From: Streptomyces sp. NBC_01353
GTDB taxonomy: Bacteria > Actinomycetota > Actinomycetes > Streptomycetales > Streptomycetaceae
Length of the DNA stretch: 64,000 nt
NCBI RefSeq assembly: GCF_036237275.1
Contig: NZ_CP108352.1
Coordinates: 2,914,001 to 2,978,000 of the forward strand
Direction of reading: 5' to 3'
Part shown: piece by piece, positions 1 through 64,000 of the stretch
Layout: the number at the start of each line of letters is the position of its first letter
Numbering within the stretch: the stretch's first letter is position 1
Position numbers and translations under genes: made by a program
Notes under the pieces: model-generated
Database searches by the model: none
Told to the model about the DNA's origin: nothing
Seen by the model: the letters and a program-made list of their open reading frames with translations, nothing else

Positions 1-2
1 TC

Positions 3-251
3 CTCGACATCGCCCGGGGCCGCACAAGCAGCTATCTCACAGAGACGGCCTACTTCCCGAAGACGGCCGCGCGGGCCTGGCGCTGGGCTCCGGAGATGCG
101 CGAGGCGGCACGCGCTCTCGATGATGCGCGGCTGCCGGCGGCGCTCATGGAGGCATCAGCTGAGATCCTTGAGCGATGGGCAGCCCTCAAGGACCAACCG
201 CTCAAGCTCGGGGACGCACTCGAAGGGCTCCACTCAGCTAACGACGGATGA
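3..251 (+). CDS. C-terminal end of a DUF1932-type NAD(P)-dependent oxidoreductase (5' end outside window)
   Basis: An open frame enters from the left edge and stops at a TGA at 249-251, giving an 82-residue C-terminus. The helical segment AWRWAPEMREAARAL followed by LPAALMEASAEILERWA resembles the C-terminal DUF1932 domain of 3-hydroxyisobutyrate/6-phosphogluconate dehydrogenase-like oxidoreductases, where this part forms the all-helical substrate and dimer region. The Rossmann half lies outside the window, so the family call rests on this short helical stretch only. The gene converges with the HAD phosphatase gene, and their 3' ends overlap by 18 bases. Confidence 0.55.
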   Translation, partial: LDIARGRTSSYLTETAYFPKTAARAWRWAPEMREAARALDDARLPAALMEASAEILERWAALKDQPLKLGDALEGLHSANDG

Positions 252-908
252 GGGGAAGGAACGACCCCATTCCAAGAGGTACTTAATCGCTTCTAGGGCT
301 CCCACCGCCGTTGCATCGGGGCTGTCGACACCCTCGGGCCACTGCTTACCGGCAGCGATCCAAAGGGTCCGCAGCCCCGCCGCACGCCCACCCTCGATGT
401 CGGTGCTGGGGTTGTCTCCAACCATCCATCCGCCGCCGCTGAGGGTGGCGCCGCAGCGGCGGGCGGCAGCCTCGAAGACGGCCCTGTCCGGCTTCCTGGT
501 CTGGACGTCATCAGAGACGCACACCCCCTCAACCAGGTCAGCGAGCCCTGCGCTCGCCAGCTTGGCGCGCTGGATATCAGCGGACCCGTTGGTGGCAATT
601 CCAACGGTCCAGCCCTCAGCCAGCATGACTGCGAGGCCCTCGCGTACTCCCTCGCCGCAGCGCGCTCGGCTAGCCATGCCGGACACGTACTCAGACCAGA
701 GCGACTCCAGAGAATCCCGAAGCCCGAGTGTGGCCTTGATCCGTGCGAAGTCTGACGGGTAGGCCCTCGCGCTGAGCATCTCTGTGATCAGGTAGGCCGC
801 GTCATCAAGCATCCCCCTAGACGTCGTGAAGCCGTGTGCCCATTCACTGAGGGCGCCTTGCCGGGCAATCAGGGTGTTGTCCAGGTCGAAGAGGGCTAGT
901 TGCTGCAC
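234..908 (-). CDS. HAD-superfamily hydrolase
   Basis: A 224-residue protein starting MQQLALFDLDNTL, with the HAD motif I aspartates at D8 and D10. It continues with motif II around GIATNGSA, a motif III lysine in the RKPD stretch and motif IV as GDNPSTDIEGG, so all four catalytic motifs are present. These are phosphatases or phosphoglycolate/nucleotidase-like enzymes with a small alpha-helical cap; the substrate cannot be read from sequence. A GTG at 906-908 is chosen because it places motif I at the normal distance from the N-terminus. An ATG at 971 would add 21 non-conserved residues. The frame stays open far upstream opposite the helicase gene, but that part is a shadow. Confidence 0.8.
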   Translation of the reverse strand: MQQLALFDLDNTLIARQGALSEWAHGFTTSRGMLDDAAYLITEMLSARAYPSDFARIKATLGLRDSLESLWSEYVSGMASRARCGEGVREGLAVMLAEGWTVGIATNGSADIQRAKLASAGLADLVEGVCVSDDVQTRKPDRAVFEAAARRCGATLSGGGWMVGDNPSTDIEGGRAAGLRTLWIAAGKQWPEGVDSPDATAVGALEAIKYLLEWGRSFPSSVVS

Positions 909-1169
909 CCACTCAACATACGCAGCCACGGGACACTGCCTCACGCCCCGCCCGCTGGTACCTGCGGTCATGCAGTGCGTGGCTCCGAGCGAGGGCACCA
1001 CCAGCCGAGGCCCTGAGGCTGCCACGGGCCCTGCGCACGTGGTTGCCCCGACTCGGCGTGGGGAGAGAGAAGGGGCAAATCTCCTACACGGCGCCGTGTG
1101 TTTCCATCCAGAATGGTGCCCTCCGGGCTGGCTGTCTGCCGCCCGCAGCGCATCTGGGGAGGGGTGCCT

Positions 1170-3689
1170 ATGGCACTGGATTGGGACCGTATCGGGATGG
1201 GCGGCGACGAGGCGATCCTTCGGCCTCGTGACATCTTCGCAGGGCTGGCCAACCGCCCGTGGCGCTACCTTCGCCATGAGCAGGGTGAGGTGCTGGACGA
1301 GTGGTTTGACCACCGTCGAAGTGATCGTGACGTGGTGATCAAGCAGAACACCGGTGGCGGCAAGACCGCTGTCGGCTTGTTGATCGCCCAGAGCACGTTG
1401 AATGAGGGCATCGGCAAGGCCGTGTACCTGGCCCCGGACAACTACCTGGTGAAGCAGGTGCGCGCGGAAGCGGCGAAGCTGAGTATCGCCACCACGGACG
1501 ACCCGCAGGATCCGGGGTTCGTGGCGTCGGAATCCGTCCTGGTGACGAACTACCAGAAGTTGATCAATGGCAAGTCTGTGTTCGGCGTCGTCGGAGACGG
1601 CCGGGACCGGATAGACCTGGGGATCGTCGTCGTCGACGACGCGCACGCCGCGCTTGCTCGAACGGAAGACCAGTTCCGGCTGCGTGTCCCCAAGGAGCAT
1701 CCCGCGTATCTGGAGCTCCTGGACCTGTTCGCCGACGAGATCCAGCATCAGTCGGCCAATGCCTGGGCGGAGCTGCAGTCTGGGGACTGGACGGCTCTCG
1801 CACCGATACCCTTCTGGGCCTGGGCTGACAAGAAGTCCAGGGTCATGGAGATCCTGCACCCGCACCGGAATCACGACGACTTCAAGTTCGTGTGGCCGCT
1901 CATCGCCGAGCATCTCCACCTGTGCCTCGCCACGGCTACAGCGAGGGGCGTCGAGATCCGCCCCTCGTGCCCGCCGATCGACCGCGTCCCGTCCTTCGTA
2001 GGCGCGCGGCGGCGTGTCTATCTGACTGCGACCCTGGCTGACGACAGTGCGCTGGTCACGGACTTCCTCGCCGATCCTGGCCTCGTGGCGCGCCCTGTCA
2101 CACCGGGAAGCGCATCCGACCTCGGCGAGCGGATGATCCTGGCGCCGCTCGCGCTCAACCCGAAGCTGGACAGCGTCGCCGTACGCAAGCTGGCCCGCCA
2201 GTTCGCCGATGGCGACCAAGACGGCGACGGCCAGGCGGAGGCAGACCCGGTCAACGTCGTGGTCCTCGTCCCGAGCGACAAAGCTGCCGCGGCGTGGAAG
2301 GACTACGCGGATGCGACCTACCGGGTCAACAATCTGCAGGCCGGGGTGGAGCGGCTGCAGGCCGGGCACGTCGGGTTGGTCGTCTTGGTCAACAAGTACG
2401 ACGGCGTGGACCTCCCCGGGGACGCTTGCCGGCTGCTGATTCTCGACGGAATCCCCCGCCCCCTGGACGGTGTCGAACGGCGTGAGGCTGTCGCCCTGGC
2501 CGACAGCTCCGTGCGCTTGGCCCGGGAGGTCCAGCGCATCGAGCAGGGTATGGGCCGGGGTGTTCGCGACAGCGATGACTACTGCGCGGTCCTCCTTCTC
2601 GGCGCCAATCTGGCAGTCGCCATCCACGATCAGACGCACTTGCGCCTGTTCTCCCCCGCGACACAGGCACAGCTCAGGCTCAGCCGGGACATCGCGAATC
2701 AGATCCGTGATCTAGGACTGGACGCCGTCAGCATGGCCTTGCGCGCCTGCCTGGGCCGGGATGCCAAGTGGGTGCAGCGCAGCCGGCGGGCCGTCGCCGA
2801 AGTGCGGTACGCCGAGCATGGAACCGTACGGCCGGAGGCGATCGCGCTGCGCGAGGCGTTCGACCTCGCGGTAACGGGGCGGTACATGCAGGCGGCCGAT
2901 CGTCTGCAGAAGACCGTGAACGAGCTGAACGACAAGCAGCTGCGCGGTTGGCTGAAGGAGCAGAAGGCCGCGTACCTGCACTTCGCGGATGAGGCACTCG
3001 CGCAGAAGGCGCTCATGGGCGCCCTGGATGAGAACCCCTTCGTGCTTCGGCCCGTGAACGGTGTGGCCGCCACCCAGATCAAGGCGGCAGCCGTACAAGC
3101 CCGCGAGGCCGCGGGGTTCCTCTCCTACAAGTACAACGACGGCACCAACCTGGTCCTCGGAGTCAAGCGTCTCCTGGAAGAGGTCGTGTGGGGCGAGGAA
3201 GAACGCTCCGATGACGCCGAGCGGGCGTGGGAGCAGCTTGGACTGCACCTCGGGTTCGTAAGCACCCGGCCGGAGAAGCAGTACGGCAAGGGCCCGGACA
3301 ACTTGTGGGCTCTCTCGGCATCCGAGCAGGCGGTGATCGAGCTGAAGACGGGGTGTGTCACCGAAACGATCGCGAAGAAGGATCTGAATCAGCTCGGAGG
3401 CAGCGTCCGCTGGCTCAACAAGATCAACGGGGACGTGAAGGCGCTGCCCGTAATGCTGCACCCCAGCCGTACCTGCGATGTCCAGGGCACTCCGCCGCCG
3501 GGCATGCGGGTGGTCACCCCGGCCAAGTTCGAGCTACTGAGGGACGCCGTTACCAAGTTCGCCAACGCACTCGCCGCCAACCCGGGTAGCTGGAAGGACG
3601 AGCAGGCCGTCTCCGTCCAGCTGACTCAGCACAAGCTGACGGGGAACTTCTTCAACACCTACTCCGAGGCCGTGCGCACTGCCACCTGA
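1170..3689 (+). CDS. Superfamily 2 DEAD/DEAH-type helicase with C-terminal PD-(D/E)XK-like nuclease motif
   Basis: The protein has 839 residues and starts at an ATG preceded by GGGGAGGGG. Motif I is NTGGGKT (about residues 59-65), motif II is DDAH (156-159), and a motif VI-like QGMGRGVRD lies near residue 458, so the first 500 residues form a two-lobed ATPase. The last 200 residues carry GPDNLW with D710 followed by IELK with E724 and K726, which is the spacing of a PD-(D/E)XK endonuclease core. A nucleic-acid translocase fused to a nuclease is typical of restriction or anti-phage proteins. I cannot assign it to a named system. It stands alone between a HAD phosphatase gene and an insertion sequence, with a hairpin after the stop. 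Confidence 0.75.
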   Translation: MALDWDRIGMGGDEAILRPRDIFAGLANRPWRYLRHEQGEVLDEWFDHRRSDRDVVIKQNTGGGKTAVGLLIAQSTLNEGIGKAVYLAPDNYLVKQVRAEAAKLSIATTDDPQDPGFVASESVLVTNYQKLINGKSVFGVVGDGRDRIDLGIVVVDDAHAALARTEDQFRLRVPKEHPAYLELLDLFADEIQHQSANAWAELQSGDWTALAPIPFWAWADKKSRVMEILHPHRNHDDFKFVWPLIAEHLHLCLATATARGVEIRPSCPPIDRVPSFVGARRRVYLTATLADDSALVTDFLADPGLVARPVTPGSASDLGERMILAPLALNPKLDSVAVRKLARQFADGDQDGDGQAEADPVNVVVLVPSDKAAAAWKDYADATYRVNNLQAGVERLQAGHVGLVVLVNKYDGVDLPGDACRLLILDGIPRPLDGVERREAVALADSSVRLAREVQRIEQGMGRGVRDSDDYCAVLLLGANLAVAIHDQTHLRLFSPATQAQLRLSRDIANQIRDLGLDAVSMALRACLGRDAKWVQRSRRAVAEVRYAEHGTVRPEAIALREAFDLAVTGRYMQAADRLQKTVNELNDKQLRGWLKEQKAAYLHFADEALAQKALMGALDENPFVLRPVNGVAATQIKAAAVQAREAAGFLSYKYNDGTNLVLGVKRLLEEVVWGEEERSDDAERAWEQLGLHLGFVSTRPEKQYGKGPDNLWALSASEQAVIELKTGCVTETIAKKDLNQLGGSVRWLNKINGDVKALPVMLHPSRTCDVQGTPPPGMRVVTPAKFELLRDAVTKFANALAANPGSWKDEQAVSVQLTQHKLTGNFFNTYSEAVRTAT

Positions 3690-3804
3690 CGAGACTGCCG
3701 GGCGCCCATGATGCCGCGGGTGCCCGACAGCCGGACCAACTCAGCGAACCGGCTGGGAGGCAGCCGCAAGGACAGTCGTGTATGCAGGCCGGTCAATCAT
3801 CGAG

Positions 3805-3842
3805 GGTGTTGCCTCCTCCGTACGGCCGGAGGAGGCAACACC
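3805..3842 (+). terminator. Perfect 16-bp inverted repeat after the helicase gene
   Basis: GGTGTTGCCTCCTCCG (3805-3820) pairs perfectly with its complement at 3827-3842 across a 6-base loop. There is no strong T-run, as is usual in streptomycetes. It probably ends transcription of the helicase gene before the insertion sequence. The rest of the 278-base stretch from 3690 to 3967 shows no gene. Confidence 0.6.
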
Positions 3843-3928
3843 TGCTCGGAAGTTGTTGCAGGTGATGGACGACACCCTGCCGTTCCCGGAGCTGTGAGTG
3901 GGACAGCCCTCAGGTGGGCCAGGACTAA

Positions 3929-4794
3929 GACCGTGTCCTATGTGGTGAGGCGGTCGTTGAGTCCATCATGGGGCGGGGTACGTGGAGTTGGATTGTTCCG
4001 GACGGGTTGTGGGAGATCGCCGAGCCGCTGATCCCACCGTCGAAGACGCGTCCGCAGGGCGGGGGAACGCAGGACACGCCTGATGAGACGCTGTTTGCCG
4101 CGATCATCTACGTGCTGGTCAGCGGCTGTTCCTGGCGCGCGTTGCCGCCGTGCTTCGGGATATCGAAGTCGACCGCGCACCGCCGGTTCCTGATCTGGTC
4201 CCGGGCAGGTGTGTGGGGCCGGCTGCACGAGGCGATCCTGCACCGCCTCGACGACGCCGGCCTGCTTGACCTCTCCCGAGCGGTCCTCGACTCCGCCCAC
4301 GTGAGGGCGAAAAAGGGGGCGAACTCACAGGTCCGAGTCCCGTGGACCGGGGCAAGCCGGGTTCCAAGATGCACGTCCTGTCGGACGCGAACGGACTGCC
4401 CCTCCTCGTCGGCGTCTCCGCGGCGAACACCCACGACAGCCTCGCGCTGAAGCCCATGGTCGCGGGTCACCAAACGAGACACGACCCCTACAACGGGCGC
4501 CACTTCAAACCTCAGCGTCTGCACGCCGACAAGGCCTACGACGTTCCTCACCTGCGGAAATGGTTACGTGGCAAACGTATCGGCGTCCGGATCGCCCGCA
4601 AGGGCATCGAGTCCAGCGAACGTCTCGGACGCCGAAGGTGGGTGATCGAGCGGACGATGTCGTGGCTGACCGGCTACCGCAGACTCAACCACCGCTACGA
4701 ACGACACCCCCGCAACTACCTCGCCTTTCTCGGGCTCGCCGCAGCCCTGTGCTGCTACAAACGCCTCGTCCGGCTCACCACATAGGACACGGTC
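3929..4794 (+). mobile_element. IS5-family (IS427-like) insertion sequence, apparently complete
   Basis: The 866-bp element has terminal inverted repeats that begin GACCGTGTCCTATGTGGTGA and match perfectly over 21 bp at the two ends. It is flanked by the trinucleotide TAA on both sides (3926-3928 and 4795-4797), which fits a 3-bp target duplication. It carries one transposase gene read in two overlapping frames. Clean ends and an intact duplication suggest a recent insertion. It separates the helicase gene from the DUF6602/KAP pair. Confidence 0.9.
3968..4785 (+). CDS. IS5-family transposase expressed by -1 frameshifting
   Basis: The first frame runs from ATG 3968 to 4450 and encodes the N-terminal DUF4096-type segment and the first catalytic Asp (VLDSAHVRAKKG). 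The catalytic C-terminal half (HADKAYD, then RRWVIERTMSWL with the Glu of the DDE triad) lies in the -1 frame and ends at 4785. The two reading frames overlap, and the switch can occur at the run AAAAAGGGGG (4310-4319). After it the -1 frame continues with GGELTGPSPVDRGKPGSKMH, the expected family sequence. Programmed frameshifting at A-runs is common in IS427-type elements, so I read this as an active fusion product and not a broken gene. Total about 272 residues. Confidence 0.85.
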
Positions 4795-4847
4795 TAAACG
4801 ACGGTGGCGACGACTCCAACATGTCGACGACAACGAGAAATCGACTT

Positions 4848-5801
4848 TCAGTAATGATGCAGCCAATTAGGATCTCTGAGTTGCGCAATTCCCGCAGCTA
4901 GGGCTAGACGCACATCATCGCTGAATACTTGCTCCAGGCCCCAAAAGCGGGGTGACCCCCCGCCGCCCCCGCTATCTCCGAGCGCCCTAAAACCGTCCGC
5001 TAGGGGACGGAGGGTCGGGTCAGTATGCGACATTCTTTCATACAGGGAAGCAACAAAAACGGCGACTGTCGGGGACTTAGAGTGCACCTCCATTACAGAT
5101 GTCATCGCCGCTCCGACCATCTGAACGCGCGCCGCCTCTGCACTCATATTCCGGACCACGGTCGAAGGCACGAAGGGAGTCCGGGACGTAGACCACACTC
5201 CCAGGTCAGCGATGCAGAGCAGATCCAAAGTTTCCCTTGGGTGTTTCGCGTAGATATTATCCATTTCGACACAGATGCCTTGCACGCGAGCCTTCTGATT
5301 GCCCCCCTTCCAGGAGTGCGAATGAGCAAGAAGGCCTACCGGGAAAGGGGCATTGATCTCCGAACGCGGGCTACCAAGTCGCGGCTTCACCCCCCTCTTA
5401 ATTCTGGCTGCACGATCAAACCCGTCTCGGATTCCACTCCTATCGAGCGTGAGCTTAATACTGAAAGCAGCCGCAACGCCGCTTGCCAGCACTTCCTCCC
5501 GCACCCTCAGCGCTCGCGGATAGCTGGGCTGGAATATGATTAGATCCGTCTCGAATACATCGTCTCCCTCCTCAGGGACGATGTACTTTCTCGTCGCTAC
5601 CTCATAAGTCGGAGGCAACAACTCACTGAGAATCCTTGCCCACGTTCCCTCGCCACCGTGTCCAGCTCGTTGCGGATCCGCTCGGGCGGCAGCGTGCAGT
5701 CGCACGTACTCCTGTTGGATGTCCTGCTCCACGCCTTGAAGCCATCGGTGATGCACGGCGCCCATCTCCGGACCGCTGGGCTGCGAAGCTCGCTCAGTCA
5801 T
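4848..5801 (-). CDS. DUF6602-like protein, putative degenerate nuclease
   Basis: A 317-residue protein from ATG 5799-5801. The block GEGTWARILSELLPPTYEVA (about 50-69) followed by ETDLIIFQP (D86) and AFSIKLTLD (K116) resembles DUF6602 proteins. In those I would expect an acidic residue where this protein has S114 (SIK in place of EIK/EVK), so the PD-(D/E)XK-like triad looks broken. It lies 139 bases downstream of the KAP NTPase gene on the same strand and may be co-transcribed. Its base composition is less GC-rich than the flanking biosynthetic DNA. The role is unknown; it could be a nuclease effector, a substrate sensor or an inactive partner of the NTPase. Confidence 0.55.
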   Translation of the reverse strand: MTERASQPSGPEMGAVHHRWLQGVEQDIQQEYVRLHAAARADPQRAGHGGEGTWARILSELLPPTYEVATRKYIVPEEGDDVFETDLIIFQPSYPRALRVREEVLASGVAAAFSIKLTLDRSGIRDGFDRAARIKRGVKPRLGSPRSEINAPFPVGLLAHSHSWKGGNQKARVQGICVEMDNIYAKHPRETLDLLCIADLGVWSTSRTPFVPSTVVRNMSAEAARVQMVGAAMTSVMEVHSKSPTVAVFVASLYERMSHTDPTLRPLADGFRALGDSGGGGGSPRFWGLEQVFSDDVRLALAAGIAQLRDPNWLHHY

Positions 5802-5940
5802 GGCGCTATGTTGGCGCCCGTTCGTAAGCCCTGTACACCCCTTGCACCTTCGGCCACCAACGCAGGCATTCTCTGCGCTCCGAGACCTCTGAGCGAGCCT
5901 ATGCGGAGTGCCGAAGTCAGCCGGCACGACTGTCGCTGGG

Positions 5941-8721
5941 CTACGGCGTCCGGCGATGGTGAGGGCATTCGCCGTTTCTGGGCGGTGGTACCAGCGTGCT
6001 GTACGCGTTGCGTCTGCCCAGGGACAGCCCCCAGGCCGCACGGATGCGCTGGATCAGCGTGCGTGTGCTGTAGGGCGAGACCCCGAGCTCCTGCCTTGCT
6101 TCAGCCAGCAGCTCAGGATCACCGTCATGGCCGCGTTCCCTTGCTGCATGCCTCCGTCTGTCAAAGCTGTCGGCGCTGAAGATTTCGAGCAGGGTCAACG
6201 AGAAGTAGGCGTAAGAAGCAGCCTCGTCGATCAACTCACCTGCCTCATCCGATAGTTGCCTGGAGGTCCCGCTGTTGTCGCCGTTGCTGACCGGATCCTG
6301 GTGAGCGAACTGCTCCAGAGCAATCTGCATCTCGAGTTCGGTGCACGGGCACGCCGTGCGAAGATGCGCCACCAGGTTCCGGAAAGCGAAGAGGGTGCCC
6401 TGGGTGTCCGATGTCCATCGGTGCTTGCTGAGCAGCGTCCGAAAGCCTGCGAGAGTCTCTGCCAGTTCCTGAAGAATCAGCAGACGGGAGATGTCTGTCA
6501 GCTCATCGGACTGGGCCTTTTGCTGCATCTCCATGATGTGCCTGCCGTAGCGCAGCAGGTCTCTAGGGATACCACCGGACAAGGAATGAGCCAACATCAC
6601 GTATGGGTCGGTGAGCCCGGGGGCGCGCTTCTCAAGGATTTCCCGTGACTCGTCGAGCGTCGCCGGCTCGACGTAGACAACGTCGTCCAGTGAACTGTCG
6701 GTCACATCGCGATGTGGAAGCCCCCTGCGAACGAAGGCGGCGCCGACATCCTCAGCTACCGAGATGAGGTAGTGGACGCCAGGCACACCCAAGACCGCCT
6801 TGATCTCGCTAAGGAAGGCGAGCGCCTGGGTGTCCGAGCCAAGGCGGTCAACCTCATCAATTGCGATGATCACCCGCTGGGGACTCTTTGCCTTTTCAGT
6901 AGCGATCCCGCCCAATATTTCACGAAAGTCGGCGACGAGCTCCGGGAAATTCGGTGGCACGGTCGACACCGAGGTCGCGTGAGAGCTTCCCACCGTCAAG
7001 ACCTGGGAGGCTCCTGTTGTGAGAGCTGCCGTCGTCATCTGAATGGTCTGGAGCCTGTAGAGATGGTTGCGGCATTGAGTAATCAGTTCAGGTTCCGTCG
7101 GTCGCAGTCGCCAATCGCTCATCCACATCAAGAGTAGGGCCAGAGTGATGCCGACGACCCGCAACGGGTTCTCGGCATCGGTCAAGAGGGCGTACATCTC
7201 AGGGTTGCGAACCACGAAGATAATGATCAGCAGGACCATAACTGCCGACAGAGGCCGAAAGAACCTCTCCTTGTCAATTGTGCGACTACCTAAGGTGAAG
7301 GATCCGCCTGATTCCTGGGTTGCTCGAAAAGCGGCCAACAATGCGATGTAGCCGATCGCCCGCAATGCGTTCTCTGGGCTCAAGTTGCGCACTTCCTGCG
7401 CTATTTCGCTATCAGTCAGGAGCGTGAGCACAATGGTGATGAGCAGGAGCACGCCTGCCGTGTAGAGAAATGCCTGCACAACTCGGCTAGCTACGCCATG
7501 CAGCCACGTTGAGTGCCGCACTTTCCACCATGCCGCGCAGATAAGGGCGACAGCCACCGTAGGGCCGGCGGCCCCCCTTTGCCATACCGACTCGGCGAAC
7601 TGGTACGCCTCGGCTAGGTTATTCCGGGCCTCGAAAACTTTATCCGGAATCGGTTTTGAGCGTAAGAACTGTAGCGATGCGTTCAAGCTCAGTAGCAGGG
7701 CAAGGCAGGCCGGTACGGCGAAGACCGACCAGCGCAGTAGTCGTCTGGTACGCGCTCGGAGCCGACGCAGTAGTCGCCGGGTGTTCGAGAGCCGGGTAAA
7801 TTCCGGAACTTCGTATCCGTGCTTCTCGATGTACGTCTCGCACAGTTGCACAGACAGTGAGAGCAGGAAGTCATGAGGCGCGTACGTTGCTGGGGCCTGT
7901 GCGAGAATCCCGAACTCGGCTTCCTCTACGCAGCTTTCCAGCAACGTCGTCTTGCCCGCGCCTCTGGGCCCACAGACTGCGATAGTGCCAGCATCGATCT
8001 GTGCGAGTTTCCGCTGTAGAAGCCGCGCCGGCGTGCTTTCCACGATGAATCCGCGGTCGCGCGGTGATCGCAGGCCGTCGAAGTTTTCCGGGAGGAGTAG
8101 TGAGTCAGGGTCCTCGCCGAGCAGCGCCTGGATGAGCCGGGCGGCGACCGGTTTCGTCCCTCGGTCTTGTAGCTCCTCACCCCAGCGGGCAGCCGCCACC
8201 CCGAGTCGTACCCGAGACCGCGCCAGAAGGGCGTACTGCCATCCTGCGAGCAGAGATCGCATGAGGCTCAGCCATGTGTTCTGGCCCCGCCAAGCCAGGA
8301 CACCCAGAACGGCAGCTGAGGCCGCAGCACCAACGAAGACGGCAAGCAGACCGCCCAAGTAGAGCATCGTGATCACAACAAGAACGAAGGCCACGCATAC
8401 GACGCGCCACTTCGGGCCTGCCGCCATCGCTGCGGACTCATGAAGCCCCTGTAGCGTCTCGAACTCGTCGCGGGCATCGTCGAATCGAGAACGCGTTCTC
8501 TCTGAGCAGCACGCTGAGGCTAGTGCCCGATTCGTTGGCCTCTCCATCTGGCGCCTCACGGCCACCCATGTCACGGACGGGCGCCGGTTAAGCAGCCGAA
8601 GGGTCGAAGAGTCGTCCAGGCTGTGTTCCACACATCTGCTGTAGATGACGTCGGCGTCGGCCGACGCGAAGTCTCGTAACCTCGTAACCCAGCGACGAGC
8701 AGCTGACACAGTCCGCAGCAT
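5941..8721 (-). CDS. KAP-family membrane P-loop NTPase
   Basis: A 926-residue protein whose ATG is preceded by GGGGAGG. Two transmembrane helices fall at about 105-145. The Walker A motif GPRGAGKTT lies at 251-259. Several more hydrophobic helices follow within the ATPase fold (about 331-350, 386-399, 413-436, 453-466, 491-504, 521-536). The Walker B motif RVIIAIDEVD lies at about 616-625. Membrane segments inserted between Walker A and B, plus the DEVD box, are typical of KAP NTPases, the group that includes PifA of plasmid F, which excludes phage T7. The downstream DUF6602-like gene is on the same strand. A defence role is inferred from family and context only. Confidence 0.75.
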   Translation of the reverse strand: MLRTVSAARRWVTRLRDFASADADVIYSRCVEHSLDDSSTLRLLNRRPSVTWVAVRRQMERPTNRALASACCSERTRSRFDDARDEFETLQGLHESAAMAAGPKWRVVCVAFVLVVITMLYLGGLLAVFVGAAASAAVLGVLAWRGQNTWLSLMRSLLAGWQYALLARSRVRLGVAAARWGEELQDRGTKPVAARLIQALLGEDPDSLLLPENFDGLRSPRDRGFIVESTPARLLQRKLAQIDAGTIAVCGPRGAGKTTLLESCVEEAEFGILAQAPATYAPHDFLLSLSVQLCETYIEKHGYEVPEFTRLSNTRRLLRRLRARTRRLLRWSVFAVPACLALLLSLNASLQFLRSKPIPDKVFEARNNLAEAYQFAESVWQRGAAGPTVAVALICAAWWKVRHSTWLHGVASRVVQAFLYTAGVLLLITIVLTLLTDSEIAQEVRNLSPENALRAIGYIALLAAFRATQESGGSFTLGSRTIDKERFFRPLSAVMVLLIIIFVVRNPEMYALLTDAENPLRVVGITLALLLMWMSDWRLRPTEPELITQCRNHLYRLQTIQMTTAALTTGASQVLTVGSSHATSVSTVPPNFPELVADFREILGGIATEKAKSPQRVIIAIDEVDRLGSDTQALAFLSEIKAVLGVPGVHYLISVAEDVGAAFVRRGLPHRDVTDSSLDDVVYVEPATLDESREILEKRAPGLTDPYVMLAHSLSGGIPRDLLRYGRHIMEMQQKAQSDELTDISRLLILQELAETLAGFRTLLSKHRWTSDTQGTLFAFRNLVAHLRTACPCTELEMQIALEQFAHQDPVSNGDNSGTSRQLSDEAGELIDEAASYAYFSLTLLEIFSADSFDRRRHAARERGHDGDPELLAEARQELGVSPYSTRTLIQRIRAAWGLSLGRRNAYSTLVPPPRNGECPHHRRTP

Positions 8722-9035
8722 GATGGCCCTCCCCCTGCGCGCGACGAGGGATAGTAACCCTTGGCGCTGCCACCTGCCTCAGGGCGCGTGGGCTCTGCCG
8801 TGCTCAGGGCAGGTGCCCAGGAGGCAACGGCTGGGAGTCGCAAAGAGGACGAGGGTGGTTGCCATTCGGGGCTGAGTTGCGATCTGAGGCGCGCTGAGCG
8901 GCGATCCATCTCTTGTGATTGCCCCGCCACTCCGGAGCAAGAAGCGGGCGCCCTTTGCGGACCTCATGGGGCGTCGGACTCATCGGCCAGGCATGCAGAG
9001 CAAGGGGCGTGGGGAGGGTGCCAGGCGGGGCAACC
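8722..9035. other. Intergenic region between the KAP gene and the next rightward gene
   Basis: This 314-base stretch lies between divergent genes, so it should hold promoters for both. No coding sequence is convincing. At 8874-8898 it contains GAGTTGCGATCTGAGGCG and seven more bases that match 22 of 25 positions of a sequence at 9527-9551, on the other side of the small gene at 9036-9422. Confidence 0.5.
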
Positions 9036-9422
9036 ATGTCTAGCTCAGGAGGGGCCTTGTCGAAGGATCGTGCAGCTTTGGAGCACGAGGAACAGATCGT
9101 CTGGACCGAGGACGTGGGCGGCTTCGACTACGTCCGCCAGACGGTAGCTCATCTGTCCACGACCCGGCAGAAGCCGGTGGCGTGGCGCGGAACCGGCCGG
9201 CGGGTGGGCTACTCAGTGCTGAAGTCGGATGCCCCAAGCGGGGACACGCCCGGTAGGTTCGTCCGTCGGGTGTTCTGGGTGAAGGACTACGACCGTTCTG
9301 AGCAGCCCGACGGTACGTACAAGACGTCCGCGCCCAGTGAGGCCGTCGATCCACGGACGATCGCGCCGGGGGTTTGGGGTGAGCTGACCGAACGCGCCTG
9401 GGGCGGGCCGCTGCCCGACTGA
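9036..9422 (+). CDS. Hypothetical protein, 128 residues
   Basis: I do not recognise the family. The ATG at 9036 follows a G-rich stretch, and the start is chosen over an upstream frame extension (8919) whose residues look non-coding. The product is hydrophilic, with many Arg, Asp and Trp residues (for example VWTEDVGGFDYVRQTVAHL), and has no signal peptide or membrane helix. It stands alone, is followed by a strong hairpin terminator, and is bracketed by related short repeats at 8874 and 9527. The terminator and consistent codon use argue that it is real. Confidence 0.55.
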   Translation: MSSSGGALSKDRAALEHEEQIVWTEDVGGFDYVRQTVAHLSTTRQKPVAWRGTGRRVGYSVLKSDAPSGDTPGRFVRRVFWVKDYDRSEQPDGTYKTSAPSEAVDPRTIAPGVWGELTERAWGGPLPD

Positions 9423-9479
9423 GCGGGCATCCGGGTGGGAGTCGCGGGCCACAAGGGTGACGACTGCTGATGGAGCCAT

Positions 9480-9512
9480 GAAGAGGCCACCGCCCGTCGC
9501 GGTGGCCTCTTC
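9480..9512 (+). terminator. Rho-independent terminator
   Basis: GAAGAGGCCACCGC pairs perfectly with GCGGTGGCCTCTTC over 14 bp with a 5-base loop, followed by TGTATA. It lies 58 bases after the stop of the 128-residue hypothetical gene. Confidence 0.8.
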
Positions 9513-9526
9513 TGTATACACACGCC

Positions 9527-9621
9527 GAGTCGCGATCTGAGGCGAGATGAGTCGCGATGCTCGCCTTGAGGCCACCCCTTCTGACCTGCACTGAGACGCG
9601 TTGAGTCGCTTGAGTCGCGAT
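9527..9621. repeat. Cluster of GAGTCGCGAT repeats
   Basis: The 10-mer GAGTCGCGAT occurs exactly at 9527-9536, 9549-9558 and 9612-9621, with a partial GAGTCGC at 9603-9609, all in the same orientation. A longer related copy sits at 8874-8898. Clustered direct repeats of this kind can be binding sites for a replication or partition protein or for a regulator. No protein that would bind them is identified. The gap 9423-9770 contains only these repeats and the terminator at 9480. Confidence 0.5.
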
Positions 9622-9770
9622 AAATCAAAAACTAGATGAAGCAAGCGCAATGGACTGCCGGCATGACCGCCTCCGGGGCGAATGCGCGAGAAGAAGTCGA
9701 CGACGGCGCCCCGGCGAAAGACGAAGCAGCACGTCAGCGCTGCGTGGCAGCTCGTGCGGCCGAGTTCCCT

Positions 9771-11726
9771 TTAAGCACCTGCTCGACCGGCGGCGCCGTC
9801 TGGAGTCGCAAGATCGTTCGTCCGCGCCCCGCGAGAGCCCATTGACTCGTCGTGCGAGGGGAACAGCGTCTGGAAGTAGCTTTGCGTGATCGTGTCCGTG
9901 GAGTAGAAGCGGGTCCCTCGGCTGGCCCTGGTGGCCAGCACGCGGTAGGTGTTCAGCGCGTACTGCAGGTAGCGCTGCGATGGGAGGTCGCGTAGCTGGG
10001 GGTCGCGGCTTTCCTCAGGGCGGGCGATCCACTGATCTCCTCGACGGACGAGGTCTCCACCCATGACGACGGCGTTGTAGGCGTACTCCATCCCCTGGGC
10101 TGTGTAGATGCAACCGACCTGCTCATGGCCCCCTGTGTCAGTGGCCCAGAACGGGCGGGCCGGAACCTCGGGGTGGTCGAAATGCTGCTCGTCGGCGCGT
10201 GAGTTCCAGGGGCGAGCCCAGGTGCGTGGGCCATTAGGGCCGTCCCAGGCAATCGTCACCTCGGGCAGCAGGGGCGGGGTCGGTGGAGAGTCCCAAGGCC
10301 AGCAGAAGCCTGCGGTGATCCGTGCGGTCACGCCGCTGCGGTTGTGTCCGGTGACCCAGTGGCCCAGCTGGCCGGGGTCTGCAGCGAGCGCCAGGTCGTA
10401 GTCGCTGCCCTCCCATGCTGGGACTCTGCCGGCCGGGTGGAAAAGGTTGTCGATCCACTGCTGGTATGCGCCTGAGCCGTTGCAGCGGAACTGGCTGATC
10501 AGGTCGATGTGGGCGAAGGAGAATCCGCAGCGCTGGGCGTGCTGTTCGAGCTGCTGGAGCGTGAGGCCTTCCGTAGGGCGCACGATCTGTCGTTCATCGA
10601 GGAACAGGACCGTCACGGCGGCTTGGCCGAGGAGCTTTCCTAAGGTCACAGGGAAGACGCCGTGCTGGTGATCGGGGTAGGTGCGGGCGCGATGGGCCTC
10701 GTCCAGGAGCACCACGCTGTCGCTGGTGATCCCGGTCGGAACGTTGTTGAGGAACGTGGTGATGAGCCCCTGGAAGCCGTCTCCGACGGTCCTGCGCAGC
10801 TGCCGGGTGAGTGTCCCGGACGGGGACAATAGGCGGGGGTTGCTGTCGGGTTGTCTGCACAGGTCGCCCAGGAGCCGGCAGGCGATGACCGTCTTGCCCG
10901 TGCCGGGGCCGCCGGTCACGACGACGATGCTCTTGGTTCCGCGGGCGCGGGCGGCTTCCACGGCATGCAGGACTTCTTGACGGGCGAGGTCTTGGTCGCC
11001 GATGAGCGTGAATGCGTCGCGTCCCTCGATGACGTCTCCGGCTCGTTCGAGTAGCGCTGGTGAGGGGCGGTGCTGGGTCTTGAGGAAGCGTTCGACTTCG
11101 TGGCTGCCGCTCGGGCTCAGGTCGGCACAGCCGAGCCTCTCAGCCAGGGCTTGGGGGGTCGGGTGCGGGGTGAGATCGTCCCGTCCGAGCACAGGATGCC
11201 TGGCGGCTGGTCCGCGTGCCGCCTGTGCGCGTAGTTCGGCGACGAGGCCTGCGGGGGCGTCGTGGAGGATGACGGTGCCGCGGACGGTCAGGGGATAGTC
11301 GTCTTGGGTCACCCAATGCCGCAGATAGTGCACGTAGCCGCCGACTTGGCGTGCAGGGTGCTGGACGACGCGCTTGCCGGCGCGGACCATTCCGGGCCGC
11401 AGGCGGCTGAGTTGGACGTGCGTCCACTGCTTCAGCTCGATCGCGACGGCGCAGGGATGCCCATTCGTGCCTGTGCCAAGCAGCAGGGCATCGATCCGCT
11501 CCCCCGTGGCAGGCAGGGAGTACTCCAGCAGCACGTACAGGTCGTCAAGCCCGGCGGCCTGCAGGATCTTGACGAGGGCGGGCCAGCTACGGCGCCAGCT
11601 GTTTACCTCCTGGGCACTGGGCGGGACGCCGAACAAGTGCGTGAAGCGTCGTTCCGCTGCGGCTATGAACGTCTCGTCGCCTATGTGCCGGGCCAGCTCG
11701 ACCACGGTGCCCCCGTAGAGATGCAT
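9771..11726 (-). CDS. Nuclease-helicase fusion: N-terminal PD-(D/E)XK-like domain plus DUF2075 (Schlafen-3-like) helicase
   Basis: A 651-residue protein. Residues 70-105 carry RIDALLLG (D79) and AVAIELKQW (E97, K99), which is the catalytic signature of restriction-endonuclease-like folds. A P-loop ATPase follows, with GGPGTGKT at 272-279 and VVLLDEAH at about 338-345. Helicase motifs appear later as LDERQIVRP, ISQFRCNG and GCIYTAQGMEY. The architecture fits the DUF2075/Schlafen group 3 DNA/RNA helicases. The gene is divergent from a mazG-like gene, with only 86 bases between their starts, which suggests one regulated unit with the nucleotide- and DNA-directed enzymes beside it. The C-terminal 30 residues are unstructured. 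Nucleic-acid surveillance is inferred. Confidence 0.75.
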   Translation of the reverse strand: MHLYGGTVVELARHIGDETFIAAAERRFTHLFGVPPSAQEVNSWRRSWPALVKILQAAGLDDLYVLLEYSLPATGERIDALLLGTGTNGHPCAVAIELKQWTHVQLSRLRPGMVRAGKRVVQHPARQVGGYVHYLRHWVTQDDYPLTVRGTVILHDAPAGLVAELRAQAARGPAARHPVLGRDDLTPHPTPQALAERLGCADLSPSGSHEVERFLKTQHRPSPALLERAGDVIEGRDAFTLIGDQDLARQEVLHAVEAARARGTKSIVVVTGGPGTGKTVIACRLLGDLCRQPDSNPRLLSPSGTLTRQLRRTVGDGFQGLITTFLNNVPTGITSDSVVLLDEAHRARTYPDHQHGVFPVTLGKLLGQAAVTVLFLDERQIVRPTEGLTLQQLEQHAQRCGFSFAHIDLISQFRCNGSGAYQQWIDNLFHPAGRVPAWEGSDYDLALAADPGQLGHWVTGHNRSGVTARITAGFCWPWDSPPTPPLLPEVTIAWDGPNGPRTWARPWNSRADEQHFDHPEVPARPFWATDTGGHEQVGCIYTAQGMEYAYNAVVMGGDLVRRGDQWIARPEESRDPQLRDLPSQRYLQYALNTYRVLATRASRGTRFYSTDTITQSYFQTLFPSHDESMGSRGARTNDLATPDGAAGRAGA

Positions 11727-11812
11727 GCGCGATCTATATCAACCGCAACTGACAGGCGGTGCCGGGACAGCTGACGAGGGCGGCGTCAGTCGCTTCTGAT
11801 AGAGCTGTGCAC
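11727..11812. promoter_or_regulatory. Shared divergent promoter region of the nuclease-helicase and mazG-like genes
   Basis: Eighty-six bases separate two divergent start codons, so both promoters must lie here or inside the genes. An AT-rich tract (TATAT near 11733-11738) is the only candidate -10-like element I can see. No clear operator is visible. Confidence 0.35.
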
Positions 11813-12169
11813 ATGACCCTGTCGTCCCTGCAGCACGCCTTGGCCCAGTTCGCTGCCGAACGCGAGTGGGAGCAGTTCCATACTCCGAAGAACCTCGCGA
11901 TGGCGCTCGCCGGTGAGAGCGGGGAGCTGCTGGAGATCTTCCAGTGGCTGACGCCGGAACAGTCCGCCCAGGTGATGGAGGACGGCGAGCGTGCTGTGCA
12001 GGTACGTGAGGAGATGGCCGATGTCCTGGCCTACCTGCTGAGGCTGGCGGATGTTCTGGATGTCAACCTCGAACGGGCGTTGGCTGAGAAGATCGAGAAG
12101 AACCGCCGTAAGTACCCGGTGCATCTGGCGCGGGGGAAGGCCGACAAGTACACACAGTTGGGGGGATGA
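11813..12169 (+). CDS. MazG-like nucleotide pyrophosphohydrolase
   Basis: A 118-residue, single-domain protein. The signature helices carry GESGELLEIFQWL (E35, E38) and REEMADVLAYLLRLAD (E67, D70), the Mg-binding ExxE...ExxD set of all-alpha NTP pyrophosphohydrolases, which hydrolyse nucleoside triphosphates to monophosphate and pyrophosphate. The ATG at 11813 gives the usual compact size and removes an unconserved 18-residue extension. Its stop overlaps the start of the EVE-HNH gene (ATGA), so the two are translationally coupled. MazG-like enzymes occur in stress and anti-phage cassettes, where they may deplete or clean nucleotide pools. That role here is an inference from the neighbours. 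Confidence 0.85.
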   Translation: MTLSSLQHALAQFAAEREWEQFHTPKNLAMALAGESGELLEIFQWLTPEQSAQVMEDGERAVQVREEMADVLAYLLRLADVLDVNLERALAEKIEKNRRKYPVHLARGKADKYTQLGG

Positions 12170-13170
12170 TCCACGTCATGCGGATCGTGATGCAGCCGGC
12201 CCGCCGGTCGGAGAAGGACGTCGAGCAGCACTACCAGGACACCATCGTCCATCCCGTGGTCTTCGACGACCACGCGGACATCCTCGACGCATCGACCATC
12301 GACCAGCTCAAGCAACTCTTCCCCGATGGCCAGGCCCAGATGTGGGGCGTCGTACCGGGTAAGAAGAACGTCAACGTCTCCCGGATCAAGAAGATGCGCC
12401 CCGGGGACTGGGTGTTCTTCAGCGGGGACAAGCGCGTCTACTTCGGTGGCACCATCGCCCTGATGTGGCGCAACAAGGCGCTGGCCGAGCGGTTGTGGGG
12501 CACCGATCACGCCGGCAGCACCTGGGAGTACATGTACGCGCTCTCCGGCACCCGCGGCTTCGACATCCCCGTCACCGAGATCCGCACCCTCCTCGCCTGG
12601 AACCCGAACCGCAACATCATGGGCATCTCCGTGCTCAGCGACGACGAGAGCGACACCCTCCAGACTCTCCTGACCCTCGACGCTGCCGCGGCCGCACTCG
12701 AACCTGTCGACCCCACCGAGGACGAGGCCGCGGTAGCGGCCTTCGACGGGAAACTGGAGCGCACGGCCCAGCGAGCCAGCCGCGGCGAACAAACTGCGCT
12801 GAAGCGGCACCTCCTGAAGGGAGCGACGGGCGAGTGTGCCCTGTGCGGCCGAACCCTGCCGGGGACCTTCCTGATAGCCGCCCACATCAAGAAGCGCGCG
12901 ATGTGCAGCGATGACGAGAAGCGCGACCTGGCCAACGTCGCCATGCTGGCCTGCACCCTGGGATGCGACGCCGTCTACGAACACGGCTACGTCACCGTTG
13001 GCGTCGACGGGGCGATCCAGGTCAGTCCGTTGGCCGCAGATATCCCTGAGGTCGAGGCCTACGTCCAGGACAAGCTTGTCGGCCGAACAGTGACCTGGTG
13101 GACGTCGAGCCGGGAGCCGTACTACAACTGGCACCGCACCCACACCTTCAAGCGCGTTCCACCGGCATGA
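12166..13170 (+). CDS. EVE/PUA-like domain fused to an HNH-type endonuclease domain
   Basis: A 334-residue protein. Residues about 58-125 (MWGVVPGKKN, KMRPGDWVFF, then LAERLWGTDHAGSTWEYMY) match the EVE/PUA-like fold, which binds modified bases in DNA or RNA. Residues 221-285 hold CALC (224-227), IAAHIKKR (AH at 239-240) and a second Cys pair followed by the beta strand HGYVTVGVDG, the layout of a zinc-stabilised HNH nuclease. A modified-base reader fused to a nuclease suggests type IV-like restriction. The ATG overlaps the mazG stop, and the gene's own stop overlaps the next ATG, so it is the middle gene of a coupled chain. A second ATG at 12178 is possible. Confidence 0.75.
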   Translation: MIHVMRIVMQPARRSEKDVEQHYQDTIVHPVVFDDHADILDASTIDQLKQLFPDGQAQMWGVVPGKKNVNVSRIKKMRPGDWVFFSGDKRVYFGGTIALMWRNKALAERLWGTDHAGSTWEYMYALSGTRGFDIPVTEIRTLLAWNPNRNIMGISVLSDDESDTLQTLLTLDAAAAALEPVDPTEDEAAVAAFDGKLERTAQRASRGEQTALKRHLLKGATGECALCGRTLPGTFLIAAHIKKRAMCSDDEKRDLANVAMLACTLGCDAVYEHGYVTVGVDGAIQVSPLAADIPEVEAYVQDKLVGRTVTWWTSSREPYYNWHRTHTFKRVPPA

Positions 13171-13915
13171 CCGCTGACTCTTTCGGCCCGACGGACGTCG
13201 CTGGCCGGGGCCTTCCGAACATGGGACACCAGAGGTTCAGCCCCGACGAACAACGCATCGAGGACTTCTACCTCGCGTGGCAGGAGTCACTGCGCGGTCT
13301 GACAGCGAATGCCTCCACACTCGCCGGCTGGCAGGAACGCCGGAACCGGTTCGCCTACCGGGTCCGGCGAGCACTGCTGACCGCCCCGTTCGCAGGAGCG
13401 GCCGGTGCAGCGGGCCCGTCATCTACGGAATCTATGCGGCTGCGGGCCTGTGCTACATCGGCCAGACCCACGAGGCTGAGCGACGGCTGGGTGACCTACC
13501 AGTAGGTGAGAGTCACCATGTCGGCAACACGCTTCCCCCGGAACTGTGGGACCGGGTGGTGGTGCTGCGTTGGCCAGCTCTCCTTCCGGCAGTCCCGGCC
13601 AACGAGCGTGCCGCGGTTGAGGAGATAGGTCCTGAGGTCTGTGGCCTCGCGCTTGAACACGCACTACAGGCGGAGATCCGCCCTTTGCTGAACCTTCGCC
13701 GGCGCGATCGGAACGGAGAATGGAAGGTTAGGGACCTTTCGAGGAGCCGCTCCCGTGGCGCAGTCCAAGCAGCGCGCCTTCCGAGCCTTTGCGGACTCGC
13801 TCTGACTACGTGGCAAGAACTCGCATCCGTCCAAGTCCCGGATGAGCACTTCGTCCAGGACACGCGGGCAGGCCGGGTAGTCCTGCCCTCACGGATCAGC
13901 CGAACCGCATCGTGA
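13167..13915 (+). pseudogene. GIY-YIG nuclease-like gene with a frameshift
   Basis: The ATG overlaps the stop of the EVE-HNH gene (ATGA). The first frame gives about 82 residues (FSPDEQRIEDFYLAWQ and onward) and then loses sense. The -1 frame from about 13415 reads PVIYGIYAAAGLCYIGQTHE, then AERRL, LEHALQAEI and PLLNLRRR. That contains the GIY, YIG, Arg, Glu and Asn positions of a GIY-YIG nuclease core. The two frames join at CGGGCCCG (13411-13418). Either this is an inactivating 1-base change, a recoding site, or a sequence error. The joined product would be about 249 residues. Because every catalytic residue survives, the damage looks recent. Confidence 0.65.
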
Positions 13916-14145
13916 CCACTCCTGCTCCGTACCTCCTGTCCTGCCTCGCTATCCCTGGCCCCGCCGACACGCGGTTCAGCACTCTCTCGAGATACCCGCC
14001 GGCCCGCGGGCGACTGGAGCTGGCCGGGTAGAGCTGGACCCCTCTTCGAGAGTCCGACGAGTGAGCGGCGAGTGGTTTTTGAGCGAGTACGGTCTCAGGT
14101 CGGGATTCCCGCAGGTCAGGCGCCTCTTCACGCGACACCGACCCA

Positions 14146-14191
14146 TGCCCTCCGGAGCCGTGTGCGCAGGTTCGAATCCTGCCGGGGGCAC
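14146..14191 (+). other. 3' fragment of a tRNA gene (attachment-site remnant)
   Basis: The sequence contains a T-arm, GCAGGTTCGAATCCTGC (14166-14182), followed by an acceptor 3' strand CGGGGGCA. The preceding bases could be part of a long variable arm, so a class II tRNA such as tRNA-Leu is possible. No matching D-arm, anticodon arm or 5' acceptor strand is found upstream, so this is not a complete tRNA. A 3' tRNA end followed by its own terminator (14245) is what remains at the far end of an element integrated into a tRNA gene. The rest of the 433-base gap from 13916 to 14348 shows no gene. Confidence 0.65.
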
Positions 14192-14244
14192 AGAAGCCGG
14201 ACCAGCGTGATCAACCCGCTGACCTGCGGAAGTGCCAGACATTG

Positions 14245-14277
14245 AGAGCCGGACCCAGTCCCACTGGGTCCGGCTCT
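14245..14277 (+). terminator. Strong terminator following the tRNA fragment
   Basis: AGAGCCGGACCCAGT pairs perfectly with ACTGGGTCCGGCTCT over 15 bp around a CCC loop, followed by TTGTCGTTG. It lies about 54 bases after the tRNA-like 3' end, as expected for the original tRNA terminator. Confidence 0.85.
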
Positions 14278-14348
14278 TTGTCGTTGTCTACTACTGGTCC
14301 CGTGTGAGTGGCGTGTGAGCTCTCCCTGCACCTGGCGGGGCTGGCGCC

Positions 14349-14741
14349 TCACCCCCGCAACTGCGTGCCGTCATCGTCTAGCGCCCTGACAGCCACGGCT
14401 GAGAAGGCGTCGAGACTCTCTCTCAACACGTCCCCCACCTGATCCAGGTGGATCAACTCCGCCTCATATCGAGCTAGGCCGACGGCTTCGGCTTCAATCC
14501 GCTCGTACGGCGCCGCATCGGCCCCGCCGGCCACCGCACGCCCGACACCGGCAACCGCCTTGACGTCCCCGGCCTCTTCGAGCGCCCGCAGCGCCCGCCG
14601 CACGGTCGTGCGCGCAACACCGAACTCCCGCCCAATCTCAGCCTCGGACGGCACCCCGTCCGCGTAGGCACCTGCGGCAATCCGCTCACGCAACGCTTGA
14701 GAGATCACCTGATACGTCCCACGCGGGCTCGGGCTCGGCAC
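14349..14741 (-). CDS. GntR-type winged-helix regulator without effector domain
   Basis: A 130-residue protein from GTG 14739-14741, preceded by GAAGGAGGAG. Residues 8-70 form a GntR winged helix (ISQALRERIAAGAYADG, then SEAEIGREFGVARTTVRRAL). The C-terminal 60 residues are too short for a UTRA or FCD ligand domain and look like a single long helix. Such short GntR proteins often control transfer or repressor functions on actinobacterial integrative elements. The upstream DNA contains a cluster of CTGTCCGG boxes, a plausible autoregulatory operator. The tRNA remnant lies downstream. Confidence 0.8.
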   Translation of the reverse strand: MPSPSPRGTYQVISQALRERIAAGAYADGVPSEAEIGREFGVARTTVRRALRALEEAGDVKAVAGVGRAVAGGADAAPYERIEAEAVGLARYEAELIHLDQVGDVLRESLDAFSAVAVRALDDDGTQLRG

Positions 14742-14807
14742 GCACTCCTCCTTCAGTCGGGGTCGCTCCAGCTTCGCACGCAGCGCCCGGAGAGAGGAGT
14801 GTCCCAG

Positions 14808-14885
14808 CTGTCCGACTGTCCGGTTGAAGTCCTTACCAGCAAGAACAGACCGGACAGCTCGGAGGGGGCTGTCCGGGCTGTCCGG
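14808..14885. promoter_or_regulatory. Cluster of CTGTCCGG boxes upstream of the GntR gene
   Basis: The octamer CTGTCCGG is found at 14816-14823, 14869-14876 and 14878-14885, inverted at 14850-14857, and with a final A at 14808-14815. Two pairs are spaced 8-9 bases start to start. The cluster lies between 67 and 145 bases upstream of the GntR start. I infer operator sites for that protein. Confidence 0.5.
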
Positions 14886-15009
14886 TCGCAGACAGCTACA
14901 GCATGCAAGGGCATCACAGCCGCCAGCGACGGCGGGCCACCATAGGCGTTACTACCCAATGTTCATCTACACCGCCGCGCCGTCCGGAACTAACTGGCAG
15001 TATCAGCAC

Positions 15010-15737
15010 ATGAGTTCCGTTCTTGACTCGCTAGCCACAGCCGCTCCATTCGTGGCTGGGGCGGCTGCGGCTGCCGGCGCCTTCTTCACGACGTTCAGAG
15101 GGGCTATCCGGTCTTACAAACGAGACGTCGCAGAGAACCGTCAACGGCTCCAGCGAGAGCTGCACATCTCGGGCGACGGTCACATCGCCATCCGTGAGCC
15201 GCAAGCGGGGCAGGGAGCTGATTCCGCATCCGGCGACTCGGCAGAGCCCGGGCAATCCGCCACCACCCACAACACCGTCTACAACATCACCGTGGACCAG
15301 GCGGCCACAGCGGAGGAACTTCGGGCCGACCGCGAGGAGCAGACCTTCTCCCTCCTCCTGGCCGACTACTACGCCCACGGGCTGACTCAGGCGCAGCGTA
15401 GTTCGATCACGAGCCTGGCGTTCTCGGGCCTCGGCTGCGTCATCCTCAAAGGCAGGCTCGAGCAGCCCTCGATCACCTTGGGAGCCAGACGAAACTCTTG
15501 CGGCAGGACATGCGGTCAGAGCGCGGCATTCGCAACGCCATCCGGCTGGTCAGCGAGGTAGCGGAACCACAGCTTAAGGCTCAACTACAGGCCGCCTTGG
15601 TCCTGAAGTTCACCGAGGCGACGCTCCCCGACATCGCCAGCGGCACCAGGCTGGCCGACGGCGTCCCGTCACAGCATGCGAACGGAAGTAGTGCCGCTGG
15701 CAGCGGCACTCCGCATCGCACTCAGCAGTCAGCCTGA
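15010..15737 (+). pseudogene. TRADD-N-associated membrane-domain protein, frameshifted
   Basis: The first frame (from ATG 15010) has a hydrophobic N-terminal helix, a middle part with THNTVYNITVDQA, then EEQTFSLLLADYYAHGLTQA and a partial second hydrophobic helix. It then runs into unrelated residues. The proper continuation is in another frame near 15480, reading TKLLRQDMRSERGIRNAIRL and VAEPQLKAQLQAALVLKF, up to 15737. The pieces fit the membrane domain that accompanies TRADD-N-like modules in bacterial conflict proteins. The second helix of the membrane hairpin seems lost. It is probably a decaying remnant, not a functional gene. Confidence 0.55.
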
Positions 15738-15796
15738 ATCGCGACACACCGCCGTTCCGCGCGTCTATCTGAGTGGCGACGGGGACGCACATTTGC

Positions 15797-15930
15797 GGAC
15801 GTCCACAAACGCTCACGGACTTCCATCGCAGGTCAGCGGCGCACCGTAACCGGATCACACTAACGCCCGAATTACTTCGGGACGAAGAGGTCCAACCTGA
15901 ATGGCCAGTGATGCCCCGGCGGCTTACTGA
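15797..15930. repeat. Diverged direct repeat, copy 1
   Basis: This 134-base segment aligns without gaps, at roughly 80 percent identity by eye, to 20215-20348 in the same orientation. The best-conserved core is CTTCGGGACGAAGAGGTC, which contains a small palindrome. The right end of this copy is interrupted by the IS5 remnant that starts at 15925. Its function is unknown; a shared 3' flank of mobile genes or an old duplication are both possible. Confidence 0.6.
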
Positions 15931-16346
15931 TCGTTTCAGAATGAGGTTCGAAGCCGTCTCAAGCAGATTGATGCTGCAGGCGAGTTGGAGCAGACCGAGG
16001 TGGAGGTCAGCGCGTATCTCGTAGCGGATCCGGATGCGTTTTGAACTGGTGGAGCCAGGCGAAGGTCCGCTCGACGACCCAGCGGGTCTTGCCCAGGCCG
16101 GAGCCGTGCGGAACGCCTCGGCGGGCGATCTTCGGGGTGATGCCGCGGGCCCGGAGGACGCGGCGGTACTTGTCGAAGTCATAGCCGCGGTCGGCGAACA
16201 GTCGGCCCGGCCGGCGCTGCGGTCTCCCGCGGAGCCCACGTTCCCACAGGTCATCAGGCACAAGATCATCTGACACCCGCAATACTCTGCCGCCATCGAA
16301 CTCAACCGCCGAGCCCCTGCACCGAACTCATTCTGAACGACCAGTA
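15925..16346 (-). mobile_element. IS5-family insertion sequence remnant with internal deletion
   Basis: Imperfect inverted ends, ACTGATCGTTTCAGAATGAG on the left and the complement of ACTGGTCGTTCAGAATGAG on the right, bound about 422 bp, roughly half of a full element. On the minus strand the start MRVSDDLVPDDLWERG is joined directly to a downstream part with FADRGYDFDKYRRVLRARGI and TRWVVERTFAWLHQF. The C-terminus is spread over further frames and ends at a TGA at 15936-15938. A deletion of the middle plus frameshifts make it inactive. It is not closely related to the intact element at 3929. Confidence 0.75.
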
Positions 16347-16408
16347 AGGCCAGCCAAGGATGTCCCAGTCCGACGCCTCTGGACGCGACTCAAGGATTGA
16401 GAACAACC

Positions 16409-17014
16409 CTACCAATCCTCGGGTTTACCCACCAGCTCCTGGCACTGCTCCAACTTGAGGCCTTGAACTTCAAGCGCGAGCAGTCTGTGATGGCCGAGCT
16501 GTTCCGTAATAAGCTGCTCTGTATCCTCATTACTACTAACGGCGTACGCAACGGCACCGTAGGAGTAACCCAAGTCAGAGACAGCCCGGATCAGATTTTT
16601 GATCTCATTCTGGTGATCATCGGGCCGTTCAATTGCCCGCCAGCTGCCCGCAAGGTGCAGGAAGGCGCTTCCGGCCACCTCGAGCTTGTCAGAAACCGCG
16701 TCGCGTTCAGATTGCGCCGGATCCGACTTTTCATTCATTTCCACGAAGGATCCGGTTGCCTCTTCCACCTTGCCGCCGACGGAAGGGATTTCCTGCTGGC
16801 AAATTGCATTGACTTGATCTTGCCACTCGCTAAATGCAGGCGCGTCGCTCTCGAATCGGGTGAGAACGAATGCGAAAATACCAATGAGAGCCGACGCGAT
16901 ACCCACCCACCAGCCGATATGGGAGCGCAGCCTACTTCCGAGTGAATCTCTTGAAGGCTCACGCGACTCCGGTGAAGGCTCAGCAGGTTCTGGTTCTGGC
17001 GAAGCGTCATTCAT
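16409..17014 (-). CDS. Hypothetical single-pass membrane protein
   Basis: A 201-residue protein. The first 30 residues are rich in Pro, Glu and Ser, and one transmembrane helix follows (about 33-52, WWVGIASALIGIFAFVL). A mostly helical, probably extracytoplasmic domain with two cysteines follows (in AICQQE and LEQCQEL). The ATG at 17012-17014 is chosen because it removes a short unconserved extension. I do not recognise the family. It is unlinked to its neighbours, which are an IS remnant on one side and a broken regulator gene on the other. Its AT content is higher than in the biosynthetic part of the window. Confidence 0.6.
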   Translation of the reverse strand: MNDASPEPEPAEPSPESREPSRDSLGSRLRSHIGWWVGIASALIGIFAFVLTRFESDAPAFSEWQDQVNAICQQEIPSVGGKVEEATGSFVEMNEKSDPAQSERDAVSDKLEVAGSAFLHLAGSWRAIERPDDHQNEIKNLIRAVSDLGYSYGAVAYAVSSNEDTEQLITEQLGHHRLLALEVQGLKLEQCQELVGKPEDW

Positions 17015-17360
17015 AACCGCCTCCGCGGCTTCCGGGCGAGCGCGGATCACTCCTGCCCGCTCGCGCCGCCCCATCCGGCGTCAGGGCGTACACGACCACA
17101 CGCGGCATGTACACATAACCACCTTGCCCCGCGACCGACCCGAGCGCATCTGAGGCACGTGCCGTGCAGGTCACGGCAGGTCGAGCGCCCTGGTGCGCGC
17201 AGTTCCGACGTGCACGGTCAGCGGCCGGCCGCAGCCGCAAGTCTCACTCTGGACCGCTTGGGCTAGTCCAGGCCGTGCATCAGGAGCAAGGACTGAGGCG
17301 CCACAGCGTGTGAGCGGCCGTCGGGCGAGCGGAGAAGCGACCACGGCCGGCGGGAGAGCA
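17015..17360. other. Non-coding gap
   Basis: This 346-base stretch holds no convincing gene, repeat or RNA. It probably contained the DNA-binding half of the regulator whose ligand domain remains at 17361. Confidence 0.4.
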
Positions 17361-17739
17361 GTGCGCGAGCTGTGCGTCCGGACGGTGTATGAGTTCCTCG
17401 CCGATGGCCGACCCGTGCAGTTGTCGACGAGCTGGGAGCCGTACGACCTCACCGGCGGGACCCTCGTCGTCCTTCCCGAGGGCGGGCCTCACGCCGGGGC
17501 CGGCGTCGTGAACCGGATGGCCGAGATCGGCATCACGGTCAGCCATGCCGTCGAGCAGCCGGAGCCGCGGCAGGCGACCGCCGAAAGAGGCGTCACTGCT
17601 CGGGATCCAGAAGGCCGGCCTCGTCACGCACATCCGGAGGACGTACTACAGCAACGAAGGGCGCCCCGTGGAGACGGCAGACATCGTGGTGCCCGCCGCC
17701 CTGTGCGAGATCGTCCACGAGATTCCGATCAACCGGTAA
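17361..17739 (+). pseudogene. UTRA ligand domain of a GntR regulator, truncated and frameshifted
   Basis: The frame from 17361 reads VYEFLADGRPVQLSTSWEPY and VLPEGGPHAGAGVVNRMAEI, a UTRA domain. It changes frame near 17580, where a run reading GCCGAAAGAGGCG has one A more than the in-frame form. The sense continues as ASLLGIQKAGLVTHIRRTYY and onward to a stop at 17739. The winged-helix N-terminus is missing. GntR-UTRA proteins bind small molecules; this one cannot be functional as it stands. The small gene at 17761 follows it closely. Confidence 0.7.
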
Positions 17740-17760
17740 CTGGGCACCACAGGGGGAGCC

Positions 17761-17955
17761 ATGGAGTCGCTCGGGTACGTCATGGGCGCCTGGGCCTGGG
17801 GAGCGCCTCTTGCTGCTCTCGTGGTGCTGGTGGCCGCGTCAGTCGCGGTCAGCCGATGGCGGCGAGAGACCATCGTGGGACTGGAGCGCGCGGAGCTGGA
17901 CGTGGACGGACAGCGCGGTGCCGCGCGGTCGGGCGGCGCGTCGGCGGAAAGCTGA
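17761..17955 (+). CDS. Small single-pass membrane protein, 64 residues
   Basis: The ATG is preceded by GGGGGAG at the correct distance and lies 22 bases after the stop of the UTRA remnant, so the two were probably co-transcribed. The protein has one hydrophobic helix (about residues 12-31, WGAPLAALVVLVAASVAV) and a charged cytoplasmic tail (SRWRRETIVGLERAELDVDG). The family is unknown. The good ribosome site and normal codon use support a real gene. Confidence 0.6.
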   Translation: MESLGYVMGAWAWGAPLAALVVLVAASVAVSRWRRETIVGLERAELDVDGQRGAARSGGASAES

Positions 17956-18239
17956 CCTCGTCCCGTCGGGCCGCGTCCTGTCCCCCCACGCTGCCGCCCG
18001 CCGCGATTGCGCCTTCCCCGGTGCGGCGAGCGTCGGGAGCGTTCCAGCGCCCGGCAGAGCGAAGGCCGCGGTGACTTCGTTCGCGAGATCGGGAGTCGCC
18101 TGTCGTTGACTTCGGCCACGGCTCACTGAACAGCCACTCGGGGCGTCGGAAATGCGCTTCATCTCGATCCAAAGGATGTTGCCCCAGACTTGGTGAGTCC
18201 GGGGCAATCGGCGAAGCTCAGGCACAGCCTGAACCGTCC

Positions 18240-18533
18240 CTACCGGACGACGACGTTGTGCGCCGGAATGATCGTGGGATGCACGTCGGCATGGCCGAGG
18301 TCGGCCAGGATCGGACCGAAGGTCTTCGCGTGGGCTTCGAGGGCTTCCACGCTCTCCCAGACCTCCGTCACGCGGAACCCTCCGTCAACCGGACCCGCCG
18401 CGTGAGAGACGAGACCTGTAGTCGGCAGGTCTGCGAACTGCGTGAAGCCTTGCCCACCGGTCACGCGTTCGATGACTGCGTCGTAAAGCTCCTGCCCGGC
18501 GTCAGGGAAGTCGAAGGTGACGATGATGGCCAT
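18240..18533 (-). CDS. Small alpha/beta-barrel (ABM-like) protein
   Basis: A 97-residue protein from ATG 18531-18533. The pattern AIIVTFDFPDAGQELYDAVI, then FRVTEVWESVEALEAHAKTF, is typical of dimeric ferredoxin-like barrels of the antibiotic-biosynthesis-monooxygenase type: first strand, helix, VxEVWES-like strand, and a helix ending near FGPIL. Many such proteins are not oxygenases, and no cofactor-binding residues are diagnostic. It appears intact but isolated among decayed genes. Confidence 0.65.
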   Translation of the reverse strand: MAIIVTFDFPDAGQELYDAVIERVTGGQGFTQFADLPTTGLVSHAAGPVDGGFRVTEVWESVEALEAHAKTFGPILADLGHADVHPTIIPAHNVVVR

Positions 18534-18934
18534 CCAGATGCCCCTATCTCGGTCCGCCGCGTGGCTGCGGCAACGTCGCGATCCTAGCGTTAGGTAATCG
18601 GGTGAGTTCACAGAGCGACGAAGTGATCACTACCAGACGACGTCGCACTCGCGTGCAGAGCCACCGCTGCCAGAGCCAGGCGATCATCGACAGCTCACGG
18701 TGCGCCAGCACCAGGGACCGTGGTCCGCGTACGGGGTGGCGCAGCGGAAGATGAAGGAAGCCGAGGCCAAGATGCGGAAGCTCCGCAAGAAGCGCTGATT
18801 GGGGTAGGCCGACTCGCCGAGCCTGACATCCACTGTTGACATCAACGACGCCGAACCCCGGCGGCTTCGAGCATCCCTCGGCGACAGGACAGTGCCCGGC
18901 AGAGGAGCCCCGCTGGACCCACCTGATCGAACTC
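18534..18934. other. Gap with a possible gene fragment
   Basis: No intact gene is visible in these 401 bases. A rightward frame ending at TGA 18796-18798 gives a Lys/Arg-rich tail (VAQRKMKEAEAKMRKLRKKR) that could be the C-terminus of a lost gene. Nothing else is supportable. Confidence 0.3.
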
Positions 18935-19288
18935 CTAAAGCGGTGGTGGCTTGACCCACCGCTGCAGGCGGGCGCAGGCCACCAGTGCGCTGCCGTCTTC
19001 GGGTGAAGTAGCACAGGAAGGTCCACTTCTGATCGGCAGAATCGATCAGCCCTCCGCGCACCGGCCGGCCATGCTCGCGGAGGAGCCGCACCATTCGTTC
19101 CAGCCAAGAGGGTCGACTCCGTGCAGCCGCATGCGCCGGAGTCGGAGCTTGAAGACTCCGGCATGCCGCTCTGCGGGATGCGTCGTATCGAACACGCGGT
19201 AGGTGACGCCGCTGCGGAGGGCGGCCAGAGCAGCCGCGGACGCCTCGTCGTCACCGGCCAACAGCGATTCCAGCACATGCCGTTCCAT
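18935..19288 (-). pseudogene. Decayed small gene of unknown function
   Basis: The ATG at 19286-19288 follows GGGGGTG. The first frame encodes MERHVLESLLAGDDEASAAA and then VFDTTHPAERHAGVFKLRLR. After about 19095 the sense moves to a second frame (MVRLLREHGRPVRGGLIDSA, DQKWTFLCYF). It then moves to a third frame reading SPEDGSALVACARLQRWVKP and ending in PPL at a TAG at 18935-18937. Two frame changes within about 118 codons, with sensible residues in each part, indicate a recently broken gene. No family is recognised. Confidence 0.45.
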
Positions 19289-19418
19289 GGTCACCCCCGT
19301 CTGGTTCCTGCGGTACAGCAGCCAGGTACCGCACCCCCAGCAATCGCCCGCGTCCGGTAGCGTCCCGCCGGGGCCTGGTAGCGGCCGGAATGGCCGTCAC
19401 TGACCGATCCGGCCAGAG

Positions 19419-19458
19419 CTACGGATCAGAAGGTTGCAGGTTCGAATCCTGTCGGTAC
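19419..19458 (+). other. 3' half of a tRNA-Arg gene (attachment-site remnant)
   Basis: CTACGGATCAG followed by AAGGTTGCAGGTTCGAATCC matches the anticodon arm (anticodon ACG), variable loop and T-arm of a bacterial tRNA-Arg. The acceptor end is degenerate (TGTCGGTACGC). There is no 5' half upstream. It is followed by a strong terminator at 19464, the arrangement left at the distal end of an element integrated into the 3' end of tRNA-Arg. Outside these features and the next terminator, 19289-19653 shows no gene. Confidence 0.7.
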
Positions 19459-19463
19459 GCAAC

Positions 19464-19493
19464 CAGAGGTCCTGGAGAGATCCAGGACCTCTG
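19464..19493 (+). terminator. Terminator following the tRNA-Arg fragment
   Basis: CAGAGGTCCTGGA pairs perfectly with TCCAGGACCTCTG (13 bp) around a GAGA tetraloop and is followed by CTGTTTC. It lies 6 bases after the tRNA-like end, a typical tRNA terminator position. Confidence 0.85.
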
Positions 19494-19653
19494 CTGTTTC
19501 AGGGGTTAGGGACTCCGGGTCAAAGTCGCTGCACCGAGCGCTCTGTAGGGTGCGGCACGCACAGGGCCGGGGCACTTAAGGATGCCCGATCGGAGCCGGA
19601 TGTCGTGCTTGAAGTTGCCGGCCGCGGGGATGCAGGCATGCTCCTGCCCTCAC

Positions 19654-19980
19654 TCAGCGATTGCGATAGCCATAGAGCGTCTTCCCTGCGCCGCTGGCAG
19701 ACTTCAGGTACTCGTTCTCCGTTGCCAACTCCGCTACCTGTGCCACCAGTCCGGCAGCCAGAGACTGAAGTGCCTTGTACTGGAGTGTCTTGTAGTTCCA
19801 GGCGACGGCCCCAGTGGCGAGGGTTAGAAGGCCGATGCCGATCCCAGCCACGACCCTGCCCTTGCCGGACTTGCCTTCGGTTGGCCCGGCCGAGACGTGG
19901 CCCGTCTGGATCGAGTGCTGTCGAAGATCATCGAGATCGTCGCTCCCATAGGAGCACGACCCGCATTGGTAATCGGTCAC
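19654..19980 (-). CDS. Hypothetical protein with zinc-finger-like N-terminus and one membrane helix
   Basis: A 108-residue protein from ATG 19978-19980. The first 30 residues contain YQCGSCSYGSDDLDDLRQH and IQTGH, a CxxC...H...H arrangement like a small C2H2 zinc finger. A hydrophobic helix follows at about 45-61 (RVVAGIGIGLLTLATGAVAW), then a coiled-coil-like tail (LAAGLVAQVAELATENEYL). The combination suggests a membrane-anchored adaptor, but no family is recognised. It lies just outside the tRNA-Arg remnant and is unlinked to neighbours. Confidence 0.55.
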   Translation of the reverse strand: MTDYQCGSCSYGSDDLDDLRQHSIQTGHVSAGPTEGKSGKGRVVAGIGIGLLTLATGAVAWNYKTLQYKALQSLAAGLVAQVAELATENEYLKSASGAGKTLYGYRNR

Positions 19981-20214
19981 CGGTCAATCCTCTCCCCCAG
20001 GGAGAAGACACTGCCACAGCTCGCGCGCTTCCGGCAGCCACTTGGTCAGCTCCGTCCTGGTGCGCGGGACGGCACGTCTGATGGCGCTGGGCTGATCAGC
20101 CGGATGAGCCGCCCAAAGTCTGCCCGGTGCCAGGGCTCTTACGCTGACATCCGAGTTCATCGCCTATCTGTGGACCGAGTGTCTGGCTGCCTGACAGGGA
20201 AGGCGCAGACTCAC

Positions 20215-20348
20215 GGTCGTCCACGGGCGCTCACGGACTTCTGTCGCAGGTCAGCGTCGCATCTCAACCGGCTCGTGCTGACGCCCGAGTTGCTTCGGGA
20301 CGAAGAGGTCCAACCGGAATGGCCAACGGAGCCCCGGCGCCTCAAGGA
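20215..20348. repeat. Diverged direct repeat, copy 2
   Basis: This is the uninterrupted partner of the segment at 15797-15930, in the same orientation and 4,418 bases away. It abuts, and by 7 bases overlaps, the 3' end of the leftward beta-protein gene. The otherwise empty interval 19981-20341 consists mainly of this repeat and its upstream flank. Confidence 0.6.
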
Positions 20349-21391
20349 CGTCCGAAGGTGGTGAGGCTTGACGAAACCACTGCCAGGTGGTGCGAGGTCG
20401 CCCAGGCTCGCCACTCCGTTCCGCCTCCGGCCCTGGACCTCTGACGATTCGCGCACTCCTTCAGCTTGGCGTCACCCCACGACGTTCGCGCGCCGGTGGC
20501 CGGCCAGTGAGGAGAGTCGACCAAGTCGGCGCTCAAAACAAAGAAGTCGTCATTGCCGGAGCGGACTCGTGGATAGACGAAGACTTGCCAGTCATCCGGT
20601 GTCGTGTAGCGGATGTTGGGGTCCGGCGTCCCCCGGGACTTCACAGGCATCCGGGGATGCGTCACACCGAAATCTCCGAAGTCCAGGGACCCCCCGCGAT
20701 ATCCATTCAGCACTCGTCGCCAGAGCTGCGCGTCACGCCGAGCCACCGGCGTTGCCTGCCCCCTCGTGAAGCCGGTCAGGTTCACCGGGAACGCGCCGGC
20801 AGCCACGCACTTATGGCGCCAGTGCCATGAGTCGAGGGCTTTCAAGGCAGCGACAGCACGGTCAGCCAGTCGATCCCTTGCGCCCTCCGAATCGACAGGA
20901 CCGGCGTCGATGAGGAGGTCGACCTCTTCTGGTTCAAGGCGTAGCACCTTGAGGAGTCCGCGGATCTGGGCGTGATTCGGAAGGCAGTGAGGCGAGTCGA
21001 CATCGACAGAAACCCGTAGGCAGGCCCCACGCTGATGCGCTTCAGTCGCCCGCGCCGCCTCAGTCAGGACCTCGCCTTCGTCCGTATGCCGAACGACCGG
21101 GCACATGGATACGCCACGGAGGCCGAGGGACTCGCTGAGGCGGGCCATAGGGCCACCGGCGTCGCCCGCCAGGACTCGCGCTGTCGGTAAGGCTCCGCTG
21201 TCAACGGTCAGGACCGTGCCCTGTGGCACTGCGTCCATCGCACGGTCGCAAAAGGTCTCCAAAACATCCCGGACGTCTGGGTCGGGGACCAGCTCCATGA
21301 CAGGGCGGATGCGCGAGCGGACGACTGGCGTGACGTGCTCAAGGGCCGAGAACTCCCCCGCCTTGCCCTTGAGTATCGGAACATAAGCCAA
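20342..21391 (-). CDS. Beta family protein (phage T4 beta-protein-like domain)
   Basis: A 349-residue protein. It opens with MAYVPILKGKAGEFSALEHV and continues with RSRIRPVMELVP, the typical start of proteins annotated as beta family (T4 beta protein) in phages and bacterial accessory regions. Later features are SVDVDSPH, a TIM-barrel-like series of strands with VDLLIDAGPV, and DSWHWRHKCVAAGAFPVNLT. The biochemical activity of the family is not established. Members often sit on mobile elements and near defence genes, which fits this location. The ATG is at 21389-21391. No partner gene is adjacent. Confidence 0.65.
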   Translation of the reverse strand: MAYVPILKGKAGEFSALEHVTPVVRSRIRPVMELVPDPDVRDVLETFCDRAMDAVPQGTVLTVDSGALPTARVLAGDAGGPMARLSESLGLRGVSMCPVVRHTDEGEVLTEAARATEAHQRGACLRVSVDVDSPHCLPNHAQIRGLLKVLRLEPEEVDLLIDAGPVDSEGARDRLADRAVAALKALDSWHWRHKCVAAGAFPVNLTGFTRGQATPVARRDAQLWRRVLNGYRGGSLDFGDFGVTHPRMPVKSRGTPDPNIRYTTPDDWQVFVYPRVRSGNDDFFVLSADLVDSPHWPATGARTSWGDAKLKECANRQRSRAGGGTEWRAWATSHHLAVVSSSLTTFGRP

Positions 21392-21721
21392 CGGCTTCCC
21401 CCAGCGCAGTCAGCACCAAGCCAATGGATGTCTCGCTCACTCCAACCAGAGTGTGACGAGAACCAGTCATGCCGGAAAGAGCCACAAACTAGCCGCAAGG
21501 CTGATTTATGCCTGTGCGGAATGACTTGAGGGAGGTACGGGCAACACAGACTGAGGCGAGAGAAACGGGTGAGCAACGTGTGAGAAGCACGGCGAGCATG
21601 GGAGTTGCTCGCGTTTACGCAGGTAGACAGCGCAATCGGAGTCCCCCGATCACGCCCTCCAGAGCCGTGAAACGCGGGCACGGCGATAGCCGCCGACGTA
21701 CGAGACCGCGCGGAGAAGGCA

Positions 21722-21988
21722 GTGAGCCTGCTTCAGCAGGCCCGACGCTCGGGCGGCGAGGAGGTCGGCCGCCGCCGTGGTGTACGCGTGGGCGTCCCCA
21801 CCGAGGTGCCGAACCCGCCCGCGGTCCGCGCGAACGTGTCATGCGAGGTACACCAGGGCGACCAACGCACACTGGTACGAGGGAAGTTGCTGCGGCGATC
21901 ACCATCGTGGGTCACGATGCGCATCGTGACTCGACGAGGGCGTGCGGTGGGACAGGAAACCAACCGGGCTTCCGTGCCGGTGGATTGA
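21722..21988 (+). CDS. Possible small hypothetical protein, 88 residues
   Basis: The GTG at 21722 is preceded by GGAGAAGG. The product is basic and hydrophilic (for example VGVPTEVPNPPAVRANVSCE), with no recognisable domain. Competing open frames exist on both strands, so this may be non-coding. It is the only candidate in the 688-base stretch 21392-22079, which otherwise shows nothing. Confidence 0.25.
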   Translation: MSLLQQARRSGGEEVGRRRGVRVGVPTEVPNPPAVRANVSCEVHQGDQRTLVRGKLLRRSPSWVTMRIVTRRGRAVGQETNRASVPVD

Positions 21989-22079
21989 GGCGTCGCCCCC
22001 ACCGAACGGGAGCCCTCGTGCGTCGCGGCCGTCCGCCCACCCCGCCGCAGTCAGCCAGGCCCCAGCCGGTGCCGTGCCG

Positions 22080-22502
22080 TCAGTCGGCCGTGACGCCCCA
22101 GTAGCCGATCCGTGTGGGACGGCCGGCCTCGTAGAGCACCGTGCAGTTGCCTTGGGCTCGGCCGGGGAAGGGCACGCGATCGACGTTCAGTGCCTCTTCC
22201 CACTCTGCTTGGGTTGGTCGGCCGTTGGGCGACCAGGCGCGTACCTCGGCGTCGGTCAAGGGGCGCATGAAAGGGCCGTCGTGGGTGTCCGTGGCGTCGA
22301 TCATGTGGGGGAAATCCAGCACCGTGCCCGTGCCGCCGGTGAAGATGTACTCGTGCCACTCCGCGTCGTGCCACAGGTCTTCGATCGCGCGGCCTTCGAA
22401 GCCGTGGTCGTCCTGGGCCAATGCCTCTTCCCGAGCCTGCCGGAACGCAGCCGCCAGATCACGCTGATACGGACCCGTGTGACTCCACGCGTCGCCGCCC
22501 AT
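22080..22502 (-). CDS. Hypothetical protein, 140 residues
   Basis: The ATG at 22500-22502 is preceded by GGGGAGGGGACGAGT, a good ribosome site. The product is soluble and rich in Trp and acidic residues (HDAEWHEYIFTGGTGTVLDF, then TDAEVRAWSPNGRPTQAEWE). It ends with a beta-rich CTVLYEAGRPTRIGYWGVTAD. I do not recognise a domain. Good start signals and codon use support the gene. It lies 225 bases downstream of the SUKH/YwqJ cluster on the same strand and may belong with it. Confidence 0.6.
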   Translation of the reverse strand: MGGDAWSHTGPYQRDLAAAFRQAREEALAQDDHGFEGRAIEDLWHDAEWHEYIFTGGTGTVLDFPHMIDATDTHDGPFMRPLTDAEVRAWSPNGRPTQAEWEEALNVDRVPFPGRAQGNCTVLYEAGRPTRIGYWGVTAD

Positions 22503-22727
22503 ACTCGTCCCCTCCCCATCCGAACTGTTCGATCGACAGCGAGCGTAGGAGACGGCACCGACAATGCACCTCGCCAACACCGGCCCCTGATGCGCCGACA
22601 GTGGCCTGGAGCGCCCGGACCGTCTGCGTCGACACGTTCCGCAGCGCCACGGTGGACCGGCCTGGGTCGGGCGAGCAAGCTGCCGGTCGTGGACCCCCCG
22701 GGGCCTCGCGGAAGCGCTCAGTCGGTG

Positions 22728-23660
22728 TCAGCTGCTCGTGGATTGTGGCGTCGACCAGGTATCGAAGGCCTTGACGCAGGCGTCCACCAGCGTGGCCGGG
22801 TGGCCCAGGGAGGCCGCGGGGGGTGTCGAGAGCGACAGGGTGAAGCCCTCGGCGCCGCCTACCGTGAGTTGGCAGGTGAGCTCCGACAGGGGCGCGGGCG
22901 TGTCTGGTGGTGCGGGGACCGTCAGGGTCAGTTCGCAGGAGTGGGGCGTCTGCGACACGGCCGACAGTTCCTTCTCCATCGCCTCGATCAGCGGGGTCGC
23001 ACTGTCCTCCAGCGGGCCCGGTCGCAGGGGAAGGGTCTCGTCCAGGACCCGTACGCCCGCACCTCCGAGGCTCGTGGCCCGGACGTGGAGTGTGCGGGCG
23101 TCGAACAACCCGCTCGTGTGCAGGACGTAGATCGCGACCAGCGCCGCCCTGACTGCGGCCGCCAGGTCCGCCGGGGTCGCGGTCAGGGGCCAGTGCCACT
23201 TTCGTGCCCGGACGTGCAGCGGTCGGCGGCCCTCGGTCAGGGCGGTCAGGCCGTCGCTCACGGTGTCGCCGAGCAGCCACGCGCCCCCGGTGCCCACGGA
23301 GAACAGCCGACCCCGCTCGTCGACGGCCATCGGCGCGTCGGCGTCGGTGCGGCCCAGGGGGAAGAGACGGGTGTCGAGTGTGTCGGCCAGCCGGTGCAGG
23401 GCCGGGCCCGAGTATCGGGCCTCCTGGGGGTCGACGACGCAGCCCGTCGCCGCGACCTCGCTGCCGCCGTGGGCGGCCGGTTCCAGGCGTAGCCCGTAGA
23501 ACTCCCGTACCGCGCGCTCGGCGGCCGGGAACAGGATCCAGGGACCCAGGCCCGCGGTCCTCGTGATCGCGTGCATGGCCTCGTCACCGGCGTCCCGTCC
23601 TGGATGCCAGCCTGCCCGGGTCAGTGTCCCCGCCGGGTCCGTCATGCCGTCGTTCGCCAT
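22728..23660 (-). CDS. SUKH-3 domain protein
   Basis: A 310-residue protein from ATG 23658-23660, 8 bases after the stop of the deaminase gene. The N-terminal 150 residues form a SUKH-3 domain: GWHPGRDAGDEAMHAI, AAERAVREFYGLRL, TRLFPLGRTDADAPMAVDER, then LFSVGTGGAWLLGDTVSDGL. The C-terminal half continues with an alpha/beta region of unknown fold. SUKH proteins are best known as immunity or accessory proteins of polymorphic toxin systems, and SUKH-3 genes are often paired with YwqJ-type deaminases, as here. A second start at 23645 is possible. It is intact, unlike its paralogue at 24054. Confidence 0.8.
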   Translation of the reverse strand: MANDGMTDPAGTLTRAGWHPGRDAGDEAMHAITRTAGLGPWILFPAAERAVREFYGLRLEPAAHGGSEVAATGCVVDPQEARYSGPALHRLADTLDTRLFPLGRTDADAPMAVDERGRLFSVGTGGAWLLGDTVSDGLTALTEGRRPLHVRARKWHWPLTATPADLAAAVRAALVAIYVLHTSGLFDARTLHVRATSLGGAGVRVLDETLPLRPGPLEDSATPLIEAMEKELSAVSQTPHSCELTLTVPAPPDTPAPLSELTCQLTVGGAEGFTLSLSTPPAASLGHPATLVDACVKAFDTWSTPQSTSS

Positions 23661-23668
23661 GGCCCAGG

Positions 23669-24052
23669 TCACGAATCGTCGACCACTGTGATCGCCAGCT
23701 TCTCCACCAGAGCCGTGCACGAGCGGCAGATCGTGGCCGGTGTGCCGTGCTCGGGGTCGCCCTGGGTGCGGATCTTCCGGGAGACCAGGGCCGCACCGGT
23801 GAAGTGGGGCAACGCCTCGTCGAGGGTGGTCGTCCCGCCGTCCGGTCGGCGTGCGTCGAGGGCGTACAGCTGGTCGGAGATGAGCGCGGACTCGGCGCAG
23901 TAGCCGAGGAACGGTTCGCGCAGGCTCGGCGGAAGCGCGTCGAAGAACTCCTGGACCGCGACATGGAGACGGGGCTCGCCGTCGCCGGCCAGGTCGGTGT
24001 GGCTGGTGATCGTCCCCTGGACGAGCAAGGACGAGGCCGTCCCCGGGATCAC
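23669..24052 (-). CDS. YwqJ-like deaminase-fold protein
   Basis: A 127-residue protein from GTG 24050-24052, one base after the preceding stop. It contains FLGYCAESALISDQLYALDA, then GAALVSRKIRTQGDPEHGT and ICRSCTALVEKL. The CAE...CxxC arrangement is the metal-binding core of the YwqJ branch of the cytidine-deaminase-like fold, described as nucleic-acid-modifying toxin domains in polymorphic toxin systems. Here the domain stands alone, without a secretion or repeat region. It is coupled to SUKH-3 genes on both sides, suggesting a modified or orphan toxin-immunity unit. The catalytic Glu following the first Cys-Ala is present. Confidence 0.75.
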   Translation of the reverse strand: MIPGTASSLLVQGTITSHTDLAGDGEPRLHVAVQEFFDALPPSLREPFLGYCAESALISDQLYALDARRPDGGTTTLDEALPHFTGAALVSRKIRTQGDPEHGTPATICRSCTALVEKLAITVVDDS

Positions 24053-24053
24053 G

Positions 24054-24403
24054 TCAGACAAAGCACTTTCCCGCTTCCTGCCGGGGGCCGCGCAGCAGAC
24101 AGCTGATGGCCTCGTCCGTGTTGGCCCCGAGGAAGTAGGGACCGGTGTGGTGCATGAGGAAGAAGCGCCCGGTCTCGTCGATGAGGACCATCGCCCTGTC
24201 GAACTCCTCGTATCCGACCGGGAAAAGCCTCTGGCCCAGGTTCCCGGCGAGCTCGGCCACGTCCTCGCCGCTCTCCTCGTGGACCCAGTGCGGGGTGAAG
24301 CCCACGGCGTCCGGCGGAGTGCTGCGATGACCAGGCGCAGACCGCCGAATTCGCGTACGAAGTCCTGGGCGGCCTCGACCTCGTCCGCTGTCATTCTCGG
24401 CAT
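24054..24403 (-). pseudogene. Second SUKH-3 gene, frameshifted
   Basis: The ATG at 24401-24403 follows GGGAGA and reads MPRMTADEVEAAQDFVREFG, then GLRLVI. The frame then fails near 24320, and the domain resumes in another frame as VGFTPHWVHEESGEDVAELA. It continues with LGQRLFPVGYEEFDRAMVLI and TGPYFLGANTDEAISCLLRG, up to the stop at 24054-24056. The parts match the SUKH-3 domain of the intact gene at 22728 but lack its C-terminal half. A single-base change can explain the break. The stop sits one base before the start of the intact deaminase gene. Confidence 0.65.
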
Positions 24404-24416
24404 TGCTTGCTCTCCC

Positions 24417-25036
24417 TCAGTGGTGCGCGACGACGCCGGCGAGCGGCAGCATTTTCGCACAGGACCGGCACGGCGGTCTGTCGTCGCCGTGCAACAACTG
24501 GCCCTCTCCTGGCCCCATGTTGCCGATCCGAAGGGAACACGCGAGCGATCCGTCCATGGCCTTCCGGACATCGGCGGCGGAGACAATTTCGTCCCGTCCG
24601 GATCGAGAGCGTGCAACCGCTTTGATATGAGGGAGACTTCCGCGCATTTCCCGTGGCCGTTGCCGAGAGGCCCGTCGGCCGCCTTACTGTCCCTCTCCAC
24701 CTGGTCCAGGAGCTGATTCAGCGCCGGGTGGGTGGACATCTGAGAGTCGCCGACGGTGGTGCCGCTCGAGTGCGTGGACAGTACGCCGTCGTGAAGGAGC
24801 GTTCCGGCGCACGCGGTCTTCAGGCGGCGCTTGCCCTCCGGGTGCGGGGTGCTGAGTGGCTGGTCCTTGGCGTCGTCCGTGGCCGGACCGGTCTGACCGG
24901 CCAGGACCCCCAGCTCCGCGAACCGACCCGCCAAGAGCGTTACGGGGTAGCCGAGTTGGGACGGATCGGTTCCATAAGCAAGCCTGATGGCGGGCTCATT
25001 GTTCGCCTCGATTCGCCACCCTAGCTTTGGGGACAA
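24417..25036 (-). pseudogene. Second YwqJ-like deaminase gene, frameshifted
   Basis: The first frame contains STHPALNQLLDQVERDSKAA, then GNGHGKCAEVSLISKRLHAL (first metal-binding Cys and catalytic Glu). It loses frame near 24580. The other frame continues with EIVSAADVRKAMDGSLACSL and DRPPCRSCAKMLPLAGVVAH to a stop at 24417-24419. The two parts rebuild a YwqJ-like domain resembling the intact one at 23669. The true start is unclear; a TTG at 25034-25036 is the most upstream option and would add an N-terminal region starting MSPKLGWRIEANNEP. With the SUKH-3 remnant it forms a broken duplicate of the downstream pair. Confidence 0.6.
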
Positions 25037-25072
25037 ACGTCAGCCGTATTCGGACTGACCGAAGGGGGCGAA

Positions 25073-26662
25073 ATGAAGTTCGGGGTATATCCGGCCTACA
25101 TCGGTGGCCAGGACATCACCGGCAGCAATCCGCAGTTCGTACACACCATTACCGCCCGTTCCCTCATCGAGGACACCTTCCCCAGTCTGCGTCTCAAGCG
25201 CGATCTCGATCTGGGAATCGTCGATCCGGATGCGGCAGGGGAGCGCGCCGTCGGGGCCTGTGTCGTCGCCGACGAGGACATGGCGGCGCTGGCACTCGAG
25301 GCGGCGGCCAAGGCCGCCGAGGAGTGGCGGCGGGTGCCGATCGAGACACGTCTGGAGGTGGGGCGGCGGATCGGAGAGCGTTTGTTGGAGCACCGGGAGC
25401 CGCTTGTCGAGATTCTGGTCGCCGAAGGGACTCCCCGGGACGCGGCCGAGGGAATGATCACGGGAATTCCATTCACCAGCTGGAGCAGCGAAACGCTCGA
25501 ATGGTGCGCCGAGCAGCTGGAGTTCCGGCGCGTGGACGGCGAGCGGGAGATGATTCTGCGCCGCGTTCCCGACGGCGTCGTCTGCATCAATCCGCCGCAG
25601 AACGCCGCGACCGTGAACGCGCTGAACGGGCTCACCGCCCTCATCGCCGGCAACACCGTCGTGGTGCGGGCGCCGCGTGGCGTCGCGCTCAGCTGTATGT
25701 ACGCGATGCGAGAGGTCGTGGCGCCCGTGCTGGAGGAGATGGGCGCACCGGCCGGGACGGTCAACGCGTTCTGCGGGGCTCCCATGCTGGAGACCTGGCT
25801 CGCCAGTGAGCACGTCGACGACGTGCTCTACTTCGGCGGCAGCAAGAAGGGTCTGGAGTTCGAGGCCGACGCGATCGCCGCGGGCAAGAAGCCGATCCTG
25901 GAGCTCGCGGGGAACGACTGCTGCGTGGTCTGGCACGACGCCGACCTGGACGCCGCGGTGGAGACCATCACCCAGTTCTTCCTGAACTCCGGCCAGATCT
26001 GCAACGTCCCCAACCAGGTCGTCGCCCATCCGGCGATCGCGGACGAGCTCATCGAGCGGCTGGTCGCGGCCACCAAGGACATCCAGCCCGGCTATCCCGA
26101 CGAGCCGGGTGTGGTCCTCACCCCGGTCCTCGGGGTCGACTGGTTCTTCGGCTGCCTGGGCGAGGCGCTCGCCAAGGGCGCGAAGCTCGTGCACGGCGGA
26201 CGCCGTCTCGAGGTGGACGGGTCGGAGTCGAGCACGGGCTTCTTCGTCGAGCCGAGCATCGTCCGCGTGGAAGGGCTCCAGGGCGCCAGGTCACTCTCCG
26301 TCGTCCGTGACGAGACCTTCTTCCCGCTGCTGCCGATCATCGTGCCCGAGGCCGTCGCCTCGGACGACGAACTCCTCGAGCAGGTGCTGGAGTTCGTCAA
26401 CAGCAATGCGTACGGACTGCGCAACTCCGTCTGGTCCTCCAGCTTCTCGACGATCGAGCGCTTCCTGGACGGGGTCACCAACGCCGGCAATCTGAAGATC
26501 AACGACTCGCACAGCGGGTTCCTCCCCTTCCTGCCCAACCAGGGCGGCCCCGGTCTCACCGGCGGTGCCTTCGGCGAGGCGAGCCACCCCATGCTGCGCA
26601 CCACCCGCTTTCAGGCCGTCAGCGTGCTGCGCCCGGCGGCCGACAAGGAGGACGCGTCATGA
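25073..26662 (+). CDS. Aldehyde dehydrogenase family protein
   Basis: A 529-residue protein with GAAGGGGGCGAA before its ATG. The catalytic Glu is E277 in ILELAGND and the catalytic Cys is C310 in NSGQICN. The substrate-binding NAD fold includes VVRAPRG and FGGSKKG, where the usual FTGS is altered. ALDHs oxidise an aldehyde to an acid or, in some biosynthetic forms, act on acyl intermediates. The C-terminal oligomerisation strand (GNLKINDSHSGFLPFLPNQG) is present. The gene opens a rightward run whose stops and starts mostly overlap, with SRPBCC, monooxygenase, YdeI-like and phosphopantetheinyl transferase genes. The first 60 residues diverge from common ALDHs, so the substrate is not predictable. 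Confidence 0.85.
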   Translation: MKFGVYPAYIGGQDITGSNPQFVHTITARSLIEDTFPSLRLKRDLDLGIVDPDAAGERAVGACVVADEDMAALALEAAAKAAEEWRRVPIETRLEVGRRIGERLLEHREPLVEILVAEGTPRDAAEGMITGIPFTSWSSETLEWCAEQLEFRRVDGEREMILRRVPDGVVCINPPQNAATVNALNGLTALIAGNTVVVRAPRGVALSCMYAMREVVAPVLEEMGAPAGTVNAFCGAPMLETWLASEHVDDVLYFGGSKKGLEFEADAIAAGKKPILELAGNDCCVVWHDADLDAAVETITQFFLNSGQICNVPNQVVAHPAIADELIERLVAATKDIQPGYPDEPGVVLTPVLGVDWFFGCLGEALAKGAKLVHGGRRLEVDGSESSTGFFVEPSIVRVEGLQGARSLSVVRDETFFPLLPIIVPEAVASDDELLEQVLEFVNSNAYGLRNSVWSSSFSTIERFLDGVTNAGNLKINDSHSGFLPFLPNQGGPGLTGGAFGEASHPMLRTTRFQAVSVLRPAADKEDAS

Positions 26663-27204
26663 CGACCCGCGTACTGAAGGCCACGGTCCCCGCCTCGGCC
26701 GCCGAAGTGATCGAACGCCTCGCGGACGGGACGGCGTTCCCCTCGTACGCGGAGGACATCCTCTCCGTCGCGAACACGGCCGACGGGGATCAGGAGTGGG
26801 TGCTCGCCTTCCGCGGCGGTACGGCCTGCTGGGTGCAGCGCTACGAGCGCGCCGACCGTACGGACGTGCAGCCGGGCGAGCGCGCCGACCGTGCGGACGT
26901 GCAGCCGAGCGAGCCGGCCGACGTGCGGCCCAGCGGGCGTGCCACCGCGGCCGAGCAGCCGTACCGCATCGAGTTCGAGCAGATCAGCGGGGACTTCCAG
27001 CATCTGAAGGGGGCATGGACGAGCACCGATGTCCCCGGGGGCAGCGAGGTCGCCTTCGAGGTCAGCTACAGCACGAGCGTCCCCCATCTCGCGGGTGCGA
27101 TCGACTCGGCCGTCGGACATGTGCTGCTCCGCAGCGCCCACCAGGTCATCTCCGCCGTCGGAGGCCCCGCCCGGGTCACCGCAGGCGGCCACCACCTGTC
27201 CTGA
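26659..27204 (+). CDS. SRPBCC (START-like) protein, cyclase/dehydrase type
   Basis: A 181-residue protein whose ATG overlaps the ALDH stop (ATGA). The pattern VLKATVPASAAEVIERLADG, FPSYAEDILSV, YRIEFEQISGDFQHLKGAWT and ending SAVGHVLLRSAHQVI fits a helix-grip SRPBCC fold, which forms a cavity for hydrophobic ligands. Members include polyketide aromatases/cyclases and lipid or coenzyme Q-binding proteins. A loop at about residues 63-94 is expanded by in-frame 33-base repeats (ERADRTDVQPG units). A second SRPBCC domain lies at the C-terminus of the next gene product, suggesting both act on the same intermediate. Confidence 0.7.
   Translation: MTTRVLKATVPASAAEVIERLADGTAFPSYAEDILSVANTADGDQEWVLAFRGGTACWVQRYERADRTDVQPGERADRADVQPSEPADVRPSGRATAAEQPYRIEFEQISGDFQHLKGAWTSTDVPGGSEVAFEVSYSTSVPHLAGAIDSAVGHVLLRSAHQVISAVGGPARVTAGGHHLS
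26845..26940 (+). repeat. In-frame 33-bp tandem repeat inside the SRPBCC gene
   Basis: Unit 1 (26845-26877) and unit 2 (26878-26910) differ at two or three bases and encode ERADRTDVQPG and ERADRADVQPS. A degenerate third unit follows. The repeats fall in a loop and keep the frame, as expected for slippage expansion. Confidence 0.8.
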
Positions 27205-27225
27205 CACACAAGGAGAAGCACCCCC

Positions 27226-29118
27226 ATGGAGAAGGTCTGCATCATCGGAGCCGGCTGGTCGGGGCTTGCCGCCTGCCAGGTTCTGCACGAGCGCGGGATC
27301 GAATTCGACTGCTACGAAGCCGGCTCTAAGGTCGGCGGCAACTGGCGCTATCTCAACGACAACGGCATGTCGTCGGGGTATCGCTCCCTCCACATCAACA
27401 CGTCCAAGAAGCTGTCCGAGTACCGCGCCTACCCCATGCCGAAGGACTACCCGCACTATCCCGACCACGTCCAGATCGCGCAGTACCTGGACGACTACGT
27501 CGACCACTTCGGCTTCCGCGAGTCGATCGCGTTCCGTACGTCGGTGACCCACGTGGAGCCCGCCGAGGGCGGCGGCTGGACCGTGACCTCCCAGGACCGC
27601 GACACCGGGGTCGAGACGACCCGGCACTACGGTTCTGTGGTCGTGGCCAACGGCCACCACTGGGACCCGCGCGACCCCGAGCCGGCGTTCCCCGGCGCGG
27701 ACACGTTCACCGGCACCCAGATCCACTCGCACTACTACAAGGTCCCCGACGAGTACGCCGGCAAGCGGGTGCTCGTGCTGGGCTTCGGCAATTCGGCTTC
27801 CGACATCGCGGTGGAGACCTCCACCGTCTCCGAGCGCACGTTCCTGTCGATCCGTACCGGTGGCTACGTCTTCCCCAAGTTCATGTTCGGCAAGCCGGGC
27901 GACGACATGATCAGCCCGTTCATCACCCGCGTGATGCCGCGCGAGACCCAGCGTTGGGTCATGGCCGCGCTGTTGCGGATGACGATCGGGAAGGTCACCG
28001 ACTTCGGTCTGCCGGAGCCGGGCCACAAGCTGTTCAACTCCCACCCGACCGTCTCGGAGTCCCTGCTCCCCCGGCTCGGCCACGGCGGTCTGTCGGTCAA
28101 GCCGAACATCTCGCACTTCGACGGCGACACCGTGCACTTCACCGACGGCAGCAGCGAGGTCATCGACACGGTCATCTACAGCACCGGCTACAAGGTCAGC
28201 TTCCCCTTCCTCGACAATTCCGTGATCGCCCCGACGGACAACGACGTCTCCCTCTTCCACCGCGTGGTCGACCCCCAGCACTCCGGGCTGTACTTCGTGG
28301 GGCTGTTCCAGCCGCTGGGGGCGACGACGGTGCTGGCCGAGGCCCAGTCCCACTGGATCGCCGATCTGCTCCAGGGCAAGGCCGCGCTGCCGTCCCTGTC
28401 GGAGATGCGCAAGGAGATCACCCGGTACAAGGAGAAGCTCGCCAAGCGCTACATCACCTCCAAGCGTCACACCATGCAGGTGGACCACTACCCCTATCTC
28501 GCGGAGCTGCGCGGGGTACGTCGTAGGGGCGCCAAGCTCGCGAAGAAGTCCGGCGGGACGATCGCGGCCGACTACCGTCCCGAGGAGGTGTCGATCCGGA
28601 TCGACGCGTCTCCCGAGGTGGTGTGGGACCTGATCAGCGATGTGACGCGGATGGGCGAGTGGAGCCCCGAGTGCCGCCGCTGCTACTGGCGCGGTGACAA
28701 GCGCGGGGTCGGGACGAAGTTCATCGGCATCAACCGCCGCGGCTGGGTCGCGTGGATCACCTCCAACACGGTCGAGCAGTGGGAACGGGGCAGGTCCTTC
28801 GCCTTCCACACCACGACCAACGGGGTGCGTTGGGGGTACCGCCTCGAGCCGGACGGCCAGGGAGGCACACGGGTCACCGAGGTGTGGGACGTCTCCGGGC
28901 AGAACACCGGGCAGCGCAAGCGCACCGCGTCCTTCGCCAACTCGATGCTCGGCGGTTACGAGAACCACACCGAGGAGTTGCGTGAGGGGATGCGGATGAC
29001 TCTGGAGCGCGTCAAGGCGGCCGCCGAGCAGCAGGGCCGGCCGCTGAGCAGCGTGCCGGACACCGCGCGCTCCGGTGCGCGCGTCACGGAGGCGGTGGAG
29101 GTGGACACGGCGGCATGA
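27226..29118 (+). CDS. Flavin-containing monooxygenase fused to a C-terminal SRPBCC domain
   Basis: A 630-residue protein. The FAD-binding motif GAGWSG is at residues 8-13. An FMO-type signature, FTGTQIHSHYY, lies at about 162-172, and the NADPH Rossmann motif GFGNSASD at about 187. Class B flavin monooxygenases oxidise N, S or carbonyl carbon centres. Residues about 450-600 form a SRPBCC domain (ISIRIDASPEVVWDLISDV-like start, then WGYRLEPDGQGGTRVTEVWD). Fusion of an oxygenase to a ligand-holding START-like domain is unusual. The gene has its own ribosome site (AAGGAGAAGC), and its stop overlaps the next start (ATGA). Substrate unknown; it may act on the product of the ALDH/SRPBCC pair upstream. 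Confidence 0.85.
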   Translation: MEKVCIIGAGWSGLAACQVLHERGIEFDCYEAGSKVGGNWRYLNDNGMSSGYRSLHINTSKKLSEYRAYPMPKDYPHYPDHVQIAQYLDDYVDHFGFRESIAFRTSVTHVEPAEGGGWTVTSQDRDTGVETTRHYGSVVVANGHHWDPRDPEPAFPGADTFTGTQIHSHYYKVPDEYAGKRVLVLGFGNSASDIAVETSTVSERTFLSIRTGGYVFPKFMFGKPGDDMISPFITRVMPRETQRWVMAALLRMTIGKVTDFGLPEPGHKLFNSHPTVSESLLPRLGHGGLSVKPNISHFDGDTVHFTDGSSEVIDTVIYSTGYKVSFPFLDNSVIAPTDNDVSLFHRVVDPQHSGLYFVGLFQPLGATTVLAEAQSHWIADLLQGKAALPSLSEMRKEITRYKEKLAKRYITSKRHTMQVDHYPYLAELRGVRRRGAKLAKKSGGTIAADYRPEEVSIRIDASPEVVWDLISDVTRMGEWSPECRRCYWRGDKRGVGTKFIGINRRGWVAWITSNTVEQWERGRSFAFHTTTNGVRWGYRLEPDGQGGTRVTEVWDVSGQNTGQRKRTASFANSMLGGYENHTEELREGMRMTLERVKAAAEQQGRPLSSVPDTARSGARVTEAVEVDTAA

Positions 29119-29708
29119 CGACGGACGACAATCTGCGCTGCTCCTCCGTGGAGGAGTTCGCCGCCTGGATGGAGACGCATCACGCGGCGGCCGACGAGGT
29201 CTGGCTCGCACTGCCGAAGAAGGGCACGGCGGTCGCCTCGGTCACCCGGTCCGAGGCCCTGGACGTCGCGCTCTGCTACGGCTGGATCGACGGCAAGGCC
29301 TTCTCCGGGAACGTGCCGGACGGCTGGTGGGCGCAGCGCTTCTCGCCCCGCAAACGCCGCAGCCCCTGGTCGAAGATCAACTGCGCCAAGGTCGAGAAGC
29401 TGATCGCCGCCGGCCGGATGCGGCCGGCGGGGCTCGCGCAGATCGAGCTGGCCAAGGCCGACGGCCGCTGGGCCGCCGCGTACGCGCCGCAGAGCACGGC
29501 GGAGGTCCCGCCCGATCTGCGGGCGGCGCTCGACGCGTCCCCGGCGGCGGCCGCCGCGTACGAGGTGTTGAGCAGGAGCAACAGGTACCAGATACTCCTC
29601 AACGTGGAGAAGGCGGTGAAGTCGGAGACGCGGGCGCGCAGGATCGCGGGGTACGTGGAGCGGCTGGAGGCCGGCGATCCCCCGCACGGGCCTCGGAGGA
29701 AGCCGTGA
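29115..29708 (+). CDS. YdeI/OmpD-associated family protein
   Basis: A 197-residue protein with MTTDDNLRCSSVEEFAAWME, VTRSEALDVALCYGWIDG, then FSPRKRRSPWSKIN and MRPAGLAQIELAKADGRW. It has the typical length and motif order of the YdeI family (sometimes annotated bacteriocin-protection protein). The molecular activity of the family is unknown, and members are widespread outside gene clusters. Its start overlaps the monooxygenase stop and its stop overlaps the GTG of the next gene (GTGA), so it is translated as part of this run. A protective role for the producer is only a guess. Confidence 0.8.
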   Translation: MTTDDNLRCSSVEEFAAWMETHHAAADEVWLALPKKGTAVASVTRSEALDVALCYGWIDGKAFSGNVPDGWWAQRFSPRKRRSPWSKINCAKVEKLIAAGRMRPAGLAQIELAKADGRWAAAYAPQSTAEVPPDLRAALDASPAAAAAYEVLSRSNRYQILLNVEKAVKSETRARRIAGYVERLEAGDPPHGPRRKP

Positions 29709-30409
29709 TCCCGCCCCTGCCCGAGTCGCCGGGAGTGGCGCCGCCCGTCGCCCTGCCCGTGCAGCGGGCGTCGGAGACGACGTTGTGGCTGGTCGAGGCG
29801 GACGCCTGGGCCGACTGGGCGGGGCGGCTCGCTCCCCGGGTGCTGGACGCCGGGGAGCTGCGGCGCGCGGAGTCCTTCCGGCGGGAGGTGGACCGGCGGA
29901 GCTATCTCGTGGCCCATGTGGCGCTGCGGGTGCTGCTCGGCGAACGGCTCGGTCTCGCGCCGGAGGCGGTCCGGCTGGGGCGGGCGGTGTGCCCGTGCTG
30001 CGGCGGGCCGCACGGCCGGCCCGTGGTGGAGGGGGGCGGGGCGTACTTCTCGCTCTCGCACGGCGGGTCGATGGTGCTGCTCGGCCTCGCGCCGGTGCCG
30101 CTCGGCGTGGACGTGGAGCGCGTACCGACGCCCGAGGCGGTTGCGGAGACGATGACGGTCCTGCATCCGGACGAGCAGGCCGAGCTGGCGGCGCTCGACG
30201 AGGAGTCGCGCCCGTCGGCCTTCACCCGGGCGTGGGCGCGGAAGGAGGCGTACCTCAAGGGCATCGGTACCGGACTCGGCCGCTCCCCCGCGCTGGACTA
30301 CATGGGTACAGGTGTCACACCGGCCGCAGGGCCCGACGGCTGGACCGTACGGGATGTGGCCACTGCGGACGATCACGCTGCGGCGGTCGCTCTCGCGCCG
30401 GAGCTCTGA
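29705..30409 (+). CDS. 4'-phosphopantetheinyl transferase, Sfp type
   Basis: A 234-residue protein from GTG 29705. Family motifs are FSLSHGGS (about 117-124), the Mg-binding LGVDVERV (about 135-142) and FTRAWARKEAYLKGIG (about 178-193). It transfers the phosphopantetheine arm from CoA to carrier proteins. A plausible client is the carrier domain of the adenylation-carrier protein encoded at 58214-60574. The LysW-type carrier at 46158 does not use this cofactor. It closes the rightward run that begins with the ALDH gene. Confidence 0.9.
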   Translation: MIPPLPESPGVAPPVALPVQRASETTLWLVEADAWADWAGRLAPRVLDAGELRRAESFRREVDRRSYLVAHVALRVLLGERLGLAPEAVRLGRAVCPCCGGPHGRPVVEGGGAYFSLSHGGSMVLLGLAPVPLGVDVERVPTPEAVAETMTVLHPDEQAELAALDEESRPSAFTRAWARKEAYLKGIGTGLGRSPALDYMGTGVTPAAGPDGWTVRDVATADDHAAAVALAPEL

Positions 30410-30518
30410 CCAGGGCGAATACCGGGGTCCGGTGACGATTATCCGCCAATTCCCGCTTGCCGCACTACGATTCACCTCGCGAACGGGCTCCACAGGGGGG
30501 TTCGTGAGGGGGGAAACA

Positions 30519-31124
30519 GTGATCCGAGTCATGCTCGCGGACGACATGCTGATGCTCCGGCGGGCCCTGGTCTCGCTGCTGGAGCTGGAGGACGGCATCG
30601 AAGTGGTGGGAGAGGCCGACAACGGCGACCGGGTGCTTCCGGTGGCGTTGGAGACCCGGCCCGACGTGGCGGTACTGGACATCGACATGCCGGGGATCGA
30701 CGGCATCAGGGCCGCGGAGCTGCTGAGCCGGGAACTCCCGGAGTGCAGGACGATCATTCTCACCAGTCTCGGCAGGCCGGGGAACCTGCGTCGGGCGCTG
30801 GAGGCGAAGGTGTCCGGGTTCCTGCTCAAGGACGCCGACCCGACACGGCTCGCGGCGGCGATCCACCAGGTCGTCGCCGGGGAGCAGGTCGTGGACCCGC
30901 AGTTGGCGCTCGCGACGCTGACGGCAGGGGGGAGTCCGCTGAGCGCGCGGGAGAGCGAGGTGCTGCGGTTGGCCGCGCAGGGGCTCGACGCGCCGGAGAT
31001 CGCGCGGAAGGTGTTCCTGTCCGCGGGGACCGTGCGCAACTATCTGACGACGGCGGTGACCAAGCTCAACGCCCGCAATCGGATGGACGCCGTACGGATC
31101 GCCCGGGACGCCGGCTGGCTGTGA
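30519..31124 (+). CDS. NarL/LuxR-type response regulator
   Basis: A 201-residue protein from GTG 30519, chosen because GGGGGG lies just upstream and MIRVMLADDM is the normal receiver start. The receiver has the acidic pair (DD at 8-9), the phosphoacceptor Asp in VLDIDMPG (about D54), and the conserved Lys in LLKDAD. A LuxR helix-turn-helix follows (PLSARESEVLRLAAQGLDAP, then LSAGTVRNYLTTAVTKLNAR). It resembles DesR/LiaR-type regulators, which pair with HisKA_3 kinases. Its partner is very likely the kinase encoded convergently at 31380-32600. It may control the adjacent peptide or oxygenase operon. Confidence 0.9.
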   Translation: MIRVMLADDMLMLRRALVSLLELEDGIEVVGEADNGDRVLPVALETRPDVAVLDIDMPGIDGIRAAELLSRELPECRTIILTSLGRPGNLRRALEAKVSGFLLKDADPTRLAAAIHQVVAGEQVVDPQLALATLTAGGSPLSARESEVLRLAAQGLDAPEIARKVFLSAGTVRNYLTTAVTKLNARNRMDAVRIARDAGWL

Positions 31125-31129
31125 GCCGG

Positions 31130-31189
31130 GGGCGTGTCCCGCGGATCGGCCCGCGGTCCGTACCGCGGCACGTTCCGCGGGACACGCCC
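31130..31189 (+). terminator. Long hairpin after the response regulator gene
   Basis: GGGCGTGTCCCGCGGA (31130-31145) pairs perfectly with its complement at 31174-31189. The 28-base loop can itself fold (CCGCGG repeats). It lies a few bases after the response regulator stop. Confidence 0.7.
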
Positions 31190-31217
31190 GAGGCCCTGGC
31201 CATGATCCGCCGGCCCC

Positions 31218-31383
31218 CTAGGGTCTTTCGTTTGGATCAGGCCGGATCAGTGAGCGGGGTCTGGTGCCGTGGATCGCAAGGCGGAGGAGGGAGGCATGGC
31301 GGAGCCATGCCTCCCGACGACGACGCGGCGAGGTGCGGCACCAGGGCACGCGAGCCCGGCAAGATCCAAACGAGAGGCCCTAG
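31218..31383. mobile_element. MITE-like palindromic-end repeat, 166 bp
   Basis: The ends, CTAGGGTCTTTCGTTTGGAT on the left and the complement of CTAGGGCCTCTCGTTTGGAT on the right, are inverted repeats matching at 19 of 21 positions by eye and both begin with CTAG. No protein is encoded inside. A central part, GGAGGCATGGCGGAGCCATG, can form a further hairpin. The element lies between two convergent genes, and its right CTAG supplies the TAG stop codon of the histidine kinase (31380-31382). A non-autonomous transposon end-pair (MITE) is the simplest reading. Confidence 0.65.
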
Positions 31384-32600
31384 TTCTCCGCCGCCTCGCG
31401 GTCGGAGGTCTCCGCGGCGGCGCCTGCCGGCGGGGACGGGAGTTCCACGGTGAGTTCGAACCAGCCGTCCTCGCGGACACGGCTGGCGAGCCGGCCGCCC
31501 ACGGCCTCGGCGCGGATCGTGAGGCTGCGTAGACCCACCCCGCCGGTGTCGCCCTTGGCCTCGGGGCAGTGGGCGGAATCCCGGTCGCGCAGACCGTCGT
31601 TGGCGATGCGGAGGCGGGCGGTGCCGCCGTCGACGCTCGCCTCCATCACGCAGTGCTGGGCCTTGCTGTGCCGTAGCAGGTTGGTCACGCCTTCGCGCAG
31701 TACGGTCGCGAGGACGGTGTCCACGGAGCTGTGCAGGGGCTCCTGGGTGACCCGGATGTCGGTACGGATGCCCACCGCGCGCAGCAGGGAGGCCGCGCTG
31801 TCCACCTCGCGGCTCAGGCTCATCTGGACGTAACTGCTGGCCACGGAGCGGACGTCGGTCAGCGCCTGGCGGGCGGTCTGGACGATCTCCGTGATCTCCA
31901 TCTCGGCGCGTTCCGGCGCCACCCGTACCAGCCGGTGGGCGAGTTCGCACTTGAGCGTGATGGTGGAGAGGCTGAAACCGAGCAGGTCGTGGAGATCGCG
32001 GGCGAAGCGGAGCCGTTCCTGGGTCACGGCGAGACGGACCAACTCCTCGCGGGCCGCCTGCACTTCACGAATCAGACCGGAGAGCCGGCTGAGCCCGTAG
32101 ACGACCAGGCCGGTGAGGACGGTGGCGACGGTGTTGTACGCGAGCTGGCTCACTCCGTACCCCACGGCGAACTGGACGACGCCGGTCGCGGCGATGACGG
32201 CGGCGAAGGCGGTCCAGCCGAGTGCCGACCTCAGGACGAGCAGCGAGGAGGCGGCGAGGAAGCCGGGCATTCCCAGCCAGGCGGCGCCGAACAGGCTGAA
32301 CGGGGCGAAGGTGAGGACTGCTTGGAGGGCCAACGTCCCCTTGCGGAAGCGGGCGGCCGCCGGTATCCAGTCCGGGAAGGAGTGGCTGAGCTGGAGGAAG
32401 AGCAGCATCAGCATGAGGACGCCGCACAGGGCGAGCTCCCCTCCTCCGAATCCTCCGCCGATGGCGTAGGTCAACGCGACGGCGAAGAAGCAGAGGATGA
32501 CGACGATGGTGATGGTGCCGGCGACGCGCGGCGCCAAGTCACCTCCTTCGGTGGCCCGGTGGCTGAATACGTCTGAATCTGCGGTGCGGGACCATCGCAC
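31380..32600 (-). CDS. Sensor histidine kinase, HisKA_3 type
   Basis: A 406-residue protein from GTG 32598-32600, with GGGAG at good distance. Residues about 28-170 contain five or six membrane helices (for example GTITIVVILCFFAVALTYAI). The dimerisation and phosphoacceptor box FARDLHDLLGFSLSTI places the phosphorylated His at about H204. A HATPase_c domain follows (GVTNLLRHSKAQ, then GGVGLRSLTIRAEAVGG). Extracytoplasmic loops are tiny, so it probably senses membrane state. It forms a two-component pair with the convergent regulator at 30519. It starts only 57 bases after the stop of the SagB-type gene on the same strand, which suggests expression with the peptide-modifying genes. Confidence 0.9.
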   Translation of the reverse strand: MRWSRTADSDVFSHRATEGGDLAPRVAGTITIVVILCFFAVALTYAIGGGFGGGELALCGVLMLMLLFLQLSHSFPDWIPAAARFRKGTLALQAVLTFAPFSLFGAAWLGMPGFLAASSLLVLRSALGWTAFAAVIAATGVVQFAVGYGVSQLAYNTVATVLTGLVVYGLSRLSGLIREVQAAREELVRLAVTQERLRFARDLHDLLGFSLSTITLKCELAHRLVRVAPERAEMEITEIVQTARQALTDVRSVASSYVQMSLSREVDSAASLLRAVGIRTDIRVTQEPLHSSVDTVLATVLREGVTNLLRHSKAQHCVMEASVDGGTARLRIANDGLRDRDSAHCPEAKGDTGGVGLRSLTIRAEAVGGRLASRVREDGWFELTVELPSPPAGAAAETSDREAAEN

Positions 32601-32657
32601 AAGGGCTCCCTACTCGACTGCGTTTTCGCACGGGGTGTGCAGCATAGGCCGAGTAGG

Positions 32658-34214
32658 TTACGGACTGGGAGGTATCTCCGGTCGGGAACCTCTCGCGGCC
32701 AAACCACCTGACGCGTCCGGAACTTGGTGTTCCGCGGAGGCCGCCCCGGTCGGAAGCGCGGCCAGGACGAACTCGCCGACGCCCGACTCGGCGCGCCAGT
32801 CGAGCCCGAAGGCGCGGGCCGAGGTGGCGGTGTCGCCGAACGCCAGGGCGCAGGGCCCGATTCCCATGGCCGTGGAGACCAGGTACAGCGTCTGCTGGAG
32901 CGCCCCGACCTCCTTGAGCAGCACGCTGTAGGCGCTGCCCGGGTAGGCGGTGCTCATGCGGCGGAATCGCGCCGTCATGCTGATCAGGACGGGCGGTTCC
33001 TCGCTCAGCCCCGCGTTGGTGCCTGCTTCGCCCAACAACGCGTCCACCAGGATCGGTTCGGTGCCGAGGGGGAAGAGGGTGTGCCCGGCCGGGTCGTAGT
33101 GGTAGGCCCCGCGCGGAAGTTCGGCGGAGCCGGCCACCGTGACGTACAGCTCCAGCGGGTAGACCGATCCGGCGCTCGGGTACGGGCGCCCGGCGGCCGG
33201 CCGGGCCCGGGCGGAGCGGTAGAGCAGCTCCCCCAACTGGGCCAGGGACAGCGGCAGTCCGCCGTCGGTCCGGACCGAGCGGCGGGATTCGAGCACGGTG
33301 GTCAGACGGGGGTCCCGGGCGAGGACCAGGTCGAGGTCGGGAACCGGCAACGCCAGGGGCGCGCCGCCGGGTGCCGGGTGTTCCCGCGCGGTCGTGCCGT
33401 CCTTGACGTCGAGGCCGAGCTGCTCGTCGTGCAGGCCCGGCCTGCTGCGGTTGTGCAGCATCAGCTCGCGCGGCGACCAGTGCTCCAGTGCGGGATCCCG
33501 GTCCTCGGCGAAGGTGACGGCGTACGCCCCCCGGTCCTCCGCTCCGGTGGTGCGGCCGTCGGCGCGCCCCCGGGGCGTCCCGGGCACGAGCATCCCGGAT
33601 GCCTCCAGATAGCCGACCGCGGTGCGCACCACGTCCACCGGGACGTCGAGGAGCCGGGCCGTGTCGAGGACCGAGGTCGGGCGTACGTAGCAGCTGACCA
33701 GCCACATCGCCTGCGGGGTGTGCAGCAGCACCCGGTGGGAGCTCAGCGGCGACTCGAGGATCATGTCCTGGGACCCGACGCGCAGGGTGGCGAACCGGGA
33801 CAGCCGGTGGACGGCGTCCAGCGGCGGCCTGGCGGGGGCGAACCGGGCCTCGCGCACGATCGGCACGACCGCGAGCTGTTCGGTGCCGTCGGACAGGGCG
33901 AGCGTACGGACCACGGCGTGGCGCACCGACTCGAGGGTGGCCCGGAGTGCGGCGCGGCGCGGGTCGCCGGGGAGGGACCCGGCGTCGCTGAAGCCGGGCA
34001 GGACGTTGTCCAGCGACACCGGGCCGTACGTCATGCGTTCCAGGGCGCGGGAGATCACCGGGTCGGTGAACGGCAGCCGGATCTCGTCCCAGCGGGTGCT
34101 GACGAGGCCGGTCCGGGGATCGTCCGCCGCAGTCTCCACCTGGGTGTCCTCGCGGAGCGACCACAGTTCGATCAGTCGGGTTTCCCGCGGGGCGGGTGGG
34201 GCGGATGACTTCAT
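32658..34214 (-). CDS. SagB-type FMN dehydrogenase (azoline oxidase)
   Basis: A 518-residue protein. The C-terminal half is a nitroreductase-fold SagB/McbC-type domain: LESRRSVRTDGGLPLSLAQL, PYPSAGSVYPLELYV, GAYHYDPAGHTLFPL, then LLKEVGALQQTLYLVSTAMG. These enzymes oxidise thiazolines and oxazolines in peptides to thiazoles and oxazoles with FMN. The N-terminal 280 residues are a family-typical extension with a winged-helix-like part (LLDVPVDVVRTAVGYLEASG) that may bind the peptide. It follows the YcaO-type gene by 33 bases on the same strand, and both follow the small precursor gene. The three form a compact linear-azole RiPP unit. Confidence 0.85.
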   Translation of the reverse strand: MKSSAPPAPRETRLIELWSLREDTQVETAADDPRTGLVSTRWDEIRLPFTDPVISRALERMTYGPVSLDNVLPGFSDAGSLPGDPRRAALRATLESVRHAVVRTLALSDGTEQLAVVPIVREARFAPARPPLDAVHRLSRFATLRVGSQDMILESPLSSHRVLLHTPQAMWLVSCYVRPTSVLDTARLLDVPVDVVRTAVGYLEASGMLVPGTPRGRADGRTTGAEDRGAYAVTFAEDRDPALEHWSPRELMLHNRSRPGLHDEQLGLDVKDGTTAREHPAPGGAPLALPVPDLDLVLARDPRLTTVLESRRSVRTDGGLPLSLAQLGELLYRSARARPAAGRPYPSAGSVYPLELYVTVAGSAELPRGAYHYDPAGHTLFPLGTEPILVDALLGEAGTNAGLSEEPPVLISMTARFRRMSTAYPGSAYSVLLKEVGALQQTLYLVSTAMGIGPCALAFGDTATSARAFGLDWRAESGVGEFVLAALPTGAASAEHQVPDASGGLAARGSRPEIPPSP

Positions 34215-34247
34215 GGCCGGGACCTCACGGATGGTGCGCGACGGGTG

Positions 34248-36521
34248 TTACAGGAAGAGAGGGACCGGGTTGAGGTCCTCGTAGCGGGTGGGGGTGGCCA
34301 GCCGGCCCAGGCGTACCGGGACGTCGTACAGCCGGCCCGGGGCGAAGCGGGTCCAGAAGGTGCGCAGTCCGGGCACGATCACCTTGACGACGGGCAGACC
34401 GATGTCGGCCCGGGTCTGGTCGAGGACCAGGAGTTCGCTGCCGAGACCGCGGGCGAGCTGCGCCGCCGCGGCCACGTCGTCGGCCAGGTCGGCGCGCGGC
34501 GTGTACGGGAAGTCGGCGGGCGTGCGGTCCGTTCCTGACGGGAGCAGATAGGGCTGGTTCGCGGTGGTGGCGGATCTCCACCAGTTCAGTGCCGCGGAGT
34601 CGTCGCAGGTGTAACCGGCGCCGTCCGCGGTCACGTTGACGACGGGCGGAAGCATCTGGTTGACCTCCGCCACGGCTCTGCGCAGCGCCACCCGGGGATC
34701 GAAGTGGGCGCCGAATCCGAGGGTGATGTCCTCGGCGGGCTTGTCGGTGCGCCGGGAGAGCGCGGCGAAGACGGGGACGCCGAGGTCGCTGGTGAGGTCG
34801 AGGACCCAGAGCTCGCGGTCCAGGTCGGCGTGGGCGGCCCGGGTCTTCTCGATCCAGGGGTCGCCGAAGGAGGCGAGGTCCACGCCGGGCTGGCGGGTGC
34901 GGTTGTACCACCACAGGGCCACGGCGTCGCGTTCGACGAGCTCCAGGAAGCCCTGGACGATGGCGTCCTCGCGGGAGCTGCCGGCCGCCGTGCCGTTGGA
35001 GTGGGAGGAGAAGAAGCCGGTGGGGCAGGGCGCGTCGTAGTAGAGCATCGAGGTCGGCAGCAGCCGGTGGCGGTCCTCGGTGAGCGACCAGACCGGGGTC
35101 CAGTCGACCGTGGTGTCCTCGTCGAAGGGCGCGACGATCCGGTGCGCCGGGCCGTGCTCGGCGTTCCAGGCGGCCCGGTCGGGGAACTGGCGGGGGTGGA
35201 ACAGCTGGACCGTGTCGGGGTGGACGGCGCGGTCGGCGACCTCGCGGTAGGTGGCGCGGAGGGTGGGTTCGTCGCCCTGCCGGTAGCCGCTGTGGCGTTC
35301 GACGGCCTCGCAGAGGGCGCTGACCCGGGCCTGCAGCGGCGTGGTGCCCTTGCCGGAGCTGTGGCTGCGCAGACCGGCGCGGACCGCGGCGAGTCCGGTG
35401 GGCGAGGTGGCAGGGTTGTGGCCGGAGTGGAAGCAGTTGAGGAAGCCGGGGTCGCGCCGGTCGCGTCGTACCTCCTTGACCACGCCGGTCAGTTCGTCCA
35501 CCAGGTGGCCGTAGGTGTCCAGCATCTCCTCGGGGGTCAGGGACCGCTCGCCGGTGCCGGTGCCGGACTTGGGCCGGCTGACCGGCCGGACCGGTGCCCA
35601 GATGCGGCGGGCGGTGACCTCGGGGTCGCCGCACGAGGGGCATTGGGGGCGGCGGCGTACGGGATGGTGGCGGCCGGCCAGGGTCAGGGTGTCCATCGTC
35701 CACAGGGCGTTCTGGCCGGAGTGGCGATGTCCCGCCATCCACTTGACCGCTTCGAGGCAGGCCAGGTGGAGACCGACGGCGCGGCCCGCGGCGAGACCGG
35801 AGGGCGGCACGCTGACGGGGCGTCCGAGGGCCCGACCCAGATAGGTCTCGGCGGGGCGGTTGCGGCGCAGGGGTTCGGCAAGACAGTGCCAGCACGGTCC
35901 GTCGTCCGGCTGGAACACCGGGCCGATCCAGGGCTGTTCGCCCGTCAGCCGGACGGGCAGCCAGGGGGTGCCACTGGCGCGGTACGTGGCGTCGAGCTCG
36001 GCGAGCGCGGGGTCGAGGTAGCTGTCGCACAGGACGACGGCCAGACCGGGGGGTTCGGTGTCCGTGTCGGCGCGGTGGATGCGCAGGCCGGCTGCGGCCA
36101 GCGCGGCGAGCAGTTCCTCGGTGCCGGCGCCCGCCTCCGTGCCGCGGCCGAGGCCGGCGACGGCTGCGCTGCCGGTGCGGCGGGCGGCTTCGCCGCCGTC
36201 CACTCCGGCCAGTTCCCAGAACGCCTCGCCCGAGCCGGCGGCGGCTGTGTCCGGCGCCCGGTGGGCGAGCAGTCCGGAGCCGAGGAGCCGGGTGACGACC
36301 TGGCGTACCTGGTCGGCGGGGAGGGAGCCGGCGGCGTCGGCGATCAGACGGTCGAGGCTGCGGGTGCCGTCGAGCAGCGGGGCGAGAGCGGTGACGCAGG
36401 ATCCTCGCAGCGCGGTCACTCCACGCTCGGATATGAGGAACACGCCCTCCCCGGGGACGACCTCGGCCTTCAGATGAGGCTTGAACCCGAGTCCGGTCGT
36501 GGTGCCCTGGCGGTGTGCCAC
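34248..36521 (-). CDS. TOMM cyclodehydratase: E1-like leader-binding domain fused to YcaO
   Basis: A 757-residue protein. Residues 1-330 resemble the ocin_ThiF/E1-like partner, with a peptide-clasp start (FKPHLKAEVVPGEGVFLISE) and two Cys pairs (PCWHC, QCPSC) for structural zinc. Residues about 360-757 are YcaO: SALCEAVERHSGY, AIVQGFLELVERDAVALWWY, RRAVAEVNQMLPP, and the Pro-rich C-terminal end NPVPLFL that positions the active site. Such fused enzymes use ATP to cyclise Cys, Ser or Thr residues into azolines. It lies 61 bases downstream of the putative precursor gene and is followed by the SagB-type oxidase. Confidence 0.9.
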   Translation of the reverse strand: MAHRQGTTTGLGFKPHLKAEVVPGEGVFLISERGVTALRGSCVTALAPLLDGTRSLDRLIADAAGSLPADQVRQVVTRLLGSGLLAHRAPDTAAAGSGEAFWELAGVDGGEAARRTGSAAVAGLGRGTEAGAGTEELLAALAAAGLRIHRADTDTEPPGLAVVLCDSYLDPALAELDATYRASGTPWLPVRLTGEQPWIGPVFQPDDGPCWHCLAEPLRRNRPAETYLGRALGRPVSVPPSGLAAGRAVGLHLACLEAVKWMAGHRHSGQNALWTMDTLTLAGRHHPVRRRPQCPSCGDPEVTARRIWAPVRPVSRPKSGTGTGERSLTPEEMLDTYGHLVDELTGVVKEVRRDRRDPGFLNCFHSGHNPATSPTGLAAVRAGLRSHSSGKGTTPLQARVSALCEAVERHSGYRQGDEPTLRATYREVADRAVHPDTVQLFHPRQFPDRAAWNAEHGPAHRIVAPFDEDTTVDWTPVWSLTEDRHRLLPTSMLYYDAPCPTGFFSSHSNGTAAGSSREDAIVQGFLELVERDAVALWWYNRTRQPGVDLASFGDPWIEKTRAAHADLDRELWVLDLTSDLGVPVFAALSRRTDKPAEDITLGFGAHFDPRVALRRAVAEVNQMLPPVVNVTADGAGYTCDDSAALNWWRSATTANQPYLLPSGTDRTPADFPYTPRADLADDVAAAAQLARGLGSELLVLDQTRADIGLPVVKVIVPGLRTFWTRFAPGRLYDVPVRLGRLATPTRYEDLNPVPLFL

Positions 36522-36582
36522 CGTGTTTCCCCCTGTCTGGTGTGCAGCCTGCGGTCGGTTGTGTGCGTCGAGGTGCGGGCGG

Positions 36583-36723
36583 TTACTCCGCGACCGAGTC
36601 GCCCATCCAGCAGATGCACGTACCGGGCTGGTACGGCTCGGTGGCCATGGCGCCGAAGTCCTCTATGACCAGGTCCTCGGTGACCGGGGTGACGGTGACG
36701 GCGGTGGCGACGGTGAGGTTCAT
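36583..36723 (-). CDS. Putative azol(in)e RiPP precursor peptide, 46 residues
   Basis: The ATG at 36721-36723 is preceded by AGGAAGGG, and the stop is TAA. The leader-like N-terminus (MNLTVATAVTV, then TEDLVIEDFGAMA) is acidic and probably helical, like thiazole-peptide leaders. The C-terminus EPYQPGTCICWMGDSVAE contains Thr, two Cys and Ser as possible cyclisation sites, with a Trp beside the second Cys. The gene stands directly before the E1-like/YcaO gene on the same strand, the usual position of a precursor. Cleavage after the AMA segment is a guess. No dehydratase or lanthipeptide-type enzyme is nearby, so a linear azole peptide is expected. Confidence 0.75.
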   Translation of the reverse strand: MNLTVATAVTVTPVTEDLVIEDFGAMATEPYQPGTCICWMGDSVAE

Positions 36724-36845
36724 GTCGGCCCTTCCTGGAGTCGTTGACCTGCTGACGGGGAAGAGTCTGCTGGGCGCCGGGAAGGGCCGACAGTGCCTGT
36801 GTCACCGGGCCGACATGAAGTTCTCATGGTCATCTCGCGATGGCG

Positions 36846-38201
36846 TCACACCCCTTCCGCGGGGGCCGGCTCGTCCGCCATCGCGGCAGTGAGGGTGCTG
36901 CCGTCGGAGGGGTCGATGAGCAGGAACGATCCGGTGCGGCGGAAGTCCGCGTAACCGTCCAGGGCGAGCGGTTCCGCGGTGCGGACGACGATCCGGCCGA
37001 TGTCGTTGACGCCGAGGGTGTCGGGGCCCGGGCGTTCGGAGAGGTCCTGGAGATCGAGCCGCGAGGTGATGTCCACGACCACGGCCCGTACGGTGCGGGT
37101 GGTGTGCCGCAGCAGGACCTGCCGGCCGGCGTGGAGGGGCTGCTCGCCGAGATGGCAGACGGTGGCGGTCAGCAGCCGGACGGCGCGGGGCGCGGCGTCG
37201 GCCGGGGCCAGCAGATCGCCCCGGGCGATGTCGAGGTCGTCGGTCAGCCGGACCGTCACCGACTGGGGCGCCCAGGCGGTGTCGGTGACGGTGCCGTCCA
37301 GGGTGTCGATGGCCGCGATCGTGCTGACCGCGCCGGACGGCAGGGCGGTGACCCGGTCGCCGACCCGCAGCACTCCGGAGGTGATCTGCCCCGCGTAGCC
37401 GCGGTAGTCGCGGTGTGCGGCGGTGTTCGGCCGGATGACGTACTGCACCGGCAGCCGGGCGGACTCGGTACGGGGATCGGCGCCCACCGGTACCGACTCC
37501 AGGTGCTCGAGCACCGTGGGCCCCGCGTACCAGTCCATACGCTCCGAGGGGCGTACGACGTTGTCGCCGGCCAGGGCCGAGATCGGGATGGCGGTCACCC
37601 GCTCGACGCCGAGCGCGGCGGCGCACTCGGAGAACGCGGCGGCGGTGCGGGCGAACACCTCCTCCGAGCAGCCCACCAGGTCCATCTTGTTGACCACGAG
37701 GGTGACGTGGCGGATACGGAGCAGGGCGGCGACGGCGAGGTGGCGGCGGGTCTGCTCGACGACGCCGTTGCGGGCGTCGACGAGGACGAGGGCGAGGTCG
37801 GCCGTGGAGGCGCCGGTGACCATGTTGCGGGTGTACTGCACATGGCCGGGGGTGTCGGCGAGGATGAACCGGCGGCGGGCGGTGGCAAAGTAGCGGTAGG
37901 CCACGTCGATGGTGATGCCCTGCTCGCGCTCGGCGCGCAGTCCGTCGGTCAGCAGCGCCAGGTCGGGCGCCTCCTGGCCGCGCTTGAGGGACGCCGCCTC
38001 GACGGCCTCCAGCTGGTCGGCCAGAACCGACTTGGAGTCGTGCAGGAGACGTCCCACCAGGGTGGACTTGCCGTCGTCGACGGAGCCGGCGGTGGCGAAC
38101 CGCAGGGTGTCCACCGCCCTGTGCGGGTCGGCGGTGCGCTGGTCGGCGGCGTGCGGACCGGTCGGGTACGGCGCGGTGTTCGGAGCTTCGGTGAGGTTCA
38201 C
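36846..38201 (-). CDS. cysN: Sulfate adenylyltransferase subunit 1 (GTPase), CysN
   Basis: A 451-residue protein from GTG 38199-38201, two bases after the cysD stop. The EF-Tu-like GTPase has ATAGSVDDGKST (about 37-48), DTPGH and NKMD motifs, followed by beta-barrel domains II and III. With CysD it activates sulfate with ATP to adenosine 5'-phosphosulfate, using GTP hydrolysis. The order cysC-cysD-cysN downstream of a sulfotransferase, without any sulfite or APS reductase gene, points to making PAPS for sulfation and not to cysteine synthesis. It ends the long leftward operon that begins with the encapsulin gene. Confidence 0.95.
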   Translation of the reverse strand: MNLTEAPNTAPYPTGPHAADQRTADPHRAVDTLRFATAGSVDDGKSTLVGRLLHDSKSVLADQLEAVEAASLKRGQEAPDLALLTDGLRAEREQGITIDVAYRYFATARRRFILADTPGHVQYTRNMVTGASTADLALVLVDARNGVVEQTRRHLAVAALLRIRHVTLVVNKMDLVGCSEEVFARTAAAFSECAAALGVERVTAIPISALAGDNVVRPSERMDWYAGPTVLEHLESVPVGADPRTESARLPVQYVIRPNTAAHRDYRGYAGQITSGVLRVGDRVTALPSGAVSTIAAIDTLDGTVTDTAWAPQSVTVRLTDDLDIARGDLLAPADAAPRAVRLLTATVCHLGEQPLHAGRQVLLRHTTRTVRAVVVDITSRLDLQDLSERPGPDTLGVNDIGRIVVRTAEPLALDGYADFRRTGSFLLIDPSDGSTLTAAMADEPAPAEGV

Positions 38202-38203
38202 GG

Positions 38204-39175
38204 CTAGAAGTACCCTTCGCGTTTGCGGTCTTCCATGGCGGCTTCCGAGAGCTTGTCGTCGGCGCGGGTCGCGCCGCGTTCGGTGAGCCGGGAGGCGGCG
38301 ATCTCGGCGATCACGGACTCGACGGTGGCGGCGGTGGACTCCACGGCTCCGGTGCAGGACATGTCGCCGACCGTGCGGTAGCGGACGAGCCGGGTCTCCA
38401 GGTGCTCGTCGGCGCGCGGGCCGCCCCAGTCGCCGGGGGCCAGCCACATGCCGTCGCGGGCGAAGACCTCGCGGTGGTGGGCGTAGTAGATCTCCGGCAG
38501 GGCGATGTTCTCGCGCTGGATGTACTGCCAGACGTCGAGCTCGGTCCAGTTGGAGAGCGGGAAGACCCGGACGTGCTCGCCGGGGGCGTGGCGGCCGTTG
38601 TACAGCGACCACAGCTCGGGGCGCTGACGGCGGGGGTCCCAGGCGCCGAACTCGTCGCGCAGCGAGAACACCCGCTCCTTGGCGCGGGCCTTCTCCTCGT
38701 CGCGCCGGCCGCCGCCGAACACCGCGTCGTAGCGGCCGGTGGCGATGGCGTCGAGCAGCGGGACGGTCTGCAGCGGGTTACGGGTGCCGTCCGGACGCTC
38801 GCGCAGCCGGCCGTCGTCGATGAAGTCCTGCACCCGGGCGACGTGCAGCCGGAGGCCGTGCTCGGCAACGACGCGGTCGCGGTAGTCGAGGACCTCGGGG
38901 AAGTTGTGCCCGGTGTCGACGTGCAGCAGGGAGAAGGGAAGCGGCGCGGGCGCGAAGGCCTTGAGCGCCAGGTGGAGCATGACGATGGAGTCCTTGCCGC
39001 CGGAGAAGAGGATCACCGGCCGCTCGAACTCGCCCGCCACCTCCCGGAAGATGTGGACGGCCTCGGACTCGACGGCGTCGAGGTGGGAGAGCCCGAAGGC
39101 GTCACCGGTCCGGACGGGGGGCAGCGACGGGGCGGCGAACGTGGTGACGGCCGAGGTGACGGTCGTGGCGGTCAT
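38204..39175 (-). CDS. cysD: Sulfate adenylyltransferase subunit 2, CysD
   Basis: A 323-residue protein. The PP-loop SGGKDS lies at 58-63, and family motifs include HVDTGHNFPEVLDYRD, GGGRRDEEKARAKERVFSLR and SNWTELDVWQYI. It is the catalytic ATP sulfurylase subunit, working with CysN. The ATG overlaps the cysC stop (ATGA). A 20-residue Ala/Thr/Pro-rich N-terminal extension precedes the normal start, which may be a cluster-specific feature. Its product APS is the substrate for the CysC kinase encoded next to it. Confidence 0.95.
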   Translation of the reverse strand: MTATTVTSAVTTFAAPSLPPVRTGDAFGLSHLDAVESEAVHIFREVAGEFERPVILFSGGKDSIVMLHLALKAFAPAPLPFSLLHVDTGHNFPEVLDYRDRVVAEHGLRLHVARVQDFIDDGRLRERPDGTRNPLQTVPLLDAIATGRYDAVFGGGRRDEEKARAKERVFSLRDEFGAWDPRRQRPELWSLYNGRHAPGEHVRVFPLSNWTELDVWQYIQRENIALPEIYYAHHREVFARDGMWLAPGDWGGPRADEHLETRLVRYRTVGDMSCTGAVESTAATVESVIAEIAASRLTERGATRADDKLSEAAMEDRKREGYF

Positions 39176-39813
39176 GCGGCACTCCTCTCCTTCTCGTCCG
39201 CGCCGGCGAGGAGTCCCCGCCGGGTGAGCAGATCGAGCAGCTCCTGCGCGGACTCGGCGACGCTCTGGGTGTGCGAGGCGATCCTCAGGTCGGGTGCGGC
39301 CGGCTCCTCGTACGGGTCGTCCACCCCGGTCAGGCCGCTGATCTCGCCCGCCGCCTGCCGGGCGTACAGGCCCTTGACGTCCCGTCGGGCGCAGACCGAC
39401 AGCGGGGCGGCGACATGGACCTCCAGGAAGTCGGTGCCGCTCTCCCGATGCCAGGAGCGCACCGTGTCGCGGGACTCGGCGTAGGGGGCGATCACCGGGA
39501 CCAGGACCGTCACACCGTTGCGGGCGAGCACCTGGGCGACCCGGCCGATGCGTTCGACGTTGTCGATCCGGTCGGCGCGGGAGAAGCCGAGGCCGGCCGA
39601 GAACGTCCGGCGCAGCTCGTCGCCGTCGAGGACCTCCACGCGTCTGCCGTGCGAGCGCAGCAGTCCTGCGGTGGCGTACGCGAGGGTGGTCTTGCCCGCG
39701 CTCGGCAGACCGGTCAGCCAGAGGGTCGAGCCGGGGTAGCAGGTGCAGTGGACGACGGGGGCCGCGCGGTCGTGCCCGGGGGCGGCCGTCAGGACGGTCA
39801 CAGCAAGCTCCAT
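39172..39813 (-). CDS. cysC: Adenylylsulfate kinase, CysC
   Basis: A 213-residue protein from ATG 39811-39813, chosen over an upstream start because MELAVTVL is closer to the fold and the start then lies inside the end of the preceding gene. The P-loop is GLPSAGKTT (35-43), with VLDGDELR, GFSRADRIDNVERIG and KGLYARQAAGEISGLTGVDD typical of APS kinases. It phosphorylates APS to PAPS, the sulfate donor for the sulfotransferase encoded upstream in the same operon. It overlaps both the LysZ-LysK gene and cysD, so the genes are translated together. Confidence 0.95.
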   Translation of the reverse strand: MELAVTVLTAAPGHDRAAPVVHCTCYPGSTLWLTGLPSAGKTTLAYATAGLLRSHGRRVEVLDGDELRRTFSAGLGFSRADRIDNVERIGRVAQVLARNGVTVLVPVIAPYAESRDTVRSWHRESGTDFLEVHVAAPLSVCARRDVKGLYARQAAGEISGLTGVDDPYEEPAAPDLRIASHTQSVAESAQELLDLLTRRGLLAGADEKERSAA

Positions 39814-41654
39814 TCTCGGACCGCGGCGGCCAGCAGGCACTGGGCCCGCCGGAACTCGTCCGCGTGCAGGTGTTCGTCGGGGGTGTGGTCGAGCTTCGCG
39901 TCACCGGGGCCGTAGGCGACCATGGGGACGCCGTGCCAGGTGGTGGCGAGCGTGTTCATGTCGCTGCTGCCCTTCTTCATCAGGTACCGAGGGGTGATCC
40001 CCTCCGCCCTGAAGGCCCGCTGGAAGGCCTTGACCAGCGGACTGGTGCGTCCGGTGGTCACTCCGGGGGTGGCTCGCAGGATGTCGATCCGCACGGGGGC
40101 GGTCGCCAGCGCGCACAGCGCGTCCACGGTCGCCTCCACGTCGAGACCCGGCGGTACGCGGACGTCCACGACGGCTTCGCCGACCTGGGCGTCGCCCTGG
40201 TTGAGGGCTCGTACGCCGAGCACGGCGGTCAGTGCGTCCGGGTGCAGTCCGGCCACCGTCCCCGGGACCTTGGCGAGCACCTCGACCATCCGGTCGCCCG
40301 CGGTACGGACGCCCTCGCCGGCCGTGTGGCCGGTGGGCTCCTCCACGCCGTACCGGACCTTGACCAGGCCGTAGTAGCCGAGGGTGAGGGCCTCCGCGCC
40401 GCTGGGCTCGCCCACGATCACCGCGTCGGCCGGGTAGGCGTCGCGGACGTGGAAGGCGCCGGCACCGGTGATCTCCTCCTCGACGGCGCCGATCACCCGC
40501 ACCTCGACGCCCTCGGGCGGGTCGAAGTCGGCGAGGGTCTGGAGGTAGGTCACCAGACTGCCCTTGGCGTCCACGGAGCCGCGCCCGGACAGCACCTCAC
40601 CGTCCCAGCGGACGGGCCAGCGGTGCGGGACGGTGTCCAGGTGACCGAGCATCAGCAGCCGCCGGGAGCCGGACCCCTTGGTGGCCACCAGGTTGTTCGC
40701 GGCGTCGATCTCCGCCTTGATGCCGCGCTCCGCGCACCATTCGGCGAGGAACTCGGCGATCTCCCGCTCGTCGCGCGAGACGGAGGACAGCTCCACCGTG
40801 CGGGCGAGCAGATCGAGGTCGGGGGCGGGGGCGGGGGCCCGCCAGAACCAGGTGGCGCCTGCGGCGGACAGCGTGTGCGGCCCGGTGATGGCGGTGTCGG
40901 AGGTGCCCTTGAGGGCGATCTCGGCGGCCCTGACCTTCTGGCGCATCCGGCCCTTGGCGTAGCGCCGGCCCTCGCCCTCGGTGAGGTGGCGCAGGCTGCT
41001 GGTGGGGTCGGCCGGGTCGGTGAGCAGCCCGGCGGTGCCGGTGACCAGCCGCAGATGGTCGGCGTCCAGAGCCAGCGCGGCCTCGGCGGCGAGCACGTCG
41101 GCGTCCACGTTGAGCGCCGTACCGCCGTCGGCGTCGGCGACCGGCGGGGAGAGGCAGACGACGTCGAAGGTGGCGAGCAGGCCGTTGAGCCTGGGGACGT
41201 CCACGGAGCTGACGGTGCCCGCGCGGTGGTCGCGGATCACCCGGGTCCTGCCGTCCTCCTGCACGCGCAGCGGGCCGTTGACGGTGGCCTTGACGAGCGC
41301 GCCGGTGCGGGCGACCGCCGCGAAGACGGAGAGTCCGCGCCGGGTCAGCTCCTCCTCCACCAGGGGCAGGGTGACCTCCTCGTACGCGGCGACGATGTGC
41401 CGCATCTCCTCCGGCGGGCAGTAGCGGATCTCGTCGCCGTTGCGGGAGAGCAGGGTGCGGATCTCGCGTCCGGTGCGCCGGTAGTGCTCCCGGATGCCGG
41501 CCGCTCCCCCGGCGATGACGAGCAGGCGCGCGCCGCGCCGGTTGAGTTCGAGCAGTTCGTCGAAGACCTGACTGTGGAGCAGAGTGGCGCTGCCCAGCTT
41601 GACCACGTAGAGCGCGGCCTCGCGTGAGCTGGCGACTTCCCCGAGGGCTGGCAT
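39798..41654 (-). CDS. Fused [LysW]-amino acid kinase (LysZ-like) and [LysW]-amino acid hydrolase (LysK-like)
   Basis: A 618-residue two-domain protein. Residues about 14-275 are an amino-acid kinase: VVKLGSATL, VIAGGAAGIREHYRRTG, LNVDADVLAAEAALALDADH, then AKGRMRQKVRAAEIAL. They phosphorylate the carboxylate of a carrier-bound amino acid, as LysZ does. Residues about 285-618 are an M20 metallopeptidase (GHLDTVPHRW, GSVDAKGSLVTYL, GAVEEEITGAGAF, LMKKGSSDMNT), as in LysK, which releases the finished amino acid from LysW. Fusing the second and last steps is a marker of carrier-protein secondary metabolism. It starts the part of the leftward operon that continues with cysC, cysD and cysN. Confidence 0.9.
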   Translation of the reverse strand: MPALGEVASSREAALYVVKLGSATLLHSQVFDELLELNRRGARLLVIAGGAAGIREHYRRTGREIRTLLSRNGDEIRYCPPEEMRHIVAAYEEVTLPLVEEELTRRGLSVFAAVARTGALVKATVNGPLRVQEDGRTRVIRDHRAGTVSSVDVPRLNGLLATFDVVCLSPPVADADGGTALNVDADVLAAEAALALDADHLRLVTGTAGLLTDPADPTSSLRHLTEGEGRRYAKGRMRQKVRAAEIALKGTSDTAITGPHTLSAAGATWFWRAPAPAPDLDLLARTVELSSVSRDEREIAEFLAEWCAERGIKAEIDAANNLVATKGSGSRRLLMLGHLDTVPHRWPVRWDGEVLSGRGSVDAKGSLVTYLQTLADFDPPEGVEVRVIGAVEEEITGAGAFHVRDAYPADAVIVGEPSGAEALTLGYYGLVKVRYGVEEPTGHTAGEGVRTAGDRMVEVLAKVPGTVAGLHPDALTAVLGVRALNQGDAQVGEAVVDVRVPPGLDVEATVDALCALATAPVRIDILRATPGVTTGRTSPLVKAFQRAFRAEGITPRYLMKKGSSDMNTLATTWHGVPMVAYGPGDAKLDHTPDEHLHADEFRRAQCLLAAAVREWSLL

Positions 41655-41861
41655 GTACGGAACTCCTTCGGCTGTTGGGAGGGTGGACGGTCCTGGGGCG
41701 GGGGAGGCGGGTGGGCTGGGGGCTGACGGGACGACAGGGGCGGCCGGGGCGACGGGGCGCCGTGTGGCCGGCGAGGCCGCCTGACCGCCGTGGCGGCGGG
41801 GCAGTCTCGCCGCCGTGGCCGGCGGGGCTGTCCGGGTTGCGCGGCCGGGGGCGGCCGGGTG

Positions 41862-42632
41862 TCAGCCGATGCCGCGGGTGTTGCCGCCGTCCGCGACCAG
41901 CACGGCGCCGGTGACGAACGCGGCCTGTTCGCCGGCGAGGAAGGCGACCAGGGCGCCCAGGTCCTCGGCCCGTCCGATCCGGCCGAGCGGGATCCCGGCG
42001 GCGACCTCGGCCAGGCGCTCCTCGACCTCGTCGCCGTACTGCACGTCGAGGATCGGGGTGCGGTGGAAGCCGGGCGCCAGGACGTTCACCGTCACCCCGG
42101 CCGGGCCGAAGGCGTGCACCAGGCCCTTGGCGAACCCGAGGACGCCGAGCCGGGCCACCGAGGACAGTCCGCTGCCCGGATGGGGCTGGCGCACCGACTC
42201 GGAGGTGATCATGACGATCCGGCCCCAGCCGGCGTGCCGCAGATAGGGCGCGGCGGCCAGCGAGATCGACACATGGGGCAGCAGGTTGGCGTTGACGGCC
42301 TCCCGGTACTCGGCGACCTCGAAGTCCTCCACGGGGCCGAAGGGCACCCCGCCGGAGTTGGTGACGACCACGTGCAGCGCGCCGAACTCCGTGGCGGTGC
42401 GGCGCACCCAGTCGGCGGCGGCGTCCTCGTCGCTCAGATCGACGACCGTGCTCAGCACCCGGCCCGTACCGCAGGCGTCCACCTCCTTGTGGGCGCGGGC
42501 CAGCCGCTCGGGGTCACGGCCGCAGATCGACACGTCGGCGCCCTCGGTGGCCAGGACGCGGGCCACGGCGAGGCCGATTCCGCTGCTGGACGCGGCGACC
42601 AGGGCGGAGCGTCCGGAGAGGCCCAGGTTCAC
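41862..42632 (-). CDS. Short-chain dehydrogenase/reductase-like protein with altered catalytic site
   Basis: A 256-residue protein from GTG 42630-42632, overlapping the sulfotransferase stop. The Rossmann start SALVAASSSGIGLAVARVLA and the C-terminal APGFHRTPI and GAVLVADGG motifs are normal. The catalytic Ser of ITSES is present, but where Tyr and Lys of YxxxK are expected (13 and 17 residues later) the protein has Ser and Arg (LSSVARLGVLGFAK). A related SDR subgroup with an SxxxR-like segment exists and its chemistry is not well defined. It could reduce a ketone with a different acid, or serve a non-redox role. The gap 41655-41861 downstream shows no gene. Confidence 0.85.
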   Translation of the reverse strand: MNLGLSGRSALVAASSSGIGLAVARVLATEGADVSICGRDPERLARAHKEVDACGTGRVLSTVVDLSDEDAAADWVRRTATEFGALHVVVTNSGGVPFGPVEDFEVAEYREAVNANLLPHVSISLAAAPYLRHAGWGRIVMITSESVRQPHPGSGLSSVARLGVLGFAKGLVHAFGPAGVTVNVLAPGFHRTPILDVQYGDEVEERLAEVAAGIPLGRIGRAEDLGALVAFLAGEQAAFVTGAVLVADGGNTRGIG

Positions 42633-43723
42633 GAGGCCTCACCTCGCGAGGGCGGTCCTGAGGTCCGCGAGGCCGGCCGGCCGGCCGGTCCGGAGGTCCT
42701 GCCGGAGCCCTGGCCGGTGCCCGCGCCGGAGCCCGAGCCCGCGCCCTTGCCCGAGCCGACGCCCACGCCCTTGCCCGAGCTCGTCGTCCGGGAGGGGCGG
42801 ACGGGGGCGAGCGGGTAGCCGTAGCGGGTCAGCAGGGGTGCGGCCGCCGCCGTGGCCGCCGCGATGTCGGCGCCGGGCAGTGCGGTGCGCCAGCGCTCGT
42901 CGGGGCGGATCTGGGTGACGCCGCGCCGCAGCCGGTCCGGATTGCCGGTGACGGTGTGGTTGGCGCCGAGCGGGATCCGGCCGGATGCGTCCACCGGGGA
43001 TTCGTCGTCGAGGCCCGCGAAGCGCAGGACGCGGGTCGTCACCTCGCGGGGGTCGCGAGCCAGGTCCTCGTGGCGGATGCGCAGGTAGCGCTCGCCCGCC
43101 GTCCGGCCGACCAGTTCGGAGGCGAGGTTGAAGGCGGTCCAGTAGCCGCTGCTGCGGGCCGGGGACATGGGGTCGATGTAGTCCTTGGCGCTGCGGTAGG
43201 ACAGCGCGGTGGCCCGCGGGTCCCGCACGATGTGCAGCACCCGTACATCCAGGTCGGTGCGGCCCAGGAGCGCGGCCGCCTCCGCCGGGTACTTGGATCC
43301 GTCCACGATCAGGCGGTCGCCGCCGAGGGCGGCCACCTGCCGGTAGACGGAGGCCGAGTGGTCGAGGAGCTCCGTCATGCCGGGGGCGGTCGGGCGCTCG
43401 CCGCGGGCCTCCGCGAGCCGGGCGGGGGTGTGCCGGGTACGCAGCAGCGCCTGCTGGAGCGTGGCCATCCGGTGCGCGGTGTGATCGGCGGTCCCCTCGG
43501 GCAGGGCCGCGAGGATGCCGGCCCAGAGCGGGCACTCGCGCAGCGGACTGCCGCAGCCGCAGCTGGAGTTGGTACCGGCGCCGAGGACGCCGTTGCGCCA
43601 GAGGTAGTACAGCTCTCCGACGTGCCGGACGCCGGGGATCTCGTTGAGGACGTTGCCGAGCAGGGTGCTGCCGCTGCGCATCCATCCGGTGATGTAGAGG
43701 ACGCGCGGGGAGGGGCCTGTCAT
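42629..43723 (-). CDS. PAPS-dependent sulfotransferase with a disordered Gly/Ser-rich C-terminal tail
   Basis: A 364-residue protein. The 5'-phosphosulfate-binding loop is WMRSGSTLLGN (about 14-24). A dimer-type 3'-phosphate site lies in LHIVRDPRATALSYRSAKDY, and RYLRIRHEDLARDP follows in normal sulfotransferase order. CysC, CysD and CysN encoded in the same operon can supply PAPS. After about residue 312 the protein continues for 50 residues as SSGKGVGVGSGKGAGSGSG and similar, ending SGPPSRGEAS. This low-complexity tail is not part of the enzyme fold. It is encoded directly downstream of the encapsulin shell gene, so the tail may be a cargo-loading segment. In known aziridine routes, sulfation of a hydroxyl makes the leaving group. 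Confidence 0.85.
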   Translation of the reverse strand: MTGPSPRVLYITGWMRSGSTLLGNVLNEIPGVRHVGELYYLWRNGVLGAGTNSSCGCGSPLRECPLWAGILAALPEGTADHTAHRMATLQQALLRTRHTPARLAEARGERPTAPGMTELLDHSASVYRQVAALGGDRLIVDGSKYPAEAAALLGRTDLDVRVLHIVRDPRATALSYRSAKDYIDPMSPARSSGYWTAFNLASELVGRTAGERYLRIRHEDLARDPREVTTRVLRFAGLDDESPVDASGRIPLGANHTVTGNPDRLRRGVTQIRPDERWRTALPGADIAAATAAAAPLLTRYGYPLAPVRPSRTTSSGKGVGVGSGKGAGSGSGAGTGQGSGRTSGPAGRPASRTSGPPSRGEAS

Positions 43724-43843
43724 GGTGGTGGGGGTCCCTTCGTGGTGCCACCGACACGGTCGGACACGGATCGCGCACGGGCCCGATGTGGTCGGTCCGC
43801 CTCGGACGCGGTCGTCGCGGGTCGGTCGCGGGGTCGGTCCGCG

Positions 43844-44737
43844 TCAGTCGCGGGTCAGCAGCAGGAAGTGCTGCGGCAGGTGGACGGCGAGACCGATCCG
43901 GCTGGTCGCCTCGATGGCGTCGGAGCCGTCCGGACCCGCGCCGCGGCGCAGCGCCAGCGAGGCCACACCCGGGACGAGCAGGGTGACGGCGGCCCGGAAG
44001 TCGCCGAGGAGGACCTGGCCGCGCGGGATCATGCGGGTGCGCGAGACGGTGATGCCGGCCGCGCCCAGCTGGCCGAGGACGCCGGCCCGTACCAACTCCC
44101 AGTACGTGAAGGGGTGGACGACGATCCCGTCGCAGGAGCCGCCCGTCTCCTCGACCTCGGCGGCGGCCTCGGTGATGGCGGCGTACACGTCCTCGCCGAG
44201 CGTGCCGCGCCGGATCTCCGGAAGGTTCAGCAGGCCGCTGATCGCGTTGTCGGCGCTGCCGTGCAGCAGCGTCTCGTTCTCGACGACGGAGAGCCGGACC
44301 AGCACGCGGTAGTCGACGAAGGACGCGAGCAGCGCCGGCTGGTCGAGCAGCCCGGCGGGCAGCGGCACGCGCACCGTCAGATCGGTGAGCTCGGCCTGCT
44401 CGAGGCGCGGGGCGAAGGCGCCCTCGGGGGTGGCCTGGTACGAGGTGCCGGCGGCGGCCAGTCGGGCGGCCGGCGGCTCGTGCACGAAGGTGACCGGCGC
44501 GTCGCCGACCGACGCCGTCTTCAGCAGGTGCCGCACGGCGTACCGCGGGCGGGTCGCGAACAGCGGGAAGACGGCCGGGAGATGGGCGCGGAAGGGCACC
44601 TCGTGGTCCTGGTCCTGGCCGGCGGCGCGTACCGACCAGGCGAACTCCTCGCCCGGGCTGCGGGTGGCGAGGGCCGGGTCGGCGAGCTGTATCTGGACTC
44701 CCTGCTGCACTGCGGAATCGGCGGTGGCTGCCAGCAT
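43844..44737 (-). CDS. Family 3 encapsulin-type shell protein (HK97 fold)
   Basis: A 297-residue protein from ATG 44735-44737, preceded by GAGGAGA. The pattern is that of HK97-type capsid folds. An E-loop region (about 60-130) is followed by the spine helix, NETLLHGSADNAISGLLNLP, then AAITEAAAEVEETGGSCDGI, VVHPFTYWELVR, GQVLLGDFRAAVTLLVPGVA and a final RIGLAVHLPQHFLLL. No portal, terminase, protease or tail gene is present, so it is not a phage capsid gene. Shell proteins of this kind (family 3, natural-product encapsulins) are known in actinobacterial biosynthetic clusters. Its operon continues with the sulfotransferase, SDR, LysZ-LysK and PAPS-making genes, so one or more of these enzymes are candidate cargo. 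Confidence 0.85.
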   Translation of the reverse strand: MLAATADSAVQQGVQIQLADPALATRSPGEEFAWSVRAAGQDQDHEVPFRAHLPAVFPLFATRPRYAVRHLLKTASVGDAPVTFVHEPPAARLAAAGTSYQATPEGAFAPRLEQAELTDLTVRVPLPAGLLDQPALLASFVDYRVLVRLSVVENETLLHGSADNAISGLLNLPEIRRGTLGEDVYAAITEAAAEVEETGGSCDGIVVHPFTYWELVRAGVLGQLGAAGITVSRTRMIPRGQVLLGDFRAAVTLLVPGVASLALRRGAGPDGSDAIEATSRIGLAVHLPQHFLLLTRD

Positions 44738-44892
44738 GACGTCTCCTCGGGTGTTCGGTGAAATGTTCGGTCGGCCATTCACATTAGGCACCCGACAGCA
44801 TTTCGAGGGAGAAAGTCGATGGCTTGTATTTATGGCTCGAATAAGGGGCGTTGATTCCGGCCCCCGGACTCCTTCTTGAGCGTTGCACACCC

Positions 44893-44912
44893 GTCACATG
44901 AAGATGTCACAT
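44893..44912. promoter_or_regulatory. GTCACAT direct repeats in the divergent control region
   Basis: GTCACAT occurs at 44893-44899 and 44906-44912, 13 bases apart, in the 270-base region between the divergent encapsulin and LysR genes. This spacing would place both copies on nearly the same helix face. Binding by the LysR protein is a guess. No other clear promoter element is visible in the region. Confidence 0.35.
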
Positions 44913-45007
44913 CCGGTCCGTGACCGCATCCATGGCGCCGTCGAAACCGCCGACCCTAGGCTGAGCGCAGACTTCACGGAACGTCCTTCGACGATGTGGG
45001 TGGGAGA

Positions 45008-46021
45008 ATGCATCACGACTTGCAGATAAACAGGCTGAGGACTCTGGTGGCCGTCGTCGAACTCGGCGGTTTCCGGAGGGCGGCGGAGTCACTGCACATC
45101 ACCCAGCCCGCCGTCAGCCAGCAGATACGCCAGCTGAGCGGTCTCATCCGGAGCCCGGTGTTCGCCTCCACGGGACGCAATCTGCGGCTCAGCCCGCGGG
45201 GCGAGGAGCTCCTGAGGTACGCCCGCCGGATGGTGGCCCTCAACGACGAGGCCGTCGACCGCTTCATCCCGCAGGCCGGCCAGCTCATGCTCTCGATCGG
45301 GGTGTCGAGCCAGCTCGCGGAGGTGCTGCCCGAGTTCCTCCGGCTGCTGAACCGGGGGATGCCCCAGGCCCAGCTGAGCGTGCGGACCGGGGCGAGCGAG
45401 GAACTGGCGGCCCAGCTGGCCGGCGGTCAGCTCGACGCGGCGCTGCTGTTCCAGGCCGATCCGCCCGCCTCCGGCACGGACTGCCGGGAGTTGGGCAGGA
45501 TGCGCATGGCCTGGTTCGGGCGGCCGGCCCACGGAGAGCGGGGCGCGCTGCCCCTGGCGCTCTTCCCCGAGCCCTGCACGCTTCGGGGCCGGGTCCGCGA
45601 GGTCCTCGACGCCTCGGGCATCGAGTGGCGGGTGGCGTACGAGAGCAGCGAGCTGATCGGACTGAGGTCGGCCGCCAAGGCGGGTCTCGGGATGACCTGC
45701 CTGGTCGCCAACGGGGACGAGCTGTGGGGCCTGACCCCGTCCGTACGCCCCGGGCTTCCGGAGCCGCCCGAGCCGGTGCCGGTGACGATGGCGCTGGCTC
45801 CGGGAGGCGTACCGGAGGGCTTCACCGCCATCGCGGAGAAGGCGTTCCGCCAGGCCCTCCGGGGCTATCCGCTCACCTCGGAAGCGCCCTCCGACAAGCC
45901 CGCGGACGCCACCGCCGGCCCGACGTCCGCACCGGCCACCGCCACGGCCCCGACCTCGGCCCCGACCTCGGACTCCTCCGGCTCCGCCGGCGCTCCCGTG
46001 CTCGCGACCGCCACGGCCTGA
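45008..46021 (+). CDS. LysR-type transcriptional regulator
   Basis: A 337-residue protein. The N-terminal winged helix reads INRLRTLVAVVELGGFRRAA, then LHITQPAVSQQIRQL. A periplasmic-binding-type effector domain follows (LSIGVSSQLAEVLPEFLRLL, then GGQLDAALLFQAD). The last 45 residues are a Thr/Ala/Ser/Pro-rich unstructured tail, which is unusual for LysR proteins. The ATG at 45008 is preferred to the GTG at 44996 because GGGTGGGAG precedes it. It lies between the two divergent arms of the carrier-protein cluster and is the most likely pathway-specific regulator. The co-inducer is unknown. Confidence 0.9.
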   Translation: MHHDLQINRLRTLVAVVELGGFRRAAESLHITQPAVSQQIRQLSGLIRSPVFASTGRNLRLSPRGEELLRYARRMVALNDEAVDRFIPQAGQLMLSIGVSSQLAEVLPEFLRLLNRGMPQAQLSVRTGASEELAAQLAGGQLDAALLFQADPPASGTDCRELGRMRMAWFGRPAHGERGALPLALFPEPCTLRGRVREVLDASGIEWRVAYESSELIGLRSAAKAGLGMTCLVANGDELWGLTPSVRPGLPEPPEPVPVTMALAPGGVPEGFTAIAEKAFRQALRGYPLTSEAPSDKPADATAGPTSAPATATAPTSAPTSDSSGSAGAPVLATATA

Positions 46022-46157
46022 CGGCCTCTTCGCCCCCATAAGCAATCGCCCTCGTTCCGATCAGATCATGCGTCGGAGCACCACGGAATAGGGCACCGCA
46101 ACGGCACTACAGTAATTTCCGGTTCGCCAACTCCACGGAAGAATTGAGGAAATCGCC

Positions 46158-46340
46158 ATGCAGGAAACCCTTGTCGCCCCCGAGTGCCCCGAGTGCGACG
46201 CCGAGGTGTCGCTGGGAACGGATGCCCGGGTGAGCGAAATAGTCGAGTGCCCGGAATGCCGGCTGGAGCTGGAGATCGAGTCCGTCGAGCCGCCGCGACT
46301 TCTGCTGGCTCCCGAGGTCGAGGAGGACTGGGGCGAGTAA
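46158..46340 (+). CDS. lysW: LysW-like amino-group carrier protein
   Basis: A 60-residue acidic protein with GAGG before its ATG. It has the zinc-binding pairs CPEC (10-13) and CPEC (about 32-35) and ends in the signature EDWGE, whose final Glu is the attachment point for the substrate amino group. LysW-type carriers hold the amino acid by an isopeptide link, protecting the amine while the side chain is modified. Lysine in actinobacteria is made by the diaminopimelate route, so this copy should serve secondary metabolism. The ligase (lysX) and reductase (lysY) genes follow immediately. Confidence 0.95.
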   Translation: MQETLVAPECPECDAEVSLGTDARVSEIVECPECRLELEIESVEPPRLLLAPEVEEDWGE

Positions 46341-46385
46341 CGGGCCCGGCCATCCCGACGAGAAGACGAGAAGGAGATTTCCCTG

Positions 46386-47249
46386 ATGAGCTCTGCGGCA
46401 GCGCGACTCGGTGTCCTCGCCTCCCGGGTCCGGTTCGAGGAGAAGAACATCCTGACCGCGCTGGAGAGGCGCGGCGTCGCCTGTGAACAGATCGACCCCC
46501 GCGCTCTGTCGGTCCGGGCCGGAACGCCCTGGGACGGCCCGCAGATCGTGCTCAACCGCGAAGTGGGTCACTACCGTGCCCTGTACGCGGCTTCCGCACT
46601 GGAGTCGGCGGGCGTGACGGTGCTCAACAGTGCCGCCGCCACGGCCGTCTGCGGGGACAAGTGGCAGACCTCGGCGGCCCTGGTCGCCCGAGGCCTGCCG
46701 ACCCCGGAGACCACGCTCGCCCTGACCCCGGACGCGGCCCTGAAGGCCCTGGAGGAACTGGGCTATCCCGCGGTGATCAAGCCCCTGGTGGGGTCCTGGG
46801 GGCGGCTCGTCACCCGGGTCACCGACCGGGCGATGGCCGAGGCGGTGCTCGAGCACCTCGCGGCCCTGCCCTCCCCGCAGTCGCACATCGTCTACGTCCA
46901 GCGCGAGGTCGCCAAGGCGGACCGGGACATCCGGGTCCTGGTCGTCGGCGGCCGGGCGGTCGGGGCCACCTACCGCCGAAGCGAGGACTGGCGCACCAAC
47001 GTGGCCCGCGGCGCGGTCAGCGAGCGCTGCCCGCTCGAGGCGGACCTCACCGAGCTCGCGGTCGCGGCGGCGGACACCGTCGGCGCCTGTGTGGCCGGGG
47101 TGGACCTCCTGGAGGAGCCGGGCGGCCGGCTCACCGTCCTGGAGGTCAACGACCGGGTCGAGTTCCGCGGCCTGCAGTCGACCTACGGATCCGACCTCGA
47201 TGTGGCGGACACCATCGCCGCCCTCCTGACAGCAAAGGCAGAGTCATGA
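46386..47249 (+). CDS. lysX: LysX-like ATP-grasp ligase loading the carrier protein
   Basis: A 287-residue RimK/LysX-family ATP-grasp enzyme with GAAGGAG upstream. Features are KWQTSAALVARGLPTPETTL, AVIKPLVGSWGRLV (ATP-binding Lys), IVYVQREVAKADRDIRVLVV and the signature LEVNDRVEFRGLQSTYG. In LysX/ArgX enzymes the EVN...EF segment helps select aminoadipate or glutamate; here the residues after EF differ from those in common LysX, so I do not predict the substrate firmly. In the known secondary pathways it is glutamate. It joins the substrate amino group to the LysW C-terminal Glu. Its stop overlaps the lysY start. Confidence 0.9.
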   Translation: MSSAAARLGVLASRVRFEEKNILTALERRGVACEQIDPRALSVRAGTPWDGPQIVLNREVGHYRALYAASALESAGVTVLNSAAATAVCGDKWQTSAALVARGLPTPETTLALTPDAALKALEELGYPAVIKPLVGSWGRLVTRVTDRAMAEAVLEHLAALPSPQSHIVYVQREVAKADRDIRVLVVGGRAVGATYRRSEDWRTNVARGAVSERCPLEADLTELAVAAADTVGACVAGVDLLEEPGGRLTVLEVNDRVEFRGLQSTYGSDLDVADTIAALLTAKAES

Positions 47250-48271
47250 TCCGCGCGGCAGTGCTGGGAGCGGCCGGCTACATCGGCGGGGAGCTGCTGC
47301 GGCTGCTCGTCAACCACCCCCAGGTCGACCTGGCGGCCGCCACCTCGCGCACCCTCCAGGGACGTCAGATCGACGGCGTCCACCCCAACCTGCGCGGCCG
47401 CACCCGGCTGACGTTCTCGTCCGAGGACCAACTCCCCCGCGTCGACGTGCTGTTCCTGGCGACCCCGCACCGCGAGACGATGCAGCGGATGCCGGAGTTC
47501 CTCACCAAGGCGAATGTCGTCATCGACCTGTCGGGCGACTTCCGGCTCGGCGACCCCGAGGTGTACGAGGACTACTACGGCACCCCGCACTCGGCCCCCG
47601 AGCTCATCGGCACCTTCGTCCAGGGGCTTCCGGAGCTCCACCGCGAGCGGCTGCGCACCGCGGACCGGATCTCCGTGCCCGGCTGCATGGCCGCCGCCGG
47701 CATCCTCTCCCTCGTCCCGCTGGCCGAGGCCGGACTCATCACGGGCGATGTCACGGTCGACGCCAGGACGGGCTCCAGCGGCTCGGGCGCCAAGGCGGGC
47801 GCGGAGAACCTGCACGCCGAACGCAGCGGCGCCCTCCGGGTGTTCGCCCCGACCCGGCACCGGCACGAGGCGGAGATCGCCCAGGCCACCGGGCACACCG
47901 TCCGGATGTCGGCGACCGGTGTCGAAGCGGTCCGCGGCGTCCAGCTGCTGAGCCGGGCGACCCTCGCCGACGGTGTCGACGAGCGGGCCATCCGGTCCGC
48001 CTACCGGACCCGCTACGCCGACGAGCCGTTCATGCGGATCGTCGCCGCCCGGCGCGGGATGCACCGCTTCCCCGACGCCAAGATCCTCTCCGGTTCCAAC
48101 TTCTGCGACGTCGGGTTCGCCCTGGACCGGGGCGCGGCGACCGTCACCGTGATCGCGGCGCTGGACAACCTCGTCAAGGGCGGCGCGGGCAACGCGGTGC
48201 AGTGCATGAACGTGCGCTTCGGGGAGCCCGAGACGCGCGGCCTCGAGTTCACCGGCCTGCACCCCAACTGA
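47246..48271 (+). CDS. lysY: LysY/ArgC-like [LysW]-amino acyl-phosphate reductase
   Basis: A 341-residue protein. The NADPH fold starts with AAVLGAAGYIGGELLRLL; the catalytic Cys lies in SVPGCMAAAGILSLVPLAEA, and a conserved His-containing segment is FAPTRHRHEAEIAQ. It reduces the carrier-bound acyl phosphate made by the LysZ-like domain to the semialdehyde. The ATG overlaps the lysX stop (ATGA). Classification as LysY, not ArgC, rests on the neighbours. The 117-base spacer to the next gene is Pro-codon-like and carries a short CACCCATCAGCCGCCTCA tandem repeat. Confidence 0.9.
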   Translation: MIRAAVLGAAGYIGGELLRLLVNHPQVDLAAATSRTLQGRQIDGVHPNLRGRTRLTFSSEDQLPRVDVLFLATPHRETMQRMPEFLTKANVVIDLSGDFRLGDPEVYEDYYGTPHSAPELIGTFVQGLPELHRERLRTADRISVPGCMAAAGILSLVPLAEAGLITGDVTVDARTGSSGSGAKAGAENLHAERSGALRVFAPTRHRHEAEIAQATGHTVRMSATGVEAVRGVQLLSRATLADGVDERAIRSAYRTRYADEPFMRIVAARRGMHRFPDAKILSGSNFCDVGFALDRGAATVTVIAALDNLVKGGAGNAVQCMNVRFGEPETRGLEFTGLHPN

Positions 48272-48388
48272 CCGTCTCCCCCACCCCGTGACCGACCCGG
48301 CCGGCAGCCGCCCCACCCAGCAGCCCGCCCCACCCATCAGCCGCCTCACCCATCAGCCGCCTCACGTACCAGCCGAAAGGACCCAGGC

Positions 48389-49318
48389 ATGAGCAGCCCG
48401 CCTCTGCTGCGGGGCGCCCCCGCCCGCACCGATCTCACCGGCACCGGCCTCGACGAGCGCCGCCCGGACGCACACGGCCCCGACGCGGCTGAGCTCGCCG
48501 ACATCACCGGCCGGATCAGGGAGCACATCGTCGCCATGTGCGCCGGCCCCGAGGGCGGCCACCTGGGCGGGTCGATGTCGCTCGTCGAGATCCTGTCCGT
48601 CCTGTACTTCCGGGTCATGCGGCACGACCCCCGCTTCCCCGGCCTGCCCGAGCGCGACGTCCTGCTGCTGAGCAAGGGACACGGCGGTATCGCCCTGTTC
48701 GCGACGCTCTGCGAGGCCGGCTACTTCCCGGCCGAGGACCTCGACGAGTACGCCAGGCCCGGCAGCCACCTGATGGCCCATCCGCACCCCGAGATCGCCG
48801 GCGTGGAGATCGCCTCCGGCTCGCTCGGCCACGGTCTCGCCCTCGGCGTCGGCTACGCACTGGCCAACCGCCTCGACGGCTCGGCCCGCCGCTGCTTCGT
48901 GGTGATGGGCGACGGCGAGCTCCAGGAGGGCTCGGTCTGGGAGGCCGCCTCGGTCGCCTCCGCACACCGGCTGAACAGCCTCACCGCGATCGTCGACCGC
49001 AACGGTCTGCAGATCACCGGCGGCACCGAGTCCGTCAACTCCCTGGAGCCGCTGGCCGATCGCTGGCGGGCCTTCGGCTGGCGCGTCGTCGAGGCCGACG
49101 GCCACGACGCGGAGGCGCTAACAAGCGCGTTGACGCTGCCCGCGGACCTGGACAGGCCCACCGTGATCATCGCCCACACCGTCAAGGGCAAGGGCGTGCC
49201 CTTCATCGAGGGCCAGGCCAAGAGCCACTACGCCCGGCTGAGCGGCCGGCAGCACCAGCGGGCGCTCAACGCGGTCCGTGCCTCGGCGGGCACCCCGGCG
49301 GGCGGTGACCGTCGATGA
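48389..49318 (+). CDS. Transketolase N-terminal subunit
   Basis: A 309-residue protein carrying the thiamine-diphosphate-binding half of transketolase: GGHLGGSMSLVEIL, LLLSKGHGGIALFATL, GSLGHGLALGVGYALA and the TPP motif GDGELQEGSVWEAA...N (about 169-182). The first 35 residues are a non-conserved extension. The second half is encoded by the next gene, overlapping by ATGA. In carrier-protein pathways such as that of vazabitide, a split transketolase transfers a two-carbon ketol unit onto the LysW-bound semialdehyde, lengthening the chain. That is the likely role here, since no pentose-phosphate genes are nearby. Confidence 0.95.
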   Translation: MSSPPLLRGAPARTDLTGTGLDERRPDAHGPDAAELADITGRIREHIVAMCAGPEGGHLGGSMSLVEILSVLYFRVMRHDPRFPGLPERDVLLLSKGHGGIALFATLCEAGYFPAEDLDEYARPGSHLMAHPHPEIAGVEIASGSLGHGLALGVGYALANRLDGSARRCFVVMGDGELQEGSVWEAASVASAHRLNSLTAIVDRNGLQITGGTESVNSLEPLADRWRAFGWRVVEADGHDAEALTSALTLPADLDRPTVIIAHTVKGKGVPFIEGQAKSHYARLSGRQHQRALNAVRASAGTPAGGDRR

Positions 49319-50283
49319 CCACGGCTCCCGCCCCCGCTCCGGCCCGCGCCGCCCGTGAGGTCTACCGCGACACGGTCGCCGAGCTGCTCCCCGGCGAGCC
49401 GCGGCTGGTGGTCCTGGACAGCGACACCGGACTGTTCGGCGGGGTGGACTTCGGTTCCGCCGCCGACCGCTACCTCAATCTCGGCATCGCCGAGCACACC
49501 CTGATGGGCACGGCCGCCGGCCTCGCCCGGGAGGGCCGTATCCCGCTGGTCAACACCATGGCGGCGTTCGCCTCCTCCCGCGCGGTGGAGGCCGTGAAGA
49601 TCGACATCGCGATGGGCAACCTTCCGGTGCTGATCGCGGCCACCCACTCCGGGGTGTCGGCCGGGCATCTCGGCCCGACCCACCACGCCCTGGAGGACCT
49701 CGCGGTGATGCGGGCCCTGCCCCACATGACCGTGGTGGTCCCGGGCGACGCCGCCGGGACCGAGGACCTGCTGCGCCAGGCGCTGACGCTGGGCGGCCCG
49801 GTCTACTTCCGGCTCGGCCGGGGCGCCACCCCCGATCTGCCCGCCGGTCCGCCGGTGCGGCTCGGCAAGGCCCAGCAGCTGCGGCACGGTACGGACATCA
49901 CCCTGGCGGCCTGCGGGCCCTACCCGGTGCTCGCCGCCCTGGAGGCGGCCGACCTGCTGGAGTCCGAGGGCATCACCGCGAACGTGCTGCACCTGCACAC
50001 CGTCAAACCGCTGGACACCCCTGCGCTGCTGAGCTCGCTCGGTGTGCGCGACACGGTGATCACCGTGGAGGAGCACTGGAGCTCCGGCGGCTTCGGGTCG
50101 GCGGTCGCCGAGGCGCTCAGCGCCGTACGCCCGGTGCGGGTGCATCGGATGGCGCTGCCGGACGAGTTCGTCCCCGTCGCCGGAAGCCAGCGCTATCTGC
50201 TCGAACGGGGCGGGGTCAGCGCGCGGGCGATCGCCGAGCGCGCCCGTGCCTCGCTCGATTCACGCCGTGGAGGCATCCGTTGA
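49315..50283 (+). CDS. Transketolase C-terminal subunit
   Basis: A 322-residue protein with the pyrimidine-binding and C-terminal domains of transketolase: FFSRVVDLGIAEH-like block as YLNLGIAEHTLMGTAAGLAR, the catalytic Glu within GIAEH, ATHSGVSAGHLGPTHHALED, and HTVKPLDTPALLSSLGVRDT, VITVEEHWSSGGFG. It forms the active enzyme with the preceding subunit. The start ATG overlaps that gene's stop. Its own stop overlaps the TTG start of the following ligase gene. The role in C2 extension of the carrier-bound aldehyde is inferred from known amino-group-carrier clusters. Confidence 0.95.
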   Translation: MTTAPAPAPARAAREVYRDTVAELLPGEPRLVVLDSDTGLFGGVDFGSAADRYLNLGIAEHTLMGTAAGLAREGRIPLVNTMAAFASSRAVEAVKIDIAMGNLPVLIAATHSGVSAGHLGPTHHALEDLAVMRALPHMTVVVPGDAAGTEDLLRQALTLGGPVYFRLGRGATPDLPAGPPVRLGKAQQLRHGTDITLAACGPYPVLAALEAADLLESEGITANVLHLHTVKPLDTPALLSSLGVRDTVITVEEHWSSGGFGSAVAEALSAVRPVRVHRMALPDEFVPVAGSQRYLLERGGVSARAIAERARASLDSRRGGIR

Positions 50284-51923
50284 CCGCCGCCGACACCTAC
50301 CGCGCCGCCGGCTGGTGGCGGGACGAGACCGTCCTGCACGATCTGCGCCACTGGGCCCGTGAGCAGCCGGACAAGCCGGCTCTGGTCTGTTACCAGGGCG
50401 CCGATCAGGAGACCTTGACCTATGCCGAGCTGGCCCGGCGGGTCGACCGGCTCGCGGTCGGTCTGCTCCGTCTCGGGGTCCGCCGCGGCGATGTGGTGAC
50501 CCTGCAGATACCCAACTCCTGGGAGCTGGTGGCGCTCTGTCTTGCCGCCGCCCGGGTCGGCGCGATCGCGGGCCCGGTGGTTCCGGTGATGCGCCGGCGC
50601 GAGGTGGAGTTCATGACCCGGCTCACCGCGAGCCCGGTCTACATCGCCGCCGCCGAGGTGCGCGGATTCTCCTACGGGGAGATGAGCGCCGAGATCGCCG
50701 AGGCCGTGCCGACCCTGCGCCACCGGGTGCTGCTCGGCGCCGGGACCGGTGACATCGAGGCCGGCGCGCTGGACTTCGTACGCGATCTGTACGAGCCCGA
50801 GCCGGACCCGGAGCTGCTCGCCTCCCTCGACACGATCGAGGCCGGGCCGGACGACGCCGCCCAGATCATGTTCACCTCCGGGACCACCGGCGAGCCCAAG
50901 GGTGTGCTGCACAGCCACAACACGCTGTACTCGATGAACAAGGCGCAGGCCGACGTGCTCGGTCTGACCGGGTCCGAGGTCACCGCGATGGGGTCGCCGA
51001 CCACCCATCAGGCCGGGTTCACCTGGAACTTCGTGATGCCGCTGCTGCTCGGCGCGACCGCCGTGCAGGTGGACCGCTGGGATCCGCGGCAGATGCTGCG
51101 GACGCTCCAGGAGCAGCGGGTGACCTTCTTCATGGGCGCCCCGACCTTCCTCTCCGACCTGATCTACGCCCAGCGCGAGACGCCGCACGACCTGTCGGCG
51201 CTGCGCAGCTTCGCCACCGGCAGCGCTCCGATAGCGCCGCTGCTCGTGGAGGACGCGCGCGAGGTGCTCGGCTGCCGGCTGTACGCGCTGTGGGGCATGA
51301 CGGAGAACGGCTGTGTCACCGTCACCCGCCCCGAGCAGCCGCCGCTGCGCGCCGCCGAGAGCGACGGCACCACCGTGCCCGGCATGGAGGTCCGGATCGT
51401 CGACAAGGACGGCGAGCCGGTGGCGCCGGGCACCGCCGGACATCTCCAGGTGCGAGGGTCCGCCCAGTGCCTGGGCTACTTCCGGCGCCAGGACGTGTAC
51501 GACGCCTCGGTGACCGCCGACGGCTGGTTCGACACCGGCGATCTCGCCCGGGCCGACGGCCACGGCGGGATACGGATCACGGGCCGGGTCAAGGACGTGA
51601 TCATGCGGGGCGCCGAGAACATCCCGGTGGTGGAGGTCGAGGCGGCCCTGCTGCGCCACCCCGTGGTCAAGGACGTCGCCGTGGTCGGCTACCCGGACCG
51701 GCGACTCGGCGAGCGCGCCTGCGCGTTCCTCGTGACCACCGGCGCCGCCGCCCCCGACCTGGAGGGCGTGCGCAGCCACCTCGCCGGGCTCGGCATGGCG
51801 CGTACGTACTGGCCCGAGCGGCTGGAACTCGTGTCGGCGCTGCCGAGGACACCCTCCGGAAAGATCCAGAAATTCGCTCTGCGGGACCGGCTCCGGGCCC
51901 AGGAAGGACGCACGGCCTCATGA
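50280..51923 (+). CDS. AMP-forming acyl-CoA/acyl-carrier ligase
   Basis: A 547-residue ANL-superfamily enzyme. Motifs are MFTSGTTGEPKGVLHSHN (ATP loop), YALWGMTENG, GWFDTGDLARADGHGGIRIT and the catalytic Lys in PRTPSGKIQKF. It resembles medium-chain or cyclohexanecarboxylate-type CoA ligases. The TTG at 50280 overlaps the preceding stop. An acyl-CoA dehydrogenase gene follows with an ATGA overlap, so the ligase product is probably an acyl thioester that is then desaturated. Whether this acid is the carrier-derived amino acid or a separate acyl group cannot be decided here. Confidence 0.9.
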   Translation: MTAADTYRAAGWWRDETVLHDLRHWAREQPDKPALVCYQGADQETLTYAELARRVDRLAVGLLRLGVRRGDVVTLQIPNSWELVALCLAAARVGAIAGPVVPVMRRREVEFMTRLTASPVYIAAAEVRGFSYGEMSAEIAEAVPTLRHRVLLGAGTGDIEAGALDFVRDLYEPEPDPELLASLDTIEAGPDDAAQIMFTSGTTGEPKGVLHSHNTLYSMNKAQADVLGLTGSEVTAMGSPTTHQAGFTWNFVMPLLLGATAVQVDRWDPRQMLRTLQEQRVTFFMGAPTFLSDLIYAQRETPHDLSALRSFATGSAPIAPLLVEDAREVLGCRLYALWGMTENGCVTVTRPEQPPLRAAESDGTTVPGMEVRIVDKDGEPVAPGTAGHLQVRGSAQCLGYFRRQDVYDASVTADGWFDTGDLARADGHGGIRITGRVKDVIMRGAENIPVVEVEAALLRHPVVKDVAVVGYPDRRLGERACAFLVTTGAAAPDLEGVRSHLAGLGMARTYWPERLELVSALPRTPSGKIQKFALRDRLRAQEGRTAS

Positions 51924-53065
51924 ACTACGCCTTCACCGCGCGGCAGGACGAACTGGCCAAGCGCATAGAGGAGTTCGCCGGCGAGAAGATCGCCCCGTAC
52001 CGTCGGGAGAACGACCGGCGCGGCGCGTACCGCCCGGGTCTGATCGAGGACATGGCCGCGGCCGGTCTGTTCGCGCTGCGGGTGCCCGAGGAGTACGGCG
52101 GGCAGGGGCTCGACGCGGTCAGCGCGGGCATCGCGCTCGAGAAGCTGGCGGCGGCCGATCTGTCCGTGTGCTTCCCCGTACTCAACGCCGCGCTCATCGG
52201 CGGCGTCCTGGCCGCCAACGGGAGCCCGGAGCAGTTGGAGCGCTGGCTGCCGCCGATCGCCCGCGGCGAGGCCGTGGTCGCGCTCGCGCTGACCGAGGCC
52301 GGGCACGGGACGGACGCGGCGGGCATCGAGATGCGCGCCGAGCCCGACGGCGACGGCTGGCTGCTCTCCGGCGAGAAGACCTCGATCATGGTCACCGCGT
52401 ACGCCAGCCACGCGCTGGTCTTCGCCCGGACGGGCGGCGAGGGCGCGCACGGCATCAGCGCGTTCTACACCCGGCTCGACGGCGACCGGGTCCGCAAGGA
52501 GCCGCTGACCGACCTCGGCTGCCGCTCCGGCGGTCGCGGCCGGATCGTCTTCGACGGACTGCGGGTCGGGCCCGAGGACCTGGTCGGGACGCCCGGCGGG
52601 GGCTTCGGCGCGGTGATGCGCGGCTTCGGGGTCTCCCGGGCGTACATCGCGCTCATGGCGATCGCCGTCGGGGACGCCGCCCTCGCGGAGGCGTATGCGC
52701 ACGCGACCGGGCGCACCGCCTTCGGGCAGCCGATCAGCCGCTTCCAGTCGGTGGTGTTCCCGCTCGTCGAGCACACCACGCTGCTGCACGCGGCCCGGCT
52801 GGTCTCCTTCGAGGCGCTGTGGAAGGCGGACCGGGGCGAGGATCCCCGTATCCCGTCGAACATGGCCAAGTGGTGGGCGCCGAAGGCGGCCGTGGAGGCG
52901 GTGCACCAGGCACTGCTGACCATGGGCCACCAGGGGTGGAGCGAGGACGGCCCGGTCGCCCAACGGCTGCGTGACGTCATCGGCCTCCAGCTCGCGGACG
53001 GCACCGCGGCGGCCACCAAGCTGACCGTGGCCCGGATGCTGCTCGGCAGGGAGTACGCGCCGTGA
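51920..53065 (+). CDS. Acyl-CoA dehydrogenase family protein
   Basis: A 381-residue flavoprotein. Family motifs are ALALTEAGHGTDAAGIEMRA (FAD/substrate loop), GWLLSGEKTSIMVTAYASHA, TAFGQPISRFQSV and ending with QLADGTAAATKLTVARMLLG. In many family members a Glu near residue 365 is the base; here the region reads VIGLQLADGTAA, so the base position is not obvious. It should oxidise the thioester made by the preceding ligase to an alpha,beta-unsaturated one. It closes the rightward lysW operon; the next gene is convergent. Confidence 0.9.
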   Translation: MNYAFTARQDELAKRIEEFAGEKIAPYRRENDRRGAYRPGLIEDMAAAGLFALRVPEEYGGQGLDAVSAGIALEKLAAADLSVCFPVLNAALIGGVLAANGSPEQLERWLPPIARGEAVVALALTEAGHGTDAAGIEMRAEPDGDGWLLSGEKTSIMVTAYASHALVFARTGGEGAHGISAFYTRLDGDRVRKEPLTDLGCRSGGRGRIVFDGLRVGPEDLVGTPGGGFGAVMRGFGVSRAYIALMAIAVGDAALAEAYAHATGRTAFGQPISRFQSVVFPLVEHTTLLHAARLVSFEALWKADRGEDPRIPSNMAKWWAPKAAVEAVHQALLTMGHQGWSEDGPVAQRLRDVIGLQLADGTAAATKLTVARMLLGREYAP

Positions 53066-53139
53066 CCGCCCCGGTGGCCGAGAGTCCGGTCGGCGCGTTA
53101 CGACCGGCGGACGCCGTACGGTCCGTGGCCGCGCTGCTG

Positions 53140-53730
53140 TCAGCGGGCGCCGGCCGGGGTGCGCAGCCCCTGACGGTAGGTCTGCATCTTGGAGCGCGTG
53201 CCGCAGACGGCCATGGAGCACCAGCGGCCGCTGCGGTTGCGGGCCCGGTCGTAGAAGGCCCACTCGCAGCGGTGCTCGTGACAGGCCTTCAGGCGCTGCC
53301 AGGAGCCGTCGCCGGCGGCCTCGACGACGATCGCCAGGATCTGACCGATCATGCCCCGGGTGCCGGTGCCACCGGGGAGCAGGCCGGGGACGCCTTCGGC
53401 GTCGAAGGCCAGGACCAACGGGCAGTCGGCGGCGATGCGTTCGACGACGGCGCGGGCCGCCGGGTCGGCGTCGGCTCCGTTGTTCTCCCGCATGAGGGCG
53501 CGCAGCGCCTCCCGGACCTCGACCGCCTCGACGCGGTCGGGCTCGGAGGGGGCGAGGGCTCCCGCGGGGAAGCCCTGCCGCTCCATCCACCGCGTCAGCC
53601 CCGCGACGGACGTGAACTCGTCCGGCCCGAACTCGACATTGACGCTGTTGACGAAGGACTGCACCAGAGCGAGCCGGCCGGGGGCCACCTCACGGTCGCC
53701 CGGCTGTCGCACGCGCTTGGGTTCCGTCAT
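53140..53730 (-). CDS. CGNR zinc-finger regulator-like protein
   Basis: A 196-residue protein from ATG 53728-53730. The N-terminal part (FVNSVNVEFGPDEFTSVAGL, then EVREALRALMREN) is the stress-response-type domain that precedes CGNR fingers. The C-terminal finger has CHEHRCEWAFYDRARNRSGRW, then CSMAVCGTRSKMQTYRQ, where CGTR replaces CGNR. Such proteins are considered DNA- or RNA-binding regulators. The gene is divergent from the DHA2 exporter gene with 74 bases between starts, so it may regulate that exporter. Confidence 0.85.
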   Translation of the reverse strand: MTEPKRVRQPGDREVAPGRLALVQSFVNSVNVEFGPDEFTSVAGLTRWMERQGFPAGALAPSEPDRVEAVEVREALRALMRENNGADADPAARAVVERIAADCPLVLAFDAEGVPGLLPGGTGTRGMIGQILAIVVEAAGDGSWQRLKACHEHRCEWAFYDRARNRSGRWCSMAVCGTRSKMQTYRQGLRTPAGAR

Positions 53731-53804
53731 CCCGCAGACCCTACCGGCCAATCACTTTCGCCGGTATCCCCCGCTCCCGCTTCTCTCCCCGTGAAAGGAA
53801 CATC

Positions 53805-55280
53805 ATGACCAGCTCCACCAGCACGGCCGGGTCCACCCGGCCGCCGCTCGGCCTGCTGTGCGCCGCACAGTTCATGCTCGTCCTCGACTTCGCCATCGTG
53901 AACGTGGCCCTGGGCGCCATGCAGCGTGACCTCGGGTTCACCGCCAGTGGACTGCAGTGGGTCGTCGGCGCGTACGCGCTCTTCTACGGCGGTTTCCTGC
54001 TGCTCGGCGGCCGTGCCGGTGACGTCTTCGGCCGCAAGCGCATGTTCGTGACCGGTCTGGCGGTCTTCACGATCGCCTCGCTCGTCGGCGGTATCGCCAA
54101 CGAGCCCTGGATCCTCGTGCTCGCCCGCGCGGTCCAGGGCCTGTCGGCCGCGGCCGTCTCCCCCGCGGTCCTCGCGATGATCGCCGGCGGCTACCCCGAG
54201 GGCCCCGAGCGCGTGAAGGCGATGGGCGTCTTCGGCGCGGTCTCCTCGGCCGGCTTCACCGGCGGTGTGGTCGCGGGCGGTCTGCTCACCGAGTTCCTCA
54301 CCTGGCGCGCCGTGATGCTCGTCAACGTCCCGGTCGGCATCCTGCTCGTCGCCCTGGCCGCCCGCCGGCTCCTGGCCGACCACAAGGGCACCCGCTCCTC
54401 CAAGCTCGACCTGCCCGGCGCGATCCTGGTCACGTCGGCGATGTGCGCCCTCACCTACGGTCTGACCGAGGCCTCCGACGAGGGCTGGGGCGCCACGAGC
54501 GTCCTCGTCTCGCTCGGCGGCGGCGCCGCCCTGCTGATCGCCTTCCTGATCGTCCAGACCCGGGTCTCCGGGCCGCTCGTGCCGCTGTCGATCTTCCGTA
54601 ACCGCGCGCTGTCGGCGGGCAACGGGATCGCGTTCCTGTCCGGTGGCGTGATGTCGGTGTCGACCTTCTTCATCACGATGTACATGCAGCAGGTGCTCGG
54701 CTACTCGGCGCTGCGGGCGAGCATGGGCTTCTTCCCGCAGGCCTTCGTGGTCTTCCTGGCGAGCCTCCCGGTCGTCAAGCTCACCCACAAGCTCGGTGCC
54801 CGCAACGTGCTGATCGCCGGCGGTGTGCTGCTGGCCGCCGGTGCGGCGCTGCTGGCGCAGGTGACCGCGGACAGCTCGTACTGGCTGGGTGTGCTGCCCG
54901 GCGGTGTGCTGATCGGTCTCGGCGTGACGGTGATGATGATCTCCACGGCCATCGCGGGCACCAGCGGTGTCAGCGGACCGCAGATGGGTCTCGCCTCCGG
55001 TCTGTTCAACTCCAGCCGTCAGCTGGGTGTCGGCATCGGCCTCGCGGTCGGTGTCGCCCTCGCCGGCGTGGTGCACGGCGCCAAGGTCGCGACCATCCCG
55101 GTCAGCGGCTTCCAGGGCGCCTTCTGGTTCACGACCGGCCTCTCCGTGGCCATCGTCGTGGTCTCGGTCCTCGGTCTGCGGCGCACCGCCGTGGCCTCGG
55201 CCGCGCACACCGCCCCCGCCGCCGCCCCCTCCGGCGGCGAGAAGAAGGCCACGGTCGGCGCTCCGGCCACGGCGAAGTAG
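53805..55280 (+). CDS. MFS exporter, DHA2 (14-helix) family
   Basis: A 491-residue membrane protein with 14 predicted helices. Motif A is GGRAGDVFGRKR (about 66-77), motif B is in VLARAVQGLSAAAVSPAVLA, and an antiporter motif C-like segment is GAVSSAGFTGGVVAGGLLTE. GAAAGGA precedes no start; the ribosome site is GAAAGGAACATC just before the ATG. DHA2 proteins export small hydrophobic or cationic compounds with protons. Position inside the cluster, divergent from a regulator, makes it the likely product exporter or resistance determinant. A terminator follows. Confidence 0.9.
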   Translation: MTSSTSTAGSTRPPLGLLCAAQFMLVLDFAIVNVALGAMQRDLGFTASGLQWVVGAYALFYGGFLLLGGRAGDVFGRKRMFVTGLAVFTIASLVGGIANEPWILVLARAVQGLSAAAVSPAVLAMIAGGYPEGPERVKAMGVFGAVSSAGFTGGVVAGGLLTEFLTWRAVMLVNVPVGILLVALAARRLLADHKGTRSSKLDLPGAILVTSAMCALTYGLTEASDEGWGATSVLVSLGGGAALLIAFLIVQTRVSGPLVPLSIFRNRALSAGNGIAFLSGGVMSVSTFFITMYMQQVLGYSALRASMGFFPQAFVVFLASLPVVKLTHKLGARNVLIAGGVLLAAGAALLAQVTADSSYWLGVLPGGVLIGLGVTVMMISTAIAGTSGVSGPQMGLASGLFNSSRQLGVGIGLAVGVALAGVVHGAKVATIPVSGFQGAFWFTTGLSVAIVVVSVLGLRRTAVASAAHTAPAAAPSGGEKKATVGAPATAK

Positions 55281-55297
55281 GTCCCAGCTGTTGATTC

Positions 55298-55333
55298 CGG
55301 CGGCCGGCCCCGTGGTGACGGGGCCGGCCGCCG
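55298..55333 (+). terminator. Terminator after the exporter gene
   Basis: CGGCGGCCGGCCCC pairs perfectly with GGGGCCGGCCGCCG over 14 bp with an 8-base loop, 17 bases after the exporter stop. Confidence 0.8.
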
Positions 55334-55353
55334 CATCGTAAGAGGAGCAGACG

Positions 55354-56568
55354 ATGACTCACATACTCGTCGCGGGCGGCGGCATCGGCGGACTCGCCGC
55401 CGCTCTGGCCCAGGCCCGGGCCGGACACCGGGCGACGGTTCTGGAGGGCCGGCCGGAGTTCTCGGAGATCGGTGCGGGAATCCAGCTGGCGCCCAACGCC
55501 TTCCACGCGCTCGGCATCCTGGGGGTGCGCGAGCGGGTGGCCGAGCGGGCCGACTTCATCGACGAACTGCGGTTCCTGGACGGCACGTCGGGGCAGCGGG
55601 TCGCCGCCATGGAGCTGACCGGCGCGTACCGGACCCGGTTCGGCGGTCCGTACGCCGTGGTCCACCGGGGCGATCTGCACCGGGCACTGCTCGACGGCTG
55701 CCGCGAGGCCGGCGTGGAGCTGCTCGCCGGACACCGGGTGGCCGGCTACCGGCAGACCGGTGACCGCGTGACGGCGCTGACCTCGGCCGGGGAGCGGTTC
55801 TCCGCGGACGTGCTGCTCGGTGCCGACGGACTGCGTTCGGCGGTACGGGCCCAGCTCGTCGGCGACGGCGGCCCGCGGATCTCAGGGCACACCATCTACC
55901 GTTCCGTGATCCCGATGGCCGAGGTGCCCGAGGAGCTGCGGTCGAAGGCCGTCACCCTGTGGGCGGGCCCGGGCTGGCACTTCGTGCACTATCCGATCGG
56001 CGGCGGCGCGTTCCTCAACCTCGCGGCCACCCGGGACGACGACGCCCGCGAGGAGATCACCGGGGCTGCCTCGAGCCGTTCGCGGGTCCTGGGCGAGTTC
56101 CCCGGGCTCTGCGAGGAGGCACGGCGTCTGCTGGAGCTCGGCCGGGACTGGCGGATCTGGGTGCTCTGTGACCGCGATCCGATCGACGGGTGGGTGGACG
56201 GCCGGGTGGCGCTGCTCGGGGACGCCGCGCATCCGATGCTCCAGTACGCCGCGCAGGGCGCCTGCATGGCCCTGGAGGACGCGGTGGTCCTGGGCGGGCT
56301 GCTGGGCGCCCGTGAGCCCGCGGACGTACCGCGGTGGCTGGTGGAGTACAACGCGCTGCGGCGGGACCGCACCGCTCGCACCACCCTGACCGCGCGCGAG
56401 CTGGGCGATCAGCTCTACCACGCGGCGGGGGACGAGGTGCCGGTCCGCAACGCGATGCTGGCGGGTCTCTCCCCCGCCGGGTTGCGTGAGGCCGTGGCGT
56501 GGCTGCACGGCTCCACGTCGTTCACCGAGACCCGAGAGCCCGCTCTGGCGCTTGCCGAGGCGGCATGA
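55354..56568 (+). CDS. FAD-dependent aromatic-type monooxygenase
   Basis: A 404-residue class A flavoprotein. It has the GGGIGGLAAALAQARAG dinucleotide fold (about 7-23), the DG motif LLGADGLRSAVRAQL and the GD motif VALLGDAAHPMLQYAAQGAC. This is the layout of salicylate or 3-hydroxybenzoate hydroxylases. It probably hydroxylates an aromatic acid or amine with NAD(P)H and oxygen. The nearby PhzE-like synthase, DAHP synthase and adenylation-carrier protein suggest an anthranilate-type substrate, but this is inference. Its 3' end overlaps the convergent WYL-regulator gene by 47 bases. Confidence 0.9.
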   Translation: MTHILVAGGGIGGLAAALAQARAGHRATVLEGRPEFSEIGAGIQLAPNAFHALGILGVRERVAERADFIDELRFLDGTSGQRVAAMELTGAYRTRFGGPYAVVHRGDLHRALLDGCREAGVELLAGHRVAGYRQTGDRVTALTSAGERFSADVLLGADGLRSAVRAQLVGDGGPRISGHTIYRSVIPMAEVPEELRSKAVTLWAGPGWHFVHYPIGGGAFLNLAATRDDDAREEITGAASSRSRVLGEFPGLCEEARRLLELGRDWRIWVLCDRDPIDGWVDGRVALLGDAAHPMLQYAAQGACMALEDAVVLGGLLGAREPADVPRWLVEYNALRRDRTARTTLTARELGDQLYHAAGDEVPVRNAMLAGLSPAGLREAVAWLHGSTSFTETREPALALAEAA

Positions 56569-57610
56569 CGCGCGGCTCCTCCGGCGCATCCGACGACGAC
56601 CGCCACCCCGCTTCGAGCGAGGGGTGGCGGTCGTCCTCGTTCCGTTGGTCGTCCTCGTCCGTGCTCAACCCCGCGTACCGGGCGGCCAGTTCGGCACCTA
56701 TCCGCGCCAACTCCACCTGTACGGAGACAGGTTCGAGCACCTCGATCAGGCCGCCCCAGCCGGCCAGGTTCCGGGCGACGTCCAGCGGGGTCGGCGAGGC
56801 GAGGCGGATCCGGGCGCGCCCGTCGGCGGCCTCGCCGTCGGCATGGCAGTGGCGGCCGAACCGGTCGCGCAGGACGTTCACGTACCGCGTCTCGACGAGC
56901 ACGGTCGCCCAGGTGCGCGAGCGCTTGCGCTCCACGTCGCCGACGACCTCCTGCCAGGCCGTGGCGAGCGTGAAGTCGTCCGGACGCTCGGCGGTTTCGC
57001 CGGTCTGCTCCGCGGCGCCGATCCGGTCGACCCGGAAGGTGCGCCGCCCTCGCTCGGTACCGGCGATCAGGTACCAGATGTCGTCCTTGTCGACCAGGCC
57101 CCAGGGATCGACGAGCCGCTCGGTCCGTTCCCGGGCGCCGTTGGTGTACGTCAGCCGGACCTTGCGCCGACGGACCACCGCGGTCTGCAGGCGGTCGACC
57201 ATCTCCGGCCGGTCACGGTCGCGCTCACCCCACGGGGTGGGGTCGACCATGGTGGCGTCGGCGGCGGCCTCCGCATCGGCCCGGAAGGTCTGCGGCAGCG
57301 CCCGCAGCAGCTTGTTCAGCGCCGCCTTGGCGTCCCCCGAGGCCGCCGCGGCCGGGCCGACGAGCAGGAACAGCGCCTGGGCCTCGTCGGCCGAAAGGCC
57401 GCTCAGGTCGGTACGCGCCCCACCGACGAGCGACCAGCCGCCGCCGCGGCCCGGTTGCGGATACACCGGGATGCCGGCGGCGGACATCGCCTCCAGGTCA
57501 CGGCGTGCGGTGGCGACGGACACGTCGAGCTCTTTCGCCAGCTCGGCGGCGGTCACCCGGCCCCTGCGCTGCATGAGCAGAAGGGCGGAAACGAGTCGGT
57601 CAGCGCGCAT
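56522..57610 (-). CDS. WYL-domain transcriptional regulator
   Basis: A 362-residue protein. The N-terminal DeoR-like helix-turn-helix is MRADRLVSALLLMQRRGRVT, then LAKELDVSVATARRDLEAM. A WYL domain lies at about 135-240 (RRRKVRLTYTNG, DPWGLVDKDDIWYLIAGTE), followed by the C-terminal extension domain. These proteins sense nucleic-acid or small ligands. The ATG faces away from the VOC gene at 57700, so they are divergent and the regulator may control it. The last part of the gene overlaps a hairpin and the end of the monooxygenase gene, so the last 20 or so residues may be non-native. Confidence 0.9.
   Translation of the reverse strand: MRADRLVSALLLMQRRGRVTAAELAKELDVSVATARRDLEAMSAAGIPVYPQPGRGGGWSLVGGARTDLSGLSADEAQALFLLVGPAAAASGDAKAALNKLLRALPQTFRADAEAAADATMVDPTPWGERDRDRPEMVDRLQTAVVRRRKVRLTYTNGARERTERLVDPWGLVDKDDIWYLIAGTERGRRTFRVDRIGAAEQTGETAERPDDFTLATAWQEVVGDVERKRSRTWATVLVETRYVNVLRDRFGRHCHADGEAADGRARIRLASPTPLDVARNLAGWGGLIEVLEPVSVQVELARIGAELAARYAGLSTDEDDQRNEDDRHPSLEAGWRSSSDAPEEPRVMPPRQAPERALGSR
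56595..56635. terminator. Bidirectional terminator hairpin between convergent genes
   Basis: GACGACCGCCACCCC pairs perfectly with GGGGTGGCGGTCGTC (15 bp, 11-base loop). It is placed just after the monooxygenase stop and inside the last codons of the convergent WYL-regulator gene, so it can serve both. Confidence 0.7.
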
Positions 57611-57699
57611 GTTCCCAGCTTCTCTCGTAAAGTGCTCAGTTGGTGAGCGCTTTAGGTCGGAGGATGGTTACGGATACGGAACGAAGGAAGGAACCACCC

Positions 57700-58107
57700 A
57701 TGCTGCGAGGACTTGCCACCGTCAACTTCTTTGCCGACGACGTGGAAGCAGCCAAGACGTGGTACGCGGAACTGCTGGGCGTCGAGCCGTACTTCGAGCG
57801 CCCGGGCGACGGACAGCCCGCCGCCTACTACGAGTTCAGGATCGGTGACCACCAGACCGAACTCGGCCTCATCGACCGGCGCTACGCCCCGCCGGGTCTG
57901 CCCGACGTCCCCGGCGGCGCGATCGGCCACTGGCACGTCGACGACGTGGAGGGCACCCTCGCCCGGCTGCTCTCGATGGGCGCCACGCTGTACACGCCGC
58001 TGACCGAGTACGGTCCCGGCTTCGTCACCGCGTCCGTGACCGATCCCTTCGGCAACGTCCTGGGCATCATGTACAACGAGCACTATCTGGAGATGCTGGG
58101 CGCCTGA
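57700..58107 (+). CDS. VOC-superfamily protein
   Basis: A 135-residue protein with GAAGGAAGGAACC before its ATG. Two beta-alpha-beta-beta-beta modules are visible: LATVNFFADDVEAAKTWYAE, then YYEFRIGDHQTELGLIDR; and GHWHVDDVEGTLARLLSMGA, then TASVTDPFGNVLGIMYN. The metal-ligand positions are partly kept (His in GHWHV, Glu in YEF). Members are glyoxalases, extradiol dioxygenases or drug-binding resistance proteins; the size fits the last. It is divergent from the WYL regulator gene and probably regulated by it. Confidence 0.85.
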   Translation: MLRGLATVNFFADDVEAAKTWYAELLGVEPYFERPGDGQPAAYYEFRIGDHQTELGLIDRRYAPPGLPDVPGGAIGHWHVDDVEGTLARLLSMGATLYTPLTEYGPGFVTASVTDPFGNVLGIMYNEHYLEMLGA

Positions 58108-58142
58108 CGCGCCCTCCCGGTCTCGGCGCTCGCACCGCGGAT

Positions 58143-58183
58143 ACGACGGTGGCCCCCACGCGGGACGTGGGGGCCACCGTCGT
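58143..58183. terminator. Bidirectional terminator between the VOC and adenylation genes
   Basis: ACGACGGTGGCCCCCACG pairs perfectly with its complement (18 bp) around CGGGA. The genes on both sides converge on it. Confidence 0.9.
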
Positions 58184-58213
58184 CCGCCGGCCGCTCGGGC
58201 CGGCCGGGCCGGG

Positions 58214-60574
58214 TCAGGCAGCGGCTGCGGTACGGGCCACCAGCTCGGCCATCTTCTCCACCGTCGGCTCGTCGAAGAGGTCGACCAGCTCCAGCTCGAC
58301 CCCGTGCTCCTCGCGGACCAGCTCGGTCAGCCGGGCCGCCCGCAGCGAGTCGCCGCCCAGGTCGAAGAAGTTGTCGAGCACGCCGACCCCGTCCAGCTCC
58401 AGGACCTTCGTCCACAGCCCGTGCAGCGATTCCTCCAGTTCGCCGGTCGGCGCCTGGTAGGCGGTGTCGACGTCCGGGCGGGAGCGCGGCGGCTCGGGCA
58501 GCGCGGCGCGGTCGATCTTGCCGTTGACGCTGGTGGGCAGGCCGCCGACGACGAAGGCCGCGGGGACCATGAAGGACGGCAGCCGCTGGGCGAGTCCGCG
58601 GCGGATCTCCCGTACGGAGGGAGTGGCGCCGGTGTCGGGCTCGATGTAGGCGGTCAGCTGCACATCGCCCAGGCCGTCCTGCCGGGCCAGGACCGCGGCC
58701 TGCTGGACACCGGGCAGGGTGGTCAGGACGACCTCGATCTCACCGAGGTGGACCCGGTTGCCGCGCACCTTGACCTGGTTGTCGGTGCGGCCGACGATCT
58801 CGATGCTGCCGTCCGGCCAGTACCGGGCGAGGTCGCCCGTGCGGTACATGATCGGGTGGCGGGCCGGGTCGATCGGGTTGGTGATCCACTTCTCGGCGGT
58901 GGCCTCCGGGCGGCCCAGGTAGCCGGCCGAGAGGCTGACGCCGGCGATGCAGAGCTCGCCGACCAGGCCCGGCGGCAGCGGGCGGAGGTCCTCGTCGAGG
59001 ACGTAGATGGTGACGTTGGTGGTGGGCCGGCCGATGGGCGGCAGCCTGCGGGCGCGGCCCTCCTCGCCGAGCCGCTCGCCCATCTCGGTGATGTCGCAGC
59101 TGGCGACGACGGTCGCCTCGGCGGAGCCGTACAGGTTGACGAGGCGGAACGGCAGGCCGGCCGGCGGCCAGGACTGGATGCGCTCGCCGCAGACGCGGAT
59201 GTTCTCCAGCGGGGTGTCCTCGGGCCACTCCAGCCGCCACAGGCGCTCGGCCATCGGCTTCATCAGCAGCGTGGTGGTGATGCCCTCGCGCAGGAACCAC
59301 TCCTGGAGGCGGTACTCGGAGGCGACCACGGAGACGTCCGGGATGTGCACGGTGCCGCCGACGGCGAGCACCGGGAAGCACTCGACCTCGATCATTCCGT
59401 AGCCGGGGGCCGCCAGCCAGGTGCCCTGGGAGGCGCTGGACATCCCGCACAGCTCGCTCATGCTGTGGATCAGGTTGCGGGCGGCGCCGAAGCGGACCAT
59501 GACGGCCTTGGGGGCGCCGGTGGAGCCGGAGGTGTAGCAGATGTGGATGAGGTCGTCGGCGCCGACGGGCTCGCTGACCTCGGTGACCGGCTCGGTCCGC
59601 CAGTCGTCGGTGTCCAGGGCCAGGACCGGGGCGAGGCCCTCGACCTTCGACTCGTGGGCGGCCAGGGTCAGGACGGCGGCGGCCGAGGCGTCCTCGATCA
59701 TGTAGCGGATCCGCTCCGCCGGGAAGTCGCTGTCCAGCAGGATCGCCGCACAGGCCAGCTTGAAGCAGGCCAGCTGGGCGATGAGGCTCTCCGCGCTGCG
59801 CGGGAAGCAGACGCCGACCCGGGCTCCGGGCTGCACGCCACGGGCCTTCAGCCGGTGGGCGAGCTGGTTGGCCTGCTCGTCGAGCTCGCGGTACGTCAGC
59901 CGGGCGCCGGGCAGGATCACGGCCAGGGCGTCGGGGGTGCGGCGGGCGTGCTCGGCGACGCGCTCGTGGAAGAAGGGCTGCGGGACCGGGCCCGCGGTGT
60001 CGTTCCACTCCACGAGGGTGCGATGGAGCTCCTCACTCGTGAGGAGCTCGATGTCGTGCACCGTGCCCTCGGGCTCGGCGGCGAGGGCGGCGAGCACGCG
60101 CTCCAGGTGGCGGGCGTACTGCTCGGCCGCCTGCGCGTCGAACTCGGCACCGTCCAGGGAGAGTTCGAAGGTGCCTTCGGTCGGGGAGACGGCCAGGGTC
60201 AGCGCCGCGGGCGCCTCGCCGGCGGGGCTGCCGACGGTGGTCACGGCCGCGTGCGCCGGACGGCCTGCGGGGGCCTCGGCGCCGTCGGCGGCACCGGCCT
60301 GGGCGGCGGCCTCCAGGAGCTGCGCGGCCGTGGTGTCGCCGGCCACCCGTATCGCGACGGACTCGACGGAGTCCGGGTGTCGTTGCCGTCCGACGAGGAG
60401 TTCGGTCTCTCCGGTGTAGCGGTGCACGAGCGCGGCCAGCGCGGCCGTCGCGTACTCCTCGGGGCGGGCCGCGGCGGGCGCGGGGACGGTGAGGGTGTGC
60501 CGGTGCGGAGCCGCGGTCCGCGCACCGTCGAGAACGCGGGCCAGGGGCAGGGTCGAACTCGTGTTGACTGCCAC
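58214..60574 (-). CDS. NRPS-type adenylation-carrier didomain with N-terminal condensation-like remnant
   Basis: A 786-residue protein. GTG 60572-60574 is preferred because GAGAGGAATC precedes it. Residues about 20-195 look like the C-terminal end of a condensation domain without the HHxxxDG motif. The adenylation domain (about 200-690) has core motifs YTSGSTGAPKAVM (A3), NLYGSAEATV (A5), YRTGDLARYWPDG (A7), GRTDNQVKVRGNRV (A8) and NGKIDRA (A10). The carrier domain has DNFFDLGGDSLRAARL, with the Ser modified by a phosphopantetheinyl transferase. It activates and holds one acid. The neighbouring aromatic-pathway genes suggest an aryl or aminoaryl acid, but the substrate pocket was not decoded. 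No condensation or release domain is present. Confidence 0.9.
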   Translation of the reverse strand: MAVNTSSTLPLARVLDGARTAAPHRHTLTVPAPAAARPEEYATAALAALVHRYTGETELLVGRQRHPDSVESVAIRVAGDTTAAQLLEAAAQAGAADGAEAPAGRPAHAAVTTVGSPAGEAPAALTLAVSPTEGTFELSLDGAEFDAQAAEQYARHLERVLAALAAEPEGTVHDIELLTSEELHRTLVEWNDTAGPVPQPFFHERVAEHARRTPDALAVILPGARLTYRELDEQANQLAHRLKARGVQPGARVGVCFPRSAESLIAQLACFKLACAAILLDSDFPAERIRYMIEDASAAAVLTLAAHESKVEGLAPVLALDTDDWRTEPVTEVSEPVGADDLIHICYTSGSTGAPKAVMVRFGAARNLIHSMSELCGMSSASQGTWLAAPGYGMIEVECFPVLAVGGTVHIPDVSVVASEYRLQEWFLREGITTTLLMKPMAERLWRLEWPEDTPLENIRVCGERIQSWPPAGLPFRLVNLYGSAEATVVASCDITEMGERLGEEGRARRLPPIGRPTTNVTIYVLDEDLRPLPPGLVGELCIAGVSLSAGYLGRPEATAEKWITNPIDPARHPIMYRTGDLARYWPDGSIEIVGRTDNQVKVRGNRVHLGEIEVVLTTLPGVQQAAVLARQDGLGDVQLTAYIEPDTGATPSVREIRRGLAQRLPSFMVPAAFVVGGLPTSVNGKIDRAALPEPPRSRPDVDTAYQAPTGELEESLHGLWTKVLELDGVGVLDNFFDLGGDSLRAARLTELVREEHGVELELVDLFDEPTVEKMAELVARTAAAA

Positions 60575-60782
60575 GGTGTTGATTCCTCTCGGGATGTTCA
60601 CGAAGTCGGAAGAGGGCGGAGCCGGGGAGGGGGCGCCGGGGCGGGCACCGCGCGCGGAGGGGGTGCGCGCGGTGGTGGGGGGCCCGTGGGGTCCCGGCGG
60701 TGGGGCCTTGCGAGGGGGGCTTTGCGCTCGGGGCGTTGCGGTGGCCCTTCGGGTCAGTGCTTGGTTACGCCGCCTGCGTCGC

Positions 60783-61889
60783 CTAGGCCGCTTTCGCCGC
60801 CTGCGTCGCGCGGCGGGTGGCGACTGCGGCGGCGAGCTCCTCGATCATGTGGGCGGTCTGCTCCCAGTCCACACACGCGTCGGTGACGCTCTGGCCGTAG
60901 GTGAGCAGGTCCGTACGGCCGATCCGGAGGTCCTGCCGGCCGGCGGCGAGGAAGCTCTCGATCATGACGCCGGCGACTCCCTCCTCGCCGGCGGCGACGC
61001 GTCGGGCGATGTCGCTCGTGACCAGCGGCTGGCGCTCGTGGTCCTTGTTGCTGTTGCCGTGGCTGGCGTCGACGACGAGCCGCTGCGGCAACCCGGCGGC
61101 GGCCAGCTGCGCCAGGACGTCGGCGACCGGCTCGGCCCCGTAGTTGGGGCCCGCGCTGCCGCCGCGCAGCACCACATGGCCGTCGGGGTTGCCGTCGGTG
61201 CTGACCACGGCGGCCCTGCCGTCGTCGCCGATACCGGGGTACACGTGCGGGTGGGAGGCGGAGACGATGGCGTCCACCGCGTCCTCGACGCTGCCGCCGG
61301 TGGCGTTCTTGAAGCCGATCGGCATACCGAGGCCACTGGTGACCTGGCGATGCACCTGGCTCTGGACGGTACGGGCGCCGACGCAGCCCCAGGAGACCGC
61401 GTCGGACAGGTAGTGCGGCACCAGCGGGTCGAGGAACTCGCAGGCGACCGGCAGCCCGCTGCCCGCGATCTGGGCCATCAGCCCGCGGGCCAGCCGGAGC
61501 CCGCTGGGCAGGTCCTGCGAGCCGTCGAGGCGCGGGTCGCTGAGGAGCCCCTTCCAGCCGACCCGGGTGCGGGGCTTCTCGACATACACCCGCATGACGA
61601 CGAGGAGCCGGTCCTCCAGCTCGGCGGCGAGCGCGGAGAGCCGCTCGGCGTAGGTGAGGGCGGCGTCCGGGTCGTGCACGGAGCAGGGTCCCGCGATGAC
61701 GAGCAGGCGGTCGTCCTGGCCGGAGAGGACCCGGGCGATCTCACGCCGGGCTCTCTGGGTGGTCTTGCGGGCGAGTGGCGGCAGCGGGATCTCCTCGCGG
61801 AGCTCGGCGGGCGTGGGCAGCCGAGCGGCGGCGGGGATGCCGGTGAAGGTGTCGGTGGGGGTGGTGGCCGGGGTGCGGACGAGGCTCAT
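60783..61889 (-). CDS. 3-deoxy-D-arabino-heptulosonate 7-phosphate synthase, class I
   Basis: A 368-residue protein from ATG 61887-61889. Family motifs are LLVIAGPCSVHDPDAALTYA, RVYVEKPRTRVGWKGL, GFKNATGGSVEDAVDAIVSA and DASHGNSNKDHERQP, which include the phosphoenolpyruvate- and metal-binding residues. Primary metabolism in streptomycetes usually uses the class II plant-like enzyme, so a class I copy here likely raises shikimate flow for the product. It lies between the adenylation-carrier gene and the KAS III-like gene on the same strand, and the PhzE-like synthase gene is further upstream, all consistent with supply of chorismate. Confidence 0.95.
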   Translation of the reverse strand: MSLVRTPATTPTDTFTGIPAAARLPTPAELREEIPLPPLARKTTQRARREIARVLSGQDDRLLVIAGPCSVHDPDAALTYAERLSALAAELEDRLLVVMRVYVEKPRTRVGWKGLLSDPRLDGSQDLPSGLRLARGLMAQIAGSGLPVACEFLDPLVPHYLSDAVSWGCVGARTVQSQVHRQVTSGLGMPIGFKNATGGSVEDAVDAIVSASHPHVYPGIGDDGRAAVVSTDGNPDGHVVLRGGSAGPNYGAEPVADVLAQLAAAGLPQRLVVDASHGNSNKDHERQPLVTSDIARRVAAGEEGVAGVMIESFLAAGRQDLRIGRTDLLTYGQSVTDACVDWEQTAHMIEELAAAVATRRATQAAKAA

Positions 61890-61942
61890 CTGCGTATGTC
61901 CCTTTCCTGAGGGGAGGTGAAGAGCGTGGTGGGGCGGGAAGG

Positions 61943-62965
61943 TCAGATCCCGTCGGCGGTGAGGACCGCGGCGGAGAAGGTGAAGCCCATGCCGGTGCCG
62001 ATGACGAGGACGCGGTCCCCGGCGCTCAGCAGGTCGTTCTTCAGCAGGTGGTCGAGGCCGTACAGCTGGTCGCAGGGGCCGAGGTGACCGATGGTCAGGC
62101 CCAGTTCGTGCAGCGAGTTCCGCGGGGTGATGTCCAGGTGCCGTACGAAGCTCTCGCGGTGCAGGGTCCGGCCGACGAAGGGGGTCACCAGCCAGTCGAT
62201 GCCGTCCGGTGCCACATCCGCCTCGTCGAGGGCGCGGCCGACGACGCTGCGGGTGCGCTCGACCGACCTGGTCTGCACGTCGCGAAGCGACACCTCGCCG
62301 GTGGCGAGGAACTCGCGGGTCCTGCGGCGCATGTCCGGCTGCTCGCCGGGCGCGGTGCGGAAGGGCTCGGTGCCGCGGGAGAGGCCCTCCAGGACGGTGT
62401 CGGTCTCGCTGACCAGGGACCGCAGGCGGAGCCGGCCGGTGTCGCGGGTGACCACGGCGGCCGCGGCGCCGTCGCCGAAGACCATGCCGGGCGAGGTGTA
62501 CCAGCGGTTGCTGGGCGGCGCGAAGCGGTCCGCGAGGGTGATCAGGGCGGAGGGCACGTCGGGTCGGGCGATCAGGGTGGAGGCGGCGACGTCGAGCGAG
62601 GCGAGCGAGCCGTTGGACCAGGCGGCGACGGTCATCGGCATGCTGTTGAGCGTCGGGCCGAGCAGTTCTCGGGCGATCCAGCAGGCGGCCGGCCACATGT
62701 CGATGCCCTGGAAGTGGCCGTGGCTGTGCAGGACGAGGGAGTCCGGGTCGATCGTCGCGCCCTTCTCGCCGGCCTCCTTGATCGCCTGCCGGCCGGCGGT
62801 GACGGCCATCTCCGGCGGCGCCTCGGCCGAGCGGGAGTAGCTGATCATGCCGGTGCTGGCGGCGGCGTCGGCCGAGTAGGAGCCGTCGGCCACCGCCTCG
62901 TCCACCGGCACGGATTCACCGAGGGTGCCTCCGGTGCCGGCGATCCAGATGTTGTCGAAGCGCAT
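61943..62965 (-). CDS. KAS III-like thiolase-fold acyltransferase with Ser in place of the catalytic Cys
   Basis: A 340-residue protein with AGGAAGGACC upstream. The fold matches 3-oxoacyl-ACP synthase III (FabH). At the position of the nucleophilic Cys (ACSG) it has VAAWSNGSLASLDV, that is S117 two residues before the Gly. The FabH Asn motif is replaced by TIGHLGPCDQLYGL, with His, as in the CerJ/DpsC-type group. These enzymes transfer acyl groups to carriers, alcohols or amines without decarboxylative condensation; DpsC is a known case with an active-site Ser. It may join the carrier-bound acid from the adenylation protein to another building block. Confidence 0.85.
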   Translation of the reverse strand: MRFDNIWIAGTGGTLGESVPVDEAVADGSYSADAAASTGMISYSRSAEAPPEMAVTAGRQAIKEAGEKGATIDPDSLVLHSHGHFQGIDMWPAACWIARELLGPTLNSMPMTVAAWSNGSLASLDVAASTLIARPDVPSALITLADRFAPPSNRWYTSPGMVFGDGAAAAVVTRDTGRLRLRSLVSETDTVLEGLSRGTEPFRTAPGEQPDMRRRTREFLATGEVSLRDVQTRSVERTRSVVGRALDEADVAPDGIDWLVTPFVGRTLHRESFVRHLDITPRNSLHELGLTIGHLGPCDQLYGLDHLLKNDLLSAGDRVLVIGTGMGFTFSAAVLTADGI

Positions 62966-63042
62966 CGGACAGGTCCTTCCTGGGTGGGCGCGGTGGGCGG
63001 GCCGAGGCGGTACGGCCCGGACTTCTGTTACCGGTTACGACG

Positions 63043-64000
63043 TTATGCAGGTATCGCAGTGGGGACAACGGCCTCCCGATAAAGCTCCGTTACCTCTCCG
63101 AGCAGCCCGGAGAGGATCTCGGCGAGCAGCTCGCCGCCGCGCCGGGTCAGGACCGAGGCGGGGTGGAACTGCACCGAGGCGAACCCCTGACCGCGCAGGG
63201 CGTGCACCTCGCCCGTCTCCTCGCGGAACACCCGGACCTGCCCGGGACGGGCGGTGGGGCAGTCGATCAGATCCCGTTCGGCGTGGGCGGCGAAGGTGTT
63301 GTAGAAGCCGACGGGTTCGGTGCGGCCGAAGCACTCGATGTGCCGCTGGAGCCCCTGGGTGGGCAGCGGGTGCCGGACGAGCGGCAACCCGAGCAGGGTG
63401 CTCAGCACCTGGTGGCCCAGGCAGACGGAGAGGAACGGGATGCCCCGGTCGAGGAGTTCCGCGGTCACCTGCCGCATCCGCACGATCTTGGGATCGGCGG
63501 TGTCCCTCGGGTCGCCGGGCCCCGGCCCGACGATGACGAGGTCGTGCGCGTCGAGCCGGAAGTCCTCGTCGTAGCGCTTCACCACGATCCGCAGTCCCTG
63601 GGCCTCCAGCAGATGGCGGGCCATCGCCGTGAAGGTGTCCTCGGCGTCGATCACCAGGACACGCCGGCCGGCGAGGCCGGGCACCGGGCGGCTGCGCTCG
63701 GCGGGCGGCCTGAACCAGAAGTCGGCCAGCGGCTCGTTGCGGGCGGCCAGGGCACGGAGCACGTCGGGGTGGGCCTTGAGGGCGGCCGCCGCCCGGGCCT
63801 GTCCGGCCGGGGCGCCCGTCGGGGAGCGCAGCGCCTCGATGAGTCCGGCCGCCTTGGCCCGGGTCTCCGCGGCCTCGCCCGCCGGGTCGGAGTCGCGGAC
63901 GAGGGTGGCCCCGACCGGGATGCGGACCTGTCCGGCCGCGTCGATCTCCGCCGTACGGATGAGGATGGCCGAGTCCATGCTGCGGGCGCCGTGCTCGTCC
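63043..64000 (-). CDS. 3' part of a PhzE-like 2-amino-2-deoxyisochorismate synthase
   Basis: The gene continues beyond the right edge. The visible 318 codons begin in the last part of the chorismate-binding domain (GARSMDSAILIRTAEIDAAG) and contain a complete class I glutamine amidotransferase: VIDAEDTFTAMARHLLEAQG, the oxyanion VGPGPGDPRDTADP, catalytic FLSVCLGHQVLS and the QFHPASVLT His-x-x. The order synthase then amidotransferase in one chain is that of PhzE/ADIC synthase. ADIC can lead to 3-hydroxyanthranilate, phenazines or enolpyruvoyl-anthranilate. Anthranilate synthase TrpEG fusions are the alternative; the genes that would decide lie outside the window. Confidence 0.85.
   Translation of the reverse strand, partial: DEHGARSMDSAILIRTAEIDAAGQVRIPVGATLVRDSDPAGEAAETRAKAAGLIEALRSPTGAPAGQARAAAALKAHPDVLRALAARNEPLADFWFRPPAERSRPVPGLAGRRVLVIDAEDTFTAMARHLLEAQGLRIVVKRYDEDFRLDAHDLVIVGPGPGDPRDTADPKIVRMRQVTAELLDRGIPFLSVCLGHQVLSTLLGLPLVRHPLPTQGLQRHIECFGRTEPVGFYNTFAAHAERDLIDCPTARPGQVRVFREETGEVHALRGQGFASVQFHPASVLTRRGGELLAEILSGLLGEVTELYREAVVPTAIPA

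Follow-up and report, generated by a model that had tools for sequence, protein, structure and literature searches.

Which enzyme, if any, does the shell of a Family 3 encapsulin serve in an actinobacterial natural product cluster, and is a disordered tail the means by which that enzyme would reach it? The question is raised by a stretch of 64,000 nucleotides from Streptomyces sp. NBC_01353 (hereafter, the window), in which a gene for a shell protein of the HK97 fold is followed on the same strand by a gene for a PAPS-dependent sulfotransferase (ST) with a low-complexity C-terminal tail. Encapsulins of Families 1 and 2 load their cargo through terminal peptides or disordered regions. The original prediction for this locus was that the tail is a candidate loading signal and that the compartment may serve sulfation and aziridine formation.

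The occurrence of Family 3 encapsulins in biosynthetic clusters, which that prediction took as known, was described in a survey by Andreas and Giessen in 2021 (PMC8346489). Its text puts forward disordered termini as possible cargo signals in Families 2 and 3, proposes the containment of aldehyde or ketone intermediates, and presents the role of the Family 3 shell as unknown, with no Family 3 structure solved at that time; no later answer on this role was found in the open-access literature searched. The cluster type itself is therein published, and what is new in the present study is the comparison of the shell, the ST, and its tail across relatives.

Materials and Methods

Genomes were searched in two draws, one of 392 genomes of the same genus and one of 396 genomes, with the ST and shell searches of each taken as the same draw from their matching genome handles, and a part of the first-look candidates was scored per genome (e.g., 5 of 31). 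Because the contig scan was seeded with Streptomyces sequences, the myxobacterial and rhizobial Family 3 classes lie outside the sample. L026, L028, L029, L030, and L031 are identical in contig to L042, L043, L046, L047, and L079, respectively, and were dropped before the non-redundant set of 59 PF13469-type STs was formed, and L035, L036, and L039 duplicate L106, L104, and L107. The 60 shell-linked STs are these 59 and that of L161, in which the shell gene lies approximately 2 kb from the ST gene.

The shell-free STs represent the best-scoring part of the matches (loci for 29 of the 65 non-own genomes with a match), from which L161 was removed and to which G180 was added to reach 29. The 12 genomes with any match to NF041188 at E <= 0.001 include none of the 28 phylum genomes in this set, several of which are incomplete assemblies (the least complete approximately 60%). 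G496, G659, and G809, which have STs together with sub-cut-off matches to the shell model, stand outside the 29. Genes were picked by a composition rule, and the gene content of L086 was read in part.

Results

The shell gene and its setting

The shell protein scored 360 bits against NF041188 (encap_f3; cut-off 180, E 6e-108), a PDB search with a 15-sequence profile reached chains of HK97 gp5 at E 2e-16, and the gene has an ATG start with GAGGAG 5' of it. Genes for a LysW-type carrier protein, the ST, a short-chain dehydrogenase/reductase (SDR), and a YcaO protein surround it (Table 1), and the family-scanned neighbors include no phage structural family, on which basis a prophage remnant was rejected. 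The genes together form a biosynthetic cluster of the Family 3 encapsulin kind, the shell of which is predicted from its gene. That the former capsid protein no longer forms a compartment and is retained as a scaffold, or idles, would agree with the shell match of L040, which is interrupted and contains Ns, and with Family 3 structures having been unsolved as of the 2021 survey; however, the shell is conserved across three clades to approximately 30% identity, with 44 invariant columns among 15 aligned sequences (L040 is absent from these), and we consider this explanation highly improbable.

Table 1. Features of the cluster, with coordinates in the window.
Feature	Coordinates	Strand	Evidence and remarks
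ThcOx-type azoline oxidase	32658..34214	-	PF22767, PF00881
YcaO / TOMM cyclodehydratase fused to leader-binding part	34248..36521	-	TIGR03604, TIGR03882 above cut-off
Probable azole-RiPP precursor, 46 aa	36583..36723	-	contains TCICW; kept beside YcaO
CysN, GTPase subunit	36846..38201	-	PF00009 E 1e-40; GTG at 38201
CysD, sulfate adenylyltransferase small subunit	38204..39175	-	PF01507 E 5e-43; ATG at 39175
CysC, APS kinase	39172..39840	-	PF01583 E 5e-54
Fused LysZ-type kinase and LysK-type M20 hydrolase	39798..41654	-	PF00696 + PF01546
SDR	41862..42632	-	PF13561 E 4e-44; GTG start
PAPS-dependent ST, 364 aa	42629..43723	-	PF13469 E 1e-13, PF00685 E 1e-6, near-invariant residues
ST tail coding sequence, residues 304-364	42632..42814	-	runs into apparent SDR ribosome site
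Family 3 encapsulin shell protein, 297 aa	43844..44737	-	NF041188, HK97 gp5 profile, start, ribosome site
LysR regulator	44996..46021	+	PF03466, PF00126; low-complexity C-terminal tail
LysW-type amino-group carrier protein	46158..46340	+	PF21344; TIGR01206 54.0 vs 53.2; ends EDWGE
LysX-type ligase	46386..47249	+	PF22626, PF08443
LysY-type reductase	47234..48271	+	PF22698, PF01118; start approximate
Split transketolase	48389..50283	+	genes 48389-49318 and 49315-50283; PF00456, PF02779, PF02780
AMP-dependent ligase	50280..51923	+	PF00501 E 2e-82
Putative acyl-CoA dehydrogenase	~51905 to 53065	+	named by eye from translation; kept in relatives

Regarding the rest of the operon, PAPS synthesis and the handling of a carrier-bound substrate had been predicted, and both are borne out: CysC, CysD, and CysN constitute a PAPS supply for an enzyme of the fold family PF13469/PF00685, and LysW, LysX, LysY, and the LysZ-LysK-type fusion, together with the split transketolase, represent the carrier/acetyl glutamate route. 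The fusion protein scored above the cut-off of the TIGR01902 deacetylase subfamily, and its matches to the kinase and hydrolase models specific to [LysW] fell below their cut-offs.

The clusters in PMC8346489 resemble this one in the shell family, the pairing of an ST with an SDR, the LysW carrier, and the peptide natural product context. On the other hand, the main text of that survey does not contain the words YcaO, RiPP, ribosomally, or thiazole, whereas the window's clade has such genes in the same direction, including the 46-aa probable precursor, which had no match in family searches and is conserved next to YcaO in clade A (7 non-redundant loci, the window counted). The survey also describes the chloromyxamide cluster of Myxococcus sp. 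MCy10608, which has a Family 3 shell in common with the window but is myxobacterial and is likened here by description alone; its 6-chloromethyl-5-methoxypipecolate, a substituted pipecolic acid, would have the carbon skeleton expected from the transketolase extension of glutamate semialdehyde.

Co-inheritance of the shell, the ST, and a reductase

The predicted coupling of the shell and ST genes extends well beyond the window. Each of the 83 actinobacterial shell loci examined (the window and all eight duplicates counted here and in the two subtotals) contains an ST gene, which belongs to either of two families. In 64 loci it is of the PF13469 type; in the other 19, which have a divergent shell, a relative of a PF19798 protein is encoded upstream of the shell, as identified by a family scan for one locus and by tblastn matches to that one for the others. 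A reductase is found within the flanks examined in 82 of the 83 loci (57 SDR, 19 aldo-keto, and 6 Rossmann reductases, the last with Pfam matches below the cut-off), and L081 has none by the tests applied within these flanks. The window ST had matches at E <= 1e-10 in 10 of the 392 same-genus genomes, all but one of which also matched the shell.

In a tree of 89 STs, built by a quick method with no bootstrap and with a long-branch warning that includes L161, the 60 shell-linked STs lie on one side (SH-aLRT 97), and the shell state changes once and the tail state four times. A three-residue insertion at residues 48-50 is common to the shell-linked STs, and eight residues after residue 180 that are present in the 29 shell-free STs are missing from them. 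These clade-specific differences may serve substrate choice, and the co-inheritance of the shell and ST also fits a shared pathway without encapsulation.

The tail of the ST

The PF13469 match covers residues 10-240 of the ST, and near-invariant residues were identified over 59 shell-linked STs, the window among them. The common end of the shell-linked STs is Y303, after which the window ST continues for 61 residues, the last approximately 55 of which are rich in G, S, K, P, and T, confirming the tail that had been predicted beyond the fold. Over a 400-kb stretch of this genome, 6 of 241 ORFs, picked by our own composition rule and not by a trained gene finder, have a C-terminal low-complexity tail of at least 50 residues; on this measure the tail of the ST is 63 and that of the LysR regulator of the cluster is 53. 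The tail alone is uncommon, but not remarkable, in this genome.

Tails of at least 25 residues are present in 14 of the 60 shell-linked STs and in 0 of the 29 shell-free STs, a contrast that is confounded by kinship because 13 of the 14 tailed STs fall in two tight groups. Equal frequencies in the two sets, which would have refuted the loading prediction, were not observed, subject to this kinship. The tail is short in the remaining 46 shell-linked STs, among which is L041, a single draft assembly with the shell closest to that of the window (96%) and an ST tail of only 11 residues. By ST sequence, L042, L027, and L043, all tailed, are nearest to the window and L041 is fourth; of the 11 STs in the window's own clade, 10 keep an open frame of 37-84 residues. 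Among 10 STs compared in 13 pairs, nucleotide identity was 0.69-0.84 in the tail versus 0.67-0.87 at third positions of the core, the protein identity of which was 0.80-0.94, so that the tail diverges at approximately the third-codon-position rate, which is near-neutral, and drifts in length and sequence.

Overlap of the ST and SDR genes

In the window, the GTG start of the SDR gene and the ST stop have 4 nt in common, and the SDR gene lies directly 3' of the ST gene in 50 of the 59 non-redundant PF13469-type clusters. In raw counts that ignore kinship, the SDR start is overlapped by 14 of 14 tailed STs, 10 of them by 4 nt, and by 12 of 36 short STs, none by 4 nt. Tail ends of SRGEA or PGE sit on a purine-rich stretch 5' of the SDR start, an apparent ribosome site, and L041 has a similar stretch, CGCGGGGTGA, before its SDR start.

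Three C-terminal sequences, SRGEA, LWPGE, and WTSD, were considered as signals of the ST and rejected. In the DNA of 22 loci, SRGEA and PGE proved to be encoded over the stretch preceding the SDR start; in L053 and L057, WTSD is the SDR start ATGGACCTCGGA read in another frame. L060 has WTSV at the position of WTSD, and the tails of L047 and L049 have endings unlike SRGEA, PGE, and WTSD. Across the relatives compared, neither the ST nor the SDR has a conserved C-terminal motif other than what the SDR ribosome site encodes, and shared tail ends occur only within subgroups. The shell fold is shared with Families 1 and 2, the cargo of which is loaded by terminal peptides or disordered regions (cf. 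PMC8346489); the two enzymes here differ from such cargo in this respect.

Considering these results, a general, conserved loading peptide is rejected: most shell-linked homologues are short, divergence is near-neutral, and the tail tracks the overlap with the SDR gene. The tail is probably not a loading tag for the ST, since the majority of the homologues examined lack it, and this differs from the disordered-end loading suggested in the survey text. In a narrower form, limited to this Streptomyces clade, the low-complexity segment would serve to bring the ST into the shell; its presence in frame in nearly all STs of the clade, the restriction of long tails to shell-linked STs, and the published suggestion are in its favor, but the tail is short beside the closest shell, its conserved end is the ribosome site of the SDR gene, and the LysR regulator has a similar tail. 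We regard even this form as improbable, although some role of the tail specific to the window's lineage may exist, given the open frames in that clade and the occurrence of tails of at least 25 residues only with shells.

The SDR may be thought of as the true cargo, alone or in complex with the ST, with the ST otherwise merely a pathway partner. The presence of a reductase in nearly all shell loci, the position of the SDR gene directly after the ST gene, and the proposed containment of aldehydes or ketones (PMC8346489) are compatible with this; however, SDR C-termini, the only termini compared, extend 0-3 residues past the alignment in 53 proteins, and the reductase family differs between shell clades, and we consider it quite unlikely. 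The residues past the aligned C-terminal end number 0-3 in the acyl-CoA dehydrogenase-like protein, 0-12 in the AMP ligase, 0-20 in CysC, 0-32 in the LysZ-LysK fusion, and 0-24 in the N-terminal transketolase protein, save for one outlier of 363 (L095).

Possible aziridine formation

A compartment for aziridine formation was part of the original prediction, and such an aziridine could be made inside the shell via a sulfate ester, as in azinomycin and vazabitide. As outlined in PMC9570651, these pathways place glutamate on a carrier or acetylate it, reduce it to a semialdehyde, extend it by a transketolase, and sulfate it, and the LysW, transketolase, and ST genes of the window agree with this logic. 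The published route also includes an aminotransferase step, whereas no aminotransferase of PF00202 or PF00155 was found within the window (DegT and class V lie outside this search), and this part of the prediction is weakly supported for that reason.

The cyclizing enzyme of the azinomycin/vazabitide aziridine pathway is of the AziU3/U2 type. No such enzyme was recognized among the operon genes, the scanned ones being of other families and the 46-aa ORF of none. Aminotransferase-like sequence occurs at other shell-linked loci (L082 and L085 by tblastn, L070 by eye). Weak tblastn matches (E 1e-8 to 1e-12) from clade A as well as other loci were left out of the counts: the match inspected, that of L026, has the MFS gene on its opposite strand. 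Aziridine formation is unlikely in our estimation; for a fused aziridine made by the ring nitrogen, a second amine would be unneeded and the reading would stay viable.

Discussion

We lean towards the explanation that the ST and the reductase are associated with the shell through their folds, and that gene coupling gave rise to the tail as a by-product. The shell, which is inherited together with a dedicated ST and, in 82 of the 83 loci, a reductase (here the SDR), would provide the site in or on which the SDR and ST act on a LysW-built seven-carbon amino acid. Glutamate would be converted to its semialdehyde and extended by two carbons by the transketolase, the SDR would set the alcohol, and the ST would sulfate it using PAPS from CysC, CysD, and CysN, with the sulfate later either leaving or staying as an end group. 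If the shell recognizes the ST at all, it would do so through the folded ST or its partner and not through the tail, which may have originated as the ST frame ran through the spacer and stopped at the SDR start, an arrangement that would keep the translation of the two genes coupled.

As a tentative possibility, actinobacterial Family 3 shells may be general reductase-ST compartments with a fold-docked ST (e.g., by the insertion near residue 49), comprising three shell clades with differing reductases and two ST families, and the window's clade may have been joined to an azole-RiPP pathway to give a hybrid carrier-protein/ribosomal-peptide product. Loading by a disordered tail is no longer the leading idea for this ST, and the recurrence of a reductase and an ST beside divergent shell clades is a pointer to a possible purpose of the shell.

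Shell Gene and Its Conserved Partners

The shell protein scored 360 bits against the NCBIfam Family 3 encapsulin model (cut-off 180), its sole Pfam match was a sub-threshold one to Linocin_M18, and a PDB search with a profile of 15 shell sequences recovered HK97 gp5 (E 2e-16). A spacer of 120 bases leads to the sulfotransferase (ST) gene, 3' of which lies a short-chain dehydrogenase/reductase (SDR) gene that begins with GTG and shares its first four bases with the end of the ST gene. The minus strand continues with a LysZ-LysK-type fusion, CysC, CysD, and CysN, while LysR, LysW, LysX, LysY, a split transketolase, and an AMP ligase run in the opposite direction from the shell. The coordinates and gene calls of the original prediction were confirmed. 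ST residues 55-64 carry a CGCG...C pattern, near-invariant in shell-linked and shell-free STs alike, which is perhaps a metal or disulfide site.

Features of the window and its encapsulin locus
Feature	Position	Strand	Remark
SUKH-3 immunity-type protein	22728-23720	minus	
ThcOx oxidase	32658-34214	minus	
TOMM-type YcaO	34248-36521	minus	
46-aa ORF with invariant TCICW	36583-36723	minus	ahead of YcaO
PAPS-type sulfotransferase, 364 residues	42629-43723	minus	PF13469
Family 3 encapsulin shell protein, 297 residues	43844-44737	minus	NCBIfam model
LysR regulator	44996-46021	plus	
AMP-binding plus carrier, ketosynthase III, and glutamine amidotransferase genes	58214-63978	minus	probably a separate biosynthetic cluster
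Acyl-CoA dehydrogenase	opposite-direction gene set		identity read by eye

A shell match was found in 16 of 392 same-genus genomes (own genome included), and nine of the ten with the ST type of the window also carried the shell. We compared 83 loci, comprising 67 from a scan of named genomes, 15 same-genus neighborhoods, and the window, with eight duplicates. A PF13469-type ST was present in 64 (duplicates counted), and all 19 remaining loci, with shells approximately 30% identical, had another-family sulfotransferase upstream of the shell; the one scanned was PF19798, and the other 18 gave tblastn matches to it of at least 73%. The predicted coupling of shell and ST extends beyond what a single locus could reveal. 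A reductase accompanied the pair in 82 loci (SDR in 57, a Rossmann protein below the Pfam cut-off in six, and an aldo-keto reductase in 19); none was found in locus L081 by the tests applied to all 83.

The core of this finding is a published proposal because PMC8346489 surveys biosynthetic clusters with 132 Family 3 shells, reports conserved ST-SDR pairs in many of these clusters as well as LysW-type carriers, and regards tailoring enzymes with extended or possibly disordered ends as candidate cargo. No later test of this proposal was found in the open-access literature searched.

Neighboring Genes

The 46-aa ORF, YcaO, and ThcOx probably constitute an azole-RiPP unit oriented like the encapsulin operon. 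All seven non-redundant loci with a detected YcaO (the window and relatives L027, L041, L045, L046, L047, and L048) also contained the TCICW ORF. In L104, the region 15205-18004, approximately 5 kb from a clade C shell, contains an ORF that by eye resembles a lasso-type precursor, and after it an asparagine-synthetase-like protein and then a PqqD-like ORF.

Product Chemistry

The gene set of the window matches the opening reported for azinomycin and vazabitide in PMC9570651, namely, carrier-bound glutamate semialdehyde and a transketolase; in those pathways, an aminotransferase step precedes sulfation and aziridine closure. At the clade A transketolase position, clade B locus L031 has a transaldolase-family gene (PF00923, 6436-8100) upstream of the shell. 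No PF00202 or PF00155 aminotransferase was present in the window, the search being confined to these two families; the 14 PF00202 and 28 PF00155 matches of the genome all lie beyond it. Aminotransferase-like sequences were found in other shell-linked loci (L082, L085, and, by eye, L070). With these two families absent from the window, the gene content examined does not support the aziridine formation originally predicted. If no second amine is installed, ring closure by the alpha-amine after release could produce a six-membered ring, and the resulting pipecolate would resemble the one that PMC8346489 reports for the Family 3 cluster of chloromyxamide. A fused aziridine formed by the ring nitrogen is possible.

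Distribution and Origin of the ST Tail

The tail had been proposed as a shell-loading signal. Counted from the shared RYxY end, tails of at least 25 residues occurred in 14 of 59 non-redundant shell-linked STs (14 of 60 with L161) and in none of 29 shell-free STs. Long tails were confined to shell-linked STs, but the other 46 had short ones, including L041, with 11 residues in one draft assembly. The shell of L041 is the closest (96%) among the 67 named loci, but its ST is less similar to that of the window than are the STs of three tailed relatives. The 14 comprise 10 of 11 STs of the window's Streptomyces clade, L057, and three Actinomadura. In a quick tree of 89 STs with SH-aLRT support only, the 60 shell-linked STs grouped together (SH-aLRT 97), and the shell state changed once and the tail state four times. 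The placement of L161 in this tree is unsure because some long branches, its own included, meet there. A 3-residue insertion is likewise common to the shell-linked STs, and 8 residues present in the shell-free STs are missing from them. Loading by the tail is, on these sequence comparisons, unlikely as a general mechanism. The frame is nevertheless open in 10 of the 11 STs of the window's clade, and none of the shell-free STs examined has a comparable tail; both points count against the frame-extension explanation given below, and the tail may have a local role.

Among 13 pairs of 10 tailed STs, core protein identity was 80-94%, and tail residue identity was 45-70% over the aligned part and 32-59% over the longer tail; nucleotide identity in the tail (0.69-0.84) was similar to that at core third positions (0.67-0.87). 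By the low-complexity measure applied to the ST, tails of at least 50 residues ended six of 241 picked ORFs in 400 kb of the genome, and the LysR regulator of this cluster has a C-terminal tail of 53 residues.

All 14 tailed STs overlapped the SDR start, ten by four bases; of the 36 short-tailed STs that have an SDR gene next to them, 12 overlapped it, none by four bases (raw counts, kinship ignored). The last tail residues shared by a subgroup coincide with a purine-rich stretch ahead of the SDR start, and L041 has a similar stretch with the ST stop inside it. The ST frame may have been extended through the spacer between ST and SDR as far as the SDR start, and the open tail frame would be maintained because it would couple the translation of ST and SDR.
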